A DNA stretch of 64,000 bases, from positions 3,054,001 through 3,118,000 of the forward strand of contig NZ_LR738849.1 of NCBI RefSeq assembly GCF_902702915.1, given 5' to 3'. Origin of the DNA: Desulfovibrio sp. 86 (GTDB taxonomy: Bacteria; Desulfobacterota; Desulfovibrionia; Desulfovibrionales; Desulfovibrionaceae). The position numbers were made by a program, and so were the translations under genes. The notes beneath the pieces were generated by a model. That model was given only the letters and a program-made list of their open reading frames with translations, was not told the DNA's origin and ran no database searches. This document shows positions 1 to 64,000 of the stretch, piece after piece (the stretch's first letter is position 1; every line of letters begins with the position of its first letter).

Positions 1-305
1 CCCCGCATGGGCCAGCGCTGGTCAGCCATGTGCTGCTGGAAAAAATGCAGGGCCTCGCGCACGTTTTCTTCGCCCATCAGCCTGTAGGGATGGTTGGCAG
101 GCAGCAGGGCCATGCCTGCCCAGGGATCGGCCGTATACTTTCCATCAGCATAGCCGAGCAGATCGATAGTGCCGCCGCTGATGGCAAGAGAACCCATGCC
201 GGTCGTGAGCATACGCACCTTTTTCCCCCGGCTGGCGGCGGTAAGGGCCGCCACAAATCCGGCCATGCCGGAGCCCACCACAAGAACGTCAGCAATCCTG
301 TTCAT
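1..305 (-). CDS. glpB: Anaerobic glycerol-3-phosphate dehydrogenase subunit B (N-terminal part)
   Basis: The reading frame starts at the ATG complementary to 303-305 and runs off the left edge, so only about 101 residues are present. The N-terminus has an FAD-binding Rossmann signature (VLVVGSGMAGFVAAL) followed by a GGTIDLLGY stretch typical of GlpB. In this family GlpB is the FMN/FAD subunit that, with GlpA and the membrane FeS subunit GlpC, passes electrons from glycerol-3-phosphate to the quinone pool. The start lies inside the 3' end of glpA (17-bp overlap), which implies translational coupling. The rest of glpB, and any glpC, lie outside the window. Confidence 0.88.
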   Translation of the reverse strand, partial: MNRIADVLVVGSGMAGFVAALTAASRGKKVRMLTTGMGSLAISGGTIDLLGYADGKYTADPWAGMALLPANHPYRLMGEENVREALHFFQQHMADQRWPMR

Positions 306-1896
306 GTTCGGCTCCGTCAAGGTTGAGGGTGGCGGCGTATATGGCCCGGCTCAGTTCCATTTCACGGGCCTGCATGCCCCAAAGGGCAAAGCGCAGGCCG
401 CCCCAGCGTTCCTGCAGAAAGCGCCGGACATTGTCCGTGGGCTTCAGTTCCAGATCTACGCCGTGTTCGGTCAGCGCGCCCACCGTTCGCAGAGAGCAAA
501 AGGCCCCCTGGCAGGTTCCCATGCCCAGGCGCGTACGCAGGCGGATGTCCGTGAGGGAAAAAATTGAGGGCTGACGCGCCACATATTCGATTTCAGCCAT
601 GCTCACCATTTCGCATTCGCAAAGCAGGGGATTGTCAGGCTGTTTTCCGGCAAGCTCCAGCACGCCCGGCAGGTCGTCCCCCAGGCGGTCGGCCATGAGA
701 CGCAGGCCCTGCATGGGAAAAAAGCGTGCCGCGCGCTTGAGGGTGCGTTCATCCACGTCATGCACCAATGGCTCATCGGCGGTTTTGCAGGGCGCGCTGT
801 GCCCGAGCTTGGCGCAAACCCTGTCGGTGACGCGTTCGGCCATGAGACGATAGGTGGTGAGCTTGCCGCCAAAGATGCTGATGAAGCCTTCAAGCCCTTC
901 GTCGGCATGGTCCACAATATGAAAATTGCGGCTGGCCTTACGCCCTGAAGCGCCGCCCGGCGTGTACAGGGGGCGTGTTCCGGCGAAGGCGCGTAAAATG
1001 CGGTACTGGCGCACCTGCGGAAAAAGCGGCTCGCCAATGTCGAGCAGGCGCAGCACTTCCTCAGTGGTGGGCGTTGTGTCGTCGGGTCTGTCTGTGGGCG
1101 CGGACGTGGTGCCCAGAATGGTAATGGACCCGTGGGGCACAAAAATATCGCCATCGCCGCTGGGATGCAGACGGTTGATCACCCTGGAGGTAAAGCGGTG
1201 GTTGAAGACGATCAGGGTGCCCCTGTCGGGCGAAAGGGAAACATCAAGCCCAGCCATGCCCGCCACGTGTCCGGCCCAGGAACCGGCGGCGTTGACCACG
1301 ACCTGACAGGCGATTTCAACCGTTTCTCCGGTATGGCGGTTAACCGCCGTAACGCTCTGGACGCGACCGTTGCCCAGTTTTATGCCCGTGGCTTCATGGT
1401 AGGTAAGCACCTGACCGCCGTGCCTTTGGGCAGACATGGCGTTGTGCAGAACCAGACGAAAGCCGTCAACGCACGAATCCGGCACCCGAAAAACGCGGCG
1501 CACCTGGGGCGAGAGGTTGGGCTCAAGGCGCAAAGCCTTGGCGACCTCGACCTCCTGCGCGCTGATGCCCGCCGTGCGGCAGCCTTCGAGGAATTTCTCA
1601 ACGTAGTCGGGATCGTCCTGGGCTGTGAGCGCGAAAAAGCCTTCAGTTTCTTCAACGCACTGCCTGCCGATGCGACGCACGATCATGTTTTCTTCAATGC
1701 ATTCACGGGCGGACTCGTTGTCATTGACGACATAGCGCGCGCCGCTGTGCAGCAGACCGTGGAAGCGCGAACTGGTGCCGTGAGCTATGCCCCCCTGTTC
1801 CAGAAGGATGGCGGGGATGCCGCGCATGCTCAGGTCGCGCAGAGCGCCGATGCCCGTGGCCCCGCACCCGATAACTACGACGGTGGTTTCCAGCAT
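289..1896 (-). CDS. glpA: Anaerobic glycerol-3-phosphate dehydrogenase subunit A
   Basis: A 535-residue FAD-dependent DAO-fold oxidoreductase, the usual GlpA length. The FAD motif VVVIGCGATGIGALRD is at residues 6-21 and is followed by the GTSSRFHGLLHSGARY segment characteristic of glycerol-3-phosphate dehydrogenases. Near the C-terminus the pairs CEC and CQGAFC form a BFD-like [2Fe-2S] domain found in GlpA but not in aerobic GlpD. It oxidises glycerol-3-phosphate to dihydroxyacetone phosphate at the membrane. An AGGA-type ribosome site precedes the ATG at 1896. The downstream overlap with glpB indicates an operon. The nearby phosphodiesterase gpdQ would supply glycerol-3-phosphate. Confidence 0.93.
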   Translation of the reverse strand: MLETTVVVIGCGATGIGALRDLSMRGIPAILLEQGGIAHGTSSRFHGLLHSGARYVVNDNESARECIEENMIVRRIGRQCVEETEGFFALTAQDDPDYVEKFLEGCRTAGISAQEVEVAKALRLEPNLSPQVRRVFRVPDSCVDGFRLVLHNAMSAQRHGGQVLTYHEATGIKLGNGRVQSVTAVNRHTGETVEIACQVVVNAAGSWAGHVAGMAGLDVSLSPDRGTLIVFNHRFTSRVINRLHPSGDGDIFVPHGSITILGTTSAPTDRPDDTTPTTEEVLRLLDIGEPLFPQVRQYRILRAFAGTRPLYTPGGASGRKASRNFHIVDHADEGLEGFISIFGGKLTTYRLMAERVTDRVCAKLGHSAPCKTADEPLVHDVDERTLKRAARFFPMQGLRLMADRLGDDLPGVLELAGKQPDNPLLCECEMVSMAEIEYVARQPSIFSLTDIRLRTRLGMGTCQGAFCSLRTVGALTEHGVDLELKPTDNVRRFLQERWGGLRFALWGMQAREMELSRAIYAATLNLDGAEHEQDC

Positions 1897-2181
1897 GTTC
1901 TATCCTGCTTTGCGTCCATAGAGCGTATACGGCCCTGCGTGCGGCTGCGCGCTCCGCAGAGCCGCAGCAACCAGAGCCAATGGCCTTTGTGATGGTATTT
2001 TCAAAGAGTTGGGACGCCCGCTTTGGCGCGTAGCAGCGCAGATACCCGGCTGTTGCGCCATTACGCGAGCGACTGCCTGCGCGCCACGGCATTTTCAAGC
2101 CGAACTGCCTGGCTTGTCCCGAACCGCGGGCGGGAGGATACCAGAAGGTCGCCGGTCTAATGTCGCCGGCCTGCGGTTCAG
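1897..2181. other. Intergenic gap with a degenerate dispersed-repeat remnant
   Basis: There is no convincing gene between the 5' end of glpA and the 3' end of the LacI-type regulator gene. Around 1985-2065 the sequence resembles the class B dispersed repeat described elsewhere in this window: a GACGCCCGCTTTGGCGCGTA core and an AGAGCC-type end. It is diverged and its edges cannot be set. The glpA promoter should lie here, but no clear -35/-10 pair was recognised. Confidence 0.4.
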
Positions 2182-3270
2182 CTATACGGGGCGCGTCCGG
2201 GGCAGTCCTGTGGACGAGCGTACAATGAGTTTGTGGCTTATCTCAACTCTGGTGATGTTGCGGCTTGATATCTGCCCGCTGATTCTTGCATGCAGCAGAT
2301 CCAGGGCGTTGTGCCCTTTATCCTGAATATAGTGTTCCACTGTGGTCAGGGCCACTTTGTCGAACTGTGACGGCAAAAGGTTGTCGAAACCGCAAACGCT
2401 GTAATCTCCGGGTATGCTGAAGCCCGCTTCGAGCACGGCGTCCATGACGCCATAGGCGACCATGTCGTTTACAGCTATGAACGCGGTGATTTTTTTATCC
2501 TCAAAGCAGCCCTGTGCAAGCTCATGCCCAACGCTGTACTCTATGAGCAGGTTATCCAGTTCAACCTTTGGCGTGATGGTGCGGCTTTTGACCAGCAGGG
2601 TTCCTTCCGGACACAGATGACTGATGGTGTTTTGGAGGCCCTTGAGGCGCTGCATGCGGATGGAGTTGCAGGAATCCAGCGTTGTGGAAATGTAGGCCAT
2701 ATGTTTATGCCCCAGTTCGCACATATGCCGGGCAATAAGGCTGCCTGCGTCATAGTTGTTCAGTTCAACAGTGTCCACGCTGAGGTCCACGCGCCTGTCG
2801 CCCATGACCACAATGGGCACCTTGCTCCCCACGCGGGAAAGAACTTCATCCGGGTGGGCCAGCATGGTGAAGATGATGCCCGCCATGCCGGTGGATTGCG
2901 CCAGTTGCACTGCGGCAAGTTCACTTTCAAGACTGCGGTAGGTGGTGGATATGCAGGTGGTGTAATTTTTTTCGGCGGCGGCCTGCTGCACGGCCTGGAT
3001 GATGGTGGCGTAGTAGGGATTGGTGACGTTGGGCACGACAACCAATATGACAGGCCCGCCCTCGATGACCGCTTTGGCCCGGCGCTCGCGGCCGTAATTC
3101 AGCTTGGCGGCGGCGGCCATAACCCCTTTTACGGTTTCTTCCGCAAAGGATACGCCTTCACGCCCGTTGAGTATCATTGAAACCGTGGCGGAAGATACGC
3201 CCGCCATACGGGCTACGTCCTTCAGCGTGGTTTTTTTGGCGATTCTCGGGTTTTCACCATCAAGCGTCAT
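2182..3270 (-). CDS. LacI-family transcriptional regulator
   Basis: A 362-residue LacI/GalR-type repressor. Residues about 12-60 (TTLKDVARMAGVSSATVSMI) form the helix-turn-helix and hinge, with the family's YGR-type hinge end. The rest is a periplasmic-binding-protein-like sensor domain. The start ATG at 3270 follows AGGAAGG at good spacing. It is transcribed divergently from the MHS transporter and gpdQ, and upstream of glpA in the same direction. It is therefore the obvious candidate regulator of glycerophosphodiester/glycerol-3-phosphate use. The effector cannot be read from the sequence. Confidence 0.9.
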   Translation of the reverse strand: MTLDGENPRIAKKTTLKDVARMAGVSSATVSMILNGREGVSFAEETVKGVMAAAAKLNYGRERRAKAVIEGGPVILVVVPNVTNPYYATIIQAVQQAAAEKNYTTCISTTYRSLESELAAVQLAQSTGMAGIIFTMLAHPDEVLSRVGSKVPIVVMGDRRVDLSVDTVELNNYDAGSLIARHMCELGHKHMAYISTTLDSCNSIRMQRLKGLQNTISHLCPEGTLLVKSRTITPKVELDNLLIEYSVGHELAQGCFEDKKITAFIAVNDMVAYGVMDAVLEAGFSIPGDYSVCGFDNLLPSQFDKVALTTVEHYIQDKGHNALDLLHARISGQISSRNITRVEISHKLIVRSSTGLPRTRPV

Positions 3271-3435
3271 CTTCCCTTCCTCTTATTCCTGCTGCGAGTT
3301 GTCTTTTGGAGATACGGGGCATTGCCATTGCAAAAATGTCCCTCATGGTCGGGCAGGGGCGAATCAGGAATGGCAGCAACTTCCAATGGCGGTAACTTCA
3401 CATGTACACGTTACCGAGTCAATAAAATAAACTAA

Positions 3436-3452
3436 AAACTTTAATAAAGTTT
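3436..3452. promoter_or_regulatory. Candidate operator palindrome
   Basis: AAACTTTA-A-TAAAGTTT is a perfect 8+1+8 inverted repeat in the AT-rich divergent promoter region between the LacI-type gene and the transporter gene. A TTGACA-like -35 hexamer lies immediately downstream at 3456-3461. Together with the palindrome at 3580-3594 it is a candidate LacI-family binding site. This is inferred from symmetry and position only. Confidence 0.45.
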
Positions 3453-3579
3453 CAATTGACATAAAAATCTGCAGCGTGGTAATTCCAGTGCAAAGCGTTT
3501 TTTTGCGTGCATGGTTTACGTTTTGAGCTATTATTTAGCTCAAAAAATTTAATCGTTTTTATTGATAGCTGTAAAGTCT

Positions 3580-3594
3580 ATTAAAACTTTTAAT
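3580..3594. promoter_or_regulatory. Second candidate operator palindrome
   Basis: ATTAAAA-C-TTTTAAT is a perfect 7+1+7 inverted repeat about 48 bp upstream of the transporter start codon. It shares the AAAACTTT core with the palindrome at 3436-3452. The spacing of about 143 bp between the two centres would allow looping by a tetrameric LacI-type protein. Confidence 0.4.
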
Positions 3595-3641
3595 TGTCGT
3601 GCGGCAGGGCAAATACCCTTGCCAGCAGCCGTGGAGGGAGC

Positions 3642-5003
3642 ATGCCCAGCGCAGAAATGGATAGACATACCACCAGCAAAAAAGAAATGCGCAAGGTGGT
3701 TATTGCCAGTTTGCTCGGCGCCACCATCGAGTGGTACGACTTTTTCCTTTATGGGGTCGTGGCGGGCATCGTTTTTAACAAGCTCTATTTCCCCACAGCC
3801 GATCCTTTCATGGGAACCATCCTGGCGTACAGCACCTTTGCCATCGGCTATCTTGCGCGCCCGCTGGGCGGCTTCATCTTCGGGCACTACGGCGACAAGC
3901 TGGGACGTAAACGCATGCTTATACTGACCATGCTCATCATGGGCATTGCCACTGTTTGCATAGGGCTTGTGCCTACCTATGCATCTATCGGCATAGCCGC
4001 CCCCATCCTGCTGCAAACCCTGCGCTTGTGTCAGGGGCTCGGCCTTGGCGGCGAATGGGGTGGAGCTGTTCTCATGACCTATGAATACGCCAATAAGCGG
4101 GAAAAGGCTTTTTACGCCAGTATTCCGCAAATGGGTCTGGCCACGGGGCTTTGCCTTGCTTCCGGGGTGGTGGCCCTGCTTTCCTGGCTGCTGACCAATG
4201 AGCAGTTCATGCAGTGGGGCTGGCGGCTCGCCTTTATTCTCAGTATCGTGCTTGTCGCCATTGCCCTTTATGTGCGTACCCACATCCTTGAAACCCCAGA
4301 ATTTCGCAAGGTTCAGGACGAAGGTCACACTGAAAAAAAGGTCATGCCCATTGTTTCCGTGTGCAAAAACTATCCTGGCAATATTGCCCTTGGCGTGGGC
4401 GCGCGCTGGATTGACGGCGTGTTCTTCAACGTGCTTGCCGTGTTCTCCATCAGCTATCTTGTGCAGTACATCAACGTCACCCGCACCGAGGCCCTGACGG
4501 CGGTTATGATCGCGGCGCTGCTGATGTGCCCCTTTATTCTCATCGCCGGACGCCTTGCCGACCGTTTTGGGCGGGGCCGCATTTACGGCCTGGCCAGCCT
4601 GGCCTGCGGGCTGACCATATTCCCGGCGTTCTGGCTTATGCAGGGCAGCGGCGGCAATATGTTCATCATCGGCCTTGCCATAGCCATTCCACTCAGTATC
4701 TGCTATGCGGGCGTTTTTGGGCCCGAAGCCGCGCTCTTTTCCGATCTTTTTCCGGCAGAGGTGCGCTATACAGGCATATCCATAGTCTACCAGTTCCCGG
4801 GTTTTCTTGTGGCAGGCATTGTGCCTGGGGTGTGTACGGCGCTTATGCAGTGGAATGACGGCAATCCGTTCTATATCTGCATCTTTGTGCTCATTGCGGC
4901 CGCAACCAGCGCATTTTCCGCCTTCACCATCCAGCGTCGGCACAACAGGGCAGAGCGCCAGACGCAGGCGCTCGACGGCGTTCAGGCCGGGGCAAAGCTG
5001 TAA
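3642..5003 (+). CDS. MFS transporter, metabolite:H+ symporter (MHS) family
   Basis: The start was placed at the ATG at 3642 because GGAGGGAG precedes it by a few bases; the frame is open further upstream but lacks a ribosome site. The 453-residue product has about 12 hydrophobic segments and MHS hallmarks: GATIEWYDFFLYG near the N-terminus, RPLGGFIFGHYGDKLGRK (motif A, loop 2-3) and GLGLGGEWGGAVLM. MHS members carry organic acids, betaines or shikimate with protons. It lies 14 bp upstream of gpdQ and is divergent from the LacI-type regulator. It may import a glycerophosphodiester or a related compound for GpdQ; that substrate is inference only. Confidence 0.85.
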   Translation: MPSAEMDRHTTSKKEMRKVVIASLLGATIEWYDFFLYGVVAGIVFNKLYFPTADPFMGTILAYSTFAIGYLARPLGGFIFGHYGDKLGRKRMLILTMLIMGIATVCIGLVPTYASIGIAAPILLQTLRLCQGLGLGGEWGGAVLMTYEYANKREKAFYASIPQMGLATGLCLASGVVALLSWLLTNEQFMQWGWRLAFILSIVLVAIALYVRTHILETPEFRKVQDEGHTEKKVMPIVSVCKNYPGNIALGVGARWIDGVFFNVLAVFSISYLVQYINVTRTEALTAVMIAALLMCPFILIAGRLADRFGRGRIYGLASLACGLTIFPAFWLMQGSGGNMFIIGLAIAIPLSICYAGVFGPEAALFSDLFPAEVRYTGISIVYQFPGFLVAGIVPGVCTALMQWNDGNPFYICIFVLIAAATSAFSAFTIQRRHNRAERQTQALDGVQAGAKL

Positions 5004-5017
5004 TATCAGGGGTAATC

Positions 5018-5848
5018 ATGCGTATCTTGCAACTATCTGACACACATTTGCGCGGCGACAACAAGCTGTCGTTCAGGGTTGTCGACACACGCCGATGCCT
5101 GGACGCCACCGTGGCGCATCTGAAAAGCATGGCACAAAAGCCTGACGTTATTATCCTCAGCGGTGATCTGGCCGACAGCGGCGATCTGAACGCCTACCAT
5201 ATTCTGACGGAGTTGTTTTCGCCCCTGAACATTCCCATCTATGCGCTGCCCGGCAACCACGACAGGCGCGACAGGATGCAGAACGTACTGAAGGACTGGT
5301 GCCCCTCGGATCCCGACGTTGCTCCGCACATCTGCTACACGGTTGAAATGGACGACCTGCGTCTGGTCGTGCTGGACAGCACGCATCCCGGTTCGCATTC
5401 GGGCCATTTTTTTCCGGCTGTGGAAACCTGGCTTACTGGCGAACTGCGTAAAAGGCCGCAGGTGCAGACTCTGCTTTTCATGCACCATCCGCCGTTCACA
5501 ACGGGCCTGGGCGTTATGGACGAACCCTTTGAAAACCAGCAGCTGTTTGCCGCCCTGGTCGCAGACAACCCACAGTTGCGGCTGTGTTTCGGGCACATGC
5601 ACCGGCCCATAATCACGCAGTGGCAAGGACGGCTGTGCGTGACCGCGCCCTCGGCGGCCATGCAGATAGACCTGGATCTTTCGCCCGAAGGCGGGGATAC
5701 CTTTGTTATGGAAGCGCCGGGGTATCTTTTGCACCACTGGGAAAACCAGACCCTGAACACGCATGTCTGTCAGATTCCGACCAATGTGACCTTTGACGGG
5801 CCGTATCCCTTTGCGGATTCGGTCAATCCGGTCGGGCCTTCGGATTAG
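5018..5848 (+). CDS. gpdQ: Glycerophosphodiesterase of the GpdQ metallophosphoesterase family
   Basis: A 276-residue calcineurin-like phosphoesterase. The predicted metal ligands fall almost exactly at the positions known for Enterobacter GpdQ: D8 and H10 (SDTH), D50 (SGDLADSGD), N80 and H81 (PGNHDRRD), H156 (FMHHPPF), and H193/H195 (FGHMHRP). GpdQ splits glycerophosphodiesters into glycerol-3-phosphate and an alcohol, which would feed GlpAB encoded just to the left. CpdA-like cAMP phosphodiesterases are the main alternative, but the length and ligand numbering favour GpdQ. The stop codon TAG is also the first three bases of the following dispersed repeat. Confidence 0.85.
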   Translation: MRILQLSDTHLRGDNKLSFRVVDTRRCLDATVAHLKSMAQKPDVIILSGDLADSGDLNAYHILTELFSPLNIPIYALPGNHDRRDRMQNVLKDWCPSDPDVAPHICYTVEMDDLRLVVLDSTHPGSHSGHFFPAVETWLTGELRKRPQVQTLLFMHHPPFTTGLGVMDEPFENQQLFAALVADNPQLRLCFGHMHRPIITQWQGRLCVTAPSAAMQIDLDLSPEGGDTFVMEAPGYLLHHWENQTLNTHVCQIPTNVTFDGPYPFADSVNPVGPSD

Positions 5849-6078
5849 AGCATTTTAACTTTGAAAAAGTATAAATGCTCTAACGTTGCACGAGAGTGCA
5901 ACGCGCCACAACGTGGCGTGGATTCAGCCGAGCTTTGGCCGTTGCGACGAAGGAAGTTGCGGACAAAGACAGCAATTGGTTAATAGAACGTGCAGCCTGT
6001 TGATGGCTGTCGCAAATCGCATTTTCGGCTGAATGAAAACTTTGAAATGTGAAGCATTTCAAAGTTGATCTGCTCTAG
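5846..6078. repeat. Dispersed intergenic repeat, class A (copy with internal insertion)
   Basis: The element runs from TAGAGCATTTTAACTTTG to TTTCAAAGTTGATCTGCTCTA. Inside are two short hairpins (GTTGCACGAGAGTGCAAC, and GCCACAACGTGGC). The reverse complement of 28385-28533 matches it nearly throughout, except for about 82 extra bases at 5931-6012. No coding capacity is seen. The first three bases are the gpdQ stop codon. Confidence 0.85.
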
Positions 6079-6158
6079 AGCATGTTGCTTTTGAAACAAG
6101 GAGCGTTTTAAAAGTAACATACTATAAATACAGGGTATTTTATCATTCGTCCCTGGAA

Positions 6159-6200
6159 AGCCATAAAAAAACCGGCCATGCGGCCGGTTTTTTTATGGCT
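6159..6200. terminator. Bidirectional terminator
   Basis: A perfect 19-bp inverted repeat (6159-6177 and 6182-6200) with an ATGC loop. Its GC core CCGGCC is flanked by seven A on the left and seven T on the right, so it can act as an intrinsic terminator in both directions. It sits between gpdQ and the convergent ybjN-like gene. Confidence 0.9.
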
Positions 6201-6218
6201 TATTACGAAAGAGGCGGT

Positions 6219-6704
6219 CTAGTTCGGCTGTGTTCCCTGGGAAAGCTGCCGAGAAAAATGTTTGAGCGACGTTTGCCACAAGTCAAACACCTCTTCCAGA
6301 TTTTTTTTGGTCATGCCATAGCGCATGAAGACATCCATTTCCAGAATGAGGTCTCCGTCTTTGTCAATGTACGCCTTGGAGTACATTTTTTGGGTATTCC
6401 AGGTGTTGATCTTTTCTTGCGAAAAATTCTTGATCTTCCACACGCCAAGAAACTGCAAAGCGCTGCAACTGTTGCCTTCAGAACAGCCGGAGAACCATAC
6501 GGCGTACTTGGTGCCTTCCATCCGGCCCTTGAGGACGGGCGTTCCCTTGCCTGTGACGCTCAAGTCCGCGCTGCCGAAACCTTTGGCGATTTCAAGTACT
6601 GTCTCATGATCGGAGGCGGTGACAATATCGTTGCTGGCCATGGCGCTGCTGGCAAGAACGCATGTCAGGCATACCCCCAGCGCGATGGTTAATAATTTGT
6701 TCAT
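6219..6704 (-). CDS. Secreted YbjN-like protein
   Basis: A 161-residue product with a clear signal peptide: MNKLLTIALGVCLTCVLASS, then AMA-like cleavage near residue 23. The mature part contains a GTKYAVWFSGCSEGNSCSALQF stretch and an acidic strand region resembling the YbjN fold, a putative sensory/regulatory domain without known catalysis. Two cysteines in the conserved GCSEGNSC segment could form a disulfide. The start ATG at 6704 has AGGAG upstream. The gene stands alone, ending at the strong terminator at 6159-6200. Its function is unknown. Confidence 0.65.
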   Translation of the reverse strand: MNKLLTIALGVCLTCVLASSAMASNDIVTASDHETVLEIAKGFGSADLSVTGKGTPVLKGRMEGTKYAVWFSGCSEGNSCSALQFLGVWKIKNFSQEKINTWNTQKMYSKAYIDKDGDLILEMDVFMRYGMTKKNLEEVFDLWQTSLKHFSRQLSQGTQPN

Positions 6705-7220
6705 GTGATCTCCTGAACTTTGTTTTTAAACGTATGTTTAGTGTTGCGGTTCATGTGGATACGAAGATGTTTCCTGAATGTGGAAGCTGTTCGCATCCTT
6801 TTTGGGCGAAGAGAAACTTTGAAAATATACATCCTCAAAGCCTGAACACACTCGCTCCAGTGTTGAGCAGCGCGAACAGATTGAGCGGCCTTCTTACAAA
6901 AAGCGCCTGCTCCGCCGTTGTCTGCGCAATTTCACGACGAAATAGCGTGGACACACTATATCATAAATTTATTATTTTAAAAGTGTCATATTGCATAGAT
7001 TTTTCCAATTGGAAATAGCTAAAATAACAGGCTAATAGGGTAAAACAAACATATTTGTATTGTGCTGCATGTTGTGAAGCTCCCTGTACCTGTACGCAAT
7101 ATGTTTATTGCAATGTTGCTTATGCAACGTATCTTGCCATTTAGTGTTTATGTGTCGCAACGCGGTATCGATGCGGTTTATGCGAGATTGAATCATGCAA
7201 TCTTGTCGCATGAACAAAAA
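6705..7220. other. Intergenic region, no gene recognised
   Basis: This AT-rich stretch lies between the start of the YbjN-like gene and the end of the APC permease gene. Short open frames here have neither ribosome sites nor recognisable products. The promoter of the YbjN-like gene should lie in the right-hand flank of 6704. No other feature was recognised. Confidence 0.5.
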
Positions 7221-7251
7221 CATGCGCCGAAGCGGTAAGCTCCGGCGCATG
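7221..7251 (-). terminator. Terminator of the APC permease gene
   Basis: The inverted repeat CATGCGCCG (7221-7229) and CGGCGCATG (7243-7251) is followed on the minus strand by a TTTTTG run, just downstream of the permease stop codon. Confidence 0.8.
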
Positions 7252-7274
7252 GGTTAAGGGTGGACGCAAAAGTG

Positions 7275-8843
7275 TTAATCAGCGTCGGGTGCTTCGGTAA
7301 TATTGGCCGTTGGCAGGCATGTTCTCATAGCCCAATAATAACAAACCAATGACACGAGACCCATGGCGATTACATCCCATGGCGAGGTCAGGATTCCCTT
7401 TCCCCCGAAGGAGCCAAGATAGGAAATGATCAAGGTCATTACATAATAGCCCACAAGCCAAAGGGAGGACTTGATTTGCTGCTGCAGGCTCACGTGCAGG
7501 GTCGGCACTTTTTTGCTGGCGAGAATGTAGGCAACAAACAGCACTATCTCGATGGGGAACAGCCAGCAAATGACGCTCCATCCAGACCAGTACACAATAA
7601 GAGAGGCAATGATGAAGGTCAGCGGCGATATGATTTCCAGACCGCGGACCCGGAAGGGGCGGGGCAGGTCAGGAGCGTTTATGCGAAGCGCGCCGCAGGC
7701 GATGGGGGCAAGCGCATAGCTGAGGCACAGGGCGCCGGAAACGACGTTGATGAGTTCTTTCCAAGAGGGGAAGGGCATGGTCCAGAATATGGAAAGAGCC
7801 AGAGTAAGCCAAAGCGCGGGGCGGGGAATGCCCGATTTTTTGTCCACGGCTGAAAAACGGTCAAAGAACGTGCCGCTCCGCGACCATGCGTAAATGACCC
7901 GAGGAGTGGCGACCATATATATATTACCGGTTCCGGCGGGGGAGATGACCGCGTCGGCCACCACAAGGATACCCAGCCAGCCAAGACCCAGCAGTAAGGC
8001 GATGTCGTGGTAGGGGAGCGAAAACTTTGATGCTATGCTGCCCCAGCCTTCTGAAAGCATATCCGGGGGAATGCTGCCCAGAAAAACCAGTTGCAGGACA
8101 ATGTATATGATGGTGGAAAGCACGATGGACAGCAGCAGGGCAATGGGAATAGTGCGCTGGGGATTTTTTACCTCACTGGCCACCGATACCACAGGGGTCA
8201 GGCCAAGGTAGGCAAAAATGACGCCTCCGGCGGTTACCGCCATCTGCACGCCGTGAGCTCCAAATGGTGCAAAACCATGCGCCGTCAGATTTTCCGGCTG
8301 GAAGTAGTACATCAGAACAACCATCACCAGCGCGGGAACCACAAATTTGAAGAGACTGATGATATTATTGGCGATGGCGAATGATTTAACACCATTATAG
8401 TTGATTATGAAGAAAAAGACTGTCAGAAGGAGCTGGGCTATCCAGCCTGCCAGAGTCGGTGAACCGGTGGCGTCCGCCGTGAGCCAGGGCAGCCAGGCGG
8501 CGGCGTATTGGCGTGCGGCCACCACTTCAATGGCGATGAGGCTTGAAAAGGCAATGACGGTCAGTGAGGCGAGCAGATACCCGACAAGCTCCCCGTGAGA
8601 AAAAACAGGGAAGCGAATGATACCGCCAGCCTTGGGTAAGGCCGCTCCAAGTTCACAGTACACAAGGCCAAGAAAGAATACTGTGATACCACCAATGATC
8701 CAAGAAATGATTCCGGCAGGCCCCGCATATTGCGCCACAAAGCTTGCCCCAAACAGCCACCCGGACCCAAAGATAGCCCCTAGCGCGACAAAGGTGAGGT
8801 CTGTGGTATTCAGTTCTTTTTTGAATTTTCCTTGTTCAGCCAT
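7275..8843 (-). CDS. APC-superfamily amino-acid permease
   Basis: A 522-residue membrane protein with about 12-14 hydrophobic segments and an APC-type N-terminus (TFVALGAIFGSGWLFGASF, residues 16-34), where the GSGWLFG loop takes the place of the family's GxGIF substrate loop. GGGAGGAAG precedes the ATG at 8843. A sigma-54 promoter (8971-8985) and an upstream activator-like site (9049-9065) of the same kind as those of the hydroxyproline genes lie before it. It is therefore probably the hydroxyproline or proline importer of this regulon. The substrate is inferred from context, not from residues. Confidence 0.85.
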   Translation of the reverse strand: MAEQGKFKKELNTTDLTFVALGAIFGSGWLFGASFVAQYAGPAGIISWIIGGITVFFLGLVYCELGAALPKAGGIIRFPVFSHGELVGYLLASLTVIAFSSLIAIEVVAARQYAAAWLPWLTADATGSPTLAGWIAQLLLTVFFFIINYNGVKSFAIANNIISLFKFVVPALVMVVLMYYFQPENLTAHGFAPFGAHGVQMAVTAGGVIFAYLGLTPVVSVASEVKNPQRTIPIALLLSIVLSTIIYIVLQLVFLGSIPPDMLSEGWGSIASKFSLPYHDIALLLGLGWLGILVVADAVISPAGTGNIYMVATPRVIYAWSRSGTFFDRFSAVDKKSGIPRPALWLTLALSIFWTMPFPSWKELINVVSGALCLSYALAPIACGALRINAPDLPRPFRVRGLEIISPLTFIIASLIVYWSGWSVICWLFPIEIVLFVAYILASKKVPTLHVSLQQQIKSSLWLVGYYVMTLIISYLGSFGGKGILTSPWDVIAMGLVSLVCYYWAMRTCLPTANITEAPDAD

Positions 8844-8970
8844 AAATTCTTCCTCCCACAGTGTATGGATGTCCGGTGTTATTTAAGCCAGTAGTGAACA
8901 TTTTCCCCACTCAATAACCGCATTGAAGTTAAATCACCCGTGCTTGGCCACTGTCTGATTGCATTGATGT

Positions 8971-8985
8971 GCAAAAATGTTGCCA
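8971..8985 (-). promoter_or_regulatory. Sigma-54 promoter of the APC permease
   Basis: On the minus strand this reads TGGCAACATTTTTGC, i.e. TGG-N10-GC with -24 GG and -12 GC, matching the sigma-54 consensus TGGCACG-N4-TTGC. It lies about 128 bp before the start codon. Confidence 0.75.
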
Positions 8986-9048
8986 CTGCGAAACTACCTG
9001 CAATAATTAAATTATAAAATTGAACTCATAAGTGCCGATTTGTTGCAA

Positions 9049-9065
9049 CGCAGCAAAATGCTACA
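9049..9065. promoter_or_regulatory. Upstream activator site (imperfect copy)
   Basis: The minus strand reads TGTAGC-ATTTT-GCTGCG, matching TGTAGC-N5-GCTACA in the first half and four of six bases in the second. It lies about 65 bp upstream of the sigma-54 promoter at 8971-8985. The two better copies are at 16731-16749 and 19402-19418. Confidence 0.55.
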
Positions 9066-9171
9066 AATGTATTTATTTGAAACAATGATGTGTGTTGATA
9101 CTATTTTGTATATGTGCTCGCGCCAGTACCATTCGACATAACGCGGTACGCCCCGGTGTTGCGATAAAACT

Positions 9172-9349
9172 AGGAGCAACCCACCTTGAAATTGGCCTGG
9201 CAAATGAGCGCGCAGACGCTCGGCGTGAAGGCATACGCGCAGTTTGTTTGCTCCAATGGGCTGGCGGCACATCATTTTTATTGCCGTGCTGGCTGTGGCG
9301 GAACACTTGCCTGTGCCTCTCCCACAGTGTCGTGCCGATCAAAATCTGG
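9172..9349. repeat. Dispersed intergenic repeat, class D (diverged copy)
   Basis: This stretch aligns by eye with the left half of the repeat at 12441-12712: GGAGCA start, GGCATACGCGCAGTTTGTTTGC, GCTGTGGCGG, and an end in TCAAAATCTGG. It is more diverged than the other copies and its edges are approximate. Together with the class B copy at 9533-9681 it fills most of the 980-bp gap between the permease and the epimerase genes. No gene was recognised in the rest of the gap. Confidence 0.55.
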
Positions 9350-9532
9350 AGCTGGCGCAGGGAAAACGGCTTGAAATGTGCAGGCTTTGCGCCAGGGGGA
9401 ATGAGAATGACGAGCATTCTGGCGCAAAGCCTGCGAAGAAAACAGAAACGTGCTGTGACATGCCAGGAAGTGCGTGAAAAAAACGCAACCACGAGCGCTT
9501 TTCACCTTTTCCTGCGCATTCATTTCATCTCG

Positions 9533-9681
9533 AGAGCATTTTCGCATTGAGAATATCTATTCTCAATGCTTTCAAGACGCCCGCTCCGGCGCGTAACAGC
9601 TCAAATAAATTGCGCTTACGCCTCCGGGGCGGGCGTCTGCTCCCGCATCCGCCAGAGCAATTTCAAAGAGAAATTGCTCTA
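9533..9681. repeat. Dispersed intergenic repeat, class B
   Basis: Begins AGAGCATTTTCGCATTGAGA with an internal AGAATATCTATTCT hairpin. It contains the GACGCCCGCTCCGGCGCGTA and GCGGGCGTCTGC blocks, which face each other as an inverted pair, and ends in GAAATTGCTCTA. It is closely matched by 47753-47994, which carries about 90 extra central bases. Confidence 0.8.
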
Positions 9682-9826
9682 AAAGCCGTGCAGTTTTTCA
9701 AGGCAGATCGCGTCAGAGTTACCGCGTTTTGGATTTTCTCTGGCGGCTGTGTGAAGCTGGCACGTGTGGTGACGGCGTAACGGGATGTTAAGAACTGTGG
9801 ATACACAGCTTCAACGGTCAGTCGCC

Positions 9827-10834
9827 CTAGTCCAGCCTGAATCCCTTGCCAAGCGCGTCGGAGGGGTCAATGACAAACTGGTGAAAACCCGTAAGATAAG
9901 CGGTTCCGCTTACCTCCGGCACACCGCCCTTGCAGGGACCCACGGTGGCTGGTTCCACAATTCTCGCCGTGAACTGGGTGCCTATGACGCTCTCATGCAC
10001 GAATTCCTGGTTCAGTGCCAGTTCGCCCTTGGCAAACAGTGAAGCCACACGTGCGGAAGTACCAGTACCGCAAGGAGAACGGTCGAGGGAGTCGGGCAGG
10101 AAAACCACAGTGTTACGATATGTTGCCTTGGGATCGTCAGGTGTGGTGTAGAACATCACATGGGTGATGACATTGATAAAAGGCTGTTCCGGATGCTTGA
10201 AATCCACGGCCTTGCGCACGGCTCCGCCGAATGCCTGGGCGGCTTTTTCAATGGCGGAACGGTAGCCGGAGCGCAGGTTCAGGCCAGGAAAATATTTTGC
10301 GTCAGTGATGGCGTATGTATTGCCGCCGTATGCCACATCATAGGGAACTTCCCCTATGCCGGGCACGTCAACCGTGCCGGAGCAGAACAGAAAAGAAGGC
10401 ACATTGCGGAAGGTTACGCGAGTCACCTTGCCGTCCTTCATTTCCGCCCTGGTTCGCACCAGGCCGGCAGGGGTGTCGATATTGACATTGCACACTTCGC
10501 CTTCAGGCACGATGGTTCCGCTTTCAAGCATGGCAGTGACGCAGCCTATGGTACTGTGCCCGCACATTGGCATAAGCCCGCCAGCGTCAATGAACAGTAT
10601 GCCCATATGAGCTTCAGGGTTGCAGGGGGGAACCCATATGGTGCCTGACATGTTGCTGTGGCCGCGCGGCTCAAGCATGAGAGAACTTATAAGCCAGCCG
10701 AGATGCTCTTTGGCGTAGGCCATTTTCTCCTGCATGGTTGTTCCCTGGATAGCAGGGCAGCCAGCCACCACATTGCGTGTGGGATTGCCAGCCGTATGGG
10801 TGTCAATGGTCTGGATCATGTGAGACAGTTTCAT
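9827..10834 (-). CDS. 4-Hydroxyproline 2-epimerase (proline racemase family)
   Basis: A 335-residue proline-racemase-fold enzyme. Both catalytic cysteines are present: C91 in MCGHSTIG and C255 in DRSPCGTGTSA. This separates it from the Thr-containing dehydratases of the family. It would interconvert trans-4-hydroxy-L-proline and cis-4-hydroxy-D-proline, the first step of the bacterial hydroxyproline pathway. Hydroxyproline rather than proline is chosen because the matching dehydrogenase, deaminase and semialdehyde dehydrogenase genes lie directly upstream. AGAGGAG precedes the ATG. It follows the aldehyde dehydrogenase gene by 71 bp and is last in the predicted operon. Confidence 0.88.
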   Translation of the reverse strand: MKLSHMIQTIDTHTAGNPTRNVVAGCPAIQGTTMQEKMAYAKEHLGWLISSLMLEPRGHSNMSGTIWVPPCNPEAHMGILFIDAGGLMPMCGHSTIGCVTAMLESGTIVPEGEVCNVNIDTPAGLVRTRAEMKDGKVTRVTFRNVPSFLFCSGTVDVPGIGEVPYDVAYGGNTYAITDAKYFPGLNLRSGYRSAIEKAAQAFGGAVRKAVDFKHPEQPFINVITHVMFYTTPDDPKATYRNTVVFLPDSLDRSPCGTGTSARVASLFAKGELALNQEFVHESVIGTQFTARIVEPATVGPCKGGVPEVSGTAYLTGFHQFVIDPSDALGKGFRLD

Positions 10835-10905
10835 GGCGGCTCCTCTTGAGTTATGGCTATGGCCTGGCCAGTTCGCATCCGGCGGACTGACCAGGCCTGT
10901 CGTGG

Positions 10906-12408
10906 CTATCTGTCAAGGTTGATGAATATGGTTTTCTGCTCGGTGTACTGGTCGTGGGACTCGCGTCCCTTGTCCTTGCCGCCGAAACCGGAAAGCTTGT
11001 ATCCGCCGAAGGGTGTCGTGTTGTCTCCTTCGCTGAAACAGTTGACGGACACGGTGCCTGCTTTGAGTTCGCTTGCAAAGGCGTGCGCCTTGGTCAGCGA
11101 CTCGGTGAAGATGGAGCCGTGCAGGCCGTAGCAGGTGTCATTGGCCAGGGCCAGCGCGTCTTCGTCAGAAGTGGCCGTAAGGATGGCCGTAACAGGGCCG
11201 AAGATCTCTTCGCGCACCACTGTGGCATCGCGCTTCACATTGTCAAAAATCGTGGGTTCGATGAAAAGGCCGCTGCCGATGGGGGCCGCTTTGCCGCCTG
11301 TGACAATGCGTCCACCTTCGGCCTTGCCTTTTTCAATATACCCCATGACGGTCTTGAACTGCTGCTCGCTGACCATTGAGCCAAGAGCGTTGGCGGGATC
11401 AAGGGGGTTACCCATCCGCCATTGGCTGAGGGCAGTCACAAACGCGCTCAAAAAGGCTTCTTTCTTGCTCGCGGGCACGATAATACGCGAATTGGCGGTG
11501 CAGTTTTCGCCCATATTCCAGAATGCGGCGGAGCAGGCCTGGCTTGCGGCAAACTCGAAGTCGGTAAAGTCTTCAAGCAGCACAAAGGGGCTTTTGCCGC
11601 CAAGCTCCAGCACCACGCGCTTCAGATTGCTTTCGGCAGAGTATTGCAAAAAGCGGCGTCCCACATCGGTGGATCCGGTAAACGAAAGGACGTCAATATC
11701 CATGTGCCGACCCAGGGCTTCACCCACAAGGCCGCCGGGGCCGGGCAACACTTGAAGCACGCCTTCGGGAACTCCGGCCTCTGCCGCCAGTTCGGCCAGG
11801 CGCAGTGTTGAAAGGCAGGTGACGCTGGCGGGCTTGATGATGACGCTGTTGCCTTCGGAAAGAGCGGGACCAAGCTTCCATCCGACCATTTGCAGGGGGA
11901 AGTTCCACGGCAGTACGCAGGCAACGACGCCTGACGGTTCACGTACGATAAGCCCGCGCTTGAGGTTGCCGGAAGGCGAGGTGCTGCCGTACTGCTTGTC
12001 GCTGAATTCGGCATGCCACTCCAGGCATTCGATGGTTTCAGGCAGGTCGGTACACAGGTTTTCGCGAATGGGCTTGCCGCTGTCGATACTTTCAAGCACA
12101 GCAAGCTCAACCATATGTTTTTCCATCAGTCCGCAAAGTCTGAGAAAGATTTTTTTGCGTTCAGTGGGGTGCATCTTGGACCACACCCCGGAGTCAAAAG
12201 TTTTGCGGGCCACAGATACGGCCTTGTCCACGTCTTCTTTGCCGCAGCTTGCAACTTGAGCCAGATCTTTGCCTGTAGCGGGGTTGATGGTGGCAAAGGT
12301 CTTGCCTGAAGCGGCAGAAACAAACTTTCCGCCAATGAATGCCTGGGTCGGATATTTCAGATTGGCTGCCAGATTTTCGTATTCCTGGCAGGTAAGGAAC
12401 TGTGACAT
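10906..12408 (-). CDS. Aldehyde dehydrogenase, probable 2-oxoglutarate semialdehyde dehydrogenase
   Basis: A 500-residue NAD(P)-dependent aldehyde dehydrogenase. Visible motifs are PWNFPLQM (cofactor site), FTGSTDVGR, ELGGKSP with the general-base Glu, and the catalytic Cys in NMGENCTANSR, with EEIFGPV near residue 400. By overall sequence it is nearest the PuuC/betaine-aldehyde type. In this cluster the expected substrate is 2-oxoglutarate semialdehyde, the product of the DapA-family deaminase, giving 2-oxoglutarate. GAGGAGAAA precedes the start. A 272-bp repeat separates it from the dehydrogenase alpha gene upstream. Confidence 0.82.
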   Translation of the reverse strand: MSQFLTCQEYENLAANLKYPTQAFIGGKFVSAASGKTFATINPATGKDLAQVASCGKEDVDKAVSVARKTFDSGVWSKMHPTERKKIFLRLCGLMEKHMVELAVLESIDSGKPIRENLCTDLPETIECLEWHAEFSDKQYGSTSPSGNLKRGLIVREPSGVVACVLPWNFPLQMVGWKLGPALSEGNSVIIKPASVTCLSTLRLAELAAEAGVPEGVLQVLPGPGGLVGEALGRHMDIDVLSFTGSTDVGRRFLQYSAESNLKRVVLELGGKSPFVLLEDFTDFEFAASQACSAAFWNMGENCTANSRIIVPASKKEAFLSAFVTALSQWRMGNPLDPANALGSMVSEQQFKTVMGYIEKGKAEGGRIVTGGKAAPIGSGLFIEPTIFDNVKRDATVVREEIFGPVTAILTATSDEDALALANDTCYGLHGSIFTESLTKAHAFASELKAGTVSVNCFSEGDNTTPFGGYKLSGFGGKDKGRESHDQYTEQKTIFINLDR

Positions 12409-12440
12409 TGAGTTTCTCCTCTTTAAAAGCCTTTGCGGTT

Positions 12441-12712
12441 AGAGCAATTTCACATTGAAATCACTATGGCGACTGCGTGGGCAGCGCTGGCCGGGAAGGC
12501 ATGTGCGCAGTTTGTCTGCGCTGTTAAGCGCTGTGGCGGGGCGTTGAAGCCGTTGCTGCTGCATATCCTCAACGGTAATCCGCTCTGGAGCAGTTTGCGA
12601 ATGGAATTTGTTAACTGCTCGGCAAGGATTTACTGAAAATCCTTGACTCGAAATGCGAGCAGGCAGGTTTTTTCCTGCCGGAAGCAAGCATTTCAAAGTT
12701 AATCTGCCCTAG
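12441..12712. repeat. Compound dispersed repeat (class D + class C) inside the hydroxyproline operon
   Basis: Two units lie head to tail. The first, 12441 to about 12590, is class D (also at 18117-18258 and, diverged, 9172-9349). The second, about 12591-12712, is class C and closely resembles 24133-24257, including the AAGGATTT...AAATCCTTG hairpin and the GGCAGG...CCTGCC hairpin. The outer end supplies the stop codon of the dehydrogenase alpha gene (12709-12711, minus strand). The unit has no gene of its own. Confidence 0.8.
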
Positions 12713-14097
12713 TTGAGGTCAGGCGGCATGGGCATGTCCGCCAGCTCTCCCAGATTCAGGGGGAAGAGCGGCGGCTGGGCCGTGTACTGCGGTAACTGAT
12801 CAAGCGGCAGTCCCTGAGTGTGGGCGATCATTTCGGCCACAGCCTGTCCGCACATGCGGCCCTGGCAGGTCCCCATGCCGGGGCGGGCCTGGGCCTTGAG
12901 ACCATCCGGCGAAAAACATCCTTGCCTGATGGTCTGTTGAAGTTCTGCGGCCGTGAGTTCCTCACAGCGGCAAACCACGGCATCGTCCGCCGGTTGCAAC
13001 TGGGACGGCGTGGGAGCGAAGTATTCATCAAGAAAGGGCTGCAGAGCCTGGCAACGCCTGACAATACTCATGTGGGAGTCTGCAAGCCGGTTGCGTTCGC
13101 TCATATTCAGGCGGCCCAGTTCGTGACAGATGCCCAGGCCAACCAGCCGGCCTTCCGCCTGTGCGGCCACAGCGCCACGAACACAAGCCACGTCGCCCGC
13201 CGTGCGTATGCCGGGCACGCTGGTCTGGCCCCATGCGTCGGCGCTCACGTGCCAGTAGCGCTGCCGTTCATCCCAGGTATGACGGCACCGGGCCAGGCGG
13301 GTAATGCGGCTTTCGGAAATGACGCCTTCATGCAAAAGCAGGGTTGCGGCCTGGAGGCTTTTATTGTTGCCGCTCATGCTGGCGAAATTAATTTTAAGAC
13401 GTTCCGTTTCAACCTGTTCTATCCTGAGGTCGCGAACGGCAAAGAAGCATTTTTGCGAGAAAACGGTTTGTGCGGCCATGCCGATGCCGTGCAAGAAATA
13501 TCCGGGACGGGCCAGGGCTCCGGTTATATGTTTCATGGCCCGCAGCACGTTGCTGATTCTGCCCGTGAACAGCACGCCAGCCACAGGAATCTTGAAGTGG
13601 TGCATATGCACAGCGGCCTGGAGAATGAGCGGACCGTTGCCGCACAGCACCACAGGAGCCGGGGGCAAAAGTGAGGCTGATTTGAGCAAAATGTCCGAAG
13701 CGCCGGAACCCATAACTCCGGGCAGGGTCCAGCCTGGCAGCGGAACAGGGCGTTCCATTGCTCCGGTGGCAAGCACAACCTGCCGGGCAGTCATGCAGTG
13801 ACTTTGGCCCGGTGTACTGAAATATACCCTGTCCGGGGCTATATCCCACACATTGGCGCTGGGCAGAAAAGTCGCGCCGCAGTTCTTGAACTCTTCCACC
13901 AGCGGGAGACCGGCAGAATAGTCTGAACCAAGACGGTTAACGAGGGCAGAGGAACCGACACTTCTGAATATCTGGCCGCCGGGTTCGGTTTGGCGGTCAA
14001 GCACCAGCGTGTGCAGCCCCTGCCGCGCTGTTTCAATGGCTGCGCACATGCCTGCGGGGCCAGCGCCGACAATAATGACATCCCATATGCTACGCAT
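12709..14097 (-). CDS. D-hydroxyproline dehydrogenase, FAD/NAD alpha-type subunit with [2Fe-2S] site
   Basis: A 462-residue pyridine-nucleotide-disulfide-type oxidoreductase, like HcnB and opine oxidase subunit A. DVIIVGAGPAGMCAA at residues 6-20 binds FAD, and LATGAMERPVPLPGWTLPG is the family's second signature. VVCRCEEL plus GMGTCQGRMC near the C-terminus give four cysteines for a BFD-like [2Fe-2S] cluster. With the small ferredoxin-like and DAO-type subunits encoded directly upstream, it matches the heteromeric enzymes that oxidise cis-4-hydroxy-D-proline. Its start overlaps the previous gene by 8 bp. Its stop lies in a dispersed repeat. Confidence 0.85.
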   Translation of the reverse strand: MRSIWDVIIVGAGPAGMCAAIETARQGLHTLVLDRQTEPGGQIFRSVGSSALVNRLGSDYSAGLPLVEEFKNCGATFLPSANVWDIAPDRVYFSTPGQSHCMTARQVVLATGAMERPVPLPGWTLPGVMGSGASDILLKSASLLPPAPVVLCGNGPLILQAAVHMHHFKIPVAGVLFTGRISNVLRAMKHITGALARPGYFLHGIGMAAQTVFSQKCFFAVRDLRIEQVETERLKINFASMSGNNKSLQAATLLLHEGVISESRITRLARCRHTWDERQRYWHVSADAWGQTSVPGIRTAGDVACVRGAVAAQAEGRLVGLGICHELGRLNMSERNRLADSHMSIVRRCQALQPFLDEYFAPTPSQLQPADDAVVCRCEELTAAELQQTIRQGCFSPDGLKAQARPGMGTCQGRMCGQAVAEMIAHTQGLPLDQLPQYTAQPPLFPLNLGELADMPMPPDLN

Positions 14098-14401
14098 GAT
14101 TGCAGCCCTCCTTGCCGAAGTCGGGAACCCCGTTCTGTCGGTTAACCTGCATGCCTTCAGCCACGGGAACGAGACATGACTGCTGGTTGGGGACGCCGTT
14201 AATAGTCATGAGGCATTCAAAACAAACGCCCATCTGGCAGTATGGTCCGCGTTTGTGCCCGCCATGCGTGGTGCGTGTCCAGCCATGCGACGCCCCGAGT
14301 ACGGCGGCGGCGACGGATATGCCTTCTTCAACCTCAAGAGGTTGGCCTTCAAAATAAATGGTCACCTGCCTGCCCGCAGAAGGGGTGGTTTTGACAGACA
14401 T
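14090..14401 (-). CDS. (2Fe-2S)-binding small subunit of D-hydroxyproline dehydrogenase
   Basis: A 103-residue protein of the HcnA/SoxD-like group. It carries a beta-grasp ferredoxin stretch (VTIYFEGQPLEVEEGISVAAAV) and the cysteines of YCQMGVCFECLMTI plus QSCLVPV, arranged as in plant-type [2Fe-2S] domains. It should relay electrons between the two flavin subunits. The gene lies 11 bp from the DAO-type subunit gene upstream and overlaps the alpha subunit gene downstream, which supports one three-subunit enzyme. Confidence 0.85.
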   Translation of the reverse strand: MSVKTTPSAGRQVTIYFEGQPLEVEEGISVAAAVLGASHGWTRTTHGGHKRGPYCQMGVCFECLMTINGVPNQQSCLVPVAEGMQVNRQNGVPDFGKEGCNHA

Positions 14402-14412
14402 GATTGTCCTCC

Positions 14413-15618
14413 TCAGGCAGTGGTTGTTGTGGCAGAAAGTGCCGCCGGGCCAGAGCCGAATCTGTCGAGGCCCATATAGCTGATGTCCATGAAAGGAGCC
14501 TGCCCGCGCACCATCTCTGTAATGAGTTTGCCCGTAATGAGTGAAAGGCCTATGCCGTTTCCTTCATGTCCGGTGGCGACAAAAAGCCCCTGAAGATGCG
14601 TGGCCGAAATGATGGGCTTGGCGTCCGGAGTGCAGGGCCGCAACCCCGCATAGCAGCGGATGATTCGCGTATCAGCCAGGGCAGGGTAAAAATGGCGGGC
14701 GCGTTGGGCGATAATGCGCATGACCCTGGGGTCGGGGCGGATGTTCATGCCGACGTAGCGACGGCTGCTGCCAAGCAGGATTGTTCCTGCGTGGGAGGGT
14801 TCAAGCACAAAGGCAACGCCAAAATGCTCCATTTCAGGCGTGGCATTGCAGCGCGTTTTACCACCCTTTGCCAGAAGGTAGCCGTATTCCGCATAGTTTT
14901 TTCCCACCAGATTGCGTACGCGCTCGGTCACGACAACATGCCCCTGGCGCGGCCTGACGGGAACGGAGATGCCCACCATGTCGGCAAGCAGGGGAGTCCA
15001 GACGCCTGCGGCGAGGATGACGTTCTCTGTATGGATGAGTCCCTTGTCCGTTTCAACCGTGGTGATCCGCCCTCCATCGGTGCGCAGTCCCGTGACGCTT
15101 GTTCTGGTCATGAGGGTGGCGCCGTTGGACTCTGCATGCAGGGCGAGCCCCTGACAAAGCCGCATGGGATTAAGCTTGCAGTCGCCATTAAAATTCAGGC
15201 AGGCCAGGATCTTGTCGCCAATATTGGGCTCATGGTGGCGCAGGTCGTCCCTGTCCCACAGGGTGACGTCAATGCCCTCATTTTTCTTGCCTTCATAGTT
15301 GGCGCGCACAGTGTCGAGATCCCGTTCGTCATCAACCAGCAGGCCGAGCCCCTCGGGCGAAAACTCGAAATCCACGGGCAGAAATTTTGCTGCATCATGA
15401 AACATGTCCTGCCCGTATTTGCAGAACTGGCTGTATGCGCCGGGGGGCGTGTCATAAGTGACCACATGCCCATCGCAGCGGCGGCTGGATCCCCAGGCGA
15501 ACTCACCCCGCTCGACAAGGGTCACATCAATTCCGTCCATGGCAAGATAGCAGGCTATGGCTGTACCTACCGCCCCCCCGCCGATGACAACGGCTCCGGC
15601 GGTGTGTTTGCTGCTCAT
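14413..15618 (-). CDS. D-hydroxyproline dehydrogenase, DAO-type FAD subunit
   Basis: The start was set at the ATG complementary to 15616-15618, preceded by AAAGGGA; the frame is open 36 codons further but without a ribosome site. The 401-residue DAO/DadA-fold protein begins AGAVVIGGGAVGTAIACYLA (FAD site) and has the family's late GHEGNGIGLSLITGKLI flavin motif. It is HcnC-like and is expected to be the amino-acid-oxidising subunit, making 1-pyrroline-4-hydroxy-2-carboxylate from cis-4-hydroxy-D-proline. Confidence 0.85.
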   Translation of the reverse strand: MSSKHTAGAVVIGGGAVGTAIACYLAMDGIDVTLVERGEFAWGSSRRCDGHVVTYDTPPGAYSQFCKYGQDMFHDAAKFLPVDFEFSPEGLGLLVDDERDLDTVRANYEGKKNEGIDVTLWDRDDLRHHEPNIGDKILACLNFNGDCKLNPMRLCQGLALHAESNGATLMTRTSVTGLRTDGGRITTVETDKGLIHTENVILAAGVWTPLLADMVGISVPVRPRQGHVVVTERVRNLVGKNYAEYGYLLAKGGKTRCNATPEMEHFGVAFVLEPSHAGTILLGSSRRYVGMNIRPDPRVMRIIAQRARHFYPALADTRIIRCYAGLRPCTPDAKPIISATHLQGLFVATGHEGNGIGLSLITGKLITEMVRGQAPFMDISYMGLDRFGSGPAALSATTTTA

Positions 15619-15691
15619 GGCAATTCCCTTTGCTTCAGATTTTCCGGTATGTTCATGAGGGGCCGCCAGAAGCCGCCCCTCATGAACGGTG

Positions 15692-16579
15692 CTAGCAAAA
15701 GTCAGTCTTCTTGAGAATTTTTTCAAGCTCTACACGCACTTCCTCAGAAATGGGCTGTCGGGGCATACGCAGCGTGCCTGTCCCGAATCCCTTGAGCGCA
15801 AGCGCGTGCTTGACCACCTGCCAGAGTTCGCCTGTGTCTTCCAGCAGACGCAGCAAAGGCAGCATTTGCCGGTATACCTGCCGGGCCTCATCAAGCTTGT
15901 GTTCTTTGACAATAAGGTTGTAGAGCTTGACGCACATGGCGGGGGCAATATTGGCAAGCACGCAAACCCAGGCCTTGGCGCCCATGACAAAGCTTTCATA
16001 GGCCAGGCTTTCGCACCCGCAGAATACCACCAGCTTGTCGCCCACTTCGTCCACAGAACGGGTCAGCCGCATGATGTCGCCGCTGGATTCTTTAAGAAAA
16101 CCCATGTTGGGCAGCTGGGCGCATTTTACCAGAGTTTCAGGCGATACGGCCACGCCGCAGCTGCCGGGGTTGTTGTACACCATTACCGGCAGTGGGCTTT
16201 TGCCGGAAATGTATTTGTAGAATTCATAAATCTCATGCTGGCTGGGATGCACGGCGGGAGGAGGAAGAATCATGACGCCCGCAGCGCCTATGGATCCTGC
16301 ATGCTTTGACAGTTCAACCGAAACATCGACGTTGGGCGAAATGGCGCCCACAATTACCGGAACCTTGCCGTTTACTTCCTTCATGGTGAATTCGGCAACC
16401 TGCTTGCGTTCTTCGGTGGAAAGCGCTGGCCATTCGCCAGTGGCTCCCACGGGCATGATGCCGTGTACGCCTGATTTGAGCAACCACTGGATATGTTTGG
16501 ATATAGCGCCGTAGTCGATGCTGCCGTCCTGATTAAAGTGCGTCACCGTTACTGCGAAAATACCGTGAATGTTGTTCAT
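15692..16579 (-). CDS. DapA-family lyase, probable 1-pyrroline-4-hydroxy-2-carboxylate deaminase
   Basis: A 295-residue (beta/alpha)8 aldolase of the dihydrodipicolinate synthase/N-acetylneuraminate lyase family. It shows GATGEWPALSTEER near residue 46, the tyrosine of VMVYNNPGSCG and the Schiff-base lysine of GFLKESSGD. In hydroxyproline pathways a member of this family removes ammonia and water from the pyrroline product to give 2-oxoglutarate semialdehyde. It is the first gene of the operon, directly behind a sigma-54 promoter (16614-16628) and an upstream activator palindrome. A GGAGG-like site precedes the ATG. Confidence 0.82.
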   Translation of the reverse strand: MNNIHGIFAVTVTHFNQDGSIDYGAISKHIQWLLKSGVHGIMPVGATGEWPALSTEERKQVAEFTMKEVNGKVPVIVGAISPNVDVSVELSKHAGSIGAAGVMILPPPAVHPSQHEIYEFYKYISGKSPLPVMVYNNPGSCGVAVSPETLVKCAQLPNMGFLKESSGDIMRLTRSVDEVGDKLVVFCGCESLAYESFVMGAKAWVCVLANIAPAMCVKLYNLIVKEHKLDEARQVYRQMLPLLRLLEDTGELWQVVKHALALKGFGTGTLRMPRQPISEEVRVELEKILKKTDFC

Positions 16580-16613
16580 GTATCCTCCATTGGATGTTTG
16601 TGCATTGTCTCTA

Positions 16614-16628
16614 GCAAAAAATCTACCA
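16614..16628 (-). promoter_or_regulatory. Sigma-54 promoter of the hydroxyproline operon
   Basis: The minus strand reads TGGTAGATTTTTTGC, with TGG and GC exactly 10 bases apart as sigma-54 requires. It lies 35 bp before the start of the DapA-family gene and is nearly identical to 19299-19313. Confidence 0.75.
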
Positions 16629-16730
16629 ACAGCAGGTGAAACATAACTACATAGAAAATATGGCTGTTTTGGATTGCTTTTTTGCCCGTGTGTGCCATGC
16701 TACAGATTTTGATGCGTCACAACACTACAG

Positions 16731-16749
16731 GTGTAGCCTTGCGCTACAC
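16731..16749. promoter_or_regulatory. Upstream activator site (perfect palindrome)
   Basis: GTGTAGC-CTTGC-GCTACAC is a perfect 7+5+7 inverted repeat about 105 bp upstream of the sigma-54 promoter at 16614-16628, the usual distance for an enhancer-binding protein. A further GCTACA half-site lies at 16699-16704. Confidence 0.7.
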
Positions 16750-16760
16750 TCTGATGAAAC

Positions 16761-18071
16761 CTATTTCTTGCCGCCGATGATGGGTACAATAAGGATGGCT
16801 GAAAGCAGTGATGCCGCAGTCATGACGATGAAGAATCCGTTCCAGCTTGTGGTTTCAATGACCATAGCCAGCGGCAGGCCGGTGCAGGCGGCTCCCAGGT
16901 ATCCGAAAAGTCCTACAAAGCCTGTGGCCGTGCCCGCGTATTCCTTGTGGCAGACTTCGGCGGCGGCCATGCCGGTGAGCATTTGCGGGCCAAAGATGAA
17001 AAAGCCGATCAGAAAAAACACGGAACCAAGGGCGATTTTGGAACTCAGGGGCAAAAGCCAGAGCGCGCCCACGGAACACATGATGCCCAGCATGAAAATG
17101 ATGTTCATCGGGATGCGGTTGCCCTTGAACAGTTTGTCCGATCCCCATCCGGCGACGATGGTGCCGATGAAACCGCCGATCTCAAGCATGGTGATGGCGC
17201 TGTTGGCCACAAGCAGGTCAACGCCATGTTCCGTTACAAGGTACATGTTGGCCCAATCGTTGACGCCGATGCGCACGACGTACACAAGCACGTAGGAAAT
17301 GGCCAGGAGCCAGATGTATTTGTTGGTGAATACGTAGCGGCGCAACACCTGCCATGTGGTGAGCGAGCTTTCGCTTTTCTTTACCTGCTCCAGTTCCAGT
17401 TGGTCCTTGCGCCATTCTCCCACCCTGGGCAGTCCCATTGATTCCGGTCTGTCCCGCATGATGATGCAAAGAATGATGCCCGCCACAATCCCGATGATGC
17501 CCGGAATGATCATGCCGTAACGCCAGCCGTAGTGTATGGCCAGCCATCCCGCGAGCAGTGGAATAATGGCGCCGCCCACGTTGTGCGAGGTGTTGCACAC
17601 GGCCCACCAGAAGCCGCGCTCGTTGCGCGAGTACCATGTGGTGAGAATCTTGGTGCAGGGCGGCCAGCCCCAACCCTGAAAGAAGGCGTTGAGTCCCCAC
17701 AGAATGGCCAGTGCCAACAGGGACGAACTCATGCCGAAGGCTATGTTGATGATGCCTGTGATGATGAGCCCAACGCCCATGAAATAGCGGGGATTGGACT
17801 TGTCGCTTATGATGCCACCCACAAACCGTGACGAACCGTAAACGATGTAGAAAATGGTACTCAGGATGCCCACGTCCGAGAGCTGCCAGTCAAGGTCTTT
17901 GAGCATGGCTGGCATGATTGACTTGTAGCTGTTGCGGGTGAAGTAAAAAATGGCGTAACCAAGCCATATGGATGCCATCATGTGTATGCGCCAGTATGCG
18001 TAGTCTTTGTCTATCTCTTCCGCGCTCTTGGTAACCGGGCGCGCAGGTGATGCTTTAAAGAAATTTACCAT
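16761..18071 (-). CDS. OPA-family MFS transporter (GlpT/UhpC-like)
   Basis: A 436-residue, 12-segment transporter. The N-terminus AYWRIHMMASIWLGYAIFYFTRNSY and the loop GGIISDKSNPRYFMGVGLI are typical of the organophosphate:phosphate antiporter family, as is NAFFQGWGWPPCTKILTTWYS. Known members exchange phosphate for glycerol-3-phosphate, hexose-phosphates or phosphoglycerate. It follows the IMPase-family phosphatase gene, and both lie behind the sigma-54 promoter at 19299-19313. Its presence in a hydroxyproline regulon is unexpected. Either it carries a non-phosphorylated substrate here, or the unit handles a phosphate ester. Confidence 0.85.
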   Translation of the reverse strand: MVNFFKASPARPVTKSAEEIDKDYAYWRIHMMASIWLGYAIFYFTRNSYKSIMPAMLKDLDWQLSDVGILSTIFYIVYGSSRFVGGIISDKSNPRYFMGVGLIITGIINIAFGMSSSLLALAILWGLNAFFQGWGWPPCTKILTTWYSRNERGFWWAVCNTSHNVGGAIIPLLAGWLAIHYGWRYGMIIPGIIGIVAGIILCIIMRDRPESMGLPRVGEWRKDQLELEQVKKSESSLTTWQVLRRYVFTNKYIWLLAISYVLVYVVRIGVNDWANMYLVTEHGVDLLVANSAITMLEIGGFIGTIVAGWGSDKLFKGNRIPMNIIFMLGIMCSVGALWLLPLSSKIALGSVFFLIGFFIFGPQMLTGMAAAEVCHKEYAGTATGFVGLFGYLGAACTGLPLAMVIETTSWNGFFIVMTAASLLSAILIVPIIGGKK

Positions 18072-18116
18072 GGCGTATCCTTAGTGCAAAATGGGCGGGT
18101 ATATCGCCGGATGCGC

Positions 18117-18258
18117 AGAGCAACGTCAGGAAAACTGCTCTGGCGAGAGCGCATGCAGGTGTTCGGCGTGAAGCCGTATGCGCTGCTCGCACTGGCAAGC
18201 GCCGGAGCATGCGTGTCCGAAGCTTTGCAGGCGTATTCTCAGCGGCAACCCGATCTAG
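18117..18258. repeat. Dispersed intergenic repeat, class D
   Basis: Runs from AGAGCAACG to TCTCAGCGGCAACCCGATCTAG and fills the gap between the phosphatase and OPA transporter genes. The distal end matches CCTCAACGGTAATCCGCTCTGG, the end of the class D unit at 12441-12590. The minus-strand TAG at 18255-18257 is the phosphatase stop codon. Confidence 0.7.
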
Positions 18259-19049
18259 CGATGGGCCTTGATTTCACGCAAAACCTGTTCATGCAGCCTG
18301 CTGTCGCCACATGCCAGAACCTGCATGCCGGAATGCATGGTCAGAGGATTGCCCTCCCAATCGGACATGACGCCCCCCGCACCCTCAATGATTGGCACAA
18401 GAGCGCAATAATCCACTTCGCGCATGATTCCGCTGTCAAAGCAGAGGTCTATCTTGCCTGCCGCAAGGCTCATGTAGCCATAGCATGCGCCGCCGTAGAC
18501 GCGCCATTTGGTGGATGCGATGAGGTGATTGTAGGCCGCCCTGTCGGATTTAAAGACAAATTCGGTATTGCTTGAAGCCACCAGGGCGGTGGCGAGGTCG
18601 GTATGGGGGCGGGTTTGTATGGGCAGACCGTTGACTGTGGATTGCCGCCCCTTTATCCCCACCCAGCGTTCAGCCATGACGGGCATTTCCACAACACCAA
18701 GAACGGGTACGCCGTTGCGGCACAGGGCAATGAGCGTCCCGTAAAATGGATAGCCCACAATGAACTGTCGTGTGCCGTCGATGGGGTCGATCACCCACAC
18801 GTATTCGGCTGTGGCGGCGTCGGCCCCATATTCTTCCCCAAGCATGCCGTGATCTGGAAACGCGCCAGAAATGATTGAACGTATTTCACGTTCCACGCGT
18901 TCATCCGTCTCCGTCACCGGGCTGGCGTCAGTTTTGGTTTTAAAATCATAATTTCCACGCAGATATTTCTGTCTGTGTTCCGTGAGTATCTGGCGTGAAA
19001 CGTCCGCAGCCTGCATGGCTATGTCTAAAAATGCTTCATACTCTGGCAT
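18255..19049 (-). CDS. Inositol-monophosphatase-family phosphatase (HisN-like)
   Basis: A 264-residue Mg-dependent phosphatase of the IMPase fold. Metal-site motifs are GEEYGA (about residue 72), WVIDPIDGTRQFI (about 84-96) and the late REVDYCALVPIIEGAGG. The spacing and the DPIDGT-RQF form are closest to HisN-type histidinol-phosphate phosphatases. No histidine-biosynthesis genes are nearby. The gene is the first in a sigma-54-driven pair with the OPA transporter, so its substrate may be a phosphate ester brought in by that carrier. That role is inference. Confidence 0.8.
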   Translation of the reverse strand: MPEYEAFLDIAMQAADVSRQILTEHRQKYLRGNYDFKTKTDASPVTETDERVEREIRSIISGAFPDHGMLGEEYGADAATAEYVWVIDPIDGTRQFIVGYPFYGTLIALCRNGVPVLGVVEMPVMAERWVGIKGRQSTVNGLPIQTRPHTDLATALVASSNTEFVFKSDRAAYNHLIASTKWRVYGGACYGYMSLAAGKIDLCFDSGIMREVDYCALVPIIEGAGGVMSDWEGNPLTMHSGMQVLACGDSRLHEQVLREIKAHR

Positions 19050-19298
19050 CGCAATGTCTCCGTCTGTAAGGGGGGAGGATGCAGACCGGTTGGTCTTGTA
19101 AAGGCGTTCACTGCCGCGTCGCGGCTGGAATTCATGCCTGATTGTGTCATTGGAATGTGTAAATGCAGTTTTCTATTCAAAATACGCATATTTTATTTTT
19201 TAAATAATAATTTATTGTAAAATGTTATATATAAAAGTTTGTTGTGCAACAATACTATGTGTTCAAAGCAAATAGTAGTCAGGTAATTTTGTATATCA

Positions 19299-19313
19299 GC
19301 AAAAAATCTGCCA
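19299..19313 (-). promoter_or_regulatory. Sigma-54 promoter of the phosphatase/OPA transporter pair
   Basis: The minus strand reads TGGCAGATTTTTTGC, a TGG-N10-GC match that differs from the promoter at 16614-16628 by one base. It lies about 250 bp upstream of the phosphatase start. Confidence 0.75.
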
Positions 19314-19401
19314 ACTTTGCACAGACTGGCGTGAAATGCTGATGCCATCGGGATGCTCGGTGTTGCACAATAAATTTTAGATTGGTAATATATAAAATAA
19401 T

Positions 19402-19440
19402 TGTAGCATAACGCTACAGTCGTGTTTGCTTACGCTACAC
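19402..19440. promoter_or_regulatory. Upstream activator sites in the divergent control region
   Basis: TGTAGC-ATAAC-GCTACA at 19402-19418 is a perfect 6+5+6 inverted repeat. An imperfect second copy, GTGTTTG-CTTAC-GCTACAC, ends at 19440, just before the Shine-Dalgarno of the activator gene. The sites are about 90-125 bp upstream of the sigma-54 promoter at 19299-19313. They may serve both as enhancer and as autoregulatory operator. The rest of the 400-bp gap (19050-19458) is AT-rich with no gene. Confidence 0.7.
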
Positions 19441-19458
19441 GACAGGAGGAATAATGAC

Positions 19459-20523
19459 ATGAGGTGTCTCCCCATCGACTTCTCACCACAAAATCCCGTG
19501 TACCAGCAAACGGTCCATGAAGCCTGGAAGGATTTCATTGATGGCGGTGAAATCCGGGGGCGTGTGCCCGAGCATATTCTGGATGGATGGCTGCTCAGCC
19601 GCGATGCCTGTATTGACCCTGTGCGGGTTCCCGACGTGCCGGTGCTGGAACGGGTTCATTTTGAAGACTTGTGCAGCCAATTCGCCACGTTGCTCAATGC
19701 AGCGGCTCCTGTGCTGGAAATGCTTGATTCATGCATTAGCGGAACTGGCCACATGGCAATTCTTACCAGTTCCTCCGGGCATATTCTTGCTACCGTGGGC
19801 GACAAGGATTTGCTTGATGTGGCCCGTACCCAGTACAACATGCCCGGTGCTGACAGAAATATCGACAAGGTCGGCGCTTCAGCCATAGGCATGACCCTGC
19901 AACGGCGTCGTCCGGTGCAGATATACGGTTATGAGCATTACAATGCTGGCCTGCATTCGTGGCGTTGTGCTTCCGCTCCCATTCTGGCTGATGCCTCGGG
20001 CGTTCTGGCCGTGCTGACCATTTCGGGCAATATTGCCAGTCCCGAGATACAGGCGCTCGCGCTGGTGACGACCTTTGCCAACTATATAGGCATGCGCGTG
20101 CGCCAGCAGACCATAGAAACCACCGGGCAGAAGCTTGAGGCTTTATTGCGGAATGCCCATGATTCCCTGACCTACCCATTGCTGGTGCTTGATGGCAATG
20201 GCGGCATCACCCACGCCAACAGGCATGCATCAACATTGTTTACTTCTGGCGAACTTGAGCTTCCGGGAAGAAGCGCTGTTTCTCTGGTGAGCTCTCTTGA
20301 TGCGCAAAGGCTGCAACGGGCTCTGGCCGGACAAAGGCAAGGTCATGACACCCTGACATTTCTTACGGGCCAGGGGCCACAACGCATCGCCTGCACATTT
20401 TCGCCTGTGGAACTGAGCGCGGGAAGAACCGTGGGGATGGCCCTTGCGCTTAACCTGGATACGTTTGCGCCGGGCGGGCGAAACAGGGGCAAAACAGCCA
20501 GCGGCCCGCTTCCGACCTCCTGA
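19459..20523 (+). CDS. Sigma-54 activator, sensory half (AcoR/DhaR-type N-terminus), ends at in-frame TGA
   Basis: The start is the ATG at 19459, with AGGAGG nine bases upstream. The 354-residue product begins with the AcoR/DhaR-like region. It then has a GAF-like stretch (GHMAILTSSSGHILATVGD...VGASAIGMTLQRRRPVQIYGYEHY) and a PAS-like segment near residues 225-330 (LTYPLLVLDGNGGITHANRH). The frame closes at TGA 20521-20523 just before the AAA+ domain, which continues in the same frame at 20530. In relatives these parts are one protein. Upstream-activator-type palindromes precede it. It is the likely regulator of the surrounding hydroxyproline genes. Confidence 0.82.
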   Translation: MRCLPIDFSPQNPVYQQTVHEAWKDFIDGGEIRGRVPEHILDGWLLSRDACIDPVRVPDVPVLERVHFEDLCSQFATLLNAAAPVLEMLDSCISGTGHMAILTSSSGHILATVGDKDLLDVARTQYNMPGADRNIDKVGASAIGMTLQRRRPVQIYGYEHYNAGLHSWRCASAPILADASGVLAVLTISGNIASPEIQALALVTTFANYIGMRVRQQTIETTGQKLEALLRNAHDSLTYPLLVLDGNGGITHANRHASTLFTSGELELPGRSAVSLVSSLDAQRLQRALAGQRQGHDTLTFLTGQGPQRIACTFSPVELSAGRTVGMALALNLDTFAPGGRNRGKTASGPLPTS

Positions 20524-20529
20524 AAGGCC

Positions 20530-21528
20530 GTGTTGCCGACCCGTGAGGTCGAGTCCGTCCACACAGCCACATACCAGTTCTCAGACATCCTGGGGGCCAG
20601 CCCCGCTTTGCGGCAGGCTATCAACTTTGCCCGTCGTGCTTCCCGCATGGCCTCACGCATCGTTATTTTGGGAGAAAGCGGCACTGGTAAGGAACTTTTC
20701 GCCCAGGCAATTCACAATGCCGGAAATGAGCCAGATCGGCCCTTTGTCGGCATTTCTTGCGCCGCCATTCCCAATAACCTTATTGAAGCCGAACTGTTTG
20801 GTTATGAAGAGGGCGCTTTTACCGGAGCGCGAAAGGGCGGGCAGAAGGGTCGGCTTGAAGCGGCCAATGGCGGAACGCTCTTTCTGGATGAAGTAAACAG
20901 CTTGCCATTGGCAGTGCAGGCCAAGCTTTTACGCGTCCTGCAGGAAATGACTTTTTCACCTCTTGGAAGCAATCACCTTGTTCGTCTTGACGTCCGAGTC
21001 ATTGCCGCAGGCAATACAAATCTGGCGGATGAGGTGCAAGCGGGAACCTTTCGGTCTGACCTCTATTACCGTCTCAATGTCTTGGAAATCGAGCTGCCAC
21101 CTCTTCGAGAACGTAAAGGGGATGTGGAATTGCTGGCAAAAACATTCTGGCGCAAGCTTTGTGCGCGTATGAACCTGCCCATGGTAACCGTTGAGCCTGC
21201 CGTGTTGGAAATGCTCAATGCCTATTCCTGGCCGGGCAACGTACGTGAATTGCAAAACGTATGCGAAAGGGCCCTGGTGCTCTCTGACGGGGCTTCCATC
21301 AGGCTTGATTGTCTGCCACGCCATATTACCGGAAAGAACGTGACGGTTCTGGCTGCCGGGCAACCAGAGGTTGCACTTGGGCATGCTTCCATGGACGATT
21401 TGTGTGAAAATATGGTGCGTAAAACGCTGGAAGCCGCTGGGGGAAACATCAGCAAAGCCTCTGAGACGCTGGGCATAGCCAGAACGACTCTGTATAGAAA
21501 AATGAAGAAATATGGCCTGGGGCAGTAG
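20530..21528 (+). CDS. Sigma-54 activator, AAA+ and DNA-binding half
   Basis: A 332-residue central-plus-C-terminal half of an enhancer-binding protein, in the same frame as the preceding gene. Walker A is GESGTGKE (residues 48-55), the sigma-54 contact loop GAFTGA is at 95-100, and Walker B is GTLFLDE. A Fis-type helix-turn-helix closes the protein (NISKASETLGIARTTLYRKM). Translation would have to begin at GTG 20530 or TTG 20533 after the AAAGG at 20523-20527, or by stop-codon readthrough. If neither happens the regulator is a pseudogene. Sequencing error at 20521-20523 is a simple alternative. Confidence 0.82.
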   Translation: MLPTREVESVHTATYQFSDILGASPALRQAINFARRASRMASRIVILGESGTGKELFAQAIHNAGNEPDRPFVGISCAAIPNNLIEAELFGYEEGAFTGARKGGQKGRLEAANGGTLFLDEVNSLPLAVQAKLLRVLQEMTFSPLGSNHLVRLDVRVIAAGNTNLADEVQAGTFRSDLYYRLNVLEIELPPLRERKGDVELLAKTFWRKLCARMNLPMVTVEPAVLEMLNAYSWPGNVRELQNVCERALVLSDGASIRLDCLPRHITGKNVTVLAAGQPEVALGHASMDDLCENMVRKTLEAAGGNISKASETLGIARTTLYRKMKKYGLGQ

Positions 21529-21960
21529 TTTTTCATCGGGCAGGGCGCAAAAGATGAAAATTGTAATCACCTGTCTGGCTTTCCTGACCTGTGCGCCGCG
21601 CAAGAATGGCGCGGGCTTTGTTTCGCGCGTGTGGGCGTAGTGGGGGGGGGCAGTGCTCCTTGCCGTGTTGCGGAGCAGCCCTGTTTTGTGCCGCATACTC
21701 GTGTGGGCCAAGGCAAGATGCGCAAAAACACAGTGTGTCATTGGGTGGGCAAAAAAGCCTGACTCAGGCCATACAAGAATGTGCGCAGGATAACAAAAAA
21801 GAACACAGCATAAATTTTTAGTGAAATATCAAAGCCCCGGCGATGAGTTCCGGGGCTTTTTCCGTTTGACGTCTTGACGATTTCATCATATGCGGGCATA
21901 ACAAAAAATAACAAAATTGACTAAAAAGCAACATCAAACTGTCACAAAAACAGGATTGCC
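21529..21960. other. Intergenic region with terminator; otherwise empty
   Basis: It holds the intrinsic terminator at 21831-21859 and the AT-rich presumed promoter region of the DeoR-type gene (21860-21960). Nothing was recognised in 21529-21830. Confidence 0.5.
21831..21859 (+). terminator. Intrinsic terminator
   Basis: The stem AAAGCCCCGG (21831-21840) and CCGGGGCTTT (21850-21859) continue into a TTTTT run. It separates the sigma-54 activator from the DeoR-type gene. Confidence 0.85.
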
Positions 21961-22734
21961 ATGCTGCCAGTTGAACGCCGCAGAAAGATGGCCCGTCTTA
22001 TCAAGAGCCAGGGCGCGGTCAACAGCCGTGAGCTTGCGAAAGCTCTTGGCATTTCCGTTATGACGGTGCGCCGCGACCTCAAGGTGCTGGAAGATCAGAA
22101 GCAGCTTGAAATCACCTGGGGGGGAGCTGTTCCCGTGGGGTTTGAGGCGCATGACATCCCCCGGTCCCACAAGGCGGGCAGCATGCTGGAGGCCAAGGTG
22201 GCCATTGCCCGCGCCGCATGCGAGTTTATACAAGATGACTCGTTCATCGGCCTTGATGCGGGCACGACCACCCTTGAACTGGCGCGCCTCTTGCCTTCAC
22301 TGCCGCTCACGAATCTGTCCGTGGTTACGCCGGACCTTGAAATCGCGCTGCTCCTTTCCGGCTACCCCCATATTGAGGTTTTTCTCACCGGGGGCCGGAT
22401 AGACCCCATCAGCCGGGCCTGCAACGATACCGACTCTGTGGCGTATCTGCGCCGCATCCGCACCACCGTGGCCTTTGTTGGCATTAACGTGTGGGGGACC
22501 CAGCACGGCGTGACCACCAGCTCTTCGGAGAAGATGCATCGCAAAGTTCAGCTCATGAACAGCGCTGACAAGAGCATTCTTCTGGCCGATTCTTCAAAAT
22601 ATGCGAAATTCAGCCCCTGGCGTGTGGCCGGAGTGGAGGATTTTTACCGCATCATCACCGACCACGGCCTCAGTCATGACGCCCGGCAGGCCCTTGAAGG
22701 CGTCGGGGCCCATTTGGTTTATGCCGGAGCCTGA
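21961..22734 (+). CDS. DeoR-family transcriptional regulator
   Basis: A 257-residue DeoR-type regulator. The N-terminal helix-turn-helix is RELAKALGISVMTVRRDLKVLE (residues 22-43), followed by the GGA-V turn. The C-terminal isomerase-like sugar-phosphate sensor domain contains GLDAGTTTLELARLL and TGGRID. CAGGA precedes the ATG. It stands at the head of the kinase/dehydrogenase/transporter genes in the same orientation, 70 bp before the kinase. It is therefore the likely repressor of the acid-sugar operon, responding to a phosphorylated intermediate. Confidence 0.9.
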   Translation: MLPVERRRKMARLIKSQGAVNSRELAKALGISVMTVRRDLKVLEDQKQLEITWGGAVPVGFEAHDIPRSHKAGSMLEAKVAIARAACEFIQDDSFIGLDAGTTTLELARLLPSLPLTNLSVVTPDLEIALLLSGYPHIEVFLTGGRIDPISRACNDTDSVAYLRRIRTTVAFVGINVWGTQHGVTTSSSEKMHRKVQLMNSADKSILLADSSKYAKFSPWRVAGVEDFYRIITDHGLSHDARQALEGVGAHLVYAGA

Positions 22735-22803
22735 TCAGGCTATCCGCTTTTCAATCCTTTGTACCGGTCTGGCCAAACGCCGCAAGGACCAAAAGAGTTT
22801 GCC

Positions 22804-24135
22804 ATGAATATAGCTGTAATTGCGGACGACTTTACAGGAGCCAACGCCAACGGGGCGCTGCTCACCGCCAAGGGTTTTTCCAGCGCCACCTGCCTCGGGT
22901 TGGACAAGTGGGACCCCCAGTATTTCTCGGCTTTCACTGCGGTTTCGCTGAATGCGGAAAGCCGCCTGCTTTCACGTCAGAAAGCGTGGGACGCCGTGTA
23001 TGCGGCGGTAAAGATGTTCTGCGCCGAAAAACCCGCGCTGGTTTCCAAGCGCGTGGACTCCACACTGCGCGGCAACGTGGGCGCGGAGATCGAGGCCGCC
23101 ATCAAGGCAATGGACGACAGCTACGGCCACGAACAGTCCCTTGCCGTACTGGTGCCTTCGTATCCGTCTTCCGGGCGTATCTGCGTGGGCGGCTACCAGA
23201 TTGTGCACGGCGTGGCGCTGGAGCGCTCGCCCATTGCACAGGATGCGGCCACGCCCGTTAAGGACACGTCCGTTCTCAGGATTTTTGCCGCGCAGAGCGC
23301 CATGAAGTGCGGGTTTATCCCCCTTGAAAAAATTTTGGGCGGCGCGGCTATCGTGCGCCAGGCCATTGAGGTTCTGCGTGCGGAAGGGTGCCGGGTTGTG
23401 GTGTGCGACGCTGTGGCTGATGAAGATATCACCACCATCGCGCAGTCTCTGGCCGATGCCCCGTATCCCCTGGTGTCGGTTGATCCCGGCCCCTTCACTG
23501 CCGAGCTGGCGGCCGTGCGCGTGCAGGCCCCCCGGTCGCAGTATGAAAATCGCGTATTTCTTGCCATTGGCAGCACCAGCGAGCTTACCCGCGTTCAGAT
23601 GGAAGCCCTGCACCTGGCGCATCCCAGCCATATGGTGCCCATGAACGTGCGCAAAATTCTGGCCGGTAAGGACGAGGCCGCCAGCGAGTGCGCGCGGGTG
23701 CTCGACGCCGTGACCACGCCGCCGTCCGGCGCCACCGTGCTTGGCGTCTGCACTGCCGCCAGCAAGGAAGACGTTTTTTCTCTGGACGAGATGTCGCGCA
23801 AGATGAACCTCACGCACTCGGAGATTTCTCAGCGCATAAACGAAGCCATAGCCAACGTGACCGATGCGGTGCTGCGCCGCGAGGACTTGGGTATTGGCGG
23901 CCTGTATACTTCGGGCGGCGAAGTCACGGTGTCTGTTATCCGTACGCTGAAAGCGGGTGGTTTTACGGTGCGCGACCAGGTTCTGCCCCTGGCCGTGTAC
24001 GGGCATATTATCGGCGGCGTTCAGGCCGATCTGCCGATGATAACCAAGGGCGGCTTTGTGGGCGACAAGGGCAGTCTGGTGGAATGCGTGGAGTACCTTT
24101 TCACCAAGATTTCCACACGCAAACGCCCGGCCTAG
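22804..24135 (+). CDS. dtnK: Four-carbon acid sugar kinase (DUF1537), probable D-threonate kinase
   Basis: The start was moved to ATG 22804 because IAVIADDFTGANANG, the conserved N-terminus of the family, begins there. The 443-residue protein has the DUF1537 N-domain (SKRVDSTLRGNVGAEI, VPSYPSSGRICVGGYQIVHG) and the C-terminal nucleotide-binding part (GIGGLYTSGGEVTVSVI; ITKGGFVGDKGSL). DUF1537 kinases phosphorylate C4 acids such as D-threonate or D-erythronate at O4. The adjacent PdxA2-like dehydrogenase, the absence of the OtnC/OtnI/LtnD genes needed for other routes, and the GntP transporter point to D-threonate. Its TAG stop is the first triplet of a dispersed repeat. Confidence 0.85.
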   Translation: MNIAVIADDFTGANANGALLTAKGFSSATCLGLDKWDPQYFSAFTAVSLNAESRLLSRQKAWDAVYAAVKMFCAEKPALVSKRVDSTLRGNVGAEIEAAIKAMDDSYGHEQSLAVLVPSYPSSGRICVGGYQIVHGVALERSPIAQDAATPVKDTSVLRIFAAQSAMKCGFIPLEKILGGAAIVRQAIEVLRAEGCRVVVCDAVADEDITTIAQSLADAPYPLVSVDPGPFTAELAAVRVQAPRSQYENRVFLAIGSTSELTRVQMEALHLAHPSHMVPMNVRKILAGKDEAASECARVLDAVTTPPSGATVLGVCTAASKEDVFSLDEMSRKMNLTHSEISQRINEAIANVTDAVLRREDLGIGGLYTSGGEVTVSVIRTLKAGGFTVRDQVLPLAVYGHIIGGVQADLPMITKGGFVGDKGSLVECVEYLFTKISTRKRPA

Positions 24136-24257
24136 AGCAGTTAACGAATGAAATGAGTTTGCTCGGCAAGGATTTTCCTGAAAATCCTTGCCGCGAAATG
24201 CGCGAAGGCAGGCTTTTGCCTGCCGTAAGCGAGCATTTCAAAGTTAAAATGCTCTAG
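24133..24257. repeat. Dispersed intergenic repeat, class C
   Basis: A 125-bp element, TAGAGCAGTTAACG...GTTAAAATGCTCTAG. It has the hairpin CAAGGATTTTCCTGAAAATCCTTG and a second hairpin of GGCAGG/CCTGCC. It is nearly the same as the right half of 12441-12712. It separates dtnK from pdxA2 and provides the dtnK stop codon. Confidence 0.85.
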
Positions 24258-24323
24258 TGTGGCGGCGTTTACCGTTGCCGGTGAAATCCCATTACTGAAA
24301 TTACAAAAATAAGGAAATTCAAT

Positions 24324-25325
24324 ATGAAACCGTTGATTTGCGCCCCCATGGGCGATCCGGCCGGAGTCGGGCCGGAAATTCTGGCGGCGTCTCTGGTGGA
24401 CTCCGTTGTGACCGATGTGGCCCGTGTGCTTGTGGTGGGCAATACCGAGATCATGAAGCGCGCCTCCGCCATCATGAACGTCAGCCCCGACTTCAATGAG
24501 GTGGGCGAGAATCTCGAAGGCTGGCGCGACGGCGCGGCCAACATCCTGAATCTGGACAATGTGGACCTGGCCGGATTTGCCTATGGCAAGGTGCAGGCGC
24601 ACTGCGGCAAGGCTGCATTCGAGTATATCAAAAAGTCCGTTGAGCTGACCATGGCAGGCAAGACCGACGCCCTGGCCACCACGCCCATCAACAAGGAATC
24701 CCTCAAGGCAGGGGGAGTGCCCTATATCGGGCATACAGAAATTCTGGGCGACCTTACGGGTACGAAAGATCCTCTTACCATGTTTCAGGTGCACAGCCTG
24801 CGCGTGTTTTTCCTCACCCGTCACCTTTCTCTCATGGACGCTTGCCGCGCCGTGAAAAAAGACCGCGTGCTCGACTACATCGCCCGCTGTTCCGAAGCCA
24901 TGCGCCTGCTGGGCATTGATAATCCCAGCATCGTGGTGGCTGGCCTGAACCCCCACTGCGGCGAGCACGGCCTGTTCGGTAACGAGGAAGACGTGGAGAT
25001 AGTGCCCGCCATTGAAGAAGCCAAAAAGCGTGGCTTCAACGTGCACGGTCCCAATCCGGCGGACTCCGTTTTCCACTTTGCCCTCAAGGGCGGGTGGGAC
25101 GCGGTGCTTTCACTGTATCACGACCAAGGGCACATCGCCACCAAGATGGTGGATTTCGAGCGCACCATCTCGCTTACTCTGGGCATGCCCATACTGCGCA
25201 CCTCGGTTGACCATGGCACTGCCTTTGACATTGCCGGAAAGGGCAAGGCCAGTCCCGTGAGCATGGTGGAGGCCATCCGCCTTGCAGCGTTGTATGCATA
25301 TAGTTTTAAAAGGGCCAATGTCTGA
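24324..25325 (+). CDS. pdxA2: PdxA2-type 4-phospho-D-threonate dehydrogenase
   Basis: A 333-residue PdxA-family dehydrogenase. [12 protein letters not shown] at the N-terminus and the metal-binding histidines in [18 protein letters not shown] and [12 protein letters not shown] are all present. PdxA2 members oxidise and decarboxylate 4-phospho-D-threonate or -erythronate to dihydroxyacetone phosphate. The vitamin B6 enzyme PdxA is a close relative, but the neighbouring DUF1537 kinase and DeoR regulator favour the catabolic role. AAGGAAA precedes the start. Confidence 0.87.
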
Positions 25326-25424
25326 GGACTGTTCCAGAAAAGAGGCCCCTGGAGGGTTGGGGGTCTCTTCTGGAGTTTTTGTGCCGTTCACGCCGGCTTT
25401 TCACTGTAACTACCTGTCTGGAGA

Positions 25425-26792
25425 ATGATGATGGGAACCGCCCAAGCCTTTGGAATTGGCTATTCAATGACAATGCTGGCCATTGCCATTGCCATAGTCA
25501 TCGTGCTGTGTATCTGGTTCAAGATTCACGCCTTTGTTTCCCTAACAACTGCAAGCCTGTTCCTCGCGCTGACGCACAATATGGAACTGGCGAAAATTGT
25601 CGTGGCCTTTGAAGGCGGCCTTGGCAAAACCCTGGGTTTTCTTGCGCCTATTCTTGCCCTTGGGGCCATCCTCGGCAAACTTATGGAAGTTTCGGGCGCT
25701 GCCGAAAGGCTGGCACGGACGCTCATTCGCATCCTTGGGCAGTCCAGGGCGCACTGGGCCATGATGATTGTGGGTTACGTTTGCGGCATTCCAGTGTTTC
25801 TTCAGGTGGGCATCATTCTGTTGACGCCTCTCATGTTCTCCATTGTCAAGGAATCCAAGCTGCCCCTCATCCAGGTGGGCATGGCGCTTGTGGTGGCCCT
25901 GACAACGGTTCACTGCATCGTGCCGCCGCATCCTGCGGCCATGGCGGTCACCGATTTGCTCAAGGCTGATGTGGGCAAGGTCATCTTCTTTGGCCTCCTT
26001 GTGGGTCTGCCCGCCGCCAGTGTTGCCGGGCCCATGTATGGCAAGTTCATTGCCAAGCGCCTGCCCGCCGTTCCCCTGACCGGCGCGTACGCTGGCACCG
26101 AACCCCGCAAGGAATCGGAACTGCCGCCCTTCGGCAGAACCCTCTTCGTGGTGCTGCTGCCCCTGCTGCTCATGATTGCCAAGACCGTCGTGGAACTGAG
26201 CATCGACAAGCAGAACCCGCCTTCCTACATGACCTATGTGAACTTCATCGGCACGCCCATGATCGCCCTGTTCATTTCGGCGGTGGTGGCCTACTTTGTG
26301 TTGGGCCTTGGCCGTGGTTTCACCTGGGATCAACTGGGACGCTTCAGTGAAGCCGGCATGGCTCCCCTGGCCTCCATCATGCTCGTCATCGGCGCGGCTG
26401 GCGCGCTTAACCAGATCATCACCGACAGCGGCGTGGGTCTTGTGCTCAAGCAGGTGCTTACCAGCATCCACATCAGCCCCCTGATCCTCGCCTGGGTTAT
26501 TGCCATCACCTTGCGCTTTGCACTGGGCAGCGCCACTGTGGCCATGATGACTGCGGCGGGGCTTATCCTGCCTGTGCTCAGCGCCAATCCCAACCTTGAT
26601 CCGGCCCTCATGGCCATTGTTATCGGCGCAGGCGCCATCGGCGCTTCGCACGTGACAGACTCCGGCTTCTGGTTCGTCAAGGAGTCGCTTGGCATCCCCA
26701 TGGGGTCCATGTATGCGACCTATACGGCCGGCACGACCATTGCGGCTGTGCTTGGTCTTGGCGGCACGCTTCTGCTGCAAATGTTCCTTTAG
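25425..26792 (+). CDS. GntP-family gluconate/acid-sugar:H+ symporter
   Basis: A 455-residue membrane protein with about 12-14 hydrophobic segments. GntP-family hallmarks are LGAILGKLMEVSGAAERLARTL in the N-terminal half, VHCIVPPHPAAMA (the central PPHP loop) and GSATVAMMTAAGLILPVL plus SHVTDSGFWFVKE near the C-terminus. The start is one of three tandem ATG codons at 25425-25433 after GGAG. It presumably imports the C4 acid used by DtnK/PdxA2, or glycerate for the following kinase. Confidence 0.9.
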   Translation: MMMGTAQAFGIGYSMTMLAIAIAIVIVLCIWFKIHAFVSLTTASLFLALTHNMELAKIVVAFEGGLGKTLGFLAPILALGAILGKLMEVSGAAERLARTLIRILGQSRAHWAMMIVGYVCGIPVFLQVGIILLTPLMFSIVKESKLPLIQVGMALVVALTTVHCIVPPHPAAMAVTDLLKADVGKVIFFGLLVGLPAASVAGPMYGKFIAKRLPAVPLTGAYAGTEPRKESELPPFGRTLFVVLLPLLLMIAKTVVELSIDKQNPPSYMTYVNFIGTPMIALFISAVVAYFVLGLGRGFTWDQLGRFSEAGMAPLASIMLVIGAAGALNQIITDSGVGLVLKQVLTSIHISPLILAWVIAITLRFALGSATVAMMTAAGLILPVLSANPNLDPALMAIVIGAGAIGASHVTDSGFWFVKESLGIPMGSMYATYTAGTTIAAVLGLGGTLLLQMFL

Positions 26793-26915
26793 CCTTTTCG
26801 GCCGTCCGGGCTGGGGGGCTTGCCTTCCCGGCCCGGAGCCGTTACCCCCATTTCTATACTGACCTGACGTGCTGAATCCTGGCTGCACGTCAGCGTCATC
26901 CACAAGGAGCATTTC

Positions 26916-28079
26916 ATGAAAATCGTTATTGCACCGGACTCGTACAAGGAGTGCCTGTCAGCCCTGCAGGTAGCCACGTTCATTGAGTTGGGCTTTCGAG
27001 AAGTGTTTCCGCATGCCGACTACGTCAAGGTTCCTGTGGCCGACGGCGGCGAGGGGACGGTGGAGGCCATGGTTGAGGCCACCGGCGGCCAGCGCATCGC
27101 CGTGACGGTCAAAGGCCCTCTGGGCGAACCCGTTGAAGCTTTTTACGGCCTTACGGGCGACGGTAGCACGGCTGTCATTGAAATGGCCACCGCCAGCGGC
27201 CTGGGCCTTGTGCCGCCGGAAAAGCGCAATCCCCTGAAAACCACAAGCTACGGTACGGGCGAGCTTATCCGCGCCGCCCTTGACGCCGGGGCCCGTAAAT
27301 TCATTCTCGGCATCGGCGGCAGCGCCACCAATGAAGGCGGAGCAGGCATGCTTCAGGCCCTTGGCGTACGGCTGCTGGATGCCGATGGGCAGGAAATCGA
27401 GGCCACTGGGCTTGGTCTTGGCAAGCTGGCCCGCATTGACATGTCTACTTTTGACCAAAGGCTGAAAGACTGCGTCATTGACGTGGCCTGCGATGTGGAT
27501 AATCCCCTGTGCGGCCCGCGTGGCGCGTCGGCCATTTTTGGCCCGCAAAAAGGCGCTACGCCGGAACTGGTGCAGCAGCTTGACGGCTACCTCAGAAATT
27601 TTGCCGATATTACGCTTCGTGACCTTGGCGTGGATATGGCCGAAATCTCCGGCGCTGGCGCAGCCGGCGGCATGGGCGGGGGCATGTACGCCTTTCTTGG
27701 GGGGCGTCTGCGCCCCGGAAGCGAGATTGTGACCGAGGCCGTGGGCCTGGATGCTGTGGTGCGTGACGCTGATCTTGTCATTACCGGCGAAGGCCGCATT
27801 GACGGGCAGACGGCCTTTGGCAAGGCTCCTGTGGGCGTTGCCCGCGTCGCCAAGCTCCACGGCAAGCCTGTCATCGCCATCGGCGGCTCGTTGCGGCATG
27901 ATGCCGATGTTGTGCATGAGCACGGCATTGACGCTGTGTTCAGCATTCTTTCCAGCCCGTGCACCATTGCCGAAGCTCTGGACGCGGGGGAGAACAACCT
28001 GCGCACTGCGGCCCGCAATATCGCCGCGAGCATTGCCATTGGAAGTCAGCTTGGCGCTGTGGCCAATACGGGAAAATAG
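26916..28079 (+). CDS. Glycerate 2-kinase (GarK/GlxK family)
   Basis: A 387-residue type-II glycerate kinase. MKIVIAPDSYKECLSALQVA and VPVADGGEGTVEAM at the N-terminus, LGIGGSATNEGGAGMLQALG mid-protein and GEGRIDGQTAFGKAPVGVA are family signatures. It phosphorylates D-glycerate to 2-phosphoglycerate. AAGGAG precedes the ATG. It follows the GntP gene by 123 bp, a gap holding a GC-rich imperfect hairpin (about 26800-26845). The D-threonate route itself does not need a glycerate kinase, so the operon may serve more than one acid. Confidence 0.9.
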   Translation: MKIVIAPDSYKECLSALQVATFIELGFREVFPHADYVKVPVADGGEGTVEAMVEATGGQRIAVTVKGPLGEPVEAFYGLTGDGSTAVIEMATASGLGLVPPEKRNPLKTTSYGTGELIRAALDAGARKFILGIGGSATNEGGAGMLQALGVRLLDADGQEIEATGLGLGKLARIDMSTFDQRLKDCVIDVACDVDNPLCGPRGASAIFGPQKGATPELVQQLDGYLRNFADITLRDLGVDMAEISGAGAAGGMGGGMYAFLGGRLRPGSEIVTEAVGLDAVVRDADLVITGEGRIDGQTAFGKAPVGVARVAKLHGKPVIAIGGSLRHDADVVHEHGIDAVFSILSSPCTIAEALDAGENNLRTAARNIAASIAIGSQLGAVANTGK

Positions 28080-28382
28080 ATGCTAGCTGACTATCTTGAA
28101 TGCTGGCGAAAGCAGCCACGCTTTAACGCGTTTTTTCTTTGCGCCATGGCCCTGGCCTGGGGCGTCTATGCGCTCATCTGGCTTACGGGCATCGCATGGG
28201 GATCACAGGCGGCCAACATACTGGTTTTCACCATTGCCGCCATCTGTTTTATCTTCATCTTTGTCTTGCCGAAATATTCATTCCGCATTGTGGCCATACA
28301 CTACTTTATTATGATTGTTACCCTGTTGCCCTCACTTGCCAACGGACAGGAGCTATTGCGCCAGAGCGGCTATTTCAGCTGA
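28080..28382 (+). CDS. Small hydrophobic membrane protein, unknown
   Basis: A 100-residue protein whose ATG directly follows the TAG of the glycerate kinase gene, so it is probably translationally coupled. Three hydrophobic segments are visible (about residues 18-38, 42-61 and 65-83). No motif was recognised. The short distance and lack of another promoter make it the last gene of the acid-sugar operon. It may be an accessory membrane protein. Confidence 0.6.
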   Translation: MLADYLECWRKQPRFNAFFLCAMALAWGVYALIWLTGIAWGSQAANILVFTIAAICFIFIFVLPKYSFRIVAIHYFIMIVTLLPSLANGQELLRQSGYFS

Positions 28383-28384
28383 CA

Positions 28385-28533
28385 GGAGCATATTAACTTT
28401 GAAATGCTTCACATTCCAAAGTTTTCATTCAGCCAAAAAATACGATTTGCGGCTGAATCCACGCCACGTTGTGGCGCGCTGCACGTTCGTGCAGCGTTAG
28501 AGCATTTACACTTTTTCAAAGTTAAAAGGCTCC
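28385..28533. repeat. Dispersed intergenic repeat, class A (short copy, inverted)
   Basis: The reverse complement of this stretch matches 5846-6078 almost throughout: the TTTTAACTTTGAAAAAGT end, the GCACGAACGTGC and GCCACAACGTGGC hairpins, GATTCAGCCGCAAATCG, and TTTCAAAGTTAATATGCTC. It lacks the 82-bp insert of that copy, so it may represent the ancestral form. Confidence 0.85.
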
Positions 28534-28558
28534 AGGCGTCAAGACGACAGTGCAAAAG

Positions 28559-28584
28559 AGCGGGGTTCAGGCCCCGCTTTTTTG
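28559..28584 (+). terminator. Intrinsic terminator
   Basis: AGCGGGG (28559-28565), a TTCAGG loop and CCCCGCT (28572-28578) lead into TTTTTTG. It ends the acid-sugar operon. The remaining 28585-28753 is AT-rich, presumably the promoter of the next gene. Confidence 0.88.
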
Positions 28585-28753
28585 TTTCTGGGCACCGTGC
28601 TGTTTTTTTATCCTAACATATGTACGTATATTTATATAATTGAATGGCTGTGCTGAATATGCTCGCCATTGCCCATACTGTGTTATATAATAGGCGGAAA
28701 AACAGCATAGTAACAGGTTTATCAAGGATTTTATCAATGAAAGAGAACAGATA

Positions 28754-31039
28754 ATGAACAAAACAGACGCTTCTTCATGCTCTGACATGAATATACAATC
28801 CCCAGAACACGCCTCCAGCTCCAAAGATTCTTTCCCGCCTCTGTCGCGCAGCTCCCTGAGCCTCTTATGTGATTCTGGCCGTATTTCACCTTCCGCATGG
28901 TCTCAGGCGCTTGATTTTTGCGGTTTCCGGCCAGACGGCAAGGCCTGGCTGACTTACTGGCGTCAGGTTTTTCTGCTTGGCGGAGTTCTTTTTTTTCTGG
29001 CAGGAATCATCTGTTTTATCGCCTGGAACTGGGACGACATGCAGCCTTTTGCGCGCATGACGCTTGTGGGGGTGATTGTGGCCAGTACGGGCATCGGGGC
29101 TGTGGCCGTGGGGCCGGATTCGCGCTCCGGACAGGCTTTGCTGCTGGCCTGCGGTGTGGCCATGGGGCCACTGCTTGCCGTATTCGGCCAGACCTACCAG
29201 ACGGGAGCGGAACTCTGGGAACTGTTCAGGGTTTGGACGGTGCTGCTGGTCGCGCTTGCGCTGGCGGGCAGGCAGACTGGCCTGTGGTTTGCCGCCTGGC
29301 TTTCGGGCAATGTATTTATTGCCTTGTGGCTTGGGCGCAACCTTACATCACCTTTTGACGCCTTCAGCCAGCTTTTTGCGATTCCTGAATGGCTGGTGGC
29401 CATTGCGTGCGCCATATTTCTTTGGGAATGGGCGGCACAAAGGGCTGTGCGAAAAGGCGCGCAGAACTGGTTGCGGTCGCGGTGGTTTCCCAGGCTGCTT
29501 TTTCTTGATTTGGCCGCCCGAACGTCATGTTATTTGATCGAGGGCATTTTGGGCTCATACAGATGGGCTGATACATGGCAATTGTGGCTGCCGCACCAGG
29601 TTGTTCCCTATTTTGCCGTGGCGTTGGCCGGGCTTGCCTGGTGGTGGTATCGGAAAAAAGAGCCCGACCTCTTTATGCTGGCGACATTGCTTGGGGCAGT
29701 GGCGGCTGTTCTGCTTGCCGTCCTGGCCGAGGCCGAGCTGTTTTTTGATCTTGGGGTTGTTGCCGCGTTTTTGTTCTGGGGCCTGCTTGTTACCGGTCTT
29801 ACGGCAGGATTGGCGAAGATGTTACTGCACCTGCAAAAAGCCATGTCGGCTGAAGAAAACGAAAAACACGCGCCTATGGTTTCCTTGCCATCGTTTTTTG
29901 GCCGCGCCCGCTCCGGCGTTTCATGGCAGCTGCTGTGGGAGAATCTTCAGGCCCATGGCGAGGCCCTGCGCGACGAGCCCGCACCAGACGTAAAAGAGCC
30001 GTATTCGCCGTGGTATATCAAGCTGTTGCTGGCCTTGGGGGGGTGGCTGGCGGCCGTTCTTTTTATGTGCTTTTTGGGTTTGTTGCTGTTCGAAACGCTG
30101 AATATCAGTTCACACGAGGAATTGACCATCTTCATTGTTTCTGTGCCTGTGCTGCTTTTGGGCCGAACCATGCTGGCTGGCGGCAAGCTGTTTTCACGGC
30201 ATTTCGGTTTTGCGCTGGCAATCGCGGGTACGTCTGGAATCGCCATTGCGCTGTTCCTCGGCCTCGACAGTGTGATGACTGCATGCTTTGTGCTTGCTGC
30301 GCTGCTTGCCGCCATCAGCGTTTTCATGCGCAACGTCGCGTATACGTTTTTGTCGGCCATTGGCATTGTGGGCTGCGTGGCCCAAGGCATTTCATCGTTG
30401 ATCTATGCAAGCGTGAGACACGGTTTTGCGGACTCCGCGATGCTTGATATGGCTCTCTTGTTGCCTCCGGTTTGGTGGGTTTTGCTGAGCCTTGGCCTTG
30501 CCTGTTTTTGCCTGCAAGAAAAACGCTGGCGCGGCAGTATGCGCGGCCAAACCGCTGACGCATGGTTTTTTGGCGCATATACGGGCATGCTTATGATCCA
30601 GATATGGAGCCTTGGGTTGTCCTATGGTCTTAGAGCTATCTTGGATCTGCCGCTCTGGGGATCAGGGGGCATGGGCTTGGGGGCAGCCGCAGGAGTGACG
30701 GTTCTGATCCTTTTTTTGACAAAGAAGCATAGTTTGACCGCACGTGTGGCGGGCATGGCCAGTGTTCCCCTGCTTTTTGCGCTTGGTTGGTATTTGCCGG
30801 GGGCGACTTTGGCGCTTTTGGGGCTCGTTATGGCAAGGCAGATGGGCAACGCTGTTATGCAGGGAGCAGTGCTGGTGTATTTTTTTGCATACATGATCTT
30901 TTACTATTACAATCTTGCAATGCCTTTTTCAGCCAAGTCCACCTATCTTGTCACATCCGGGCTTGTTTTGCTGCTGCTTGCCCTGGTTTTGCGGGTCTGG
31001 CAGACAAAATCATCCATAGAGGAGGCGGGCCGTGCGTAA
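28754..31039 (+). CDS. DUF2157/DUF4401 polytopic membrane protein
   Basis: A 761-residue membrane protein with about 18-20 hydrophobic segments. The N-terminal 30-190 region (RISPSAWSQALDF, then FFLAGIICFIAWNWDDM and AVFGQTYQTGAELWELF) is the DUF2157 signature. The C-terminal half looks like DUF4401. The two are often fused or adjacent, and a GDYXXLXY protein commonly follows, as here. The function of the family is unknown. The ribosome site is weak. The gene ends overlapping the next one by 8 bp. Confidence 0.8.
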   Translation: MNKTDASSCSDMNIQSPEHASSSKDSFPPLSRSSLSLLCDSGRISPSAWSQALDFCGFRPDGKAWLTYWRQVFLLGGVLFFLAGIICFIAWNWDDMQPFARMTLVGVIVASTGIGAVAVGPDSRSGQALLLACGVAMGPLLAVFGQTYQTGAELWELFRVWTVLLVALALAGRQTGLWFAAWLSGNVFIALWLGRNLTSPFDAFSQLFAIPEWLVAIACAIFLWEWAAQRAVRKGAQNWLRSRWFPRLLFLDLAARTSCYLIEGILGSYRWADTWQLWLPHQVVPYFAVALAGLAWWWYRKKEPDLFMLATLLGAVAAVLLAVLAEAELFFDLGVVAAFLFWGLLVTGLTAGLAKMLLHLQKAMSAEENEKHAPMVSLPSFFGRARSGVSWQLLWENLQAHGEALRDEPAPDVKEPYSPWYIKLLLALGGWLAAVLFMCFLGLLLFETLNISSHEELTIFIVSVPVLLLGRTMLAGGKLFSRHFGFALAIAGTSGIAIALFLGLDSVMTACFVLAALLAAISVFMRNVAYTFLSAIGIVGCVAQGISSLIYASVRHGFADSAMLDMALLLPPVWWVLLSLGLACFCLQEKRWRGSMRGQTADAWFFGAYTGMLMIQIWSLGLSYGLRAILDLPLWGSGGMGLGAAAGVTVLILFLTKKHSLTARVAGMASVPLLFALGWYLPGATLALLGLVMARQMGNAVMQGAVLVYFFAYMIFYYYNLAMPFSAKSTYLVTSGLVLLLLALVLRVWQTKSSIEEAGRA

Positions 31040-31574
31040 AATCTATATCCTGCTTGTACTGGGGCTGTTTTTTGCTGGCTACGCCGTTTCTGTACAGCGC
31101 ATGGAAACAGTGCTTGCTGACGGCAAAACAATCCTGCTGCCTCTTGCTCCCCGTGACCCACGCGCCTTGCTCATGGGCGACTATATGGACCTCAGGTATA
31201 CGGTGAATGATCGCATCCGTGACGCGCTGCGTGAGGAGAAAACCGCATCCGGCACGGACGCCGGGGCTGAAGGACTCGCCGTGCTGCGGGTGCACCATGA
31301 GCCTGTAGCGCAGGCGGCGGACTTTGTCAGGCTGGATGATGGCAGCCCATTGCAGAACGATGAATTCTATCTGGCCTACAAGCTCCGCGGGCGCAGGGTC
31401 ATAACAGCGGCCACTGCATATTATTTTCAGGAAGGAACCGCGCGGCAGTATGAAAATGCCCGCTTTGGCCAGTTCAAGGTTGCCGTGAATGGAAGAACGA
31501 TTCTTGTCGGGCTTTGCACTGATGGGGGAAAACTGATCCAGCCTCAGAAGATTGGCGAGAAAAAAAGTCAGTAA
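31032..31574 (+). CDS. GDYXXLXY-domain protein
   Basis: A 180-residue protein starting at GTG 31032, behind GGAGGCGGG and overlapping the DUF2157 gene. It has an N-terminal membrane anchor or signal (residues 4-22) and the defining motif GDYMDLRY at about residues 49-56. The rest is predicted extracytoplasmic and soluble. Family members nearly always accompany DUF2157/DUF4401 membrane proteins, so the two probably form one complex of unknown role. Confidence 0.82.
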   Translation: MRKIYILLVLGLFFAGYAVSVQRMETVLADGKTILLPLAPRDPRALLMGDYMDLRYTVNDRIRDALREEKTASGTDAGAEGLAVLRVHHEPVAQAADFVRLDDGSPLQNDEFYLAYKLRGRRVITAATAYYFQEGTARQYENARFGQFKVAVNGRTILVGLCTDGGKLIQPQKIGEKKSQ

Positions 31575-32758
31575 TTCTTGTTGAATAGTGAAAATTTCCA
31601 CCATGCCCTGGCGCATATACGCATAACTTCACCAAATCGGATAGTCCCTGAAATGTGAAGCAGTTCAGACCTGCCATCCTGCAGAAAAATGCGGCTTTTG
31701 ACACAATCCATGCCATCACGGCCCGTGTCTGCGCGCAGGGGCCGCACGATTCCATCGTACCGAAAGCACCAAAAGCCCAGACATGTTAACGTGGGCGTTA
31801 CGCGGTGCAGCAAAAATAAGCATATTGGCGGGCTGCTCAATGGCGCCGCATGTCGGCCTGATCCTGCGCGTATGTTTGGCACGGGGGGAGCTGGTGCTTG
31901 GGGCAGGGTGTCCACCTGTACATTCCAACTGAGGCGGGTTTGGTTGTCGCGGGGGTGGGCAGCGGATTGCAGAAATTCATATCGGTTTACTTGTCATTAG
32001 GCATAAAGTGATTATTTAAGGATAAGGGCGCAATGGATTGAGAGCGTCTGGTGCGCAACAAGGAAGACGGGCCGCCTGGCTGGTGACATATTGACTGTAA
32101 GGCTGGCCTTTTGCGTGAGGATGCCGTGCAGAATTTTTTTGGCCAAAAAAAGATATATTGCACAAATAGCCTGTTACGTCAGCAGCTTGCTACTTTTTGT
32201 AGTATCTGACCTCTTTTAAAACAATCGATCAACTTGTAAAGTGTATCTTACGTTGCATGTCCTGACAGCGCACACAAATAAACCCGTGTGCTGTTTGCCC
32301 TCCGGCAAAATTTGCTGCAACCGCATTAACACCCAGTGGTGGCTCCCCATAATTGTCCGTCAGGAATTTTGCAAGCCCAAGAGTTTGCCAAAGGAGATAT
32401 CCATTTTCTTTTGAAACTTGAAAATGCCTGGCCTGAGGTGTGCAATATTTTTATTCGTATGGCAGCTTAGTGCGGCTTGATTGTTGTTTTGGCAACAAAT
32501 GTGATGATTAGATTGTTTTTATTCTCATATCTATAGTATGATATTATTGCGTTGCGCGGGGTATTTTGCTCCATTAGTAGGACGATTTGTAATGAGCAAC
32601 CCGTCGTGGCACGCTATTTTCCCGTGCGTTTATACCTTTGTAGAAATGCCATCTGCTGGATATGAAAGGTAATCTGTGCGGAAGACCGCACATGGTTTCT
32701 GTGTTTTTTACGCAGACTGGTTGCAACGATTAACAGATTGTAAATGAGGAATCATCTG
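31575..32758. other. Long intergenic region without recognised genes
   Basis: About 1.18 kb. Open frames on both strands at 31568-32000 have no ribosome sites and their translations look like non-coding GC-rich sequence. From about 32000 to 32758 the sequence is AT-rich. It should contain the promoter of the peroxiredoxin operon, but no clear hexamers were identified. A TGGCACGCTATTTTC sequence at 32607-32621 resembles a sigma-54 promoter but lacks the -12 G. Confidence 0.5.
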
Positions 32759-33394
32759 ATGCAAGAAGCAAATGAAAACAAAGAGTTGTGTTCCGTTCAG
32801 CTGGGACAGAAAATAAAAGATTTTTCGTTTTCCACGTATAATCCGGTCACAGACAGCTTTGAAGAACACAGTTTTTCCGAATATGGCCTGCTGCGCAAAT
32901 GGATAATTCTTTATTTTTACCCTGCTGACTTCACCTTTGTCTGCCCCACGGAGCTGGCTGACATTGGCAAATATTGCAAGCAGCTAAAAGACATGAATGT
33001 TGAGATTATTTCCATCTCCACTGACTCAAAATTCACGCATCTTGCATGGTGCAAGGCCGAAAGACTGCTCAGCAGCATCAATTTTCAAATGGCCTCTGAC
33101 ACAACCGGCGAAATTGCGCAATTTTTTGGCGTCTACGACAAAGAAGCAGGAACTGCCTTGCGCGGCACGTTTATCATAAACCCTGACTCCGTATTGGTTG
33201 GCTCAGAGATCAACTTTTACAATGTTGGACGAAACGCGGCTGAATTAATGAGAAAAATGCAGGCCTATGTGTATGTTGAAAAGCATCCCCATCAGGCATG
33301 CCCCGCCGCATGGAAAGAAGGCGAGGCGGCTTTGACCCCCTCTGAGGATATGGTCGGCCGGGTTGCAGATTTTATGACAAATAAGCAGGATTGA
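32759..33394 (+). CDS. ahpC: AhpC-type 2-Cys peroxiredoxin
   Basis: The ATG at 32759 is preferred over 32744 because GAGG lies nine bases before it. The 211-residue protein has the peroxidatic Cys62 in FYPADFTFVCPTEL and the resolving Cys181 in HQACPAAWKEGEAAL. It reduces peroxides in the cytoplasm. No AhpF or dedicated thioredoxin reductase lies next to it. The downstream V4R and GGDEF genes (gaps of 45 and 6 bp) suggest an operon that links oxidative stress to c-di-GMP signalling. Confidence 0.92.
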   Translation: MQEANENKELCSVQLGQKIKDFSFSTYNPVTDSFEEHSFSEYGLLRKWIILYFYPADFTFVCPTELADIGKYCKQLKDMNVEIISISTDSKFTHLAWCKAERLLSSINFQMASDTTGEIAQFFGVYDKEAGTALRGTFIINPDSVLVGSEINFYNVGRNAAELMRKMQAYVYVEKHPHQACPAAWKEGEAALTPSEDMVGRVADFMTNKQD

Positions 33395-33439
33395 TCGTGA
33401 CTACGTGAAATTCAGTAAATGCTATGAGGATGGCAATCA

Positions 33440-33964
33440 ATGACAACTGAAAGAAAATATACTTTTTCCTGGAGCACCATAGGCGAAAAAATGGCCATTG
33501 CGCGGCCAAGCCTTGGTCCAACAACGCGGATCGAGGTTTACAGGTTGCTACAATACACGCTGCGTGATGTACTTGAAGAAGAATTCGGGCACAAAAAGAC
33601 AGATGATATGTTCCGCAAGGCAGGCGCTATTGCCGGGAGGGAGTTTTACAACAAATTCTGTCTGGAGACTGAGGATATTTCCGGCCTGGTAACGACCATT
33701 GAAGAGAAATTTAAAGAACTGGGTATCGGCATTTTTCGGGTTGAATCCATCAACCTTGAAGAGATGTCCTTTACCTTGAATGTTGAAGAAGACCTTGACT
33801 GCTCAGGTCTTCCCGACACAAGCGAACAGATTTGTGTGTATGATGAAGGTTTTATTCAAGGTATTCTTGAAAGCTACACAGGCAAAAAATTTAAGGTGCG
33901 TGAGGTTGACTGCTGGTGCACAGGCGCTCGAACTTGCCGGTTCAGTGCCAACGCGGTTGGCTAA
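33440..33964 (+). CDS. V4R (4-vinyl reductase-like) domain protein
   Basis: A 174-residue single-domain protein. The C-terminal VREVDCWCTGARTCRFSANAVG holds the conserved cysteine pattern of V4R domains, small-molecule or metal-binding sensor modules found in regulators and in bacteriochlorophyll enzymes. There is no output domain in the protein itself. The next gene, 6 bp downstream, encodes a diguanylate cyclase, so the V4R protein may be its separate sensor. Confidence 0.82.
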   Translation: MTTERKYTFSWSTIGEKMAIARPSLGPTTRIEVYRLLQYTLRDVLEEEFGHKKTDDMFRKAGAIAGREFYNKFCLETEDISGLVTTIEEKFKELGIGIFRVESINLEEMSFTLNVEEDLDCSGLPDTSEQICVYDEGFIQGILESYTGKKFKVREVDCWCTGARTCRFSANAVG

Positions 33965-33970
33965 AATTAC

Positions 33971-35017
33971 GTGGCTTTTACCGGGATAGTGCGTGTTATG
34001 AGCGATAATGATCGCGTCAAAGTTGCCCACATGGTTCTTGCTTATGCCGAAAAACTGCTTGATGCGATGGAACCTCCGCCAATTCCCGAGGAATTTGCTG
34101 AGGATAAAGCGTTTATTCGGTTTCATGAAAAAGCCCTGGCCCTTCGCGAAATAGCGGCTTCATTTGCCAGCGGCGACCTCTCGCAACCTATTGAAATGCG
34201 AGGGGTTGTCGCGGGGTCTTGCAAGGCCTTGCAGGCCAATTTGCGGCATATGGCCTGGAAGGTGCAGCAGGTTGAAAAGGGCGATTACACCCAGCGAATG
34301 GATTTTATGGGTGACTTTTCATCATCGTTCAACAATATGGTGGTGCAGCTTGAAACGACTATCGAGGCCTTGCGACAAAAAGAAGAAGCTCTGACAAGCC
34401 TTGCAGTCTCCCTTCAGGAGGAAGTGAAGCGGCGCAGCGCCACGCTGCTGAAGCTGAAAAAAAGTGAAGCCGAATTCAAGTATCTTGCGCAGCATGATCC
34501 GCTCACTGGCGCTTTTAACCGCCGTTCTTTTTTTGCACTTACACAGGAAAGTCTGGTTAGTTCAATCGCTTTGAAAAAGGATTGCTGCTTCTGCTTGCTG
34601 GATATCGACTATTTTAAGGCCTTCAATGATACCTACGGCCATATAGAAGGTGACAAAGCCTTGAAATTTGTGGCCGACACCGCTCAAAGCAGCTTGCGGC
34701 AAACGGATATTATGGGGCGTTACGGCGGCGAAGAGTTTATCTTTTTCTTTTCTGATGCCGATCTCGCACAAGGGTACGCCGCAGCAGAGAGGATCAGGGC
34801 TGCCATAGAAAGTTCGTCCCTGGAACTGGACGATGGCACAACGGTGTCTGTGCATGCCAGTCTGGGGGTTGCTGGTTTGCTCGCCTCGTGGGCTGCCACG
34901 CACAGTTGCAGCGCCTTGCAGGCGCATGTCATCAAGCTTGCGGATGAGGCATTGTACCAGGCGAAAAATGAAGGAAGAAACAGGGTATGTATCGCTGAGC
35001 TCAAGGGGCTTGATTGA
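33971..35017 (+). CDS. Diguanylate cyclase (GGDEF)
   Basis: Up to 348 residues from GTG 33971; ATG 33998 is an alternative start giving 339, and neither has a strong ribosome site. The N-terminal about 150 residues are soluble, with a HAMP/coiled-coil-like helical stretch (TTIEALRQKEEALTSLAVSL). The GGDEF domain follows: HDPLTGAFNRRSF, then RQTD (an intact RxxD inhibitory site) five residues before GGEEF. It should make c-di-GMP with product inhibition. No membrane segment is seen. It is the last gene of the AhpC-V4R-GGDEF operon. Confidence 0.88.
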   Translation: MAFTGIVRVMSDNDRVKVAHMVLAYAEKLLDAMEPPPIPEEFAEDKAFIRFHEKALALREIAASFASGDLSQPIEMRGVVAGSCKALQANLRHMAWKVQQVEKGDYTQRMDFMGDFSSSFNNMVVQLETTIEALRQKEEALTSLAVSLQEEVKRRSATLLKLKKSEAEFKYLAQHDPLTGAFNRRSFFALTQESLVSSIALKKDCCFCLLDIDYFKAFNDTYGHIEGDKALKFVADTAQSSLRQTDIMGRYGGEEFIFFFSDADLAQGYAAAERIRAAIESSSLELDDGTTVSVHASLGVAGLLASWAATHSCSALQAHVIKLADEALYQAKNEGRNRVCIAELKGLD

Positions 35018-35116
35018 TGCAAATGCTTTTCAGGTAGTTATAAGTATTCCCAAAAATCCGGACATGTGCAAGCTGCACTGCATATACTCTTGTTGATGCT
35101 GGAATCGACCAGGTCT

Positions 35117-35872
35117 TTACCGAATGCCCTTTTCTTGGCGCACACCAGATTCTACAGCCTGCCTCACGTTCTCCAGTTCCCGCTCCACCTGGGAGATGTG
35201 GTTGTACATGGCCTTGGATGCTGCTTCGCCGTCTTTGCTTACAATGGCATCGATGATGTGTTGGTGGGCTTCCAGGACTTTTTCAGAAAACAACCGGCCT
35301 GGTTTGAGGTGGTGTTTGACGTCCGTCAATAAGCTGTTCACGAAATCCAGGATCATGACCAGGATGGGATTGCCCGTTTTTCTGGCCAGCAGGATATGAA
35401 AATTGATTTCCGCTTTTGCCCCAACCAGATTCTTGTCCTCCCGATAAACCTTTTGACACTCTTCGTGAAGATCGAGCAGTTCCTGCGTGTCCTTTGCGTC
35501 AAACGTCTCGGCGGCGCGCCGGGCCAGGTAGGGCTCGATGATCTTGCGCACTTCAGACAGGTCGCTAATGGAAATATTCTGGAAGTGGAAAAAGCTCTGC
35601 AAAAAATCCCGGGCGGTCTCAGGATTCACTTCGGTAACCACCGGGCCGCCACCAGCTCCCCGACGAATGTCGATGAGTCCCATGCCTTCCAGCGTGCGCA
35701 AGGCTTCCCGCAGGGTATGCTTGCTCACATCAAACTGTTGGACAAGATCCTTTTCCGGGGGCAGGGCTTCGCCGGGCTTGATCTCGCCTTGCAAGATGGC
35801 CTCGCGGATCTGACGGATGATCAGGGTCGAAATCTTATCTTTCTTGGTAGTCTTGAACATGTGCTGATCCAT
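35117..35872 (-). CDS. GntR-family regulator, FadR subfamily
   Basis: A 251-residue protein. The winged helix-turn-helix covers residues 17-75 (IREAILQGEIKPGEALPPEK, VSKHTLREALRTLEGMGLI). An all-helical FCD ligand-binding domain follows, with the Asp/His residues typical of its metal site (EINFHILLA, EAHQHIIDAI). It is divergent from the alcohol/aldehyde dehydrogenase genes and is their likely regulator. Members of this subfamily usually answer to small organic acids. Confidence 0.9.
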   Translation of the reverse strand: MDQHMFKTTKKDKISTLIIRQIREAILQGEIKPGEALPPEKDLVQQFDVSKHTLREALRTLEGMGLIDIRRGAGGGPVVTEVNPETARDFLQSFFHFQNISISDLSEVRKIIEPYLARRAAETFDAKDTQELLDLHEECQKVYREDKNLVGAKAEINFHILLARKTGNPILVMILDFVNSLLTDVKHHLKPGRLFSEKVLEAHQHIIDAIVSKDGEAASKAMYNHISQVERELENVRQAVESGVRQEKGIR

Positions 35873-36202
35873 GGTTGTTACTCGTGACAGGGGCGTTGCG
35901 CCGGTTTGCGTCGCCTCCCAGAAGCGGGCATGTCAGTCAGCCGGAGACAGTGGTATAGTCAAGCCGTCCCAAAAGTCCCGCGTTTGTGCCCGCTCTGGTG
36001 CGCATCGGTCCGTGCCACACGCTTTTTTCGAAAAATTACCCCTGATTTCAGACTATTGTTGCCGGGCCGAACAAAAATAGTGTTATATTTGAATATAGGT
36101 TGATTTTAACAAAAAGGCAAATCCCGGCGCTACACATTATTTCATGGCTGCAACAGTCAAACAAGGCTAGTAAAGTCTTAAATTTCGGTTCGTTATATTA
36201 AT

Positions 36203-36214
36203 TAGCCATATATT
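36203..36214 (+). promoter_or_regulatory. Shared upstream motif, copy 1
   Basis: TAGCCATATATT followed by TTAAAATTTGG. The same 12 bases occur at 39708-39719 and 39819-39830. Copies 1 and 3 stay similar for about 30 bp. Candidate activator or repressor binding site for both alcohol dehydrogenase genes. Confidence 0.6.
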
Positions 36215-36292
36215 TTAAAATTTGGTTGAAATTGCTCACCTCCTGTTGTAGATTTTTCTCACCGAGCGCCCGTGCGACTCCGGGGCGCAAAC

Positions 36293-36313
36293 GCGTCGCT
36301 GCGGCAGCGACGC
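36293..36313 (+). promoter_or_regulatory. Leader hairpin
   Basis: A perfect 10+1+10 inverted repeat in the leader, about 160 bp before the dehydrogenase start. It has no T-run, so it is not an ordinary terminator. It may be an mRNA-stabilising or attenuating structure. Confidence 0.5.
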
Positions 36314-36471
36314 ATCGCGGAGAAAACACGATCTGCACGCAGCATGCGTCCGCAGGGAATGCGCCAGTCGATATGAAAAAACTGTTTGAGACGACCGAAG
36401 ATGCTCTGAGAATAAACGGTGGCTGGAAAGATTTTTTTGGGGCGATGATCGCAACAAAGGAGATGAGCAGC

Positions 36472-37635
36472 ATGACGACGCGAACCTTCAACATGCCGGC
36501 AACAGTGCATATCGGCGTGAACGCAGCGGCCGAGGTCGGCCCGGCTGCCGCGCGGCAGGGCGCGAGCAGGGTGCTGCTGGTTACGGATCAAATACTCATT
36601 GACACGGGCACCATCGAACCGGTGTTCGCCTCGTTGCGGCAAGCGGGCATCCCGGTCGAAATCTATGCCGGTGTGGACAAGGAGCCCACCCTGACCCACG
36701 TCGAGGACGGCTTGGACATCATCCGGCGCGGTCGGTGCGATCTGGTGATCGGTTGCGGCGGCGGCAGTTCCCTCGACGTGGCCAAAGCCGTGTCCGTCAT
36801 GGCCACCAATCCCGGCGTGATCCAGCAGTACATGGGGGCCGACAAGGTGAGGCAAAAGGGCCTGCCGCTTTTCGCCGTGCCAACCACGGCTGGCACCGGC
36901 AGTGAAGCCACCATGTTCACCATCATCACCGATACCGAGCATGACGTGAAAATGCTCATCGGCAGCCCCTACCTCATGCCGCAGATCGCTTTCGTCGATC
37001 CCGGCCTGACCATGGCCATGCCCCGAGGACTGACGGCGGCAACAGGCCTTGATGCCCTGACCCACGCCATCGAGGCCTATGTCTCGCGCAAGGCCCAGCC
37101 CATGACGGACGTGCTGGCGCTTTCCGCCGTGGGCCTCATCTACCGCAATCTGCCCAAGGCCTGGCAGCAGCCGGATGACCTCGAAGCCCGGTCCCAGACC
37201 ATGCTCGGCGCATTCCAGGCCGGCATCGCCTTTTCCAACGCCTCGGTAGCCCTGGTCCACGGTATGTCCCGGCCGGTGGGGGCGCTTTTTCATGTGCCCC
37301 ACGGCATCTCCAACGCCGCCTTGCTCGGCGTGGTCATGGAGTTTTCCCTGCCGGGCAATCCGAAGCGGTACGCGAACATCGCCCGGGCCATGGGCGTGGA
37401 CTGTCCGGCACAGGCCGACGACGCAACCGTGGCCCAGGCCGGGGCGGATGCGGTTAAGGGACTCATTGCCGCCCTGGAGGTGCCGGGTCTGCAAAAGCTC
37501 GGGATCAGCCGGGAAAAGCTCGATCCCGTGGTGGCCAAGATGGCCGAGGACGCCCTGGCCAGCGGCAGCCCCGGGAACAACCCGAGGTTGGCGAGCAAGC
37601 AGGAGATCATCGAACTCTATTATGCGGCATTGTAA
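36472..37635 (+). CDS. Iron-containing alcohol dehydrogenase
   Basis: The start at ATG 36472 has AAAGGAG nine bases upstream. The 387-residue group III alcohol dehydrogenase has the NAD-binding GCGGGSSLDVAKA and TTAGTGSE motifs. The iron ligands are D and H of LDALTHAIEA and the two histidines of HGMSRPVGALFHVPHGISNA. It oxidises or reduces a small alcohol/aldehyde. The following gene encodes an MmsA-type aldehyde dehydrogenase, so the pair could take an alcohol or hydroxyacid to an acyl-CoA. The GC content is visibly higher than in most of the window. Confidence 0.9.
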   Translation: MTTRTFNMPATVHIGVNAAAEVGPAAARQGASRVLLVTDQILIDTGTIEPVFASLRQAGIPVEIYAGVDKEPTLTHVEDGLDIIRRGRCDLVIGCGGGSSLDVAKAVSVMATNPGVIQQYMGADKVRQKGLPLFAVPTTAGTGSEATMFTIITDTEHDVKMLIGSPYLMPQIAFVDPGLTMAMPRGLTAATGLDALTHAIEAYVSRKAQPMTDVLALSAVGLIYRNLPKAWQQPDDLEARSQTMLGAFQAGIAFSNASVALVHGMSRPVGALFHVPHGISNAALLGVVMEFSLPGNPKRYANIARAMGVDCPAQADDATVAQAGADAVKGLIAALEVPGLQKLGISREKLDPVVAKMAEDALASGSPGNNPRLASKQEIIELYYAAL

Positions 37636-37726
37636 TCGGAAAAAAATTGGAAAAACCGAGCGTTGACGCCTCTTGCTCGCATGCTGGCCAGGGCGAAGAC
37701 GGTCACGAATTGCAAAGGAGGAAGCC

Positions 37727-39256
37727 ATGTCGGAGATCAAGAAGCTTCTTTATTGTGTTGACAACGAGTGGCGACAGAGCGCGACGGACAAGTACACACC
37801 AGTGATGAACCCGAGCACAGGCGAACAGATCGCCGCCGCCCCGGTCTGCCTGCCAGCCGAGGTGGACTCTGCCGTGCAGGCGGCCAAGGCCGCCTATCCT
37901 GGCTGGTCGAACACGCCCGTGGGTATGCGCACGCAGCTCCTGTTCCGCTTCCGGGAACTGGTCAATCAGCATTTCGAGGAACTTTCCGTGCTGCTGGCCA
38001 CGGAAATGGGCAAGAACCTGGATGAATCCCGGGGCGATGTGCACAAGGTCGTGGAGGCTTGCGAAGTGGCGGTAAGCGCACCCATGGAGATGCAGGGCTA
38101 TGCCATGATGGAAGCGACCCGCAGCCATGACATCTGCCTGTACCGCGAATCTGTGGGCGTATTTTTGGGCATCGCGCCGTACAATTTCCCGGCCATGATC
38201 CCCTTTGGCTGGTTCCTGCCCCTGTGCATCGCCGCTGGCAACACCATAGTGCTCAAGGTGGCCAGCATGGTGCCGCAGACCGGCATGCGCCTGCTCGAAT
38301 TGCTCATCGAGGCAGGTCTGCCCAAGGGCGTGGTCAACCTCGTCACCTGCAGTCGCCAGGAGGTCGCCAACCTGCTGTCCCATCCCGACATCCAGGGCAT
38401 CTCCTTCGTCGGTTCCACCTCCACCGGGGTCAAGATCTATTCCGGCGCGGCCGCTGCCGGCAAGCGAGTGCAGTGCCTGACCGAGGCCAAAAACCACGCT
38501 CTGCTGCTGGAAGACGCCCCCCTGGAATGGTCGGCCCAGCGCATCATCAATTCCTGTTTCGGCTGTGCTGGCCAGCGCTGCATGGCCCTGCCCGTGGTGG
38601 TGGTTCAGGAATCGGTGGCTGACCGGTTCGTGCAGATTCTCAAAGGTATGGCTGAACGGCTGACGGTCGGCACGGCCTATGATCCGCAAACCCAGCTTGG
38701 GCCGGTCATCAACGCCGCCCACAAGAAATCCGTGCTCGATTGGATCGACAAGGGCGTGGCCGAAGGGGCCAGCCTCGTCCTGGACGGCCGTCAGTGTGCG
38801 CCCAAGGGCTTCGAGAACGGCTATTTCGTCGGGCCTACCATCTTCGATCACGTGATCTCGGGCATGACCATCGGCGACCAGGAGATCTTCGGGCCGGTGG
38901 TGTGCATCAAACGGGTCAAGGACTTCGAGGAAGGGATCGCCGTCATGAATGCCAATCCTTTTGCCAACGGCTCCTCCATCTTCACCCAAAATGGCCACTA
39001 TGCCAGGGAATTCGCCCGTCGCACCGACGGTGGCATGGTCGGCGTCAACGTCGGAATCCCAGTGCCCCTGGCTTTTTTCCCTTTCAGCGGAAACAAGCGG
39101 TCTTTCTTCGGCGATCTGCACGTCCTCGGACGCGACGGCCTGCGCTTTTACACCCGCACCAAGACAGTCACCACCAAATGGGTTTCACCCAAGGAATCCG
39201 GTGACGCCCAGGCCCGGGTGAGCACCTGGGAAGGCACCATCAACCGAGAACTGTAG
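37727..39256 (+). CDS. Methylmalonate-semialdehyde-type (CoA-acylating) aldehyde dehydrogenase
   Basis: The start at ATG 37727 follows AAAGGAGG. The 509-residue protein has IAPYNFPAMIPFGWFLP, the MmsA-type cofactor region, and the catalytic Cys in FGCAGQRCMALP. It lacks the Glu of ordinary aldehyde dehydrogenases at the expected ELGGK position (the sequence reads TEAKNHA), as in MmsA. MmsA enzymes convert (methyl)malonate semialdehyde to acetyl- or propionyl-CoA. It lies 91 bp after the alcohol dehydrogenase gene, probably in the same operon. The substrate is not fixed by sequence. Confidence 0.87.
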   Translation: MSEIKKLLYCVDNEWRQSATDKYTPVMNPSTGEQIAAAPVCLPAEVDSAVQAAKAAYPGWSNTPVGMRTQLLFRFRELVNQHFEELSVLLATEMGKNLDESRGDVHKVVEACEVAVSAPMEMQGYAMMEATRSHDICLYRESVGVFLGIAPYNFPAMIPFGWFLPLCIAAGNTIVLKVASMVPQTGMRLLELLIEAGLPKGVVNLVTCSRQEVANLLSHPDIQGISFVGSTSTGVKIYSGAAAAGKRVQCLTEAKNHALLLEDAPLEWSAQRIINSCFGCAGQRCMALPVVVVQESVADRFVQILKGMAERLTVGTAYDPQTQLGPVINAAHKKSVLDWIDKGVAEGASLVLDGRQCAPKGFENGYFVGPTIFDHVISGMTIGDQEIFGPVVCIKRVKDFEEGIAVMNANPFANGSSIFTQNGHYAREFARRTDGGMVGVNVGIPVPLAFFPFSGNKRSFFGDLHVLGRDGLRFYTRTKTVTTKWVSPKESGDAQARVSTWEGTINREL

Positions 39257-39399
39257 CGTCCACCTTGTCCCCCGGGGACAGGTCGCATCCGTGCCGGAGG
39301 GCCCGCCCGCCAACCTCCGGGGCTTCCGGCACGCTTCATGCCCCTGTGCTCCGAATTTTACCGCGTCGGCATCCCTTGAACGCCCAAGGAGGAAGCCCA

Positions 39400-39631
39400 G
39401 TGAACGGTCTCTTTATCGGCTCCACCGGGGATGCGGTCGCAAGTCCTGCTCGCCCTGACCCTGGGAGAGTGCTTCGAGCGCCAGCAATGGCACAGCGGCT
39501 TTATCATGCCCGGCGACGTCCTGCCGCCCATGTCCGGCGGATCGACCGCTTCCGGCCGCTGCCGACCCGTAGCCCGTGAGGAAACCTTTTACGAGATCGA
39601 GGCGGACGTGCCCATTGTGGCCGCAGGCTGA
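39400..39631 (+). pseudogene. Broken small gene of unknown identity
   Basis: A GTG at 39400 has AAGGAGG seven bases upstream, but that frame soon becomes arginine-rich and non-protein-like (stop at 39579). A better-looking frame begins at 39431 (QVLLALTLGECFERQQWHSG, ending VPIVAAG at 39631). The pattern suggests a frameshifted or truncated gene. No family was recognised. The surrounding gap, 39257-39975, also holds a GC-rich imperfect hairpin (39291-39330) and two copies of the TAGCCATATATT motif. Confidence 0.35.
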
Positions 39632-39707
39632 GGACACAGGGGTGCGGGTTTGCGTGCGGCAAGAGGGTTGAAAAATTTGTAGCTTGGTAAAATTTAGGCT
39701 CAATTAA

Positions 39708-39719
39708 TAGCCATATATT
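39708..39719 (+). promoter_or_regulatory. Shared upstream motif, copy 2
   Basis: TAGCCATATATT, identical to 36203-36214. The downstream flank differs (AGAAGATATATTGACG). Confidence 0.5.
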
Positions 39720-39818
39720 AGAAGATATATTGACGCAGACTGGATAGTGACATAGATTGAGACAAAAGAATTCAAGAGGAATAGCGAAATGGAGGTGCAT
39801 TATTGCGGCGTCTTTAAA

Positions 39819-39830
39819 TAGCCATATATT
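39819..39830 (+). promoter_or_regulatory. Shared upstream motif, copy 3
   Basis: TAGCCATATATT followed by TAAAAGTTAGTCTAAAT, which resembles the flank of copy 1. It lies about 145 bp before the second alcohol dehydrogenase gene. Confidence 0.6.
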
Positions 39831-39975
39831 TAAAAGTTAGTCTAAATGCCGCCCCAAGACAACTGTCCGGCTGTCTGGTTCGGGTGGGACGCAGCGGAAA
39901 GGCTTTCGGAAAACGATATCCCCCCCGGCGGCGACAAAACCGCCACCGGATGCAACCGCAACCACGGAGGACGAA

Positions 39976-41127
39976 ATGGCTGACTTTCTGTGTCCGGCAG
40001 TGAATTTCATTGGCAGGGGAACCCTGGCCGAGGTGGGGCCGCGCGCCGCAATGTTCGGGAAAAAGGCGCTTATCGTCACGGACAAGTTCATGGCCAGCCA
40101 GACAGGCGGAGCCGTGGATCAAGTCAAGGCGCACCTGGACCGGGCCAACGTCGCCCATGTGATGTACGGCGGCGTCGATCCCAACCCCAGAGTCTCCAAT
40201 GTGGAAGAGGGGCTGACTATTTACCGCAAGGAAAAATGCGACCTCATCGTGACCGTCGGCGGCGGCAGCGCGCATGATTGCGGCAAGGGCATTGGCATTG
40301 CGGCCACCCACGACGGCGATCTCTACGACGACTATGCTGGCATCGAAAGACTGACCAACGAACTGCCGCCCATCATCGCGGTCAATACCACAGCTGGCAC
40401 CGGCAGCGAAGTGACGCGCCATTGCGTGCTCACCAACATGGCCCGCAAGATCAAGTTCGTCATCGTCAGTTGGCGCAACCTGCCCAAGGTTTCCATCAAC
40501 GATCCCGAGCTCATGATCGGCAAACCGGCGGCACTGACCGCCTCCACGGGCATGGACGCCCTGACCCACGCCGTGGAGTGCTACGTGACGCTCGCTGCCA
40601 ACGAAGCCACCGACGCCGTGGCCATCCGGGCCATCAAGCTGGTAGGGCAGCACCTGCGCCGCGCCGTGGCCTACGGCGAAGACATCGTGGCCCGTGAAGG
40701 CATGGCCTATGCCTCTCTTCTGGCTGGCATGGCCTTCAACAACGCCGGCCTGGGCTATGTCCACGCCATGGCCCACCAGTTGGGCGGCATGCTCGATATG
40801 CCTCACGGCATGGCCAACGCCATCCTCCTGCCCCATGTCGAGCGCTGGAACCTCATGGTCAACCCTGGCAAGTTCGCGGACATCGCGGTCGCCCTGGGCG
40901 AAAACATTGACGGCCTGGGCATGATGGACGCGGCGGAAAAGGCCATCACGGCCATCGAACGCCTGTCCGCCGACGTGGGCATCCCCAAGAGCCTGGCTGC
41001 ACTTGGCGTCAAGGAATCCGATCTCGAACCTATGGCCAAACAGGCCCTCTTGGACGGCAATGCCGGTTGCAACCCGCGCAAGGGCAATGTCAACGACATC
41101 ATCGCCCTGTTCAAGGCCGCCATGTAG
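39976..41127 (+). CDS. Iron-containing alcohol dehydrogenase (methanol/ethanol dehydrogenase-like)
   Basis: A 383-residue group III alcohol dehydrogenase with VGGGSAHDCGKG and NTTAGTGSEVTRH. The iron ligands sit in MDALTHAVEC and HAMAHQLGGMLDMPHGMANA. The stretch FVIVSWRNLPKVSINDPELM is typical of the Bacillus/Cupriavidus methanol dehydrogenase subgroup, and the enzyme is clearly distinct from the one at 36472. GGAGG precedes the start. Two shared upstream motifs lie in its control region, which suggests common control with the first dehydrogenase. Confidence 0.9.
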   Translation: MADFLCPAVNFIGRGTLAEVGPRAAMFGKKALIVTDKFMASQTGGAVDQVKAHLDRANVAHVMYGGVDPNPRVSNVEEGLTIYRKEKCDLIVTVGGGSAHDCGKGIGIAATHDGDLYDDYAGIERLTNELPPIIAVNTTAGTGSEVTRHCVLTNMARKIKFVIVSWRNLPKVSINDPELMIGKPAALTASTGMDALTHAVECYVTLAANEATDAVAIRAIKLVGQHLRRAVAYGEDIVAREGMAYASLLAGMAFNNAGLGYVHAMAHQLGGMLDMPHGMANAILLPHVERWNLMVNPGKFADIAVALGENIDGLGMMDAAEKAITAIERLSADVGIPKSLAALGVKESDLEPMAKQALLDGNAGCNPRKGNVNDIIALFKAAM

Positions 41128-41244
41128 TCGGGGTAAGGAGTTGGGGCGCCCGCATGCCGTATTTTTTTCGAATGCGACATGCCTACCGGCCCGGCCCGGA
41201 AGAACTTTCCGGGTCGGGCTGGCCCAGCGCGCAAGGAGCGAACA

Positions 41245-41361
41245 ATGGTTCCATGGAGTAGCGAAGCCATCATCCTGGCCTTTGGCGGGGGCGTGTTCGG
41301 CGCGAGTCTGGGCGGACTGTGGTCGTTTTGCCTGTGCGGGTTTGTCACACTGTTCGGCTGA
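41245..41361 (+). CDS. Small hydrophobic ORF, possibly truncated
   Basis: 38 residues with AAGGAG before the ATG. The single hydrophobic, glycine-rich segment AIILAFGGGVFGASLGGLWS runs to the stop, and the reading looks cut short. It may be the remnant of a larger membrane protein or a genuine one-segment peptide. It lies 118 bp after the alcohol dehydrogenase gene. 41362-41518 holds no other gene. Confidence 0.4.
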   Translation: MVPWSSEAIILAFGGGVFGASLGGLWSFCLCGFVTLFG

Positions 41362-41518
41362 TTGCTGCCGGAGAAGCAGTGCCTATTCATTGCTATCGCT
41401 CTCTGCATCCGATAGTATTGGTCAAGGGTAAAAATTCCCGCCTATCCGCCTGCTCGCTGCTCGTCTGCTAGCCTTTCTGTCTTTCCCCGCCTCAACCTCC
41501 TTTCCTCAGGAGTCTGCC

Positions 41519-42262
41519 ATGGACCAAGCTTTCTGGCTGTCAGTCCAGCTCTACGGCAACATAGCTGTCAAGCTTGCCGTGGGGCTTGCCACCTTTATCT
41601 TTGTTTTTCGCACCACAAACCGTTGCCAGCTTGCGCAAATGACATCGGTTGACCTTATTGGCAACTTTGTCATGGGCGGAATTATAGGCGGCGTAATATA
41701 CAATCCCGCCATTGGCATTACACAATTCGTTCTTGTTCTCGCCATATGGCAAATCTTGATCGTAATAGTAAATTCTTTACGCATGCGGACAGAATCCGGA
41801 CGCAAGATGATAGTGGGTTCACCCATCCCCATTGTTATCAAGGGGGAGTTTCTTCAGGATAAATTTAGTGCCGCAGGGCTTGATATAGGCGACTTTGCGA
41901 CGCTCACACGAATGCAGGGCATTCATTCCATGAAAGATATATGGAATGCCCAGATCGAACCCAATGGCCAGCTTACAGTGCAGAAAAGAGAAGATCCCCA
42001 TATTTCCAATGTTGTGCTCAACAATGGGGCCGTCCTTGAACCTGCTCTTGAGGTGATCGACAAGGATGAGGCATGGCTGAAAGCCGAACTGCACAAGCAG
42101 GGGTACGATTCATACGAAAACATCTTTTTTGCGGAATGGAATGAACAAAGAGACAAATCCGGAAAACTTGTTGGAAATCTCTATGTTGTGGACCTTGATG
42201 ATAAAAAGGAAAGTAAGGACGCCAGTGCGCCCGTTCATGCCTCCGTCAGAGCATCTTTATAA
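41519..42262 (+). CDS. DUF421 (YetF-like) membrane protein
   Basis: A 247-residue protein with three N-terminal hydrophobic segments (about residues 13-30, 44-62 and 66-83), followed by the cytosolic DUF421 domain (MIVGSPIPIVIKGEFLQDKF; ARTRMQGIHSMKDIWNAQIEPNGQ-like region). YetF-type proteins are widespread and poorly understood; some are linked to spore or envelope resistance. CAGGAG precedes the ATG. It is convergent with mtaB, overlapping its 3' end by 6 bp. Confidence 0.82.
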   Translation: MDQAFWLSVQLYGNIAVKLAVGLATFIFVFRTTNRCQLAQMTSVDLIGNFVMGGIIGGVIYNPAIGITQFVLVLAIWQILIVIVNSLRMRTESGRKMIVGSPIPIVIKGEFLQDKFSAAGLDIGDFATLTRMQGIHSMKDIWNAQIEPNGQLTVQKREDPHISNVVLNNGAVLEPALEVIDKDEAWLKAELHKQGYDSYENIFFAEWNEQRDKSGKLVGNLYVVDLDDKKESKDASAPVHASVRASL

Positions 42263-43882
42263 TAAAAGTGCCTCTGCTGTCCGATCCTTGGAGACGGGCA
42301 GTTCTTCCACCAGCAATCCCTTATCCGTCACGGCCACAGGGCGGACAGCCAGCAAGCCAGAGCGGGGCTGCCTGCCATGCGAAGGGCGCGCGTGTTCATT
42401 CATTGTCTGTGGCGCACGGGGCATAAAGCAGGCCGCGTAGTATTCATTGACGCCCTTGAGGGGCTTTGCAGCTACGCCTTTGGCCCAGTTCAGGGCAGTG
42501 CCCGCAGCATTAGCAGCATTCGAAACATCCGCAGCATTCGAAATATCCGCACCACTCGAAATATCCACAACCTCCACACCATTCGAAACATCCGCAATGT
42601 CCGCAGCCAGCAACATGTGTGGGATCCGCAACTGCGCCTCAAGAAAAGCGCGTTGCTTGTGCGCGACGGCCTGGCGGATTCTGGCGGCGCGTTCAAGCTT
42701 GAGCGCCTGGGGCACCTGCTTGTCAAAGCGCTCGGCAGCAGTGCCCGGGCGGCGTGAATAAGGGAATACATGGGCGTAGGTCAGGGGCAGGCGCTCAATA
42801 AGCGCCAGCAGTTCCTGCACGTCTTCTTCGGTTTCACCGGGAAATCCGGCGATAATATCGGCGCCCAGCCCCATGACGGGCCAATGCGTGCTAAGCGAAG
42901 TTACGGCTTTTTCCAGCATGGCGGCGCTGTAATGCCCGCGTCCCATGCGTTTGAGCACGCTCTGACTGCCGTGCTGCAAAGAAATATGCAGGTGCGGACA
43001 AAGCAGGGCACAGCCGAGCAGGGTGTCCAGTCCGCGTTCATTAAGCTGCCCCGGCTCCAGAGAACTGATGCGAAAACGCGCCTGCCCGGCAAATTCAGGG
43101 GCCAGAGCGGCATCCAGCGCGCGTAAAAGATTCCAGAAGTCCCCCAAATGCTCGCTGCCACGGCCATACTGTCCAAGATTGATGCCGGAAATCATGACTT
43201 CAACGTGTCCGGCTTCAAGCAGCCGTCGGGCCTCTGCAACAATATCTTCAAGCGGGCGGCTGTGGGGGCGACCGCGTGTCAGGGGGACGATGCAGTAGGT
43301 GCAACGGTGGGCACAGCCGTCCTGTACCTTGAGCACGGGACGCGCGCGTTTGAAGGTGGAAATGGCAAATGGAGGAAAGACATCAGGCTGTGCAGGCTGG
43401 CTGGCCATGCCCTCAGTGACGGGGGCAGGGACTGGAATGGCTGCAGCGGGCTTACTGACATAGCCTGTGGAGGAAGTCCCCGCCGGGCGTCCCGCATCCG
43501 GCGTCAGGCTGTGCAGCCCGACAGGGGGAGTAACCCACGGCCCTTGCAGCAGGACGTCTTTATGCTCCTGCGCGATGAGAAGGTCAGGGGCCGCCCATGT
43601 CGCGCCGGGGCGTGGCTTGTACTCCGCGAACAGGCGCGCCGCACAGCCCGTAAGAATGAGGCGGGCCTTCGGGGCTTCGCGCCGCAGACGAAAAACGGCA
43701 TTGCGGGCGTCTCGCTCACCCTTGGACGTGATGGCGCAACTGTTGACGCAGACAACGTCAGCTCCGGCCGGAGAGGAGCACTCCTCGCCACCAAGGTTTT
43801 GCCATGCCTCACGCAGGGCTTGCGTTTCGTACTGATTGACCTTGCAGCCGAACGTGACCAAAAAAAATTTCCAGGTAAGCAT
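42257..43882 (-). CDS. mtaB: tRNA t6A37 methylthiotransferase MtaB, with hexapeptide-repeat insert
   Basis: The start was set at ATG 43882, where FFLVTFGCKVNQYETQALRE, the MtaB N-terminal UPF0004 motif, begins. The 541-residue protein has the three N-domain cysteines and the radical-SAM triad CAHRCTYC. It converts t6A37 to ms2t6A37 in tRNA. It is longer than usual MtaB (about 420-450). It has an insert of about 60 residues after the first cysteine domain and, before the C-terminal part, a low-complexity stretch of ADVSNA-type hexapeptides. It is convergent with the DUF421 gene. Confidence 0.88.
   Translation of the reverse strand: MLTWKFFLVTFGCKVNQYETQALREAWQNLGGEECSSPAGADVVCVNSCAITSKGERDARNAVFRLRREAPKARLILTGCAARLFAEYKPRPGATWAAPDLLIAQEHKDVLLQGPWVTPPVGLHSLTPDAGRPAGTSSTGYVSKPAAAIPVPAPVTEGMASQPAQPDVFPPFAISTFKRARPVLKVQDGCAHRCTYCIVPLTRGRPHSRPLEDIVAEARRLLEAGHVEVMISGINLGQYGRGSEHLGDFWNLLRALDAALAPEFAGQARFRISSLEPGQLNERGLDTLLGCALLCPHLHISLQHGSQSVLKRMGRGHYSAAMLEKAVTSLSTHWPVMGLGADIIAGFPGETEEDVQELLALIERLPLTYAHVFPYSRRPGTAAERFDKQVPQALKLERAARIRQAVAHKQRAFLEAQLRIPHMLLAADIADVSNGVEVVDISSGADISNAADVSNAANAAGTALNWAKGVAAKPLKGVNEYYAACFMPRAPQTMNEHARPSHGRQPRSGLLAVRPVAVTDKGLLVEELPVSKDRTAEALLL
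42514..42606. repeat. 18-bp tandem repeat coding hexapeptides in mtaB
   Basis: About five degenerate 18-bp units built on GCATTCGAAACATCCGCA. On the minus strand they encode ADVSNA/ADISNA-like hexapeptides within MtaB. The period is a multiple of three, so copy-number change would keep the frame. Confidence 0.75.
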
Positions 43883-43941
43883 GGCGCAGATGTACGCAAA
43901 AGCGCTTGCCTTGACAAGCGTGGCGCGAGTAGGTTGTGGGC

Positions 43942-44922
43942 ATGACACGTACCGTAATGCAAACCTTGGTCTTTTTTTTGTGCCTGAGCCTGCCTTTGTT
44001 TGAAGCTTCGCCTGTTGCCGCTGCCGAGGGCCCTGGGAGTCCCGGCCATTATTCCACTGCGCCCGATGACAGTGCCGCCGCAATGCCCGAGGCTGCCGCG
44101 CCTCCGGTTGGCAGTCGCGCACTGTGCGACAGTGGCCCTGCCCCGAAAACAGAAGAGCCGGATGATCTGGAAAGTCTGGACGCGAACGCTCGCCTGGACA
44201 TACAGTGCCTCAAAGCATCGTATCCACAGATTACCGGGCTGGTCGCCGATGACGAAGGCCTTTGGCTGCTGGTGGGGGACAAAGTGCGGGTTCTTTATTC
44301 CCGGCACGGCGCCCCGAAGGATATGACCACCGGGCCGGAAACGGCTGATGGCTGGGTAGTGGACGTGCGCGCCAGCATGGCGGATCCGTACCCCCTTGAC
44401 CCCAATCGCCCGGACACTCCCCTTGGCGTATCGCCGGGCAGAAAGCGCTCGTATGATCTTTTGGCTGCCCTCTATGGAAGCACGCCCGCGCAGGTGGGCA
44501 AACAGCTTGCGCCAGTAAAGTTCATGGGGCAGTCCCTGCGTCTTTCAGCCCCAGCGGGCAAGGCTCTGGCTGCGGCTGATCTTGCGCTGGTTGAAGCTGT
44601 ACGTGAGGACCCACAGTTGAAGGCTTTTCTTAAAATGGATGGCGGCTTTATGTGGCGGCGCATAGCGGGAGAGTCGCGTTTAAGCCCGCATGCGTATGGC
44701 ATCGCAGTGGATTTGAGTTCGCGCATCGCTCCTTACTGGCGTTGGAGCAAGCTGCGCCCGCATCCTCTTCAGTTCAGCTATCCTTCAGCCATTGTCAGCA
44801 GCATGGAGCAGGCAGGATTCATCTGGGGCGGCAAATGGCACGAGTACGACATCATGCATTTTGAGTATCGGCCTGAAATTATTTGCAAGGCCAGGGCCGT
44901 GCGCGACAGGGCGGTTCAATGA
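43942..44922 (+). CDS. Secreted M15-family peptidase (D-Ala-D-Ala carboxypeptidase/endolysin-like)
   Basis: About 326 residues from ATG 43942 (GTG 43936 also possible). The signal peptide is TVMQTLVFFLCLSLPLFEAS, with cleavage near VAAA. Zinc ligands of M15C peptidases are visible near the C-terminus: SPHAYGIAVDL (H and D) and EYDIMHFEYRPE (H). It should cut peptidoglycan cross-links or stem peptides outside the cytoplasm. It is divergent from mtaB with only 59 bp between start codons. Confidence 0.8.
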   Translation: MTRTVMQTLVFFLCLSLPLFEASPVAAAEGPGSPGHYSTAPDDSAAAMPEAAAPPVGSRALCDSGPAPKTEEPDDLESLDANARLDIQCLKASYPQITGLVADDEGLWLLVGDKVRVLYSRHGAPKDMTTGPETADGWVVDVRASMADPYPLDPNRPDTPLGVSPGRKRSYDLLAALYGSTPAQVGKQLAPVKFMGQSLRLSAPAGKALAAADLALVEAVREDPQLKAFLKMDGGFMWRRIAGESRLSPHAYGIAVDLSSRIAPYWRWSKLRPHPLQFSYPSAIVSSMEQAGFIWGGKWHEYDIMHFEYRPEIICKARAVRDRAVQ

Positions 44923-44975
44923 AGTAGTTTTGCCGATGCGCGAGCACGGCGCGCATGTCTTGCAGACGCATATGC

Positions 44976-45032
44976 AACCCCCGGCATGCTGTTGTCCTTC
45001 TATCGACTGGGAGGGGCAGCATGCCGGGGGTT
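44976..45032. terminator. Long inverted repeat between convergent genes
   Basis: A perfect 16-bp stem: AACCCCCGGCATGCTG at 44976-44991 and CAGCATGCCGGGGGTT at 45017-45032, with a 25-base loop. It lies between the M15 peptidase and usp genes and probably terminates both. Confidence 0.75.
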
Positions 45033-45080
45033 TGGCTTTGGGCACGGCCACAACGTTAAGCAATGGGACGTGCCGGTATA

Positions 45081-45533
45081 TCAAATGTCTGCCGGTACCA
45101 GCAGTATCCGGCAGGGGGCACGGTCGCAGAGCGCGGCAATATTGCCTCGAATCCGCTCAAGCCCACGTTGCAGGGGGTTGGAGGCCACAAGAAGGTCATA
45201 GCCTTTTTCCATTTCGTGCCGGGCCTCGTCCACCACATTGCCGGCCTTGACGATGCACTGGATTTCCATCTCTTCGCCAGCGAGGCTTCTTAAGCGGTAA
45301 AAGGCTTCTACCGAGCTTCTTTCTTCTTCCTGCTGCACATAGTCGATGAAATCGGCCCGCGAGCCACTGCCAGAAAGCCAATCATGCCCGACATAGTCGT
45401 TCCAGGTCGCGTCCAGCACAAAAAGGGCGGTCAACCGGGCGGAACTTGCCTGGGCAATACGCACGGCTTCAACTGCGGCGGGGCTGTCCTCATCAAGAAG
45501 CAGCAAGATGTTTTGAGGGGTTGCTGTCAGCAT
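45081..45533 (-). CDS. Universal stress protein (UspA-like)
   Basis: A 150-residue UspA-fold protein: NILLLLDEDSPAAVEAVRIA at the start and GYDLLVASNPLQRGLERI...GNIAALCDRAPCRILLV at the end. The ATP-binding GxxGxxxxxxGS(V) motif is imperfect (NPLQRGLERIRGNIAAL), so nucleotide binding is uncertain. The start codon overlaps the stop of the lipoyl-like gene by one base, which makes it the third gene of the YeiH operon. Confidence 0.8.
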   Translation of the reverse strand: MLTATPQNILLLLDEDSPAAVEAVRIAQASSARLTALFVLDATWNDYVGHDWLSGSGSRADFIDYVQQEEERSSVEAFYRLRSLAGEEMEIQCIVKAGNVVDEARHEMEKGYDLLVASNPLQRGLERIRGNIAALCDRAPCRILLVPADI

Positions 45534-45928
45534 TAAGGTAACGTGCCTTTTTCATGATCCAGTATGATGATGGTATCTTTACCTTTTTTTACCACTGAGC
45601 CAGGCTTGCCTGGCACTTCAAGCACCTTGCCATTGGCTTTTATACTCACGTCGCGGGTGACCACCTTTTCTTCCATTACGTTGTCTTTCCACTTTTTTTC
45701 AACAACTTCGAGGGTGTATATGGTGTCTCCCTTTTTGACCTGTGCGCCTTTTTCCACCGCGACGGAAATGAGTTTTCCATCCTGACTGGCTTTCACTTTC
45801 ACCGTGGGCACAATAAAGGCCATGTAGCCAAGGACGAAAAGTACTACAAGCCCGGCGAAAATGATGGAAGCGACATCTTCATGCCGGTCATTTTTAAAGA
45901 CTGTCATTTTCTGCTTTTCGTTACTCAT
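45533..45928 (-). CDS. Membrane-anchored lipoyl/biotinyl-like domain protein
   Basis: A 131-residue protein. One membrane helix (about residues 20-41, IIFAGLVVLFVLGYMAFIV) precedes a single-hybrid, barrel-sandwich domain: DGKLISVAVEKGAQVKKGDTI, then GKVLEVPGKPGSVVKKG. No MKM or equivalent modified lysine was seen, so it is probably an unmodified HlyD-like hybrid domain. It is sandwiched between YeiH and Usp genes (15 bp and -1 bp), which suggests an accessory of the transporter. Confidence 0.7.
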   Translation of the reverse strand: MSNEKQKMTVFKNDRHEDVASIIFAGLVVLFVLGYMAFIVPTVKVKASQDGKLISVAVEKGAQVKKGDTIYTLEVVEKKWKDNVMEEKVVTRDVSIKANGKVLEVPGKPGSVVKKGKDTIIILDHEKGTLP

Positions 45929-45943
45929 TGTATGTTCCTTTGA

Positions 45944-47053
45944 CTAGAATGCGCCGGTTTTGGGCATGAACAACAAAATAACGACAAGTGCCAACACATA
46001 TTTTGCCATACCCGCTGTCAGGCCAAGGCGCAAAGGCTTGCCGCCAGCGGCCTTGATTTCGCGAAAGTCGATGTACGCCCCCTGTCCCACCAGGCCGATA
46101 CCGAAGATCCACTGCATGCAGTCACGCAGAAAATGCAGCGTCTCAGATCCTTCGGCGCCGAGCATTCCCAAAGAAGACAGGGCAGTCATGCCGAAAAAAC
46201 CCAGAACGAAGATGGGGAACTTGGAGACAAGGATTTCTTTGAGGCTGATATGTTCGGCCTCGCCTTCGCCCTTCCAGTACCAGACGGTGATGGCAAATAC
46301 CACGAAGGGAATGCTGATGACGCGCACCACGTTCCACACTTCGCCGTAGGCAACGGCTGTTCCCGGAGCGATCACGGGGTTGAAGGCAAGGCATGTGGCA
46401 AGCACCTGGCCTGAATTCAGAATGCCTGTACCCACCCACGCGCCGTATTGCAGGTCTGACAGGTTAAGAGCTTTGCCGATAAAGGGGCTGATGAACATGG
46501 TCACAATGCCGAAACCGAGGATGGTGGCTATGGCAAGCGCCAGATCGACCGGCCGTGCGCGCACGCCCGGTGCTGCCGCCACAGCGGCGGAAACGCCGCA
46601 CACGCCGCAGGCCGCTGCCATAACCGCCGCCACAGAGCGGTCGACTTTCCATAATTTGCTCAGAAACATGATGAGAAAGACGGTGCCAAACACAAAGGCC
46701 ATGATCAGCAGCGCGGCGCTGACGCCGAGCTTGAGAAGGCTTTGAAGGGTATACAGGGAACCCAACATGATAACGCCTGTTTTGATGAACAGACGAGTTG
46801 TGCGAAAGCCAGCATCAGCCCAGGCAGGAATTTGGCCTCCAAAAAGCACGTTGCGAAACAGCATGCCTGCAATGATGGAAAGCAGGATATAGTTAAGGCT
46901 CAACACCTGAACGGGCCAGCCCTTAATGCCAAAAAGCGTTATGCCACCCAGCCAGGGAACCACATACATACGCAGTACAGCCAATGTGCCGACCATCAAT
47001 GCAAGGCCGGGGATAATGGCTATGATTTTACCCAGCAGTCCTCTGTCTTCCAT
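45944..47053 (-). CDS. YeiH-family (UPF0324) putative sulfate exporter
   Basis: A 369-residue protein with 10-11 hydrophobic segments. Family signatures include SIIAGMLFRN, TGVIMLGSLYTLQSLLKLG, AAACGVCGVSAAVAAAPGVRA and GTGILNSGQVLATCLAF. UPF0324 is annotated as a sulfate or sulfonate-related exporter family on weak evidence. A sulfate reducer would plausibly use one for sulfur-oxyanion balance, but nothing here fixes the substrate. GGAGGAAG precedes the ATG. It is the first gene of the YeiH-lipoyl-Usp operon. Confidence 0.85.
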   Translation of the reverse strand: MEDRGLLGKIIAIIPGLALMVGTLAVLRMYVVPWLGGITLFGIKGWPVQVLSLNYILLSIIAGMLFRNVLFGGQIPAWADAGFRTTRLFIKTGVIMLGSLYTLQSLLKLGVSAALLIMAFVFGTVFLIMFLSKLWKVDRSVAAVMAAACGVCGVSAAVAAAPGVRARPVDLALAIATILGFGIVTMFISPFIGKALNLSDLQYGAWVGTGILNSGQVLATCLAFNPVIAPGTAVAYGEVWNVVRVISIPFVVFAITVWYWKGEGEAEHISLKEILVSKFPIFVLGFFGMTALSSLGMLGAEGSETLHFLRDCMQWIFGIGLVGQGAYIDFREIKAAGGKPLRLGLTAGMAKYVLALVVILLFMPKTGAF

Positions 47054-48193
47054 TGTCTTCCTCCGACATTGTGTAGTGTTAGGGGATAAACATTTTTTTC
47101 ACAAATTCTTATGGGTTAGAGGTTTGGTTTTTTAGAATGGGTAGCATGAGAAAACTGATTGCGCAAGTATCTTTGTACTCTTTGTGTGAGTACTCAAGAT
47201 AATTTATACGCGTAAATAATAGATAGCATCGTATAGATTATTTTATTTATAAACTTCAATAATTCTATATTCTATCACATGATCTTGTATTTTGGCGGAT
47301 TGCTTGGAGTCCGAGCCAAGGACTAACTGTGCATAATCACCTGAATGTTGGTCCTGAATAATTTCAACGCGGAATATCCGGGTGGCTAGTTCGGAGTCGT
47401 TTGTGTTTGTGAATAACTGATTATATTTATGGTTATTATCTGCGATCCTGGAGAAAATTTTTCATCTTTGAAAAGATATGATCTCCAAAAGGATTCACTC
47501 ACAAGGAGCGCACGTAGCCCCGGGTGGCTGTCGGCCAATGAGTTGTGAAATAATAGGCATAATGCTGATACTGTGGTAATGAGGCGAACACATCTGTCAG
47601 CCAGATGGTTTGGATCCGAGGTTTATTTGCGTGCAGTTAGGAAGTGCCTTTGGCCGGACAGTTTCTTTACGATGCGCACATTTTTGAGAGTTGCATCGCG
47701 GAGACTTCAGGCGGCGGGCATCTATTTTATGGAAGTAGAGCAGACCAGCCATTAGAGCATTTTCGCATTGAGAATATCCATTCTCAATGCTACCAAGACG
47801 CTCGCTCCGGCGCGTAACCACGCAAATATACAGCGTGCTGTCTTTATCCGTAGCGATGCCGTCCTGTCCCATAAAACGTTTCCGTCAACGGTTCAGGCAA
47901 GCCCTGCGGGCAACTGCTGAAGATGCGCTTACGCCTCCGCAGCAGGCGTCTGCCCCCGCATCCGCCAGAGCCATTTCAAAGTGAAATTGCTCTAATGGTG
48001 TGTTGGGCGGTGGATTGCACCGAGGGCTGTGTTCGTTTTTTTTGCCGCGCTGAACGGGATTTTCATCATCTGGCGGGCCATGCCGGAAGGGCAGACGGAG
48101 GTATACTTATCCATACAGTAGGCAAGAAAAATTAGCTTTTTAAAATTCTTGCTTGACAGTCGAACGACCATCACATATACACACTCTTCGTGT
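47054..48193. other. Intergenic region before the tRNA genes
   Basis: About 1.1 kb. The left 400 bp is very AT-rich (promoter side of the YeiH operon). No gene was recognised in 47450-47750. A class B dispersed repeat occupies 47753-47994. The stretch 48100-48190 should hold the tRNA promoter: TTGACA at 48153-48158 is a good -35, and TATACA lies about 17 bp later. Confidence 0.55.
47753..47994. repeat. Dispersed intergenic repeat, class B (copy with central insert)
   Basis: TAGAGCATTTTCGCATTGAGA...GTGAAATTGCTCTA. It matches 9533-9681 in both flanks, including GACGCTCGCTCCGGCGCGTAAC and GCGCTTACGCCTCC, but holds about 90 extra bases between them (roughly 47820-47925). Confidence 0.8.
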
Positions 48194-48268
48194 TGGGCTG
48201 TCGTTCAATTGGCAGGACGACGGATTCTGACTCCGTTAATCAAGGTTCGAGTCCTTGCAGCCCAGCCA
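48194..48268 (+). tRNA. tRNA-Gln (anticodon CTG)
   Basis: The acceptor stem TGGGCTG pairs with CAGCCCA (48258-48264). The anticodon loop TTCTGAC has CTG at 48227-48229, the T-loop is GGTTCGAGTCC, and CCA is encoded at 48266-48268. The cloverleaf folds without mismatches by eye. Confidence 0.93.
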
Positions 48269-48279
48269 ACACACAGTGC

Positions 48280-48356
48280 GTCCCCATCGTCTAGCCGGCC
48301 CAGGACAACGGCCTTTCACGCCGTCGACAGGGGTTCAAATCCCCTTGGGGACGCCA
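48280..48356 (+). tRNA. tRNA-Glu (anticodon TTC)
   Basis: The acceptor stem GTCCCCA pairs with TGGGGAC (48346-48352). The anticodon stem is ACGGC/GCCGT with TTC at 48315-48317, the T-loop GGGTTCAAATCCC, and CCA is encoded. It lies 11 bp after tRNA-Gln. Its 3' end is followed by the integrase gene and is the likely attachment site of the element to the right. Confidence 0.93.
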
Positions 48357-48538
48357 AAACTTTTATCACAGAGGTTCGAGGAAGTTTTTTAAGTCGCTGT
48401 AATAGCAATACTTTGAAGCCAAAAATGTGTGAGTAGGTCCGCATTTATCCGCTTCAGTCCAGCGCCGATGTGAGTTGAAATGTGAGTAGGAATTTGCTAC
48501 AAAGCAAATACCTACTCACGTTTTTTTTGGAGCTTCAC
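48357..48538. promoter_or_regulatory. Left element end: probable attL and integrase control region
   Basis: It begins at the 3' end of tRNA-Glu. The direct repeats GTGAGTAGG (in 48428-48436 and 48482-48490) and the inverted CCTACTCAC (48511-48519) look like arm-type integrase sites. The last two form a stem, with inner ATTTGC/GCAAAT, followed by eight T (48521-48528). This makes an intrinsic terminator just before the integrase, perhaps shielding it from tRNA readthrough. Confidence 0.55.
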
Positions 48539-49873
48539 ATGGGAAAACTCACTGTCAAATTCGTTGAGGGAGTAAAGGCTACCGACAAAAAAGCAGCCTA
48601 CGGCGACGGCGAAGCCCTGGAGCTTCACGTCGAACCGTCCGTAAGGAAGGGTTGCACGAAAAAATGGATTGCCCGCTTCCGTTGGGAAGGCAAGGCCAAC
48701 AATAAAACGCTCGGCGCTTTTCCCGATACCTCTCTGGCGGAAGCAAGGCAATTAAACGCCGCCTTCCGCGCCCATCTCGACCAGGGGCTTCACCCCGCCC
48801 TCTTTGTTCCGCCTCAAATGGCGCGAAAAGCCAAAGCTCAAAAAAGAAACCCCGATACCCCCGCGCCACCCGATTCGCCGCAACACTGGACAGTAAAGCA
48901 GTATGTCGAAAAGTGGCTCAAAAGCGACCCCAACTGGTCAAAAAATACCATCAAGACCAAGAGCGACAGGGCGCAGAAATATATTGTCAAACCTTACGGC
49001 CACATGAAACTTAGGGATATAACCCATGCCGTGATCGAAGACTGCATACGCTTGCTCACCGAATCGGAAAAACATGCCCAGGCGAAAAAAGTTGCGGGTG
49101 TCTGGAAGCAGCTCTACGAATACGCGGAGCTGCACGACAAAAGCCTCCCGAATGTCGCGCAAAATTTGGGCAGATACCGCAAGAAGCGGGTAAAGGCCAA
49201 GCACCACGCCACCCTTGTGGAACCAGCGGCCATCGGTGATTTTGTTGTGCGCCTGGAAGATTACAAGCCCAAGTACAAGGGAACGAAAGCCCTTCCGTAC
49301 ACCATCCACGGCTTATGGCTGGTTTTATACACTATGAAGCGGCCTCACGAAGTCTGCGAGGGCAAATGGACCGAGATTGACTTTGAGCAGAAACTTTGGC
49401 GAAAAGATGCGGAAAACACCAAAACCGGCCTTGAAAACGATGAATGTCCATTGAGTGAACAGGCGTTGAAGGTTTTGACCGAGCTTCACAAAATCACCGG
49501 CGACTTTGAATATATGTTTCCCGGCGGAGCGGGCAACCTCCATATAGTTCCTGAAACGCTACGCAAGCTGATTCTTGAAGGTTTGGGCTACTCCGTGGGC
49601 GAACTGACCACACACGGGCTTAGAGGCATGTTCTCAACGACCGGCAACGAGCTTGGTTACAATTTTGAGGCCGTTGAAAAGCAGCTTTCCCATAATATCG
49701 GCAATGAAGTGTCACAAGCCTATAACCACGCCAAGTATCTTAGAATGAGAAGGCAAGTGGTACAAAAATACGCAGACTGGCTGCATGTTCAGGCAAACAA
49801 GGCCCGGAAAAGAAAAAAGCAAGTATCCAGTGAGCATGACAGCACTGAACAAGTGGATTGCATAGCCGTTTGA
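48539..49873 (+). CDS. int: Tyrosine-recombinase integrase, P4/DUF4102 type
   Basis: The start at ATG 48539 has TTGGAG upstream. The 444-residue protein has the N-terminal DUF4102 arm-binding domain (GDGEALELHVEP...KWIARFRWEGKANNKTLGAF). The catalytic domain holds R (TMKRPHEVCEGKW), H-x-x-R (THGLRGMF), H (LSHN) and the tyrosine of QAYNHAKYLRMR. Such integrases insert islands at the 3' ends of tRNA genes. The tRNA-Glu 183 bp upstream fits exactly. It marks the left end of the integrative element. Confidence 0.93.
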   Translation: MGKLTVKFVEGVKATDKKAAYGDGEALELHVEPSVRKGCTKKWIARFRWEGKANNKTLGAFPDTSLAEARQLNAAFRAHLDQGLHPALFVPPQMARKAKAQKRNPDTPAPPDSPQHWTVKQYVEKWLKSDPNWSKNTIKTKSDRAQKYIVKPYGHMKLRDITHAVIEDCIRLLTESEKHAQAKKVAGVWKQLYEYAELHDKSLPNVAQNLGRYRKKRVKAKHHATLVEPAAIGDFVVRLEDYKPKYKGTKALPYTIHGLWLVLYTMKRPHEVCEGKWTEIDFEQKLWRKDAENTKTGLENDECPLSEQALKVLTELHKITGDFEYMFPGGAGNLHIVPETLRKLILEGLGYSVGELTTHGLRGMFSTTGNELGYNFEAVEKQLSHNIGNEVSQAYNHAKYLRMRRQVVQKYADWLHVQANKARKRKKQVSSEHDSTEQVDCIAV

Positions 49874-49900
49874 CGGCAGAACAGTGATACAGGAGGAAAT

Positions 49901-50092
49901 ATGTTTGAATACCAACTTGATACAATAGAATATGATTCTGCCGAAACAAACGAACTCACCGTTTCCATTGGGGAAATACCGGAAAATGCTCAAATCACCG
50001 TCAAAGATACCGGCTGGAGCGAAGAAGAAAAAGAGCATATGAAACAATTCGGCTACGATGGCCTTGATATGGTCAGGGCGTGGTATAGCTAA
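49901..50092 (+). CDS. Small acidic protein, unknown
   Basis: 63 residues, with GGAGG in good position before the ATG, 28 bp after the integrase gene. The sequence is acidic and soluble, with no motif recognised. Because of its place it could be a small island regulator or accessory, but nothing in the sequence shows this. Confidence 0.55.
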   Translation: MFEYQLDTIEYDSAETNELTVSIGEIPENAQITVKDTGWSEEEKEHMKQFGYDGLDMVRAWYS

Positions 50093-50106
50093 TCGAGCAA
50101 ACACAA

Positions 50107-50158
50107 GCTGACCCACCAGGGCGGCACGGATTTTTGCAGCGCGGCACTTCTTTGGGGT
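50107..50158. repeat. 52-bp direct repeat, copy 1 (with hairpin)
   Basis: 49 of 52 bases equal 59961-60012. This copy contains a perfect hairpin GCGGCAC-N9-GTGCCGC at 50141-50163. The minus strand can be read as PKKCRAAKIRAALV in both copies. It flanks, with the second copy, a block of about 9.8 kb that includes the replication/mobilization and potassium-transport genes. Confidence 0.75.
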
Positions 50159-50228
50159 GCCGCTCACAAAAACCGCGCCGCCCTTCTGCTTATTGCCCAT
50201 CTGTGGCCTTTGTTGTACTGATAAATCC

Positions 50229-51230
50229 ATGTTTGAGCCGCAAAAAATACCTTTGTTCAGAGTCAAACAGGCATACGGCCTGGGCGAATATGAACCTCAA
50301 GAACTCCTGGACTACCTATCCCCTGATGGCGTCTTTCCCTATGAACTGTGGCAAAAGGCGTATTCCTCTTATTGGAAATATCCCGCCGCTGAATGCTCCC
50401 GGCTTTACAAGGTAGAGAATCCGCCTTTCCCTGAAACCCACCAGATACCGGAAAAATACTTCCCAACAGAAACATATGCAAAATGGATAGTCGATTTTTT
50501 CTATGAAATGGCACGGCGCATATCTTTCAAGGATTTAGAAAGTGGTTTCGATTACATAGTCGAGACAACGTATGACAGTAAATCCGCTGTAAATGATTCT
50601 GACAGAACATTTCTCTTTTATCATCTTGAGTTGGTGGAGAAAAATATTGCCAGCATCACCAGGGTAGAAGGGGTGAAAAACATTGACCTGAAACTTTCTG
50701 CTCCCCATGTTCTGTTAAATATATTCCCCGATACGGTTGCCGTGAATAATCTATCGGCCATTCACTACTGGTCTGTTATTCGGGGCTTCCCTTTCGTCAA
50801 GGAAGTAAAAGGCATCACGGAAAAGATGGTCGAGTTTGTTATCAAAAGGGCTGCACAAAAAATGCCGCCAGTTCCCGAACCCGAACAATCAGATATAATT
50901 ACCGAAACGCATATTCCGTCGTCCGTTGGGGAGGAAGCGCCCCCGAATACCCTGCCCGAAGTTGCGGAGCATGGACAAAAAGAGGGTATGATTCTCATTC
51001 CCCGCTCTTTATGGGAAGGAAAGACAGGGCAACAAGTCTGTAACGATATGCGGATTGCCGGGTATAAGGAAGATGCTCCAATCGCCTATGCTCTCCACTA
51101 TTGGGTGGGCATCAAAAGCATAACAGAAATCGGAACTATTTTGCGCGGAGAAGGCATTACAGACAGCGCCAGAGCTAAACACGCCCGGAAGCATTTGGAA
51201 CTGGCAGAAGGACGCTACTACACAGAATAA
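50229..51230 (+). CDS. Hypothetical element protein
   Basis: 333 residues from ATG 50229; the frame is open from 50157, which would run into the direct repeat. The N-terminal 200 residues look folded and acidic (LGEYEPQELLDYLSPDG; FYEMARRISFKDLESGFDYI). A linker rich in P/E (about residues 215-255) leads to a C-terminal alpha-helical domain that may bind DNA (IPRSLWEGKTGQQVCNDMRI...ARAKHARKHLEL). It was not recognised as a known family. Its position suggests an island-specific regulator. Confidence 0.55.
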   Translation: MFEPQKIPLFRVKQAYGLGEYEPQELLDYLSPDGVFPYELWQKAYSSYWKYPAAECSRLYKVENPPFPETHQIPEKYFPTETYAKWIVDFFYEMARRISFKDLESGFDYIVETTYDSKSAVNDSDRTFLFYHLELVEKNIASITRVEGVKNIDLKLSAPHVLLNIFPDTVAVNNLSAIHYWSVIRGFPFVKEVKGITEKMVEFVIKRAAQKMPPVPEPEQSDIITETHIPSSVGEEAPPNTLPEVAEHGQKEGMILIPRSLWEGKTGQQVCNDMRIAGYKEDAPIAYALHYWVGIKSITEIGTILRGEGITDSARAKHARKHLELAEGRYYTE

Positions 51231-51353
51231 TTTTGCCAACATTCCCGGTTTTTCCCGGATTTTCCCGATATTTCCCAGCCTACACTCCCGGTTTTTCAGT
51301 GTTTTTAGTGCTTTAGTGCCTCCTAAGTTCAATAAAAACTTAGGAGGCTTTTT

Positions 51354-51572
51354 ATGTCACAGAAACAAGTTGAATCATCCATTAAGCGGCTACTCCGTAT
51401 TAAAGAGGTTCTGGCTCGCCTTTCCATCAGCAGAAGCTCATTTTTGGAGGGGTGCCGCACCGGACGCTTTCCCCAACCCATCAAGATCGGCCCCCGCACT
51501 ACTGTCTGGAAAGCCGAGGACATCGACGCGTTTATAGAGAACCTTGGCAAGCAGGGGGCAGACAATGAGTAA
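51354..51572 (+). CDS. AlpA-type excisionase/regulator
   Basis: A 72-residue winged helix-turn-helix of the AlpA/MerR-like excisionase family: LLRIKEVLARLSISRSSFLEG, then GRFPQPIKIGPRTTVWKAEDIDAFIE. AlpA proteins of P4-like islands act as regulators and recombination directionality factors. AGGAGG precedes the ATG. The 3' end overlaps the primase/helicase start by 8 bp (ATGAGTAA). Confidence 0.87.
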   Translation: MSQKQVESSIKRLLRIKEVLARLSISRSSFLEGCRTGRFPQPIKIGPRTTVWKAEDIDAFIENLGKQGADNE

Positions 51573-53364
51573 CGCCCTGCAAACTTTCCGTGATGTTCTG
51601 AACGGCAAAGGGCTGATACCGGCTGAAATCATTGCGGACGGCAAACTGCACCGTTGCCCCACCCAAGCCAAGCCCAACAAGCAGAACGGCGCGTATATCG
51701 CCCATCTGGACACCCCTGCGACACTCTGGTGGTGCAACTGGGAGAGCGTAGAGCAAGGAACGTTCACCGATACCGAGGAAAGAACATTTTCCCAAGCGGA
51801 AAAGGAGGCATTACGGCAGCGGCAAGCTATCGTAAAACAGCAACGTGAGGATGAATTTGCACGGCGACAGGCAGCGGCGGCGCAAAAAGCGCAGAGCGAG
51901 CTAAACGCTTCCATTCCCTGCTCCCCGGAGCATCCATACTTGCAGCGTAAAGGCATCCCGCCACTTGGGGCTGTGCGACAAGCCCCAAATGGCACTTTGC
52001 TTATTCCCGTACAAGACGCTTCCGGCAACGTGCAAACGCTGCAACGCATAGCGCCGGATGGGGAAAAGCGTTTCCTTACTGGCGGCAAAGTTCACGGCGG
52101 GCATTTTGTCATTCAGGGCAAGCCGGAAAAGGCTGTTGCCGTTTGCGAAGGTTACGCCACCGGAGCCAGCATTCACCTTGCTTGTGGTTACACCGTGTAT
52201 GTGGCGTTTTCTGCAAACAATCTCCCAATCGTGGCTGGCGCTGTGCGTAATGCGTTTCCAGACAAATCCATACTCATCTGCGGTGACAATGATGAAGCGG
52301 GCAGCAACAAAGGGCAAGAGGCCGCTCAAGCGGCGCTGGCCCGGCTCGTTCTTCCATTCTTTGCCTTGGGAATCGGAACGGACTTCAACGATTTGCACGA
52401 AAGCGATGGCCTACAGGAAGTCCGCCGTCAGTTGGAAGCGTCTGAAAACCATCCCGCCGCAGTCGGCAGCGCCCCCGCCCTGGTGTCTCTGGATATGGGG
52501 GAGTTTCTTTCCATGTCCATTCCTGAACGGGGGTTACTTCTGTCGCCCGTTCTCCCGGTACAAGGCATAGGCATTTTGTATGCCCCGCGTGGCATCGGCA
52601 AAACCTTTGTGGCCTTGAGCGTTGCCGTGGCCGTGGCATCCGGCGGGGCTGTTTTCGACTGGCGTGCTCCCACCCCCAAACGGACGCTGTATGTGGATGG
52701 AGAAATGCCCGCTACAGCGATGCAGAGCCGTCTTGCCGCTCTTATCAGCGGCATGGCGGTTCCGCCCCATGCCTTAAAAAATCTGACGCTCATCACGCCG
52801 GATTTACAGCCCTGCCCCATGCCGGATTTATCCACCATGAGCGGACAACTAGCGTTGGAACCGTATCTGAAAGGCGTGGACATGGTTGTGCTGGATAATA
52901 TCGCAACCCTGTGCCGCACAGGGAAAGAAAATGAGGCGCAATCCTGGCAAGTCATGCAGTCGTGGCTGCTGGACTTGCGCCGCAGAGGGATAACCGTGCT
53001 CCTTATTCACCATGCCGGAAAATCCGGCGACCAGCGCGGCACCAGCGCCAGGGAGGATATTATGGACACGGTAATCAGTCTACGGAGGCCCAGAGAATAC
53101 AGCATGGCCGAGGGCGCACGATTTGAAGTCCATCTGACAAAAGCGCGGAGCGTATTGGGCGATGATGCCAAGCCCTTTGAGGCCAATCTGGTGACGGAGG
53201 GCAATGCCCTGCACTGGCAGATAAAAGTGCTGGAAGACGTGGAACTGGAAACACTCAAGCGTCTTTTGAGCGAGGGTTACAGCATCCGCGACTGCGCCGA
53301 GGAAATGGGCAAGTCCAAGGGCGCAATCCAGCGGTTGAAAAAGAAACTGGACGGAGGAAATTGA
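51565..53364 (+). CDS. Toprim primase / RepA-like AAA helicase fusion
   Basis: 599 residues from the ATG that overlaps the alpA stop. The N-terminal half has a primase-like region and a Toprim segment (KAVAVCEGYATGASIHLACG, then ILICGDNDEAGSNKGQEAA). The C-terminal half is a RepA/AAA_25 ATPase with Walker A (APRGIGKTFVAL), an acidic Walker B (MVVLDNIATLC) and a terminal helix-turn-helix (IRDCAEEMGKSKGAIQRLKK). It probably primes and unwinds replication of the excised element. Confidence 0.85.
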   Translation: MSNALQTFRDVLNGKGLIPAEIIADGKLHRCPTQAKPNKQNGAYIAHLDTPATLWWCNWESVEQGTFTDTEERTFSQAEKEALRQRQAIVKQQREDEFARRQAAAAQKAQSELNASIPCSPEHPYLQRKGIPPLGAVRQAPNGTLLIPVQDASGNVQTLQRIAPDGEKRFLTGGKVHGGHFVIQGKPEKAVAVCEGYATGASIHLACGYTVYVAFSANNLPIVAGAVRNAFPDKSILICGDNDEAGSNKGQEAAQAALARLVLPFFALGIGTDFNDLHESDGLQEVRRQLEASENHPAAVGSAPALVSLDMGEFLSMSIPERGLLLSPVLPVQGIGILYAPRGIGKTFVALSVAVAVASGGAVFDWRAPTPKRTLYVDGEMPATAMQSRLAALISGMAVPPHALKNLTLITPDLQPCPMPDLSTMSGQLALEPYLKGVDMVVLDNIATLCRTGKENEAQSWQVMQSWLLDLRRRGITVLLIHHAGKSGDQRGTSAREDIMDTVISLRRPREYSMAEGARFEVHLTKARSVLGDDAKPFEANLVTEGNALHWQIKVLEDVELETLKRLLSEGYSIRDCAEEMGKSKGAIQRLKKKLDGGN

Positions 53365-53568
53365 CCCGCCGTTTTCAGGTGTATCGCTGTATCACCCCCT
53401 AAGGGGCGGTACAGCGGTACATCGGCAATATTCCTCGTATTAGTAATCCAATGAAGTGCAACTATGTCCAGCGAAGTTTGCAACTGCTGTACCACAAAAA
53501 ATGAAAAAATGTACCGCTTTCCCGCCGCATAAAGAGCGAGAGAGCGAGTGATACAAGGAAGTCCAACT

Positions 53569-54867
53569 ATGTCCTATCTCGTTTTACACATGGATAAATT
53601 CAAAAAAGAAGCTGTGCGCGGCATCCAGAGCCACAACAACCGGGAGCGAGAAAGTCATTCCAACCCGGATATTGATTATGAGCGCAGCGGCCACAACTAC
53701 GATCTGCACGAATCCGCCTCTGGAAACTACGCCGAGGCCATCCAGAATCGCATTGACGACCTCTTATTGGTGAAGGCCGTGCGGAAAGACGCCGTGCATA
53801 TGTGCGGCCTCATCGTGTCCTCTGACAGCGCGTTTTTTGAAAAGCTCCCCCCGGAAGAAACCAGGCGTTTCTTTGAGGAAAGCAAAGCCTTCCTTACGGA
53901 GTTTGTCGGCGCGGAAAACGTCATTTCCGCAATGGTCCACATGGATGAAAAAACGCCGCACATGCACTTCCTGCATGTTCCGGTGACGCCGGACGGCCGA
54001 CTGAACGCTAAGGAAATCTACACACGGGAAAGTCTGAAAAAGCTGCAAACCGAGTTGCCCCGGCATCTGCAAAGCAGTGGGTTTGATTTGCAGCGCGGCG
54101 TCGAGCAGGAGCCGGGAGCGAAGAAAAAACATCTGAACACTCGTGAATTCAAACAGCAGCAGGAGGCGCTTCATAGTCTGGAAAAAGAAACCCAGGCCGT
54201 GAACGCTGAACTGGTACAGCGCCAGCGGGAGGAGTCCGCATTGCAGGAGCGTTTGCAGTCCATTGAACGGCAAGCCCAGGAAGCGGAAAAAATGCTCTCC
54301 GAGCAAACGGACATTCCCAAGGCGTCAATGCTCAATTTCAAATCCGTGCTGGAAGCTGCCCAAGGGATAATCGAACACCAGAAAAAGGCATTGGCGGCAA
54401 AGGGCATCGTGGACGCGCAGAATGAAAAGCTGAAAGCCGATAACGAGAAATTGCAAGCCCAAGCCAAGGAGCTACACGACAAAGTTCTTGGCATTGAACT
54501 GCAGCATGCCGAAGAACGCCAGAAAATCAACGCGAGCATCCGAAGTTTGAACAACACCAATCAGAACCTTCTCGCCCGCCTGGAAGAAACCGAGAAGTTT
54601 TTCCGCTGGAATACAGACGCCAGTATGATGCGCGATGAATACGAGCGGGAGCAGCGGCAGGAAGCGCAACGGAAAGCGGCAGAGCAAAAACGGCTGCTCG
54701 AAGAAATCAAACAGCAGGAGCGCCAGCAGCAAGCGGATAAAGAGCGCCAAGCTAAAGAGCTTGAGCAGCAAAAAGCCGCAGAGCTTGAGCGGCAGCGGGC
54801 AGAACGCGAACAGCAGAGAGCGCAGTCATTGGAACGGAGGCCGCGCGGTATGGGCATGGGCCGTTGA
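53569..54867 (+). CDS. mobV: MOBV-family relaxase (Pre/Mob)
   Basis: 432 residues from ATG 53569, with AAGGAAG upstream. The relaxase domain includes SHNNRERESHSNPDID and the metal-binding HMDEKTPHMH at residues 124-133, a hallmark of MOBV. From about residue 200 it continues as a long coiled coil rich in Q/E/K/A, as in Pre/Mob proteins. It nicks oriT and pilots the strand during mobilization by a helper conjugation system. A matching oriT hairpin lies 28 bp after the stop. Confidence 0.92.
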   Translation: MSYLVLHMDKFKKEAVRGIQSHNNRERESHSNPDIDYERSGHNYDLHESASGNYAEAIQNRIDDLLLVKAVRKDAVHMCGLIVSSDSAFFEKLPPEETRRFFEESKAFLTEFVGAENVISAMVHMDEKTPHMHFLHVPVTPDGRLNAKEIYTRESLKKLQTELPRHLQSSGFDLQRGVEQEPGAKKKHLNTREFKQQQEALHSLEKETQAVNAELVQRQREESALQERLQSIERQAQEAEKMLSEQTDIPKASMLNFKSVLEAAQGIIEHQKKALAAKGIVDAQNEKLKADNEKLQAQAKELHDKVLGIELQHAEERQKINASIRSLNNTNQNLLARLEETEKFFRWNTDASMMRDEYEREQRQEAQRKAAEQKRLLEEIKQQERQQQADKERQAKELEQQKAAELERQRAEREQQRAQSLERRPRGMGMGR

Positions 54868-54894
54868 GTCCGCGCTGAATCTTTGCGGGGAGCA

Positions 54895-54916
54895 GAAGTA
54901 TAGCCCACTATACTTC
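54895..54916 (-). other. Predicted MOBV oriT (recombination site) hairpin
   Basis: GAAGTATAG-CCCA-CTATACTTC, a perfect 9+4+9 palindrome. Its minus strand reads AGTATAGTGGGCTATACTT, close to the AGTATAGTGTGTTATACTT core of pMV158-type MOBV origins, where the nick falls in the central loop. It lies between mobV and the mobC-like gene. Confidence 0.7.
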
Positions 54917-55004
54917 ACTCCGCGAAGTGTGGGCGAACGTGCCGCTCGACCGCCAAAAGCAAAATCCGGGGTATGGCCCCGCCACAATAAAGGAGAGAAA
55001 AAGC

Positions 55005-55391
55005 ATGAATATCACCGCAGCCCAGGTCAAGGAAATCGGATTGGAGCTTGCCAGGATGAAGCCCGCCAAAGTCACTCTGGACGGCAACCGCAGCCTGACC
55101 GTGAAAGAAACAATCTTCGCCCTGGCCCCGACACTGGAACGGATGAAAAAACGCGGCTTCGATACCCAAGAGATTGCCGAAAAACTCCATGAGAAAGGCA
55201 TTGAGATAAAGCCGCCCACACTGGCAAAATACCTGAACGAGTTCAGACGCGGTAAGGACAAGAAAAAAGACACACCCCCGCCGCCCGTGCAGACGGAAAA
55301 GGCCGCGCCCATGTCGCAACCGGAGAAGTCCGCCAGGGTGAGTAGCGGACAATTCACCGTTACACCGGACATGCCGCTGGATGAATTGTAG
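55005..55391 (+). CDS. Mobilization accessory protein (MobC-like)
   Basis: A 128-residue soluble basic protein from ATG 55005, with AAAGGAGAG upstream. Helical segments include LTVKETIFALAPTLERMKKRG and a DNA-binding-like stretch GFDTQEIAEKLHEKGIEIKP, with a flexible P/K-rich tail. It follows the oriT hairpin and relaxase gene, so an accessory role in the relaxosome is likely. The family assignment is by context. Confidence 0.5.
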   Translation: MNITAAQVKEIGLELARMKPAKVTLDGNRSLTVKETIFALAPTLERMKKRGFDTQEIAEKLHEKGIEIKPPTLAKYLNEFRRGKDKKKDTPPPPVQTEKAAPMSQPEKSARVSSGQFTVTPDMPLDEL

Positions 55392-55415
55392 CGGCATTCC
55401 GCTCTTTTTCCGACA

Positions 55416-55460
55416 ACGACAGACACGGCCCTTGGACATTCCAGGGGCCGTGTCTGTCGT
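55416..55460. terminator. Long inverted repeat after the mobilization genes
   Basis: A 20-bp stem with a single mismatch (55416-55435 and 55441-55460) and an ACATT loop, core CACGGCCC/GGGCCGTG. There is no T-run, so it may be a factor-independent terminator of low strength or a protein-binding cruciform. Confidence 0.6.
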
Positions 55461-55562
55461 TACACTGTCACGACAATTGGTTGAATCACAGATTGAACCC
55501 CGCCAAATTTTGCCCTCACAGACTATAGAAAATATCCGGTCACCGCGTTATACCTTTCGGAC

Positions 55563-55910
55563 ATGAGCACCAATGTCCAACACGAAAAACGGCGTTACTT
55601 ACGCCTTTTCACGCCATCTACAAGGCCCGCAAGCTGTCGGCCTACGCCTATGGCCGCGACAGGCTGGTACCTTCGCGTCTTCGGACATCCGGAATTACCC
55701 GCCGCGCAATTCGCTCTGCGCTCTTCCTACCTGAAAGGCGTCATTCTTTGTGACGAAGGTTCGCTCGGCAAAACCTACGAGGCGCTGCTGGCTGTCACCC
55801 AGCTTTGGTACGAAGGGAAGAACAACATTTTGCTGGTCAAGCCGACGCCTCTGCTTGAACCCCATAGACTACCGGCCCCACGGCCCAACAAGCCACATGC
55901 AACAGAATAA
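55563..55910 (+). pseudogene. Fragment of a SNF2-type helicase gene
   Basis: The frame ending at 55910 encodes SSYLKGVILCDEGSLGKTYE, which matches the Walker A region of SNF2/RapA-like helicases (usually GAILADEVGLGKT). The N-terminal helicase sequence HAIYKARKLSAYAYGRDRL is found in a different frame at about 55610-55665. The gene is frameshifted, has lost the usual VG of the motif, and stops after Walker A. It is a remnant, cut off just before ktrB. Confidence 0.6.
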
Positions 55911-55945
55911 ATAAGACACTAATTTTATTATACAATTACAAAGAT

Positions 55946-57337
55946 ATGCAACAGTACTTTAAACGTCATTATCTCACTCCATTTGTTTTGCCAATAATCG
56001 CTTTTTTATTGGCCATTCTGATAGGGGGTACCTTGCTGAGCCTGGAGGCTTTTTCAGCAAACAAGCCTGTCAGCATTGTTGACGCTTTTTTTGTCGCGAC
56101 CTCTGCCGTATGTGTCACGGGATTATCGCCAATTGACGTTTTTTCAGAATTTACTATTGCCGGGCAATGGATAATTATTGCTCTAATGCAGCTTGGATGC
56201 CTTGGCATAATAACTTACACCACGCTCATTTTTTATATTATCGGTAAGAATATATCGTTGAGAGACAGGCTTGCTGTGCAGCAATCCATCGTCTGCAGCA
56301 ACGTATTCAGCTTACGAAAGTTCATAAAAAGAATCGTATTTTTTGTTTTTGCTTTTGAATGTATCGGCTTTATTTTTCTCTTATTGCTTTCTCCCAAAGG
56401 AGTGACGGCGTTTGACGCGCTTTTTTTGGCGGTTTCAGCTTTTTGCAATGCGGGATTTGCCCCATGGCCCGATAGTTTGATACCATTACGCCACTGTTGG
56501 AGTTTTCAGATCGTCATAATGCTTCTTATTGTCATAGGCGGGCTTGGTTTCTTTGTCATAAATGAGATAGTGGAAAAAGTGCAGCATAGCTGCAAAAAAA
56601 GCGGATACTATAATCTTTTTTCCACAGCAGAAAGCAAAAAGTTGAGCTTCTATAGCAAGGTAGTTATAACAACGACCATAGGAATGCTCGCTTCCGGCAG
56701 CATATTTATATTTCTGTCCGAGCTTGGCAATACAATATGGAGCGATGCCTCACTTGGAGAACGCTTTCTTACTGCATGCTTTCAAACAGTAACCAGCCGA
56801 ACGGCCGGGTTTGCAACTACGGATCTGGTAGGGTTTACAGATATAACGCTGCTTATGACTGTATTTTTAATGTTCATTGGCGGATCACCGAGTTCGGCAG
56901 CTGGCGGAATTAAAACCACGACGTTTCGTGTCCTTTTGGCGAGCTTGGCTGCACAGCTCAAAGGAAGAAAGCAAGCCGTTATCCAAAACAGGGCTATGAA
57001 CAGCCAGATACGCAATAATGCGATGTTGCTGTTTTACTATGCAATATTAACAATTCTCATGGGAACATTTCTCCTGGCTATTACGGAAAACGGGCTGACG
57101 CATCATGGCGCCGCACGTATTCCTCTTTTCAGTTTATTTTTTGAAGTAGTTTCGGCGTTCAGTACAACAGGATTATCGCTCAATATTACCCCCTTGTTGA
57201 CTGACTGGGGAAAAATTGTTCTTTGTCTTGTTATGTTCATAGGCAAGCTCGGCCCGGTGTGGCTGATAACGACCATTCAGCAATTCCATACAGAAATCGC
57301 TTATGCCTATCCTGAAGAATCAATCCCAATAGGGTAA
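55946..57337 (+). CDS. ktrB: Potassium-uptake channel subunit KtrB/TrkH
   Basis: A 463-residue membrane protein of the SKT superfamily. The four pore loops are visible with their filter glycines: SAVCVTGLSPID, SAFCNAGFAP, TSRTAGFATTD and SAFSTTGLSLN. It is of the Na-dependent KtrB type. It works with the cytosolic regulator KtrA, encoded 4 bp downstream but disrupted here. The coding sequence is clearly more AT-rich than its neighbours, which suggests a separate origin. Without KtrA, transport may be slow or unregulated. Confidence 0.9.
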   Translation: MQQYFKRHYLTPFVLPIIAFLLAILIGGTLLSLEAFSANKPVSIVDAFFVATSAVCVTGLSPIDVFSEFTIAGQWIIIALMQLGCLGIITYTTLIFYIIGKNISLRDRLAVQQSIVCSNVFSLRKFIKRIVFFVFAFECIGFIFLLLLSPKGVTAFDALFLAVSAFCNAGFAPWPDSLIPLRHCWSFQIVIMLLIVIGGLGFFVINEIVEKVQHSCKKSGYYNLFSTAESKKLSFYSKVVITTTIGMLASGSIFIFLSELGNTIWSDASLGERFLTACFQTVTSRTAGFATTDLVGFTDITLLMTVFLMFIGGSPSSAAGGIKTTTFRVLLASLAAQLKGRKQAVIQNRAMNSQIRNNAMLLFYYAILTILMGTFLLAITENGLTHHGAARIPLFSLFFEVVSAFSTTGLSLNITPLLTDWGKIVLCLVMFIGKLGPVWLITTIQQFHTEIAYAYPEESIPIG

Positions 57338-57341
57338 TTAC

Positions 57342-57851
57342 ATGAAAAAGACATTGGAAGTCGGGATTATCGGCCTGGGAAAATTTGGCAGGCAACTGGG
57401 CATCGTGCTTACAGAGTTGGGTCATAATGTACTAGGAGTAGATATTGATCCTCAACGTGTGCATGCCGTCCAGGATATTTTTCCACAGACTTATGTGGCG
57501 GATGCTACCGACAAAACAGCTCTGGACCAGTTGAAGCTTCAATCCTGTGACACTGTTGCGGTATCTGTAGGGAGCACAATGGATTCTTCCATTTTGATCA
57601 CCTTGAACCTTCAAGAGATAGGAGCAAAAGATATTTTGGTAAAAGCGGTAAGCGCGGCTCACCGTAAAGTTCTTAGCAAACTAGGCGTAGGACGGGTGCT
57701 TGAGCCGGAAATAGACGTAGCCACCCAAGTGGCATATCGCCTGAACACCCCTGGGATGCTGGACCTGCTTCCAATTGGTACCGGAGTGCTCATCCAGGAA
57801 CTTATTGTAGACAAATGGACAGGGAAGTCTTTGGCGGAGCTTAAATTGTAG
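57342..57851 (+). pseudogene. ktrA: ktrA, 5' part (RCK/TrkA-N domain) truncated by IS insertion
   Basis: 169 residues comprising the RCK_N Rossmann domain: VGIIGLGKFGRQLGIVLTELG, the nucleotide-binding GxGxxG, and VDIDPQRVHAVQD. The TrkA_C domain is missing. The stop TAG at 57849-57851 lies inside the inserted element. The rest of the gene continues, in frame, after the element at 59067-59218. Joined, the gene would code for 218 residues, normal for KtrA. The truncated protein could still bind NAD(H)/ATP, but C-terminal ligand control is lost. Confidence 0.9.
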
Positions 57852-59059
57852 TAGTTCAGACTTGATCTGACAGTCGGTTCCGTTTTGATGGTTCCGATTG
57901 TCAGGTTAGTTGAGTTGTCCGACCTTTTCCTTCCAGATCTGTTTTCCGTCAAGGAGTGTTTGCAATGGCGTTCTGCCGCAACACTTTTTCCCTTGATGTG
58001 TCCTTTCGATGTTGTAATGTTCCATCCAGACATCCAGATCGGCCTGCAGTTCCTCCAGAGAGTTATACAGTTTCCGCCGGAAGGCAACCTGGTAAAACTC
58101 GTGCAGGATGGTCTTGTGGAAACGTTCGCAGATGCCGTTTGTCTGCGGATGCCGCGCCTTGGCCTTGGTGTGTTCTATGTTGTTTATGCCCAGATAAAGC
58201 TGGTAGTCATGCGTTTCCAGTCTGCCGCAGTACTCTGTGCCCCTGTCCGTCAGCATGCGGATAATGCCCATTTCCATTGAAGTGAAGAATGGCAAAACCC
58301 GGTCATTGAGCAGGTCGGCTCCGGTGATGGGTGTTTTGGTAGTGTAGAGCTTGGCAGCCGCCCACTTAGAGTAGGTATCCACAAAGGTTTGCTGATAAAT
58401 ACGGCCGACGCCCTTGATGGTGCCGACGTAAAATGTGTCCTGACTGCCGAGATATCCGGGATGATGGCTTTCTATTTCGCCGCAAGCCTCATCGTCGTGT
58501 TTTTTACGCTCCAGAGCTTGTACCTGGGCTTCGGTGAGCACAATGCCCTCTTCAGCGGACTTCTTCTCCAGGGCGTTCAGGCGCTGCTTCATTGAGGCCA
58601 GGTCATGGCGCAACCAGATGGAACGCACCCCTGACGGCGACACAAATACGCCGGTTTTGCGCAGTTCGTTGCTGGCCCGCACTTGCCCATGAGCAGGGAA
58701 GGCTATCGCAAAATCCAACACCGCCAGTTCCGTGGCCTCTTCCACGCGATTTTTCAGGTTGGGCTTTTTGCGGCTGACCTCAAACAGCGCTTCAACGCCT
58801 CCGGCGTCTCGTGCTGTTTGATACCGGTAGAAGGTATCTCTGGAAAAGCCCATGATGCGGCAGGCTCTGGAGACATTGCCGAGTTCGGCAGCAAGGTTGA
58901 GAAGTCCGGTCTTGTGTTTGATGACGTTTTGATTGAAACTTTCCATGGGGAAACTCCGTGGGCGCTGTGCCCGGTTGATGGTACGTTTACACTTCCATCA
59001 AAACGGAGTTCCCCTCGCTTTTCAAGGGACAACTGTCAGATCAAATCGCGACTACTTCA
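57847..59059. mobile_element. IS481-family insertion sequence, complete
   Basis: 1213 bp. The left end TGTAGTAGTTCAGACTTGAT and the right end (reversed) TGAAGTAGTCGCGATTTGAT start an imperfect 27-bp inverted repeat, and the inner TTGATCTGACAG is identical at both ends. The termini are TG...CA. The flanking direct repeat CTTAAAT (57840-57846 and 59060-59066) is the target duplication. It encodes one transposase and is inserted in ktrA. Confidence 0.9.
57906..58946 (-). CDS. IS481-family transposase
   Basis: A 346-residue transposase. The N-terminal helix-turn-helix is LAAELGNVSRACRIMGFSRD. The rve-type catalytic domain has DTFYVGTIKGVG and FVDTYSKWA (first D), MLTDRGTEYCG (second D) and ERFHKTILHEF (E), giving the DDE set. 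The C-terminal HYNIERTHQGK is typical of IS481/IS3-like enzymes. The gene is intact and lies within well-paired ends, so the element may still be active. Confidence 0.92.
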   Translation of the reverse strand: MESFNQNVIKHKTGLLNLAAELGNVSRACRIMGFSRDTFYRYQTARDAGGVEALFEVSRKKPNLKNRVEEATELAVLDFAIAFPAHGQVRASNELRKTGVFVSPSGVRSIWLRHDLASMKQRLNALEKKSAEEGIVLTEAQVQALERKKHDDEACGEIESHHPGYLGSQDTFYVGTIKGVGRIYQQTFVDTYSKWAAAKLYTTKTPITGADLLNDRVLPFFTSMEMGIIRMLTDRGTEYCGRLETHDYQLYLGINNIEHTKAKARHPQTNGICERFHKTILHEFYQVAFRRKLYNSLEELQADLDVWMEHYNIERTHQGKKCCGRTPLQTLLDGKQIWKEKVGQLN

Positions 59060-59218
59060 CTTAAATTGAGAGACACAAACGGTCTTTTGGTGGCTGCAAT
59101 CTGTCCAGCAAACGCAGCTGAGTACGTTTTTGTGCCAGACCCGCATCAACCGCTCGCGCGAGGCGATAAGCTGCTGCTCATTGGGTACCAAAAGGCGTTA
59201 TCGGGCATTGTCCCATAA
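59060..59218 (+). pseudogene. ktrA: ktrA, 3' part (TrkA_C domain)
   Basis: After the second CTTAAAT the original ktrA frame resumes, reading RDTNGLLVAAICPANAAEYV...PHQPLARGDKLLLIGYQKAL and ending at TAA 59216-59218. This is a typical TrkA_C end (a regulatory ligand-binding domain). No start codon or ribosome site is present. Confidence 0.88.
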
Positions 59219-59346
59219 CCCCAAACCAAACTTGTGCCGAAATGGCTTACCTCCCCAACCCCGGCCCACGGCTGCGTTGGCTCCCCTGTGCCCGCAATCG
59301 TTCTATTTGGCGTTCAACAAGGCGCTCAAACGCGACAAGAGCGGTT

Positions 59347-59571
59347 TCAAGTTCGCATGTATATCGCTAACGCGTTGCAAGTGCCGCACTGATTCCTGTT
59401 GTTCGACTCGGAACTGGCCACGTTCTCCTGTAGCTGACGAATGGTTTGGGCGTGGCTCTCCAAGCTGCGCTGGTGGTTGACCAGGGATGTGCCGTGCATT
59501 TTCTGGGTGGCATTCAATTCCTGTTCCAAGGTGAGCAAGGTGTTTTTGAGAGTGCGCTCCAGTTCGGTCAT
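59347..59571 (-). pseudogene. MbeD-like mobilization protein, frameshifted
   Basis: MTELERTLKNTLLTLEQELN is the N-terminus of small coiled-coil mobilization proteins of the MbeD group. The frame ends at 59347. A likely coiled-coil continuation (ESVRHLQRVSDIHANLKPLL...ALLNAK) is in the neighbouring frame and ends at 59303, which suggests a frameshift near 59390. It is 3 bp from the preceding mobilization remnant. Confidence 0.5.
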
Positions 59572-59574
59572 GGT

Positions 59575-60001
59575 CTATTTCCTCACTATTCTCCAGGCTT
59601 TCTGTTTGCCGAGCGTTCCTCCGTGGGTGATTGTCCAGCCCTCCGGTGTCAGCAGATAGTCCTTGCCCTCCGACTGATACGGCTCCAGCCCCTTGAAAGT
59701 GGCCCATAGCGGGGCGCTCTGGGCTTCCATGGAATCTTTCCGTTCTGACAGCGCGGTTATTTCCCGGTGCAAAGTCGTGATTTTCTTCTCGGCCAGGGTC
59801 AACAGGCCCCAGCCGTTGAATATCGCGCCCGTCACGATGCACAGGGTTATGACCAGGGCTTGCAGGCATTTCCAACCAAAGGCGGCGCTCTTCGCGAACT
59901 ACCTCAAAAAATTTCTCCAACGTGCCAACTTCCGGGCATGGCGAATAACCGGGCAAGAGAGCTGACTCACCAGGGCAGCACGGATTTTTGCAACGCGGCA
60001 C
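59575..60001 (-). pseudogene. MobB/MbeB-like mobilization protein remnant with in-frame TAG
   Basis: From right to left the minus strand reads SQLSCPVIRHARKLARWRNF, LR, a TAG stop near 59899-59901, then FAKSAAFGWKCLQALVITLC and IVTGAIFNGWGLLTLAEKK. The last part (residues of an 86-aa frame, 59575-59835) has a membrane segment and a coiled coil. It looks like one mobilization gene interrupted by a nonsense codon. Upstream it runs into the 52-bp direct repeat. Assignment rests on general resemblance to ColE1-type MbeB/MobB. Confidence 0.4.
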
Positions 60002-60012
60002 TTCTTTGGGGT
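59961..60012. repeat. 52-bp direct repeat, copy 2
   Basis: Same orientation as 50107-50158, with three mismatches. The hairpin of copy 1 is imperfect here. It lies at the upstream edge of the mobilization remnants and about 145 bp before the DUF2254 gene. Confidence 0.75.
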
Positions 60013-60156
60013 ATCGCGCACAAAACTGGACAGAAAACCGAACGAGCGGATATAAGAACTAATAGACAACCAGTTATTTAATAGCAAAAATTGACTATGC
60101 AGTTCCTCCGAATATACGTTCTCCACAATCCGAATTGGCGACAGGAATAATGCCGT

Positions 60157-61401
60157 ATGACGAACGTAAAATTTACCATTCTGGCCTTGGCAAAAAAAAT
60201 ATGGCCCAAGGTTTCCGCCTACGCCCTGCTTGGTGTTCTGAGCGCCTTGGTAGCGGTGATTTTTAAAAGCTATATTCCCGAAGAGCTCAGTAAAATTGTC
60301 GGCTCTGAAACTGCCGGGAATATTTTGACTATACTGGCCTCAAGCATGCTGGCAGTGACTACGTTTTCCTTATCCACGATGGTTTCTGCCTATGGCGCGG
60401 CAACATCAAATGTAACACCCCGCGCCACAAGGCTTATCACAGAAGACAAAACAACCCAGAATGCCCTTAGCACCTTTCTAGGAACCTTCCTGTTCAGTCT
60501 GGTCGGGATTATCGCCTTGAACATGGGTTTGTATGAGGGCGGCGGAAGGTTTATCCTGTTCGTCTTTACCATCGTTACAGTCATCTTCATCGTGGTGACG
60601 TTCATCCGCTGGGTAGACAGGCTGACCACTCTGGGCAGGGTGAATGAAACCAACGGTCTTATTGAAAAAGCCGCTACCGATGCAATCAAGCGGCGCGCGC
60701 ATAAACCAACCTATGGATGCAATCGGTTTGAAACTTTCCCTGATGTTTTACCGGAATGGACTGACTTACAAGCGGAATCCAGTGGCTATTTACAATATTT
60801 CGACGCCAAAAAAATTTCTCAACTCGCGGAGGAACATGAGGTCGATGTGTACGTTGCTAGCACGCCGGGCAAATATGTTACAAAAGGCACGCTGCTCGCT
60901 CTGTTCACCAAGAAACTTACATCTGAATCATATCGCGAATTCTGCAAATGTTTCACCATTGCAGACCAGCGCACCTTTGAACAAGACCCGCGCTTCGGCC
61001 TATGCGTCCTGGCGGAAGTAGCCTCACGGGCCATGTCTCCGGCAGTCAATGACCAGGGCACGGCTATTGACATTGTTGTCAGAGCAGGTCGTGTACTTGA
61101 AGTGTACACAGTTGAAAGGAAAGATGAAGCAGCTGAATTCAAGCGCCTTTGGGTACCCGAACTTTGCATTGACGATCTTTTTCAAGACGCTTTCAATCCG
61201 GTGATTCGGGATGCAGCCGCTTCTTACGAGGTTCAGGTACGGCTCCAGAAAACCCTTGTCCATCTTGGCAGCCTCGGGAAAGATTATAGGGAGTCAGCAA
61301 TAAAATATTCCCGAATAGCGCTCCAATATGGCGAGGCAAAGCTGTTTCTGGAAGAAGAAAAAGCAGAACTCAGGCGCATTGCCAGTGCATTGGGCCTATA
61401 A
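60157..61401 (+). CDS. DUF2254 membrane protein
   Basis: A 414-residue protein. Four hydrophobic segments occupy the first about 150 residues (ALLGVLSALVAVIFKSYI; ILTILASSMLAVTTFSLSTM; FLGTFLFSLVGIIALNM; FILFVFTIVTVIFIVVTFI), followed by a large cytosolic domain with RFGLCVLAEVASRAMSPAVNDQGTA, the family's most conserved block. Function is unknown. It is a typical stress-linked cargo gene. An ATG with weak ribosome site (GGAATAATGCCGT) starts it. Confidence 0.8.
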   Translation: MTNVKFTILALAKKIWPKVSAYALLGVLSALVAVIFKSYIPEELSKIVGSETAGNILTILASSMLAVTTFSLSTMVSAYGAATSNVTPRATRLITEDKTTQNALSTFLGTFLFSLVGIIALNMGLYEGGGRFILFVFTIVTVIFIVVTFIRWVDRLTTLGRVNETNGLIEKAATDAIKRRAHKPTYGCNRFETFPDVLPEWTDLQAESSGYLQYFDAKKISQLAEEHEVDVYVASTPGKYVTKGTLLALFTKKLTSESYREFCKCFTIADQRTFEQDPRFGLCVLAEVASRAMSPAVNDQGTAIDIVVRAGRVLEVYTVERKDEAAEFKRLWVPELCIDDLFQDAFNPVIRDAAASYEVQVRLQKTLVHLGSLGKDYRESAIKYSRIALQYGEAKLFLEEEKAELRRIASALGL

Positions 61402-61436
61402 AAAAACGGCTTGCTAAATTCCCCGCCGCTTCCTTT

Positions 61437-61727
61437 TCAGCACTTACCACCGCAGCAGCAACCACCGGATGCACCGGGAGCAGCCGAACCGCCAGCGCCG
61501 TCAATCCAAGCCGCGATTTCTTCTTTGCTTGGAATTTTTCCCGTTGATTTCACCACGCCATCAACAGTCACAGCCGGGGTAGACATCACGCCCGCCGCCA
61601 TCATTTCTTTCAGGTCGGACACTTTTTGCACTGTGATATTGCCGCCCTTGGCCGCAGCCACTTCTTTCACCAGATTTTCCGTTTCCGTGCAGCGGGCGCA
61701 GCCGGGGCCGAATACTTTTATTTCCAT
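61437..61727 (-). CDS. Thioredoxin-like redox-active protein (MTH895/TM0996 type)
   Basis: 96 residues from ATG 61727, with AGGAGAG upstream. FGPGCARCTETENLVKE gives the CxxC active site at residues 10-13, and GVMSTPAVTVDG holds the cis-proline. The C-terminal tail GASGGCCCGGKC adds four cysteines and may bind metal or metalloid. Such proteins are commonly encoded beside DUF318 permeases and ArsR regulators, as here (18 bp after the permease gene). Confidence 0.87.
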   Translation of the reverse strand: MEIKVFGPGCARCTETENLVKEVAAAKGGNITVQKVSDLKEMMAAGVMSTPAVTVDGVVKSTGKIPSKEEIAAWIDGAGGSAAPGASGGCCCGGKC

Positions 61728-61744
61728 TGTCTCTCTCCTGTTGA

Positions 61745-62866
61745 TTAAACTATGTACGGGCCAAGAATGTTGAACAGCCAACCCACCAGTGTAAAAATCA
61801 CCCATAAATAGCCGATGAAAGCCGCTTGCAGTTTGATGGTCATAATCTGTCGCAGCATCATCACTTCCGGGATGCTGGCTGCTACGGCACTCATGCAGAA
61901 AGCCATTGTCGTACCAATAGGCAAGCCCTTGACCAGCAGACTTTCCATAACCGGCACAATTCCCGTCACATTTGAATAAAGAGGAATCGCCACCAATACG
62001 GCCACGGGAACCGACCACCATTCACCGGCTCCAAGATTTTCCGCAAACCAGTTTTCCGGCACAAAACCGTGCAGCGCCGCACCGATGCCCACACCGATAA
62101 TGACCCACTTCCAGACGCGCTTGAAGATAGAAGTCATTTCTCCATAAGCGAATACATGCCGCTGCCTGACAGTCAGTTTTTGCACTTCGCCGCTCTCGCT
62201 GACATACTGATGCGCGGGGGCGTTGTTCATGGCTTCAATTATGAACGGTTGCAGCCAGCGTTCCGCCCTGATGTTGTTCATAAAAAAGCCGCCGATGATT
62301 CCCGCCGCCATGCCTACAAGCACATAAATTACCGTGAATTTCCAGCCGAGCAGCCCCCACAGCAACACAACGGCGATTTCGTTGATAAGCGGCGAAGTAA
62401 TCAGGAATGACATGGTGATGCCAATAGGGATTCGTGCCGTAGTGAAACCGAGAAAGAGCGGAATACTGGAACAGGAGCAAAACGGTGTGACCGACCCGAA
62501 CAGAGCACCGAGGAAATACCCAAGGCCGCGCCGTTTTCCGGCAAGATAATCGCGCACACGTTCCACATTCAGCGAGGCGCGTATCCAGGCAATGCCGTAA
62601 ATCAGCGCCACCAGTAGCAGAAGAATTTTCACCGTATCGTAGATGAAAAATTCCAAGGAAGCGCCGAGATGCGATTCAGGATTCATACCGAACAGCCCGA
62701 AAACCAGCCAGTGTGAAGCCGGGAGAATATAGCTGTAAGCCAGCCACCAGAGCACGGCCAGCGACGCTATCATTGCCAAATATTTCCGATTCCAGCCTTC
62801 TGAGCTTGCCACAGGGGTCGGGGTCTGCCCGGAACAGCAACAACCCATCTTTTCAGTATCCATCAT
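61745..62866 (-). CDS. DUF318/ArsP-like permease
   Basis: A 373-residue membrane protein with 8-10 hydrophobic segments. The conserved FGSVTPFCSCSSIPLFLGF, with its CSCSS cysteines, and SFLITSPLINEIA identify the DUF318 permease family, some of whose members export organoarsenicals. The N-terminal cytosolic MGCCCSG adds three cysteines. Two tandem ATG codons lie at 62861-62866. It is preceded by the perfect palindrome at 62883-62898 and the ArsR gene. Confidence 0.87.
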   Translation of the reverse strand: MMDTEKMGCCCSGQTPTPVASSEGWNRKYLAMIASLAVLWWLAYSYILPASHWLVFGLFGMNPESHLGASLEFFIYDTVKILLLLVALIYGIAWIRASLNVERVRDYLAGKRRGLGYFLGALFGSVTPFCSCSSIPLFLGFTTARIPIGITMSFLITSPLINEIAVVLLWGLLGWKFTVIYVLVGMAAGIIGGFFMNNIRAERWLQPFIIEAMNNAPAHQYVSESGEVQKLTVRQRHVFAYGEMTSIFKRVWKWVIIGVGIGAALHGFVPENWFAENLGAGEWWSVPVAVLVAIPLYSNVTGIVPVMESLLVKGLPIGTTMAFCMSAVAASIPEVMMLRQIMTIKLQAAFIGYLWVIFTLVGWLFNILGPYIV

Positions 62867-62882
62867 GGTTTCCCGTTCTCAT

Positions 62883-62898
62883 GTCAACATATGTTGAC
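62883..62898. promoter_or_regulatory. ArsR-type operator palindrome
   Basis: GTCAACATATGTTGAC, a perfect 16-bp palindrome 17 bp before the permease start. A weaker relative (TCAACAT-TA-TTTGATA) lies just upstream of the arsR start near 63299-63314. Confidence 0.65.
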
Positions 62899-62932
62899 CA
62901 GTTGATATTTAGGTGAAAAAAAATTGCTCCTA

Positions 62933-63286
62933 TCAATCAACACGCTTGGGCAGGATGCCACTCACCGGGCTTGCATCCCTGAACCTTTGGCAAGCCTCCG
63001 GGTTGCCGGAACAGCATTCTTCCGTCAGATAGCCCACAATATCCAGCATCAGCGGGATATTGGCCTTGTAACGCATAAACCGACCTTCCCGTTCCACGTC
63101 CACCAGTCCGCTATGCACAATGGCCTTGAGGTGAAAGGAAAGATTGGTCGAAGGAATATCAAGCTCTTTGGCAATATCGCCTTGCACAAGGCCGTCAGGC
63201 GCGTGTTTGACCAGTAGCCTGAATAAGTCCAGGCGCACGTCGGAAGAAAGCGCCTCAAAGATTTTGGTTGCTTGTTTCGTTTGCAT
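62933..63286 (-). CDS. ArsR-family regulator
   Basis: 117 residues from ATG 63286; ATG 63304 is an alternative start, and neither has a clear ribosome site. The winged helix is DGLVQGDIAKELDIPSTNLSFHLKAIVHSGLV. The C-terminal ECCSGNPEAC supplies three cysteines for metal or metalloid sensing, outside the classical alpha-3 site. TTGACA at about 63316-63321 (minus strand) precedes the start by a short distance, so the transcript may be leaderless. It probably represses itself and the permease/redox genes downstream. Confidence 0.87.
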   Translation of the reverse strand: MQTKQATKIFEALSSDVRLDLFRLLVKHAPDGLVQGDIAKELDIPSTNLSFHLKAIVHSGLVDVEREGRFMRYKANIPLMLDIVGYLTEECCSGNPEACQRFRDASPVSGILPKRVD

Positions 63287-63448
63287 AGATTGATAGTTCA
63301 ACATTATTTGATATGTGTCAAGTAAGTTCATACTCTGCCAACTCAAAAATTGTAACAGCCTTTCATATCCGCCGCCATTCCCAAGGGGCTACTGGTTCGT
63401 AATCAACCCAGAAAGCCCTTACTTACCGTCAGCAAAAATAAAAGCGGT

Positions 63449-63763
63449 TTATTGGATCCTTTGGCTTTGCGGACTATCAAGCTCCCACCCCTCCCACTTT
63501 GGCTTGCCTCTGCCATGCAAGACCCATTGCGGCGTATATTCGCTTTTCAGAAACACTAACCGTCGCAACCATTTCACAGGCACAATCTGATACTTTCGAC
63601 AGAAGTTGAGCCACGAAACCCGCGCCCCAAGGTAGTTAGCCAAGTCTGTTTTATTTGTGGTTCCCGTTGCAATTTTGAAACGGGCGTACACATCATCCCA
63701 CTCAATATCTTTGCACAAATCCCGGCCTAACTGGTGATACCCTTCCGGCTCCCAAAAATTCAT
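63449..63763 (-). CDS. Phage CI-like helix-turn-helix repressor
   Basis: 104 residues from ATG 63763, preceded by GGAGGTG. The stretch DVYARFKIATGTTNKTDLAN, then YLGARVSWLNFCRKYQIVPVKWL resembles the bacteriophage CI repressor DNA-binding domain, and the tail YTPQWVLHGRGKPKW matches that family. No peptidase/oligomerisation domain is present. It is divergent from the XRE gene, with a perfect palindrome between them. Confidence 0.7.
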   Translation of the reverse strand: MNFWEPEGYHQLGRDLCKDIEWDDVYARFKIATGTTNKTDLANYLGARVSWLNFCRKYQIVPVKWLRRLVFLKSEYTPQWVLHGRGKPKWEGWELDSPQSQRIQ

Positions 63764-63804
63764 AATTTCACCTCCACAACGGCAATCCTGACCTTCTTGC
63801 CTAT

Positions 63805-63823
63805 AGACTAGTTTTTCTAGTCT
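63805..63823. promoter_or_regulatory. Operator-like palindrome between CI and XRE genes
   Basis: AGACTAG-TTTTT-CTAGTCT, a perfect 7+5+7 inverted repeat. A further GGCTAGAAA half-site follows at 63827-63835. It sits midway between the divergent start codons at 63763 and 63867. Confidence 0.65.
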
Positions 63824-63866
63824 GTAGGCTAGAAACAAAAAACATGCAAACGCCTATTATAAGAGA

Positions 63867-64000
63867 ATGAAAAATCCTCTTAATTCAGCAGCACGACTAA
63901 ATTTTCAGCATGTTTTACGCCGGTATCGGCTAGCGGCAGGGCTGACACAAGAACAGTTATCCGAAAAAATGGGCATAAGTCTTGGCTACCTTTGCACACT
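63867..64000 (+). CDS. XRE-family helix-turn-helix regulator (N-terminal part)
   Basis: The frame begins at ATG 63867 (AAGAGA upstream) and runs off the right edge after 44 codons. RLAAGLTQEQLSEKMGISLG is the Cro/CI-type helix-turn-helix. Divergent arrangement with the CI-like gene suggests a lysogeny-type switch of the integrative element. Confidence 0.75.
   Translation, partial: MKNPLNSAARLNFQHVLRRYRLAAGLTQEQLSEKMGISLGYLCT

Follow-up and report, generated by a model that had tools for sequence, protein, structure and literature searches.

A predicted sigma-54 regulon for (hydroxy)proline use in Desulfovibrio sp. 86 and a conserved in-frame UGA in its activator gene

Introduction

One precedent for the locus described here is the sigma-54 regulome of Desulfovibrio vulgaris (PMC4641369), in which regulons were likewise derived from conserved sigma-54 promoters, an upstream palindrome, and co-localised activators. 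The words hydroxyproline and TGTAGC are absent from the main text of that report. A comparison of sigma-54 regulons (PMC12316311) places proline racemase among the genes predominantly under sigma-54 in Bacilli, and its main text contains neither the word hydroxyproline nor selenocysteine. For the pathway itself, the HypR regulon of Proteobacteria (PMC5343134) contains the same pathway genes (hypE, hypO, hypD, and hypH), and its regulator is often autoregulated.

A second group of relevant systems is the bacterial selenoproteins (PMC13188914, PMC9312934, PMC1794560). In these, a hairpin lies 16-37 nt beyond the in-frame UGA, and G occupies the first two positions of its loop. The selenoproteins listed include a putative FmdB-family regulatory protein. 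The main texts of all three papers lack the word sigma, and that of PMC13188914 also lacks PAS, GAF, and AAA+. The activator gene of our locus likewise has an in-frame UGA and a downstream hairpin.

We analysed a 64,000-nt stretch of the Desulfovibrio sp. 86 genome (the window; contig NZ_LR738849.1, positions 3,054,001 to 3,118,000). A first-pass annotation of its sequence had proposed one hydroxyproline regulon under a sigma-54 activator.

Results

The catabolic genes lie on the minus strand of the window. A DapA/DHDPS-family lyase (15692..16579; PF00701, 2e-62), likely a pyrroline-4-hydroxy-2-carboxylate deaminase, is at the head of the operon. Three subunits of an imino-acid dehydrogenase are encoded next to it: a DAO-type FAD subunit (14413..15726; PF01266, 6e-69), a small 2Fe-2S subunit (Fer2_4; 14090..14401; PF13510, 1e-27), and a FAD/NAD subunit with a BFD-type [2Fe-2S] domain (12709..14097; PF07992, PF04324). 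An aldehyde dehydrogenase (10906..12408; PF00171, 1e-156) is likely an alpha-ketoglutarate semialdehyde dehydrogenase; among the 25 of 43 NCBIfam models listed for it, none was above cut-off. The last gene encodes a member of the proline racemase/4-hydroxyproline epimerase family (9827..10834; PF05544, 6e-106), which scored below the equivalog cut-offs (327 bits against 376 for NF010578, and 350 against 556 for proline racemase). Its translation carries MCGH and SPCGTG cysteines, which we take to be the two catalytic cysteines of this enzyme family. Family matches therefore put the dehydrogenase, the deaminase, and the semialdehyde dehydrogenase in one cluster, with their substrate presumed from the families. 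An APC-type amino-acid permease with a conserved promoter (7275..8843, minus strand; PF13520, 7e-45) is likely the imino-acid importer, its substrate again presumed. Also on the minus strand are an OPA/MFS sugar-phosphate-type transporter (16761..18071; PF07690), which matched the UhpC subfamily model at 673.9 bits (cut-off 564), and an inositol-monophosphatase-family phosphatase (18255..19049; PF00459), which scored 254.7 bits against the HisN model, below its cut-off of 275.15.

Three -24/-12 promoters had been predicted for these genes, and all were found where expected, on the minus strand. The permease promoter, TGGCAACATTTTTGC (8971..8985), is identical in two cluster-carrying relatives of the same genus, G058 and G020, and reads TGGCAAATTTTTTGC in the third, G010. 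The catabolic-operon promoter, TGGTAGATTTTTTGC (16614..16628), is kept in all three with a single-base difference in G020. The phosphatase/OPA promoter, TGGCAGATTTTTTGC (19299..19313), is identical in G058 and G020 and absent in G010. Matches to the -24/-12 consensus alone were not above chance in the window (94 with up to 2 mismatches, 108.4 expected).

The palindromes predicted beside the promoters were also present, two of them perfect and one degenerate. TGTAGC-CTTGC-GCTACA (16732..16748) is located 103 bp from the catabolic-operon promoter and TGTAGC-ATAAC-GCTACA (19402..19418) is 88 bp from the phosphatase/OPA promoter; CGCAGC-AAAAT-GCTACA (9049..9065), with 2 mismatches, is 63 bp from the permease promoter. 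An extra half site, CTACA, was noted just promoter-proximal of the 16732..16748 palindrome. The perfect word was above chance, with 2 copies in the window against 0.00 expected (none in 100 shuffles), and both are the only copies in the 3.46-Mb genome, where the reversed-pattern control gave 0. With up to 3 mismatches the word was not above chance in the window (18 found, 20.8 expected). With up to 2 mismatches, the genome had 83 sites and the reversed control 41, so the 9049..9065 palindrome is not significant by itself; its credibility comes from its conservation in G058, G020, and G010, with 1 mismatch in the G010 counterpart. A second partial site, TGTTTGC-TTAC-GCTACA (19423..19439; 3 mismatches), adjoins the ribosome-binding site of the activator gene, and its TGTAGCG half is kept in all four genomes. 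The 19402..19418 palindrome probably serves the activator gene as well as the phosphatase/OPA pair, since G010 retains it but has no phosphatase promoter.

Loss of the palindromes from relatives with the cluster would have refuted the first-pass proposal, and within the genus (79 genomes) the proposal withstood this check. The activator sensor matched 12 of these genomes: in 4 the full-length identity was 80-100%, and in the other 8 it was only 28-31%. The four genomes with the high-identity sensor each have exactly two perfect palindromes. Both are kept in 3 of 3 cluster-carrying relatives, as are the permease and DapA promoters; among the other 75 genomes, none has two and 4 have one. The DapA-type enzyme (E <= 1e-60) was found in 4 of the 79 genomes, the same four. 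The phosphatase (E <= 1e-30) was found in 3, all among the four; it has no match in G010 and is broken in another relative, and the phosphatase/OPA pair is therefore accessory to the regulon. The rarity of the palindrome, the footprints in three relatives, and the co-occurrence within the genus support the proposal that these genes form one regulon.

In G118, from another genus, whose sensor is 38% identical, a perfect palindrome precedes the aldehyde dehydrogenase gene, and a one-mismatch palindrome with a -24/-12 match precedes the DapA-type gene. Two observations count against the proposal. The more distant genomes G277 and G146 encode an activator homologue close to several of the enzyme genes, and the 19.9 kb retrieved contained no palindrome with up to 1 mismatch. 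The perfect word also occurred in 12 of 209 family genomes outside the genus, up to four times. It could be argued that a different regulator, for example a repressor, binds the palindrome, which would then lie near -24/-12 promoters by accident. In G206, from another genus, four perfect palindromes lie within about 9 kb, each more than 300 bp from any -24/-12 match, and a second perfect palindrome in G118, away from the cluster, likewise lacks one; the same word may therefore serve other proteins. Against this, the palindromes co-occur with the activator in the genus and recur beside the same enzymes in G118, and we consider a different regulator at this locus quite improbable.

The activator gene is on the plus strand. 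Its upstream half (19459..20520) matched profiles for a DhaR-like N-terminal domain and a PAS domain, and its downstream half (20524..21528) encodes an AAA+ domain and a Fis-type HTH (PF00158, 7e-65; PF02954, 6.5e-13). The GAFTGA motif previously reported for the activator is present, together with a Walker A motif (GESGTGKE), but the gene is not one open frame: a TGA (20521..20523) interrupts it at the boundary between sensor and AAA+ domain. This TGA had been overlooked in the earlier reading of the sequence. A UGA is at the same place, with the frame kept through it, in 4 of 4 orthologues, the only ones found in searches of 288 and 348 genomes, two of them approximately 98% identical. Both halves are under purifying selection, with dN/dS of 0.075-0.10 in three comparisons (0.087-0.091 for the sensor half and 0.075-0.099 for the AAA+/HTH half) over dS values of 0.07 to 1.55. 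Internal stops usually mark decaying genes, and the UGA could be a nonsense mutation that has left the regulon constitutive or dead. A UGA common to four genomes at such dS, dN/dS below 0.1 on both sides, and the retention of promoters and palindromes make a decayed activator extremely improbable.

A second possibility is that the sensor and the AAA+/HTH half are two proteins, the second made by re-initiation just past the UGA and acting like a sensorless activator controlled in trans by the sensor protein. In the window and G058, the third and fourth codons past the UGA are GTG and TTG, which would permit a separate AAA+ protein there, and the downstream half has among its solved relatives PspF, an activator that lacks a sensor domain. 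However, in G020 and G010 the AAA+ half offers no ATG, GTG, or TTG upstream of its codon 29 (rarer start codons are still allowed), and because the Pfam AAA+ match begins near codon 22, a start at codon 29 would truncate the domain. The conservation of codons 7-28 is protein-like, although the third-position test was modest (p = 0.019, 0.031, and 0.18), and columns invariant with three uninterrupted homologues start at codon 9 after the UGA (V364, A370, F374, D376, I377, and G379). Together with the frame that continues through the UGA in all four, these points make two separate proteins unlikely. Conservation of the UGA in 4 of 4, selection on both halves, and the lack of an early start in two orthologues argue for read-through of the UGA.

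If the UGA is read through, the inserted residue could be selenocysteine. A tRNA-Sec above the gathering score and Fdh genes with an internal UGA were found in all four UGA genomes, and SelB was above cut-off in 3 of the 4, including the window genome; SelB in G058 was not above cut-off. A hairpin, CGACC-CGUGA-GGUCG (20537..20551, plus strand), has a loop starting 18 nt past the TGA. Its geometry (+18, 5-nt loop) is that of 5 of 11 Fdh loci, which represent two kinds of gene, L076 and, in four species, L078-L081; the other 6 differ. Of 2167 codon positions, only that of the UGA itself had the exact geometry, fixed after the hairpin had been seen, in all four orthologues. Loosened to +17/+18 with a loop of 5-6, the geometry was present at 10 positions, and a loose bacterial SECIS rule was satisfied in all four orthologues at 601 positions and so says little. 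The hairpin has one compensated pair across the four sequences, with pair probabilities of 0.94-0.98 in two sequences, 0.64-0.67 in G010, and 0.35-0.44 in G020. Rfam gave five weak matches, none a SECIS family. The linker insert that contains the UGA is 20 residues long and poorly conserved; it is missing from four uninterrupted homologues, which accordingly have no Cys counterpart at this position.

Alternatively, a near-cognate tRNA might decode the UGA at low frequency, without selenium, and keep the activator scarce. Such leaky read-through would suit a poorly conserved insert where any residue would do, as well as a hairpin loop (CGUGA) unlike the GGUCU loop of the matching Fdh sites. On its own it leaves unexplained why the hairpin, with its one compensated pair, persists in all four sequences at the distance seen in 5 of 11 Fdh loci, although hairpins of this kind were also present at 26 of the 2167 codon positions. 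We regard leaky decoding as possible but less likely than not. Selenocysteine is slightly favoured over a near-cognate residue, and we tentatively suggest, at somewhat less than even confidence, that the activator is a selenoprotein in which SelB would insert selenocysteine at the linker UGA and selenium would gate the whole regulon.

Discussion

Taken together, we consider it probable that one sigma-54 regulon with its activator serves (hydroxy)proline use and that the activator UGA is read through. An activator of the DhaR kind, with a sensor, a PAS domain, an AAA+ domain with GAFTGA, and a Fis-type HTH, would be encoded beside its targets. It is predicted to bind TGTAGC-N5-GCTACA 63-103 bp upstream of the -24/-12 promoters, and the enzyme families suggest hydroxyproline as the inducer. 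Three transcripts would be switched on: the APC permease; the DapA-type deaminase with the three-subunit dehydrogenase, the semialdehyde dehydrogenase, and the epimerase; and the phosphatase/OPA pair. The 19402 site probably controls the activator gene too. The activator would be made as a single polypeptide, the UGA in the sensor-AAA+ linker being decoded as an amino acid, and only a fraction of ribosomes, or only UGA-decoding cells, would yield protein able to activate.

The regulon names specific genes that can be tested for a part in hydroxyproline use by Desulfovibrio, together with a candidate binding word for the activator. Read-through of the UGA would make control of a catabolic regulon dependent on the decoding of a stop codon, and ordinary gene calling would split the activator in two. 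Should the inserted residue be selenocysteine, the use of a collagen-derived amino acid would be gated by selenium status; without selenium or SelB, the sensor half alone would be made and the regulon would be off. This would then be a case of a sigma-54 activator that cannot be made without the 21st amino acid, and its selenocysteine would lie in a regulatory linker instead of an active site.

Among known activators, those of the DhaR type are the closest. The sensor and AAA+/HTH halves resemble DhaR (NF008485; 3.7e-15 and 6e-79), and the AAA+/HTH half resembles PrdR (NF041552; 1.8e-113). Scanned separately, the halves scored 55.3 (sensor) and 266 bits (AAA+) against DhaR, far below the cut-off of 551, and the AAA+ half scored 380 bits against PrdR, far below 795. 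Unlike either, the activator has a linker insert that carries an in-frame UGA. HypR is a GntR-family negative regulator (PMC5343134), whereas the regulator here is predicted to be a sigma-54 activator. Compared with the bacterial selenoproteins described in the sources above, the activator differs in that its UGA is in a linker and is without a Cys homologue.

Promoter and palindrome occurrence

The first-pass annotation had placed three sigma-54 (-24/-12) promoters and three copies of a candidate enhancer palindrome, TGTAGC-N5-GCTACA, ahead of the APC permease gene (9049-9065), the DapA-type gene (16731-16749), and the phosphatase/OPA pair (19402-19418), and had read them as one regulon. Sequence matching found all of these sites at the positions assigned. 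The -24/-12 consensus with up to 2 mismatches matched 94 times in 64 kb compared to 108.4 expected, and the palindrome, when as many as 3 mismatches were allowed, was found 18 times in the window compared to 20.8 expected. Because these counts were not above chance, we ruled out assigning significance to promoter or degenerate-palindrome matches from consensus alone. The perfect palindrome occurred twice in the window and in none of 100 shuffles, and these 2 copies were the only ones in the genome (3,464,070 bases; reversed control, 0). The third palindrome, at 9049-9065, has 2 mismatches; since 83 sites genome-wide have 2 or fewer (control, 41), the case for this site rests on its conservation.

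Conservation of the sites

The sensor half of the activator had matches at E <= 1e-20 in 12 of 79 genus genomes. Only 4 were close, namely the window genome (100% identity), G058 (99%), G020 (92%), and G010 (80%); the remaining 8 were at 28-31%. The DapA-type enzyme was found at E <= 1e-60 in the same 4 genomes of the 79. Each of these has exactly two perfect palindromes, all inside the cluster, and 4 of the other 75 genus genomes have one each. In aligned upstream regions, 3 of 3 relatives kept the APC promoter with its degenerate palindrome, as well as the DapA promoter with its perfect palindrome and an extra half site. The phosphatase promoter was kept in G058 and G020 and is gone in G010. 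Because G010 retains the palindrome at the activator without that promoter, the alignment suggests that the palindrome at 19402-19418 also serves the activator gene. The expectation that relatives keeping the cluster would also have the palindromes was thus borne out in all 3 genus relatives.

Beyond the genus, at least one perfect palindrome was present in 12 of 209 family genomes, with two or three in G118, G149, and G198 and four in G206. G118, a member of another genus whose sensor is 38% identical, has a perfect palindrome ahead of its aldehyde dehydrogenase (ALDH) gene, and a one-mismatch palindrome with a -24/-12 match upstream of its DapA gene. No -24/-12 match was found on the strand of the G118 ALDH gene, even with a relaxed rule, nor within 300 bp of its second perfect palindrome, on another contig. 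The more distant G146 and G277 had no palindrome at one mismatch or fewer in 19.9 kb each, and only partial sites were seen by eye. We consider the regulon well supported within the genus and partly so beyond it.

In G206, also of another genus, the four perfect palindromes lie within about 9 kb (locus L068, G206:C7:74000-92000; positions 4688, 6083, 7537, and 13398), and none has a -24/-12 match within 300 bp. In G198, two copies fall inside 1.5 kb (L069), one with a weak -24/-12 match. Another regulator possibly uses the same word in these two genomes.

Genes of the cluster

Gene families in the window were assigned with Pfam and NCBIfam. The cluster encodes a proline racemase/epimerase, an aldehyde dehydrogenase, an FAD/2Fe-2S dehydrogenase in three parts (12709-14097, 14090-14401, and 14413-15726), a DapA-family lyase, an APC permease, an OPA-type (sugar-phosphate-type) transporter, and an inositol-monophosphatase-family phosphatase. 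Among the NCBIfam matches listed, the epimerase scored under every equivalog cut-off; it contains both MCGH and SPCGTG, which we take to be the pattern of a racemase/epimerase and not of a dehydratase. Because the enzyme set includes a DapA-type lyase and a semialdehyde dehydrogenase, it would fit the 4-hydroxyproline route, not simple proline use, given the enzyme family that we presume for each step. Genes of that route are named hypE, hypO, hypD, and hypH (PMC5343134).

Between the dehydrogenase and aldehyde dehydrogenase genes of the catabolic operon is a 300 bp gap (12409-12708) that has no assigned gene and contains only short ORFs. The adjoining genes at 21961-28079 encode a DeoR regulator, a kinase of the SBD_N/NBD_C type, a PdxA family protein, a GntP permease, and a glycerate kinase, a group that looks like one for sugar-acid use.

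The phosphatase/OPA pair

Of the 79 genus genomes, 3 carry the phosphatase, and each of these is one of the 4 with close activators. G010 had no phosphatase match genome-wide at E <= 1e-30 and no OPA match in the 41.9 kb inspected. In G058, both genes are broken (L018, about 13400-15620): 579 bp covering a portion of the phosphatase and the stretch up to OPA are absent, and the OPA match shifts from one frame to another. In G118, the phosphatase and OPA genes are located downstream of the dehydrogenase gene. Identity is 82-83% for the pair but 56% for that subunit of the dehydrogenase. This distribution, together with the breaks, indicates that the pair accompanies the pathway yet is dispensable. 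For its role, a phosphorylated intermediate is one guess and a sugar-phosphate signal another.

G277 likewise has uneven identities (ALDH 85% compared to epimerase 49%; L046), and the pattern in the G118 (L045) and G277 clusters suggests that genes have been exchanged. The APC permease match of G010 falls in two overlapping frames (L020, 17688-19252, contig 2), owing to a frameshift or else to an error in the assembly.

The in-frame UGA of the activator

The putative sigma-54 DhaR-like activator consists of a sensor/PAS half (19459-20520) and an AAA+/HTH half (20524-21528), and translation places an in-frame TGA (20521-20523) between the PAS and AAA+ domains. All four orthologues have TGA at the same position followed by AAA+ in frame. 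A sequencing error was rejected as its source, since four genomes share the UGA. No fifth UGA orthologue was found among 288 family and 348 order genomes. In the distant homologues of G118, G277, G146, and G147 the frame is uninterrupted, and the 20-residue part of the linker containing the UGA is missing.

In Nei-Gojobori comparisons with G058, G020, and G010, dS ranged from 0.07 to 1.55; dN/dS was 0.087-0.091 in the sensor half and 0.075-0.099 in the AAA+ half. On these values both halves look translated and selected; a decayed activator was rejected, as dN/dS is low on both halves over dS up to 1.55. Codons 3 and 4 past the UGA are GTG and TTG in the window and G058. In G020 and G010, the first ATG, GTG, or TTG comes no earlier than codon 29, which falls within the AAA+ Pfam match, and residues invariant with three uninterrupted homologues start at codon 9. 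Read-through of the UGA by ribosomes is the simplest account, and we consider it probable. A structure model of the activator (mean pLDDT 54.8, 7 sequences) was too poor to use; linker 336-374 and much of the AAA+ part were of low confidence.

Selenocysteine as a possible inserted residue

tRNA-Sec scored above the gathering score in 4 of 4 genomes and SelB above cut-off in 3 of 4, with none in G058, a draft. Genes for formate dehydrogenase (Fdh) that contain an internal UGA are present in all four genomes, which presumably decode UGA. Each genome has two or three such genes (L072-L083). No selenium-containing hydrogenase with an internal stop was among the 18 matches listed.

After exclusion of three antisense open frames, 11 Fdh loci were compared. 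A 5-nt GGUCU loop starts 18 nt past the UGA in 5 of 11 (L076 plus L078-L081, a single gene in four species). AGGUCU is found at +17 in L082 and L083, and L072-L075 have a different fold, with GGCUCU in place of the GGUCU of others. The hairpin past the activator UGA, CGACC-CGUGA-GGUCG in the window and G058, is likewise at +18; U-A replaces a C-G pair in G020, and G-U replaces an A-U pair in G010. As a control, we aligned five genes from the four genomes and scored each codon position without gaps (2167 positions; neighbors share hairpins, so the counts are not independent). The exact geometry, which was chosen after the hairpin was seen and is shared by some Fdh sites, occurred in all four genomes at 1 of 2167 positions, the UGA itself. 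Loosening to +17/+18 and a loop of 5-6 gave 10, and a compensated pair with a loop of 4-8 at any distance of 16-37 gave 26. A rule close to the published SECIS model was met at 601 of the 2167 positions, and a generic bacterial SECIS match was therefore dismissed as uninformative.

Selenocysteine insertion at the activator UGA is possible, though less likely than not. Several features speak against it: the loop is CGUGA and not GGUCU, the hairpin pairs with low probability in G020 (0.35-0.44) and with middling probability in G010 (0.64-0.67), no SECIS family was among the five weak Rfam matches, and a Cys homologue is absent. In the three sequences folded, the free energy of folding was unremarkable (z -1.13, -0.41, and -0.73).

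Comparison with known systems

No earlier report pairing hydroxyproline with sigma-54, or selenocysteine with a sigma-54 regulator, was found among the papers listed by searches outside the subscription literature, and a word search of the main texts of three selenoproteome papers found no sigma-54 activator. Related reports describe hydroxyproline regulons controlled by the GntR regulator HypR (PMC5343134), a proline racemase under sigma-54 control in Bacilli (PMC12316311), PrdR as an experimentally validated activator of proline catabolism (PMC9130780), and selenium-responsive regulation by HrsM, with an FmdB-type putative regulatory protein listed as a selenoprotein (PMC9312934, PMC13188914). 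Sigma-54 regulons with palindromes and neighboring activators have been described in Desulfovibrio (PMC4641369). The regulon is a further case of this kind, and the conserved UGA sets its activator apart.
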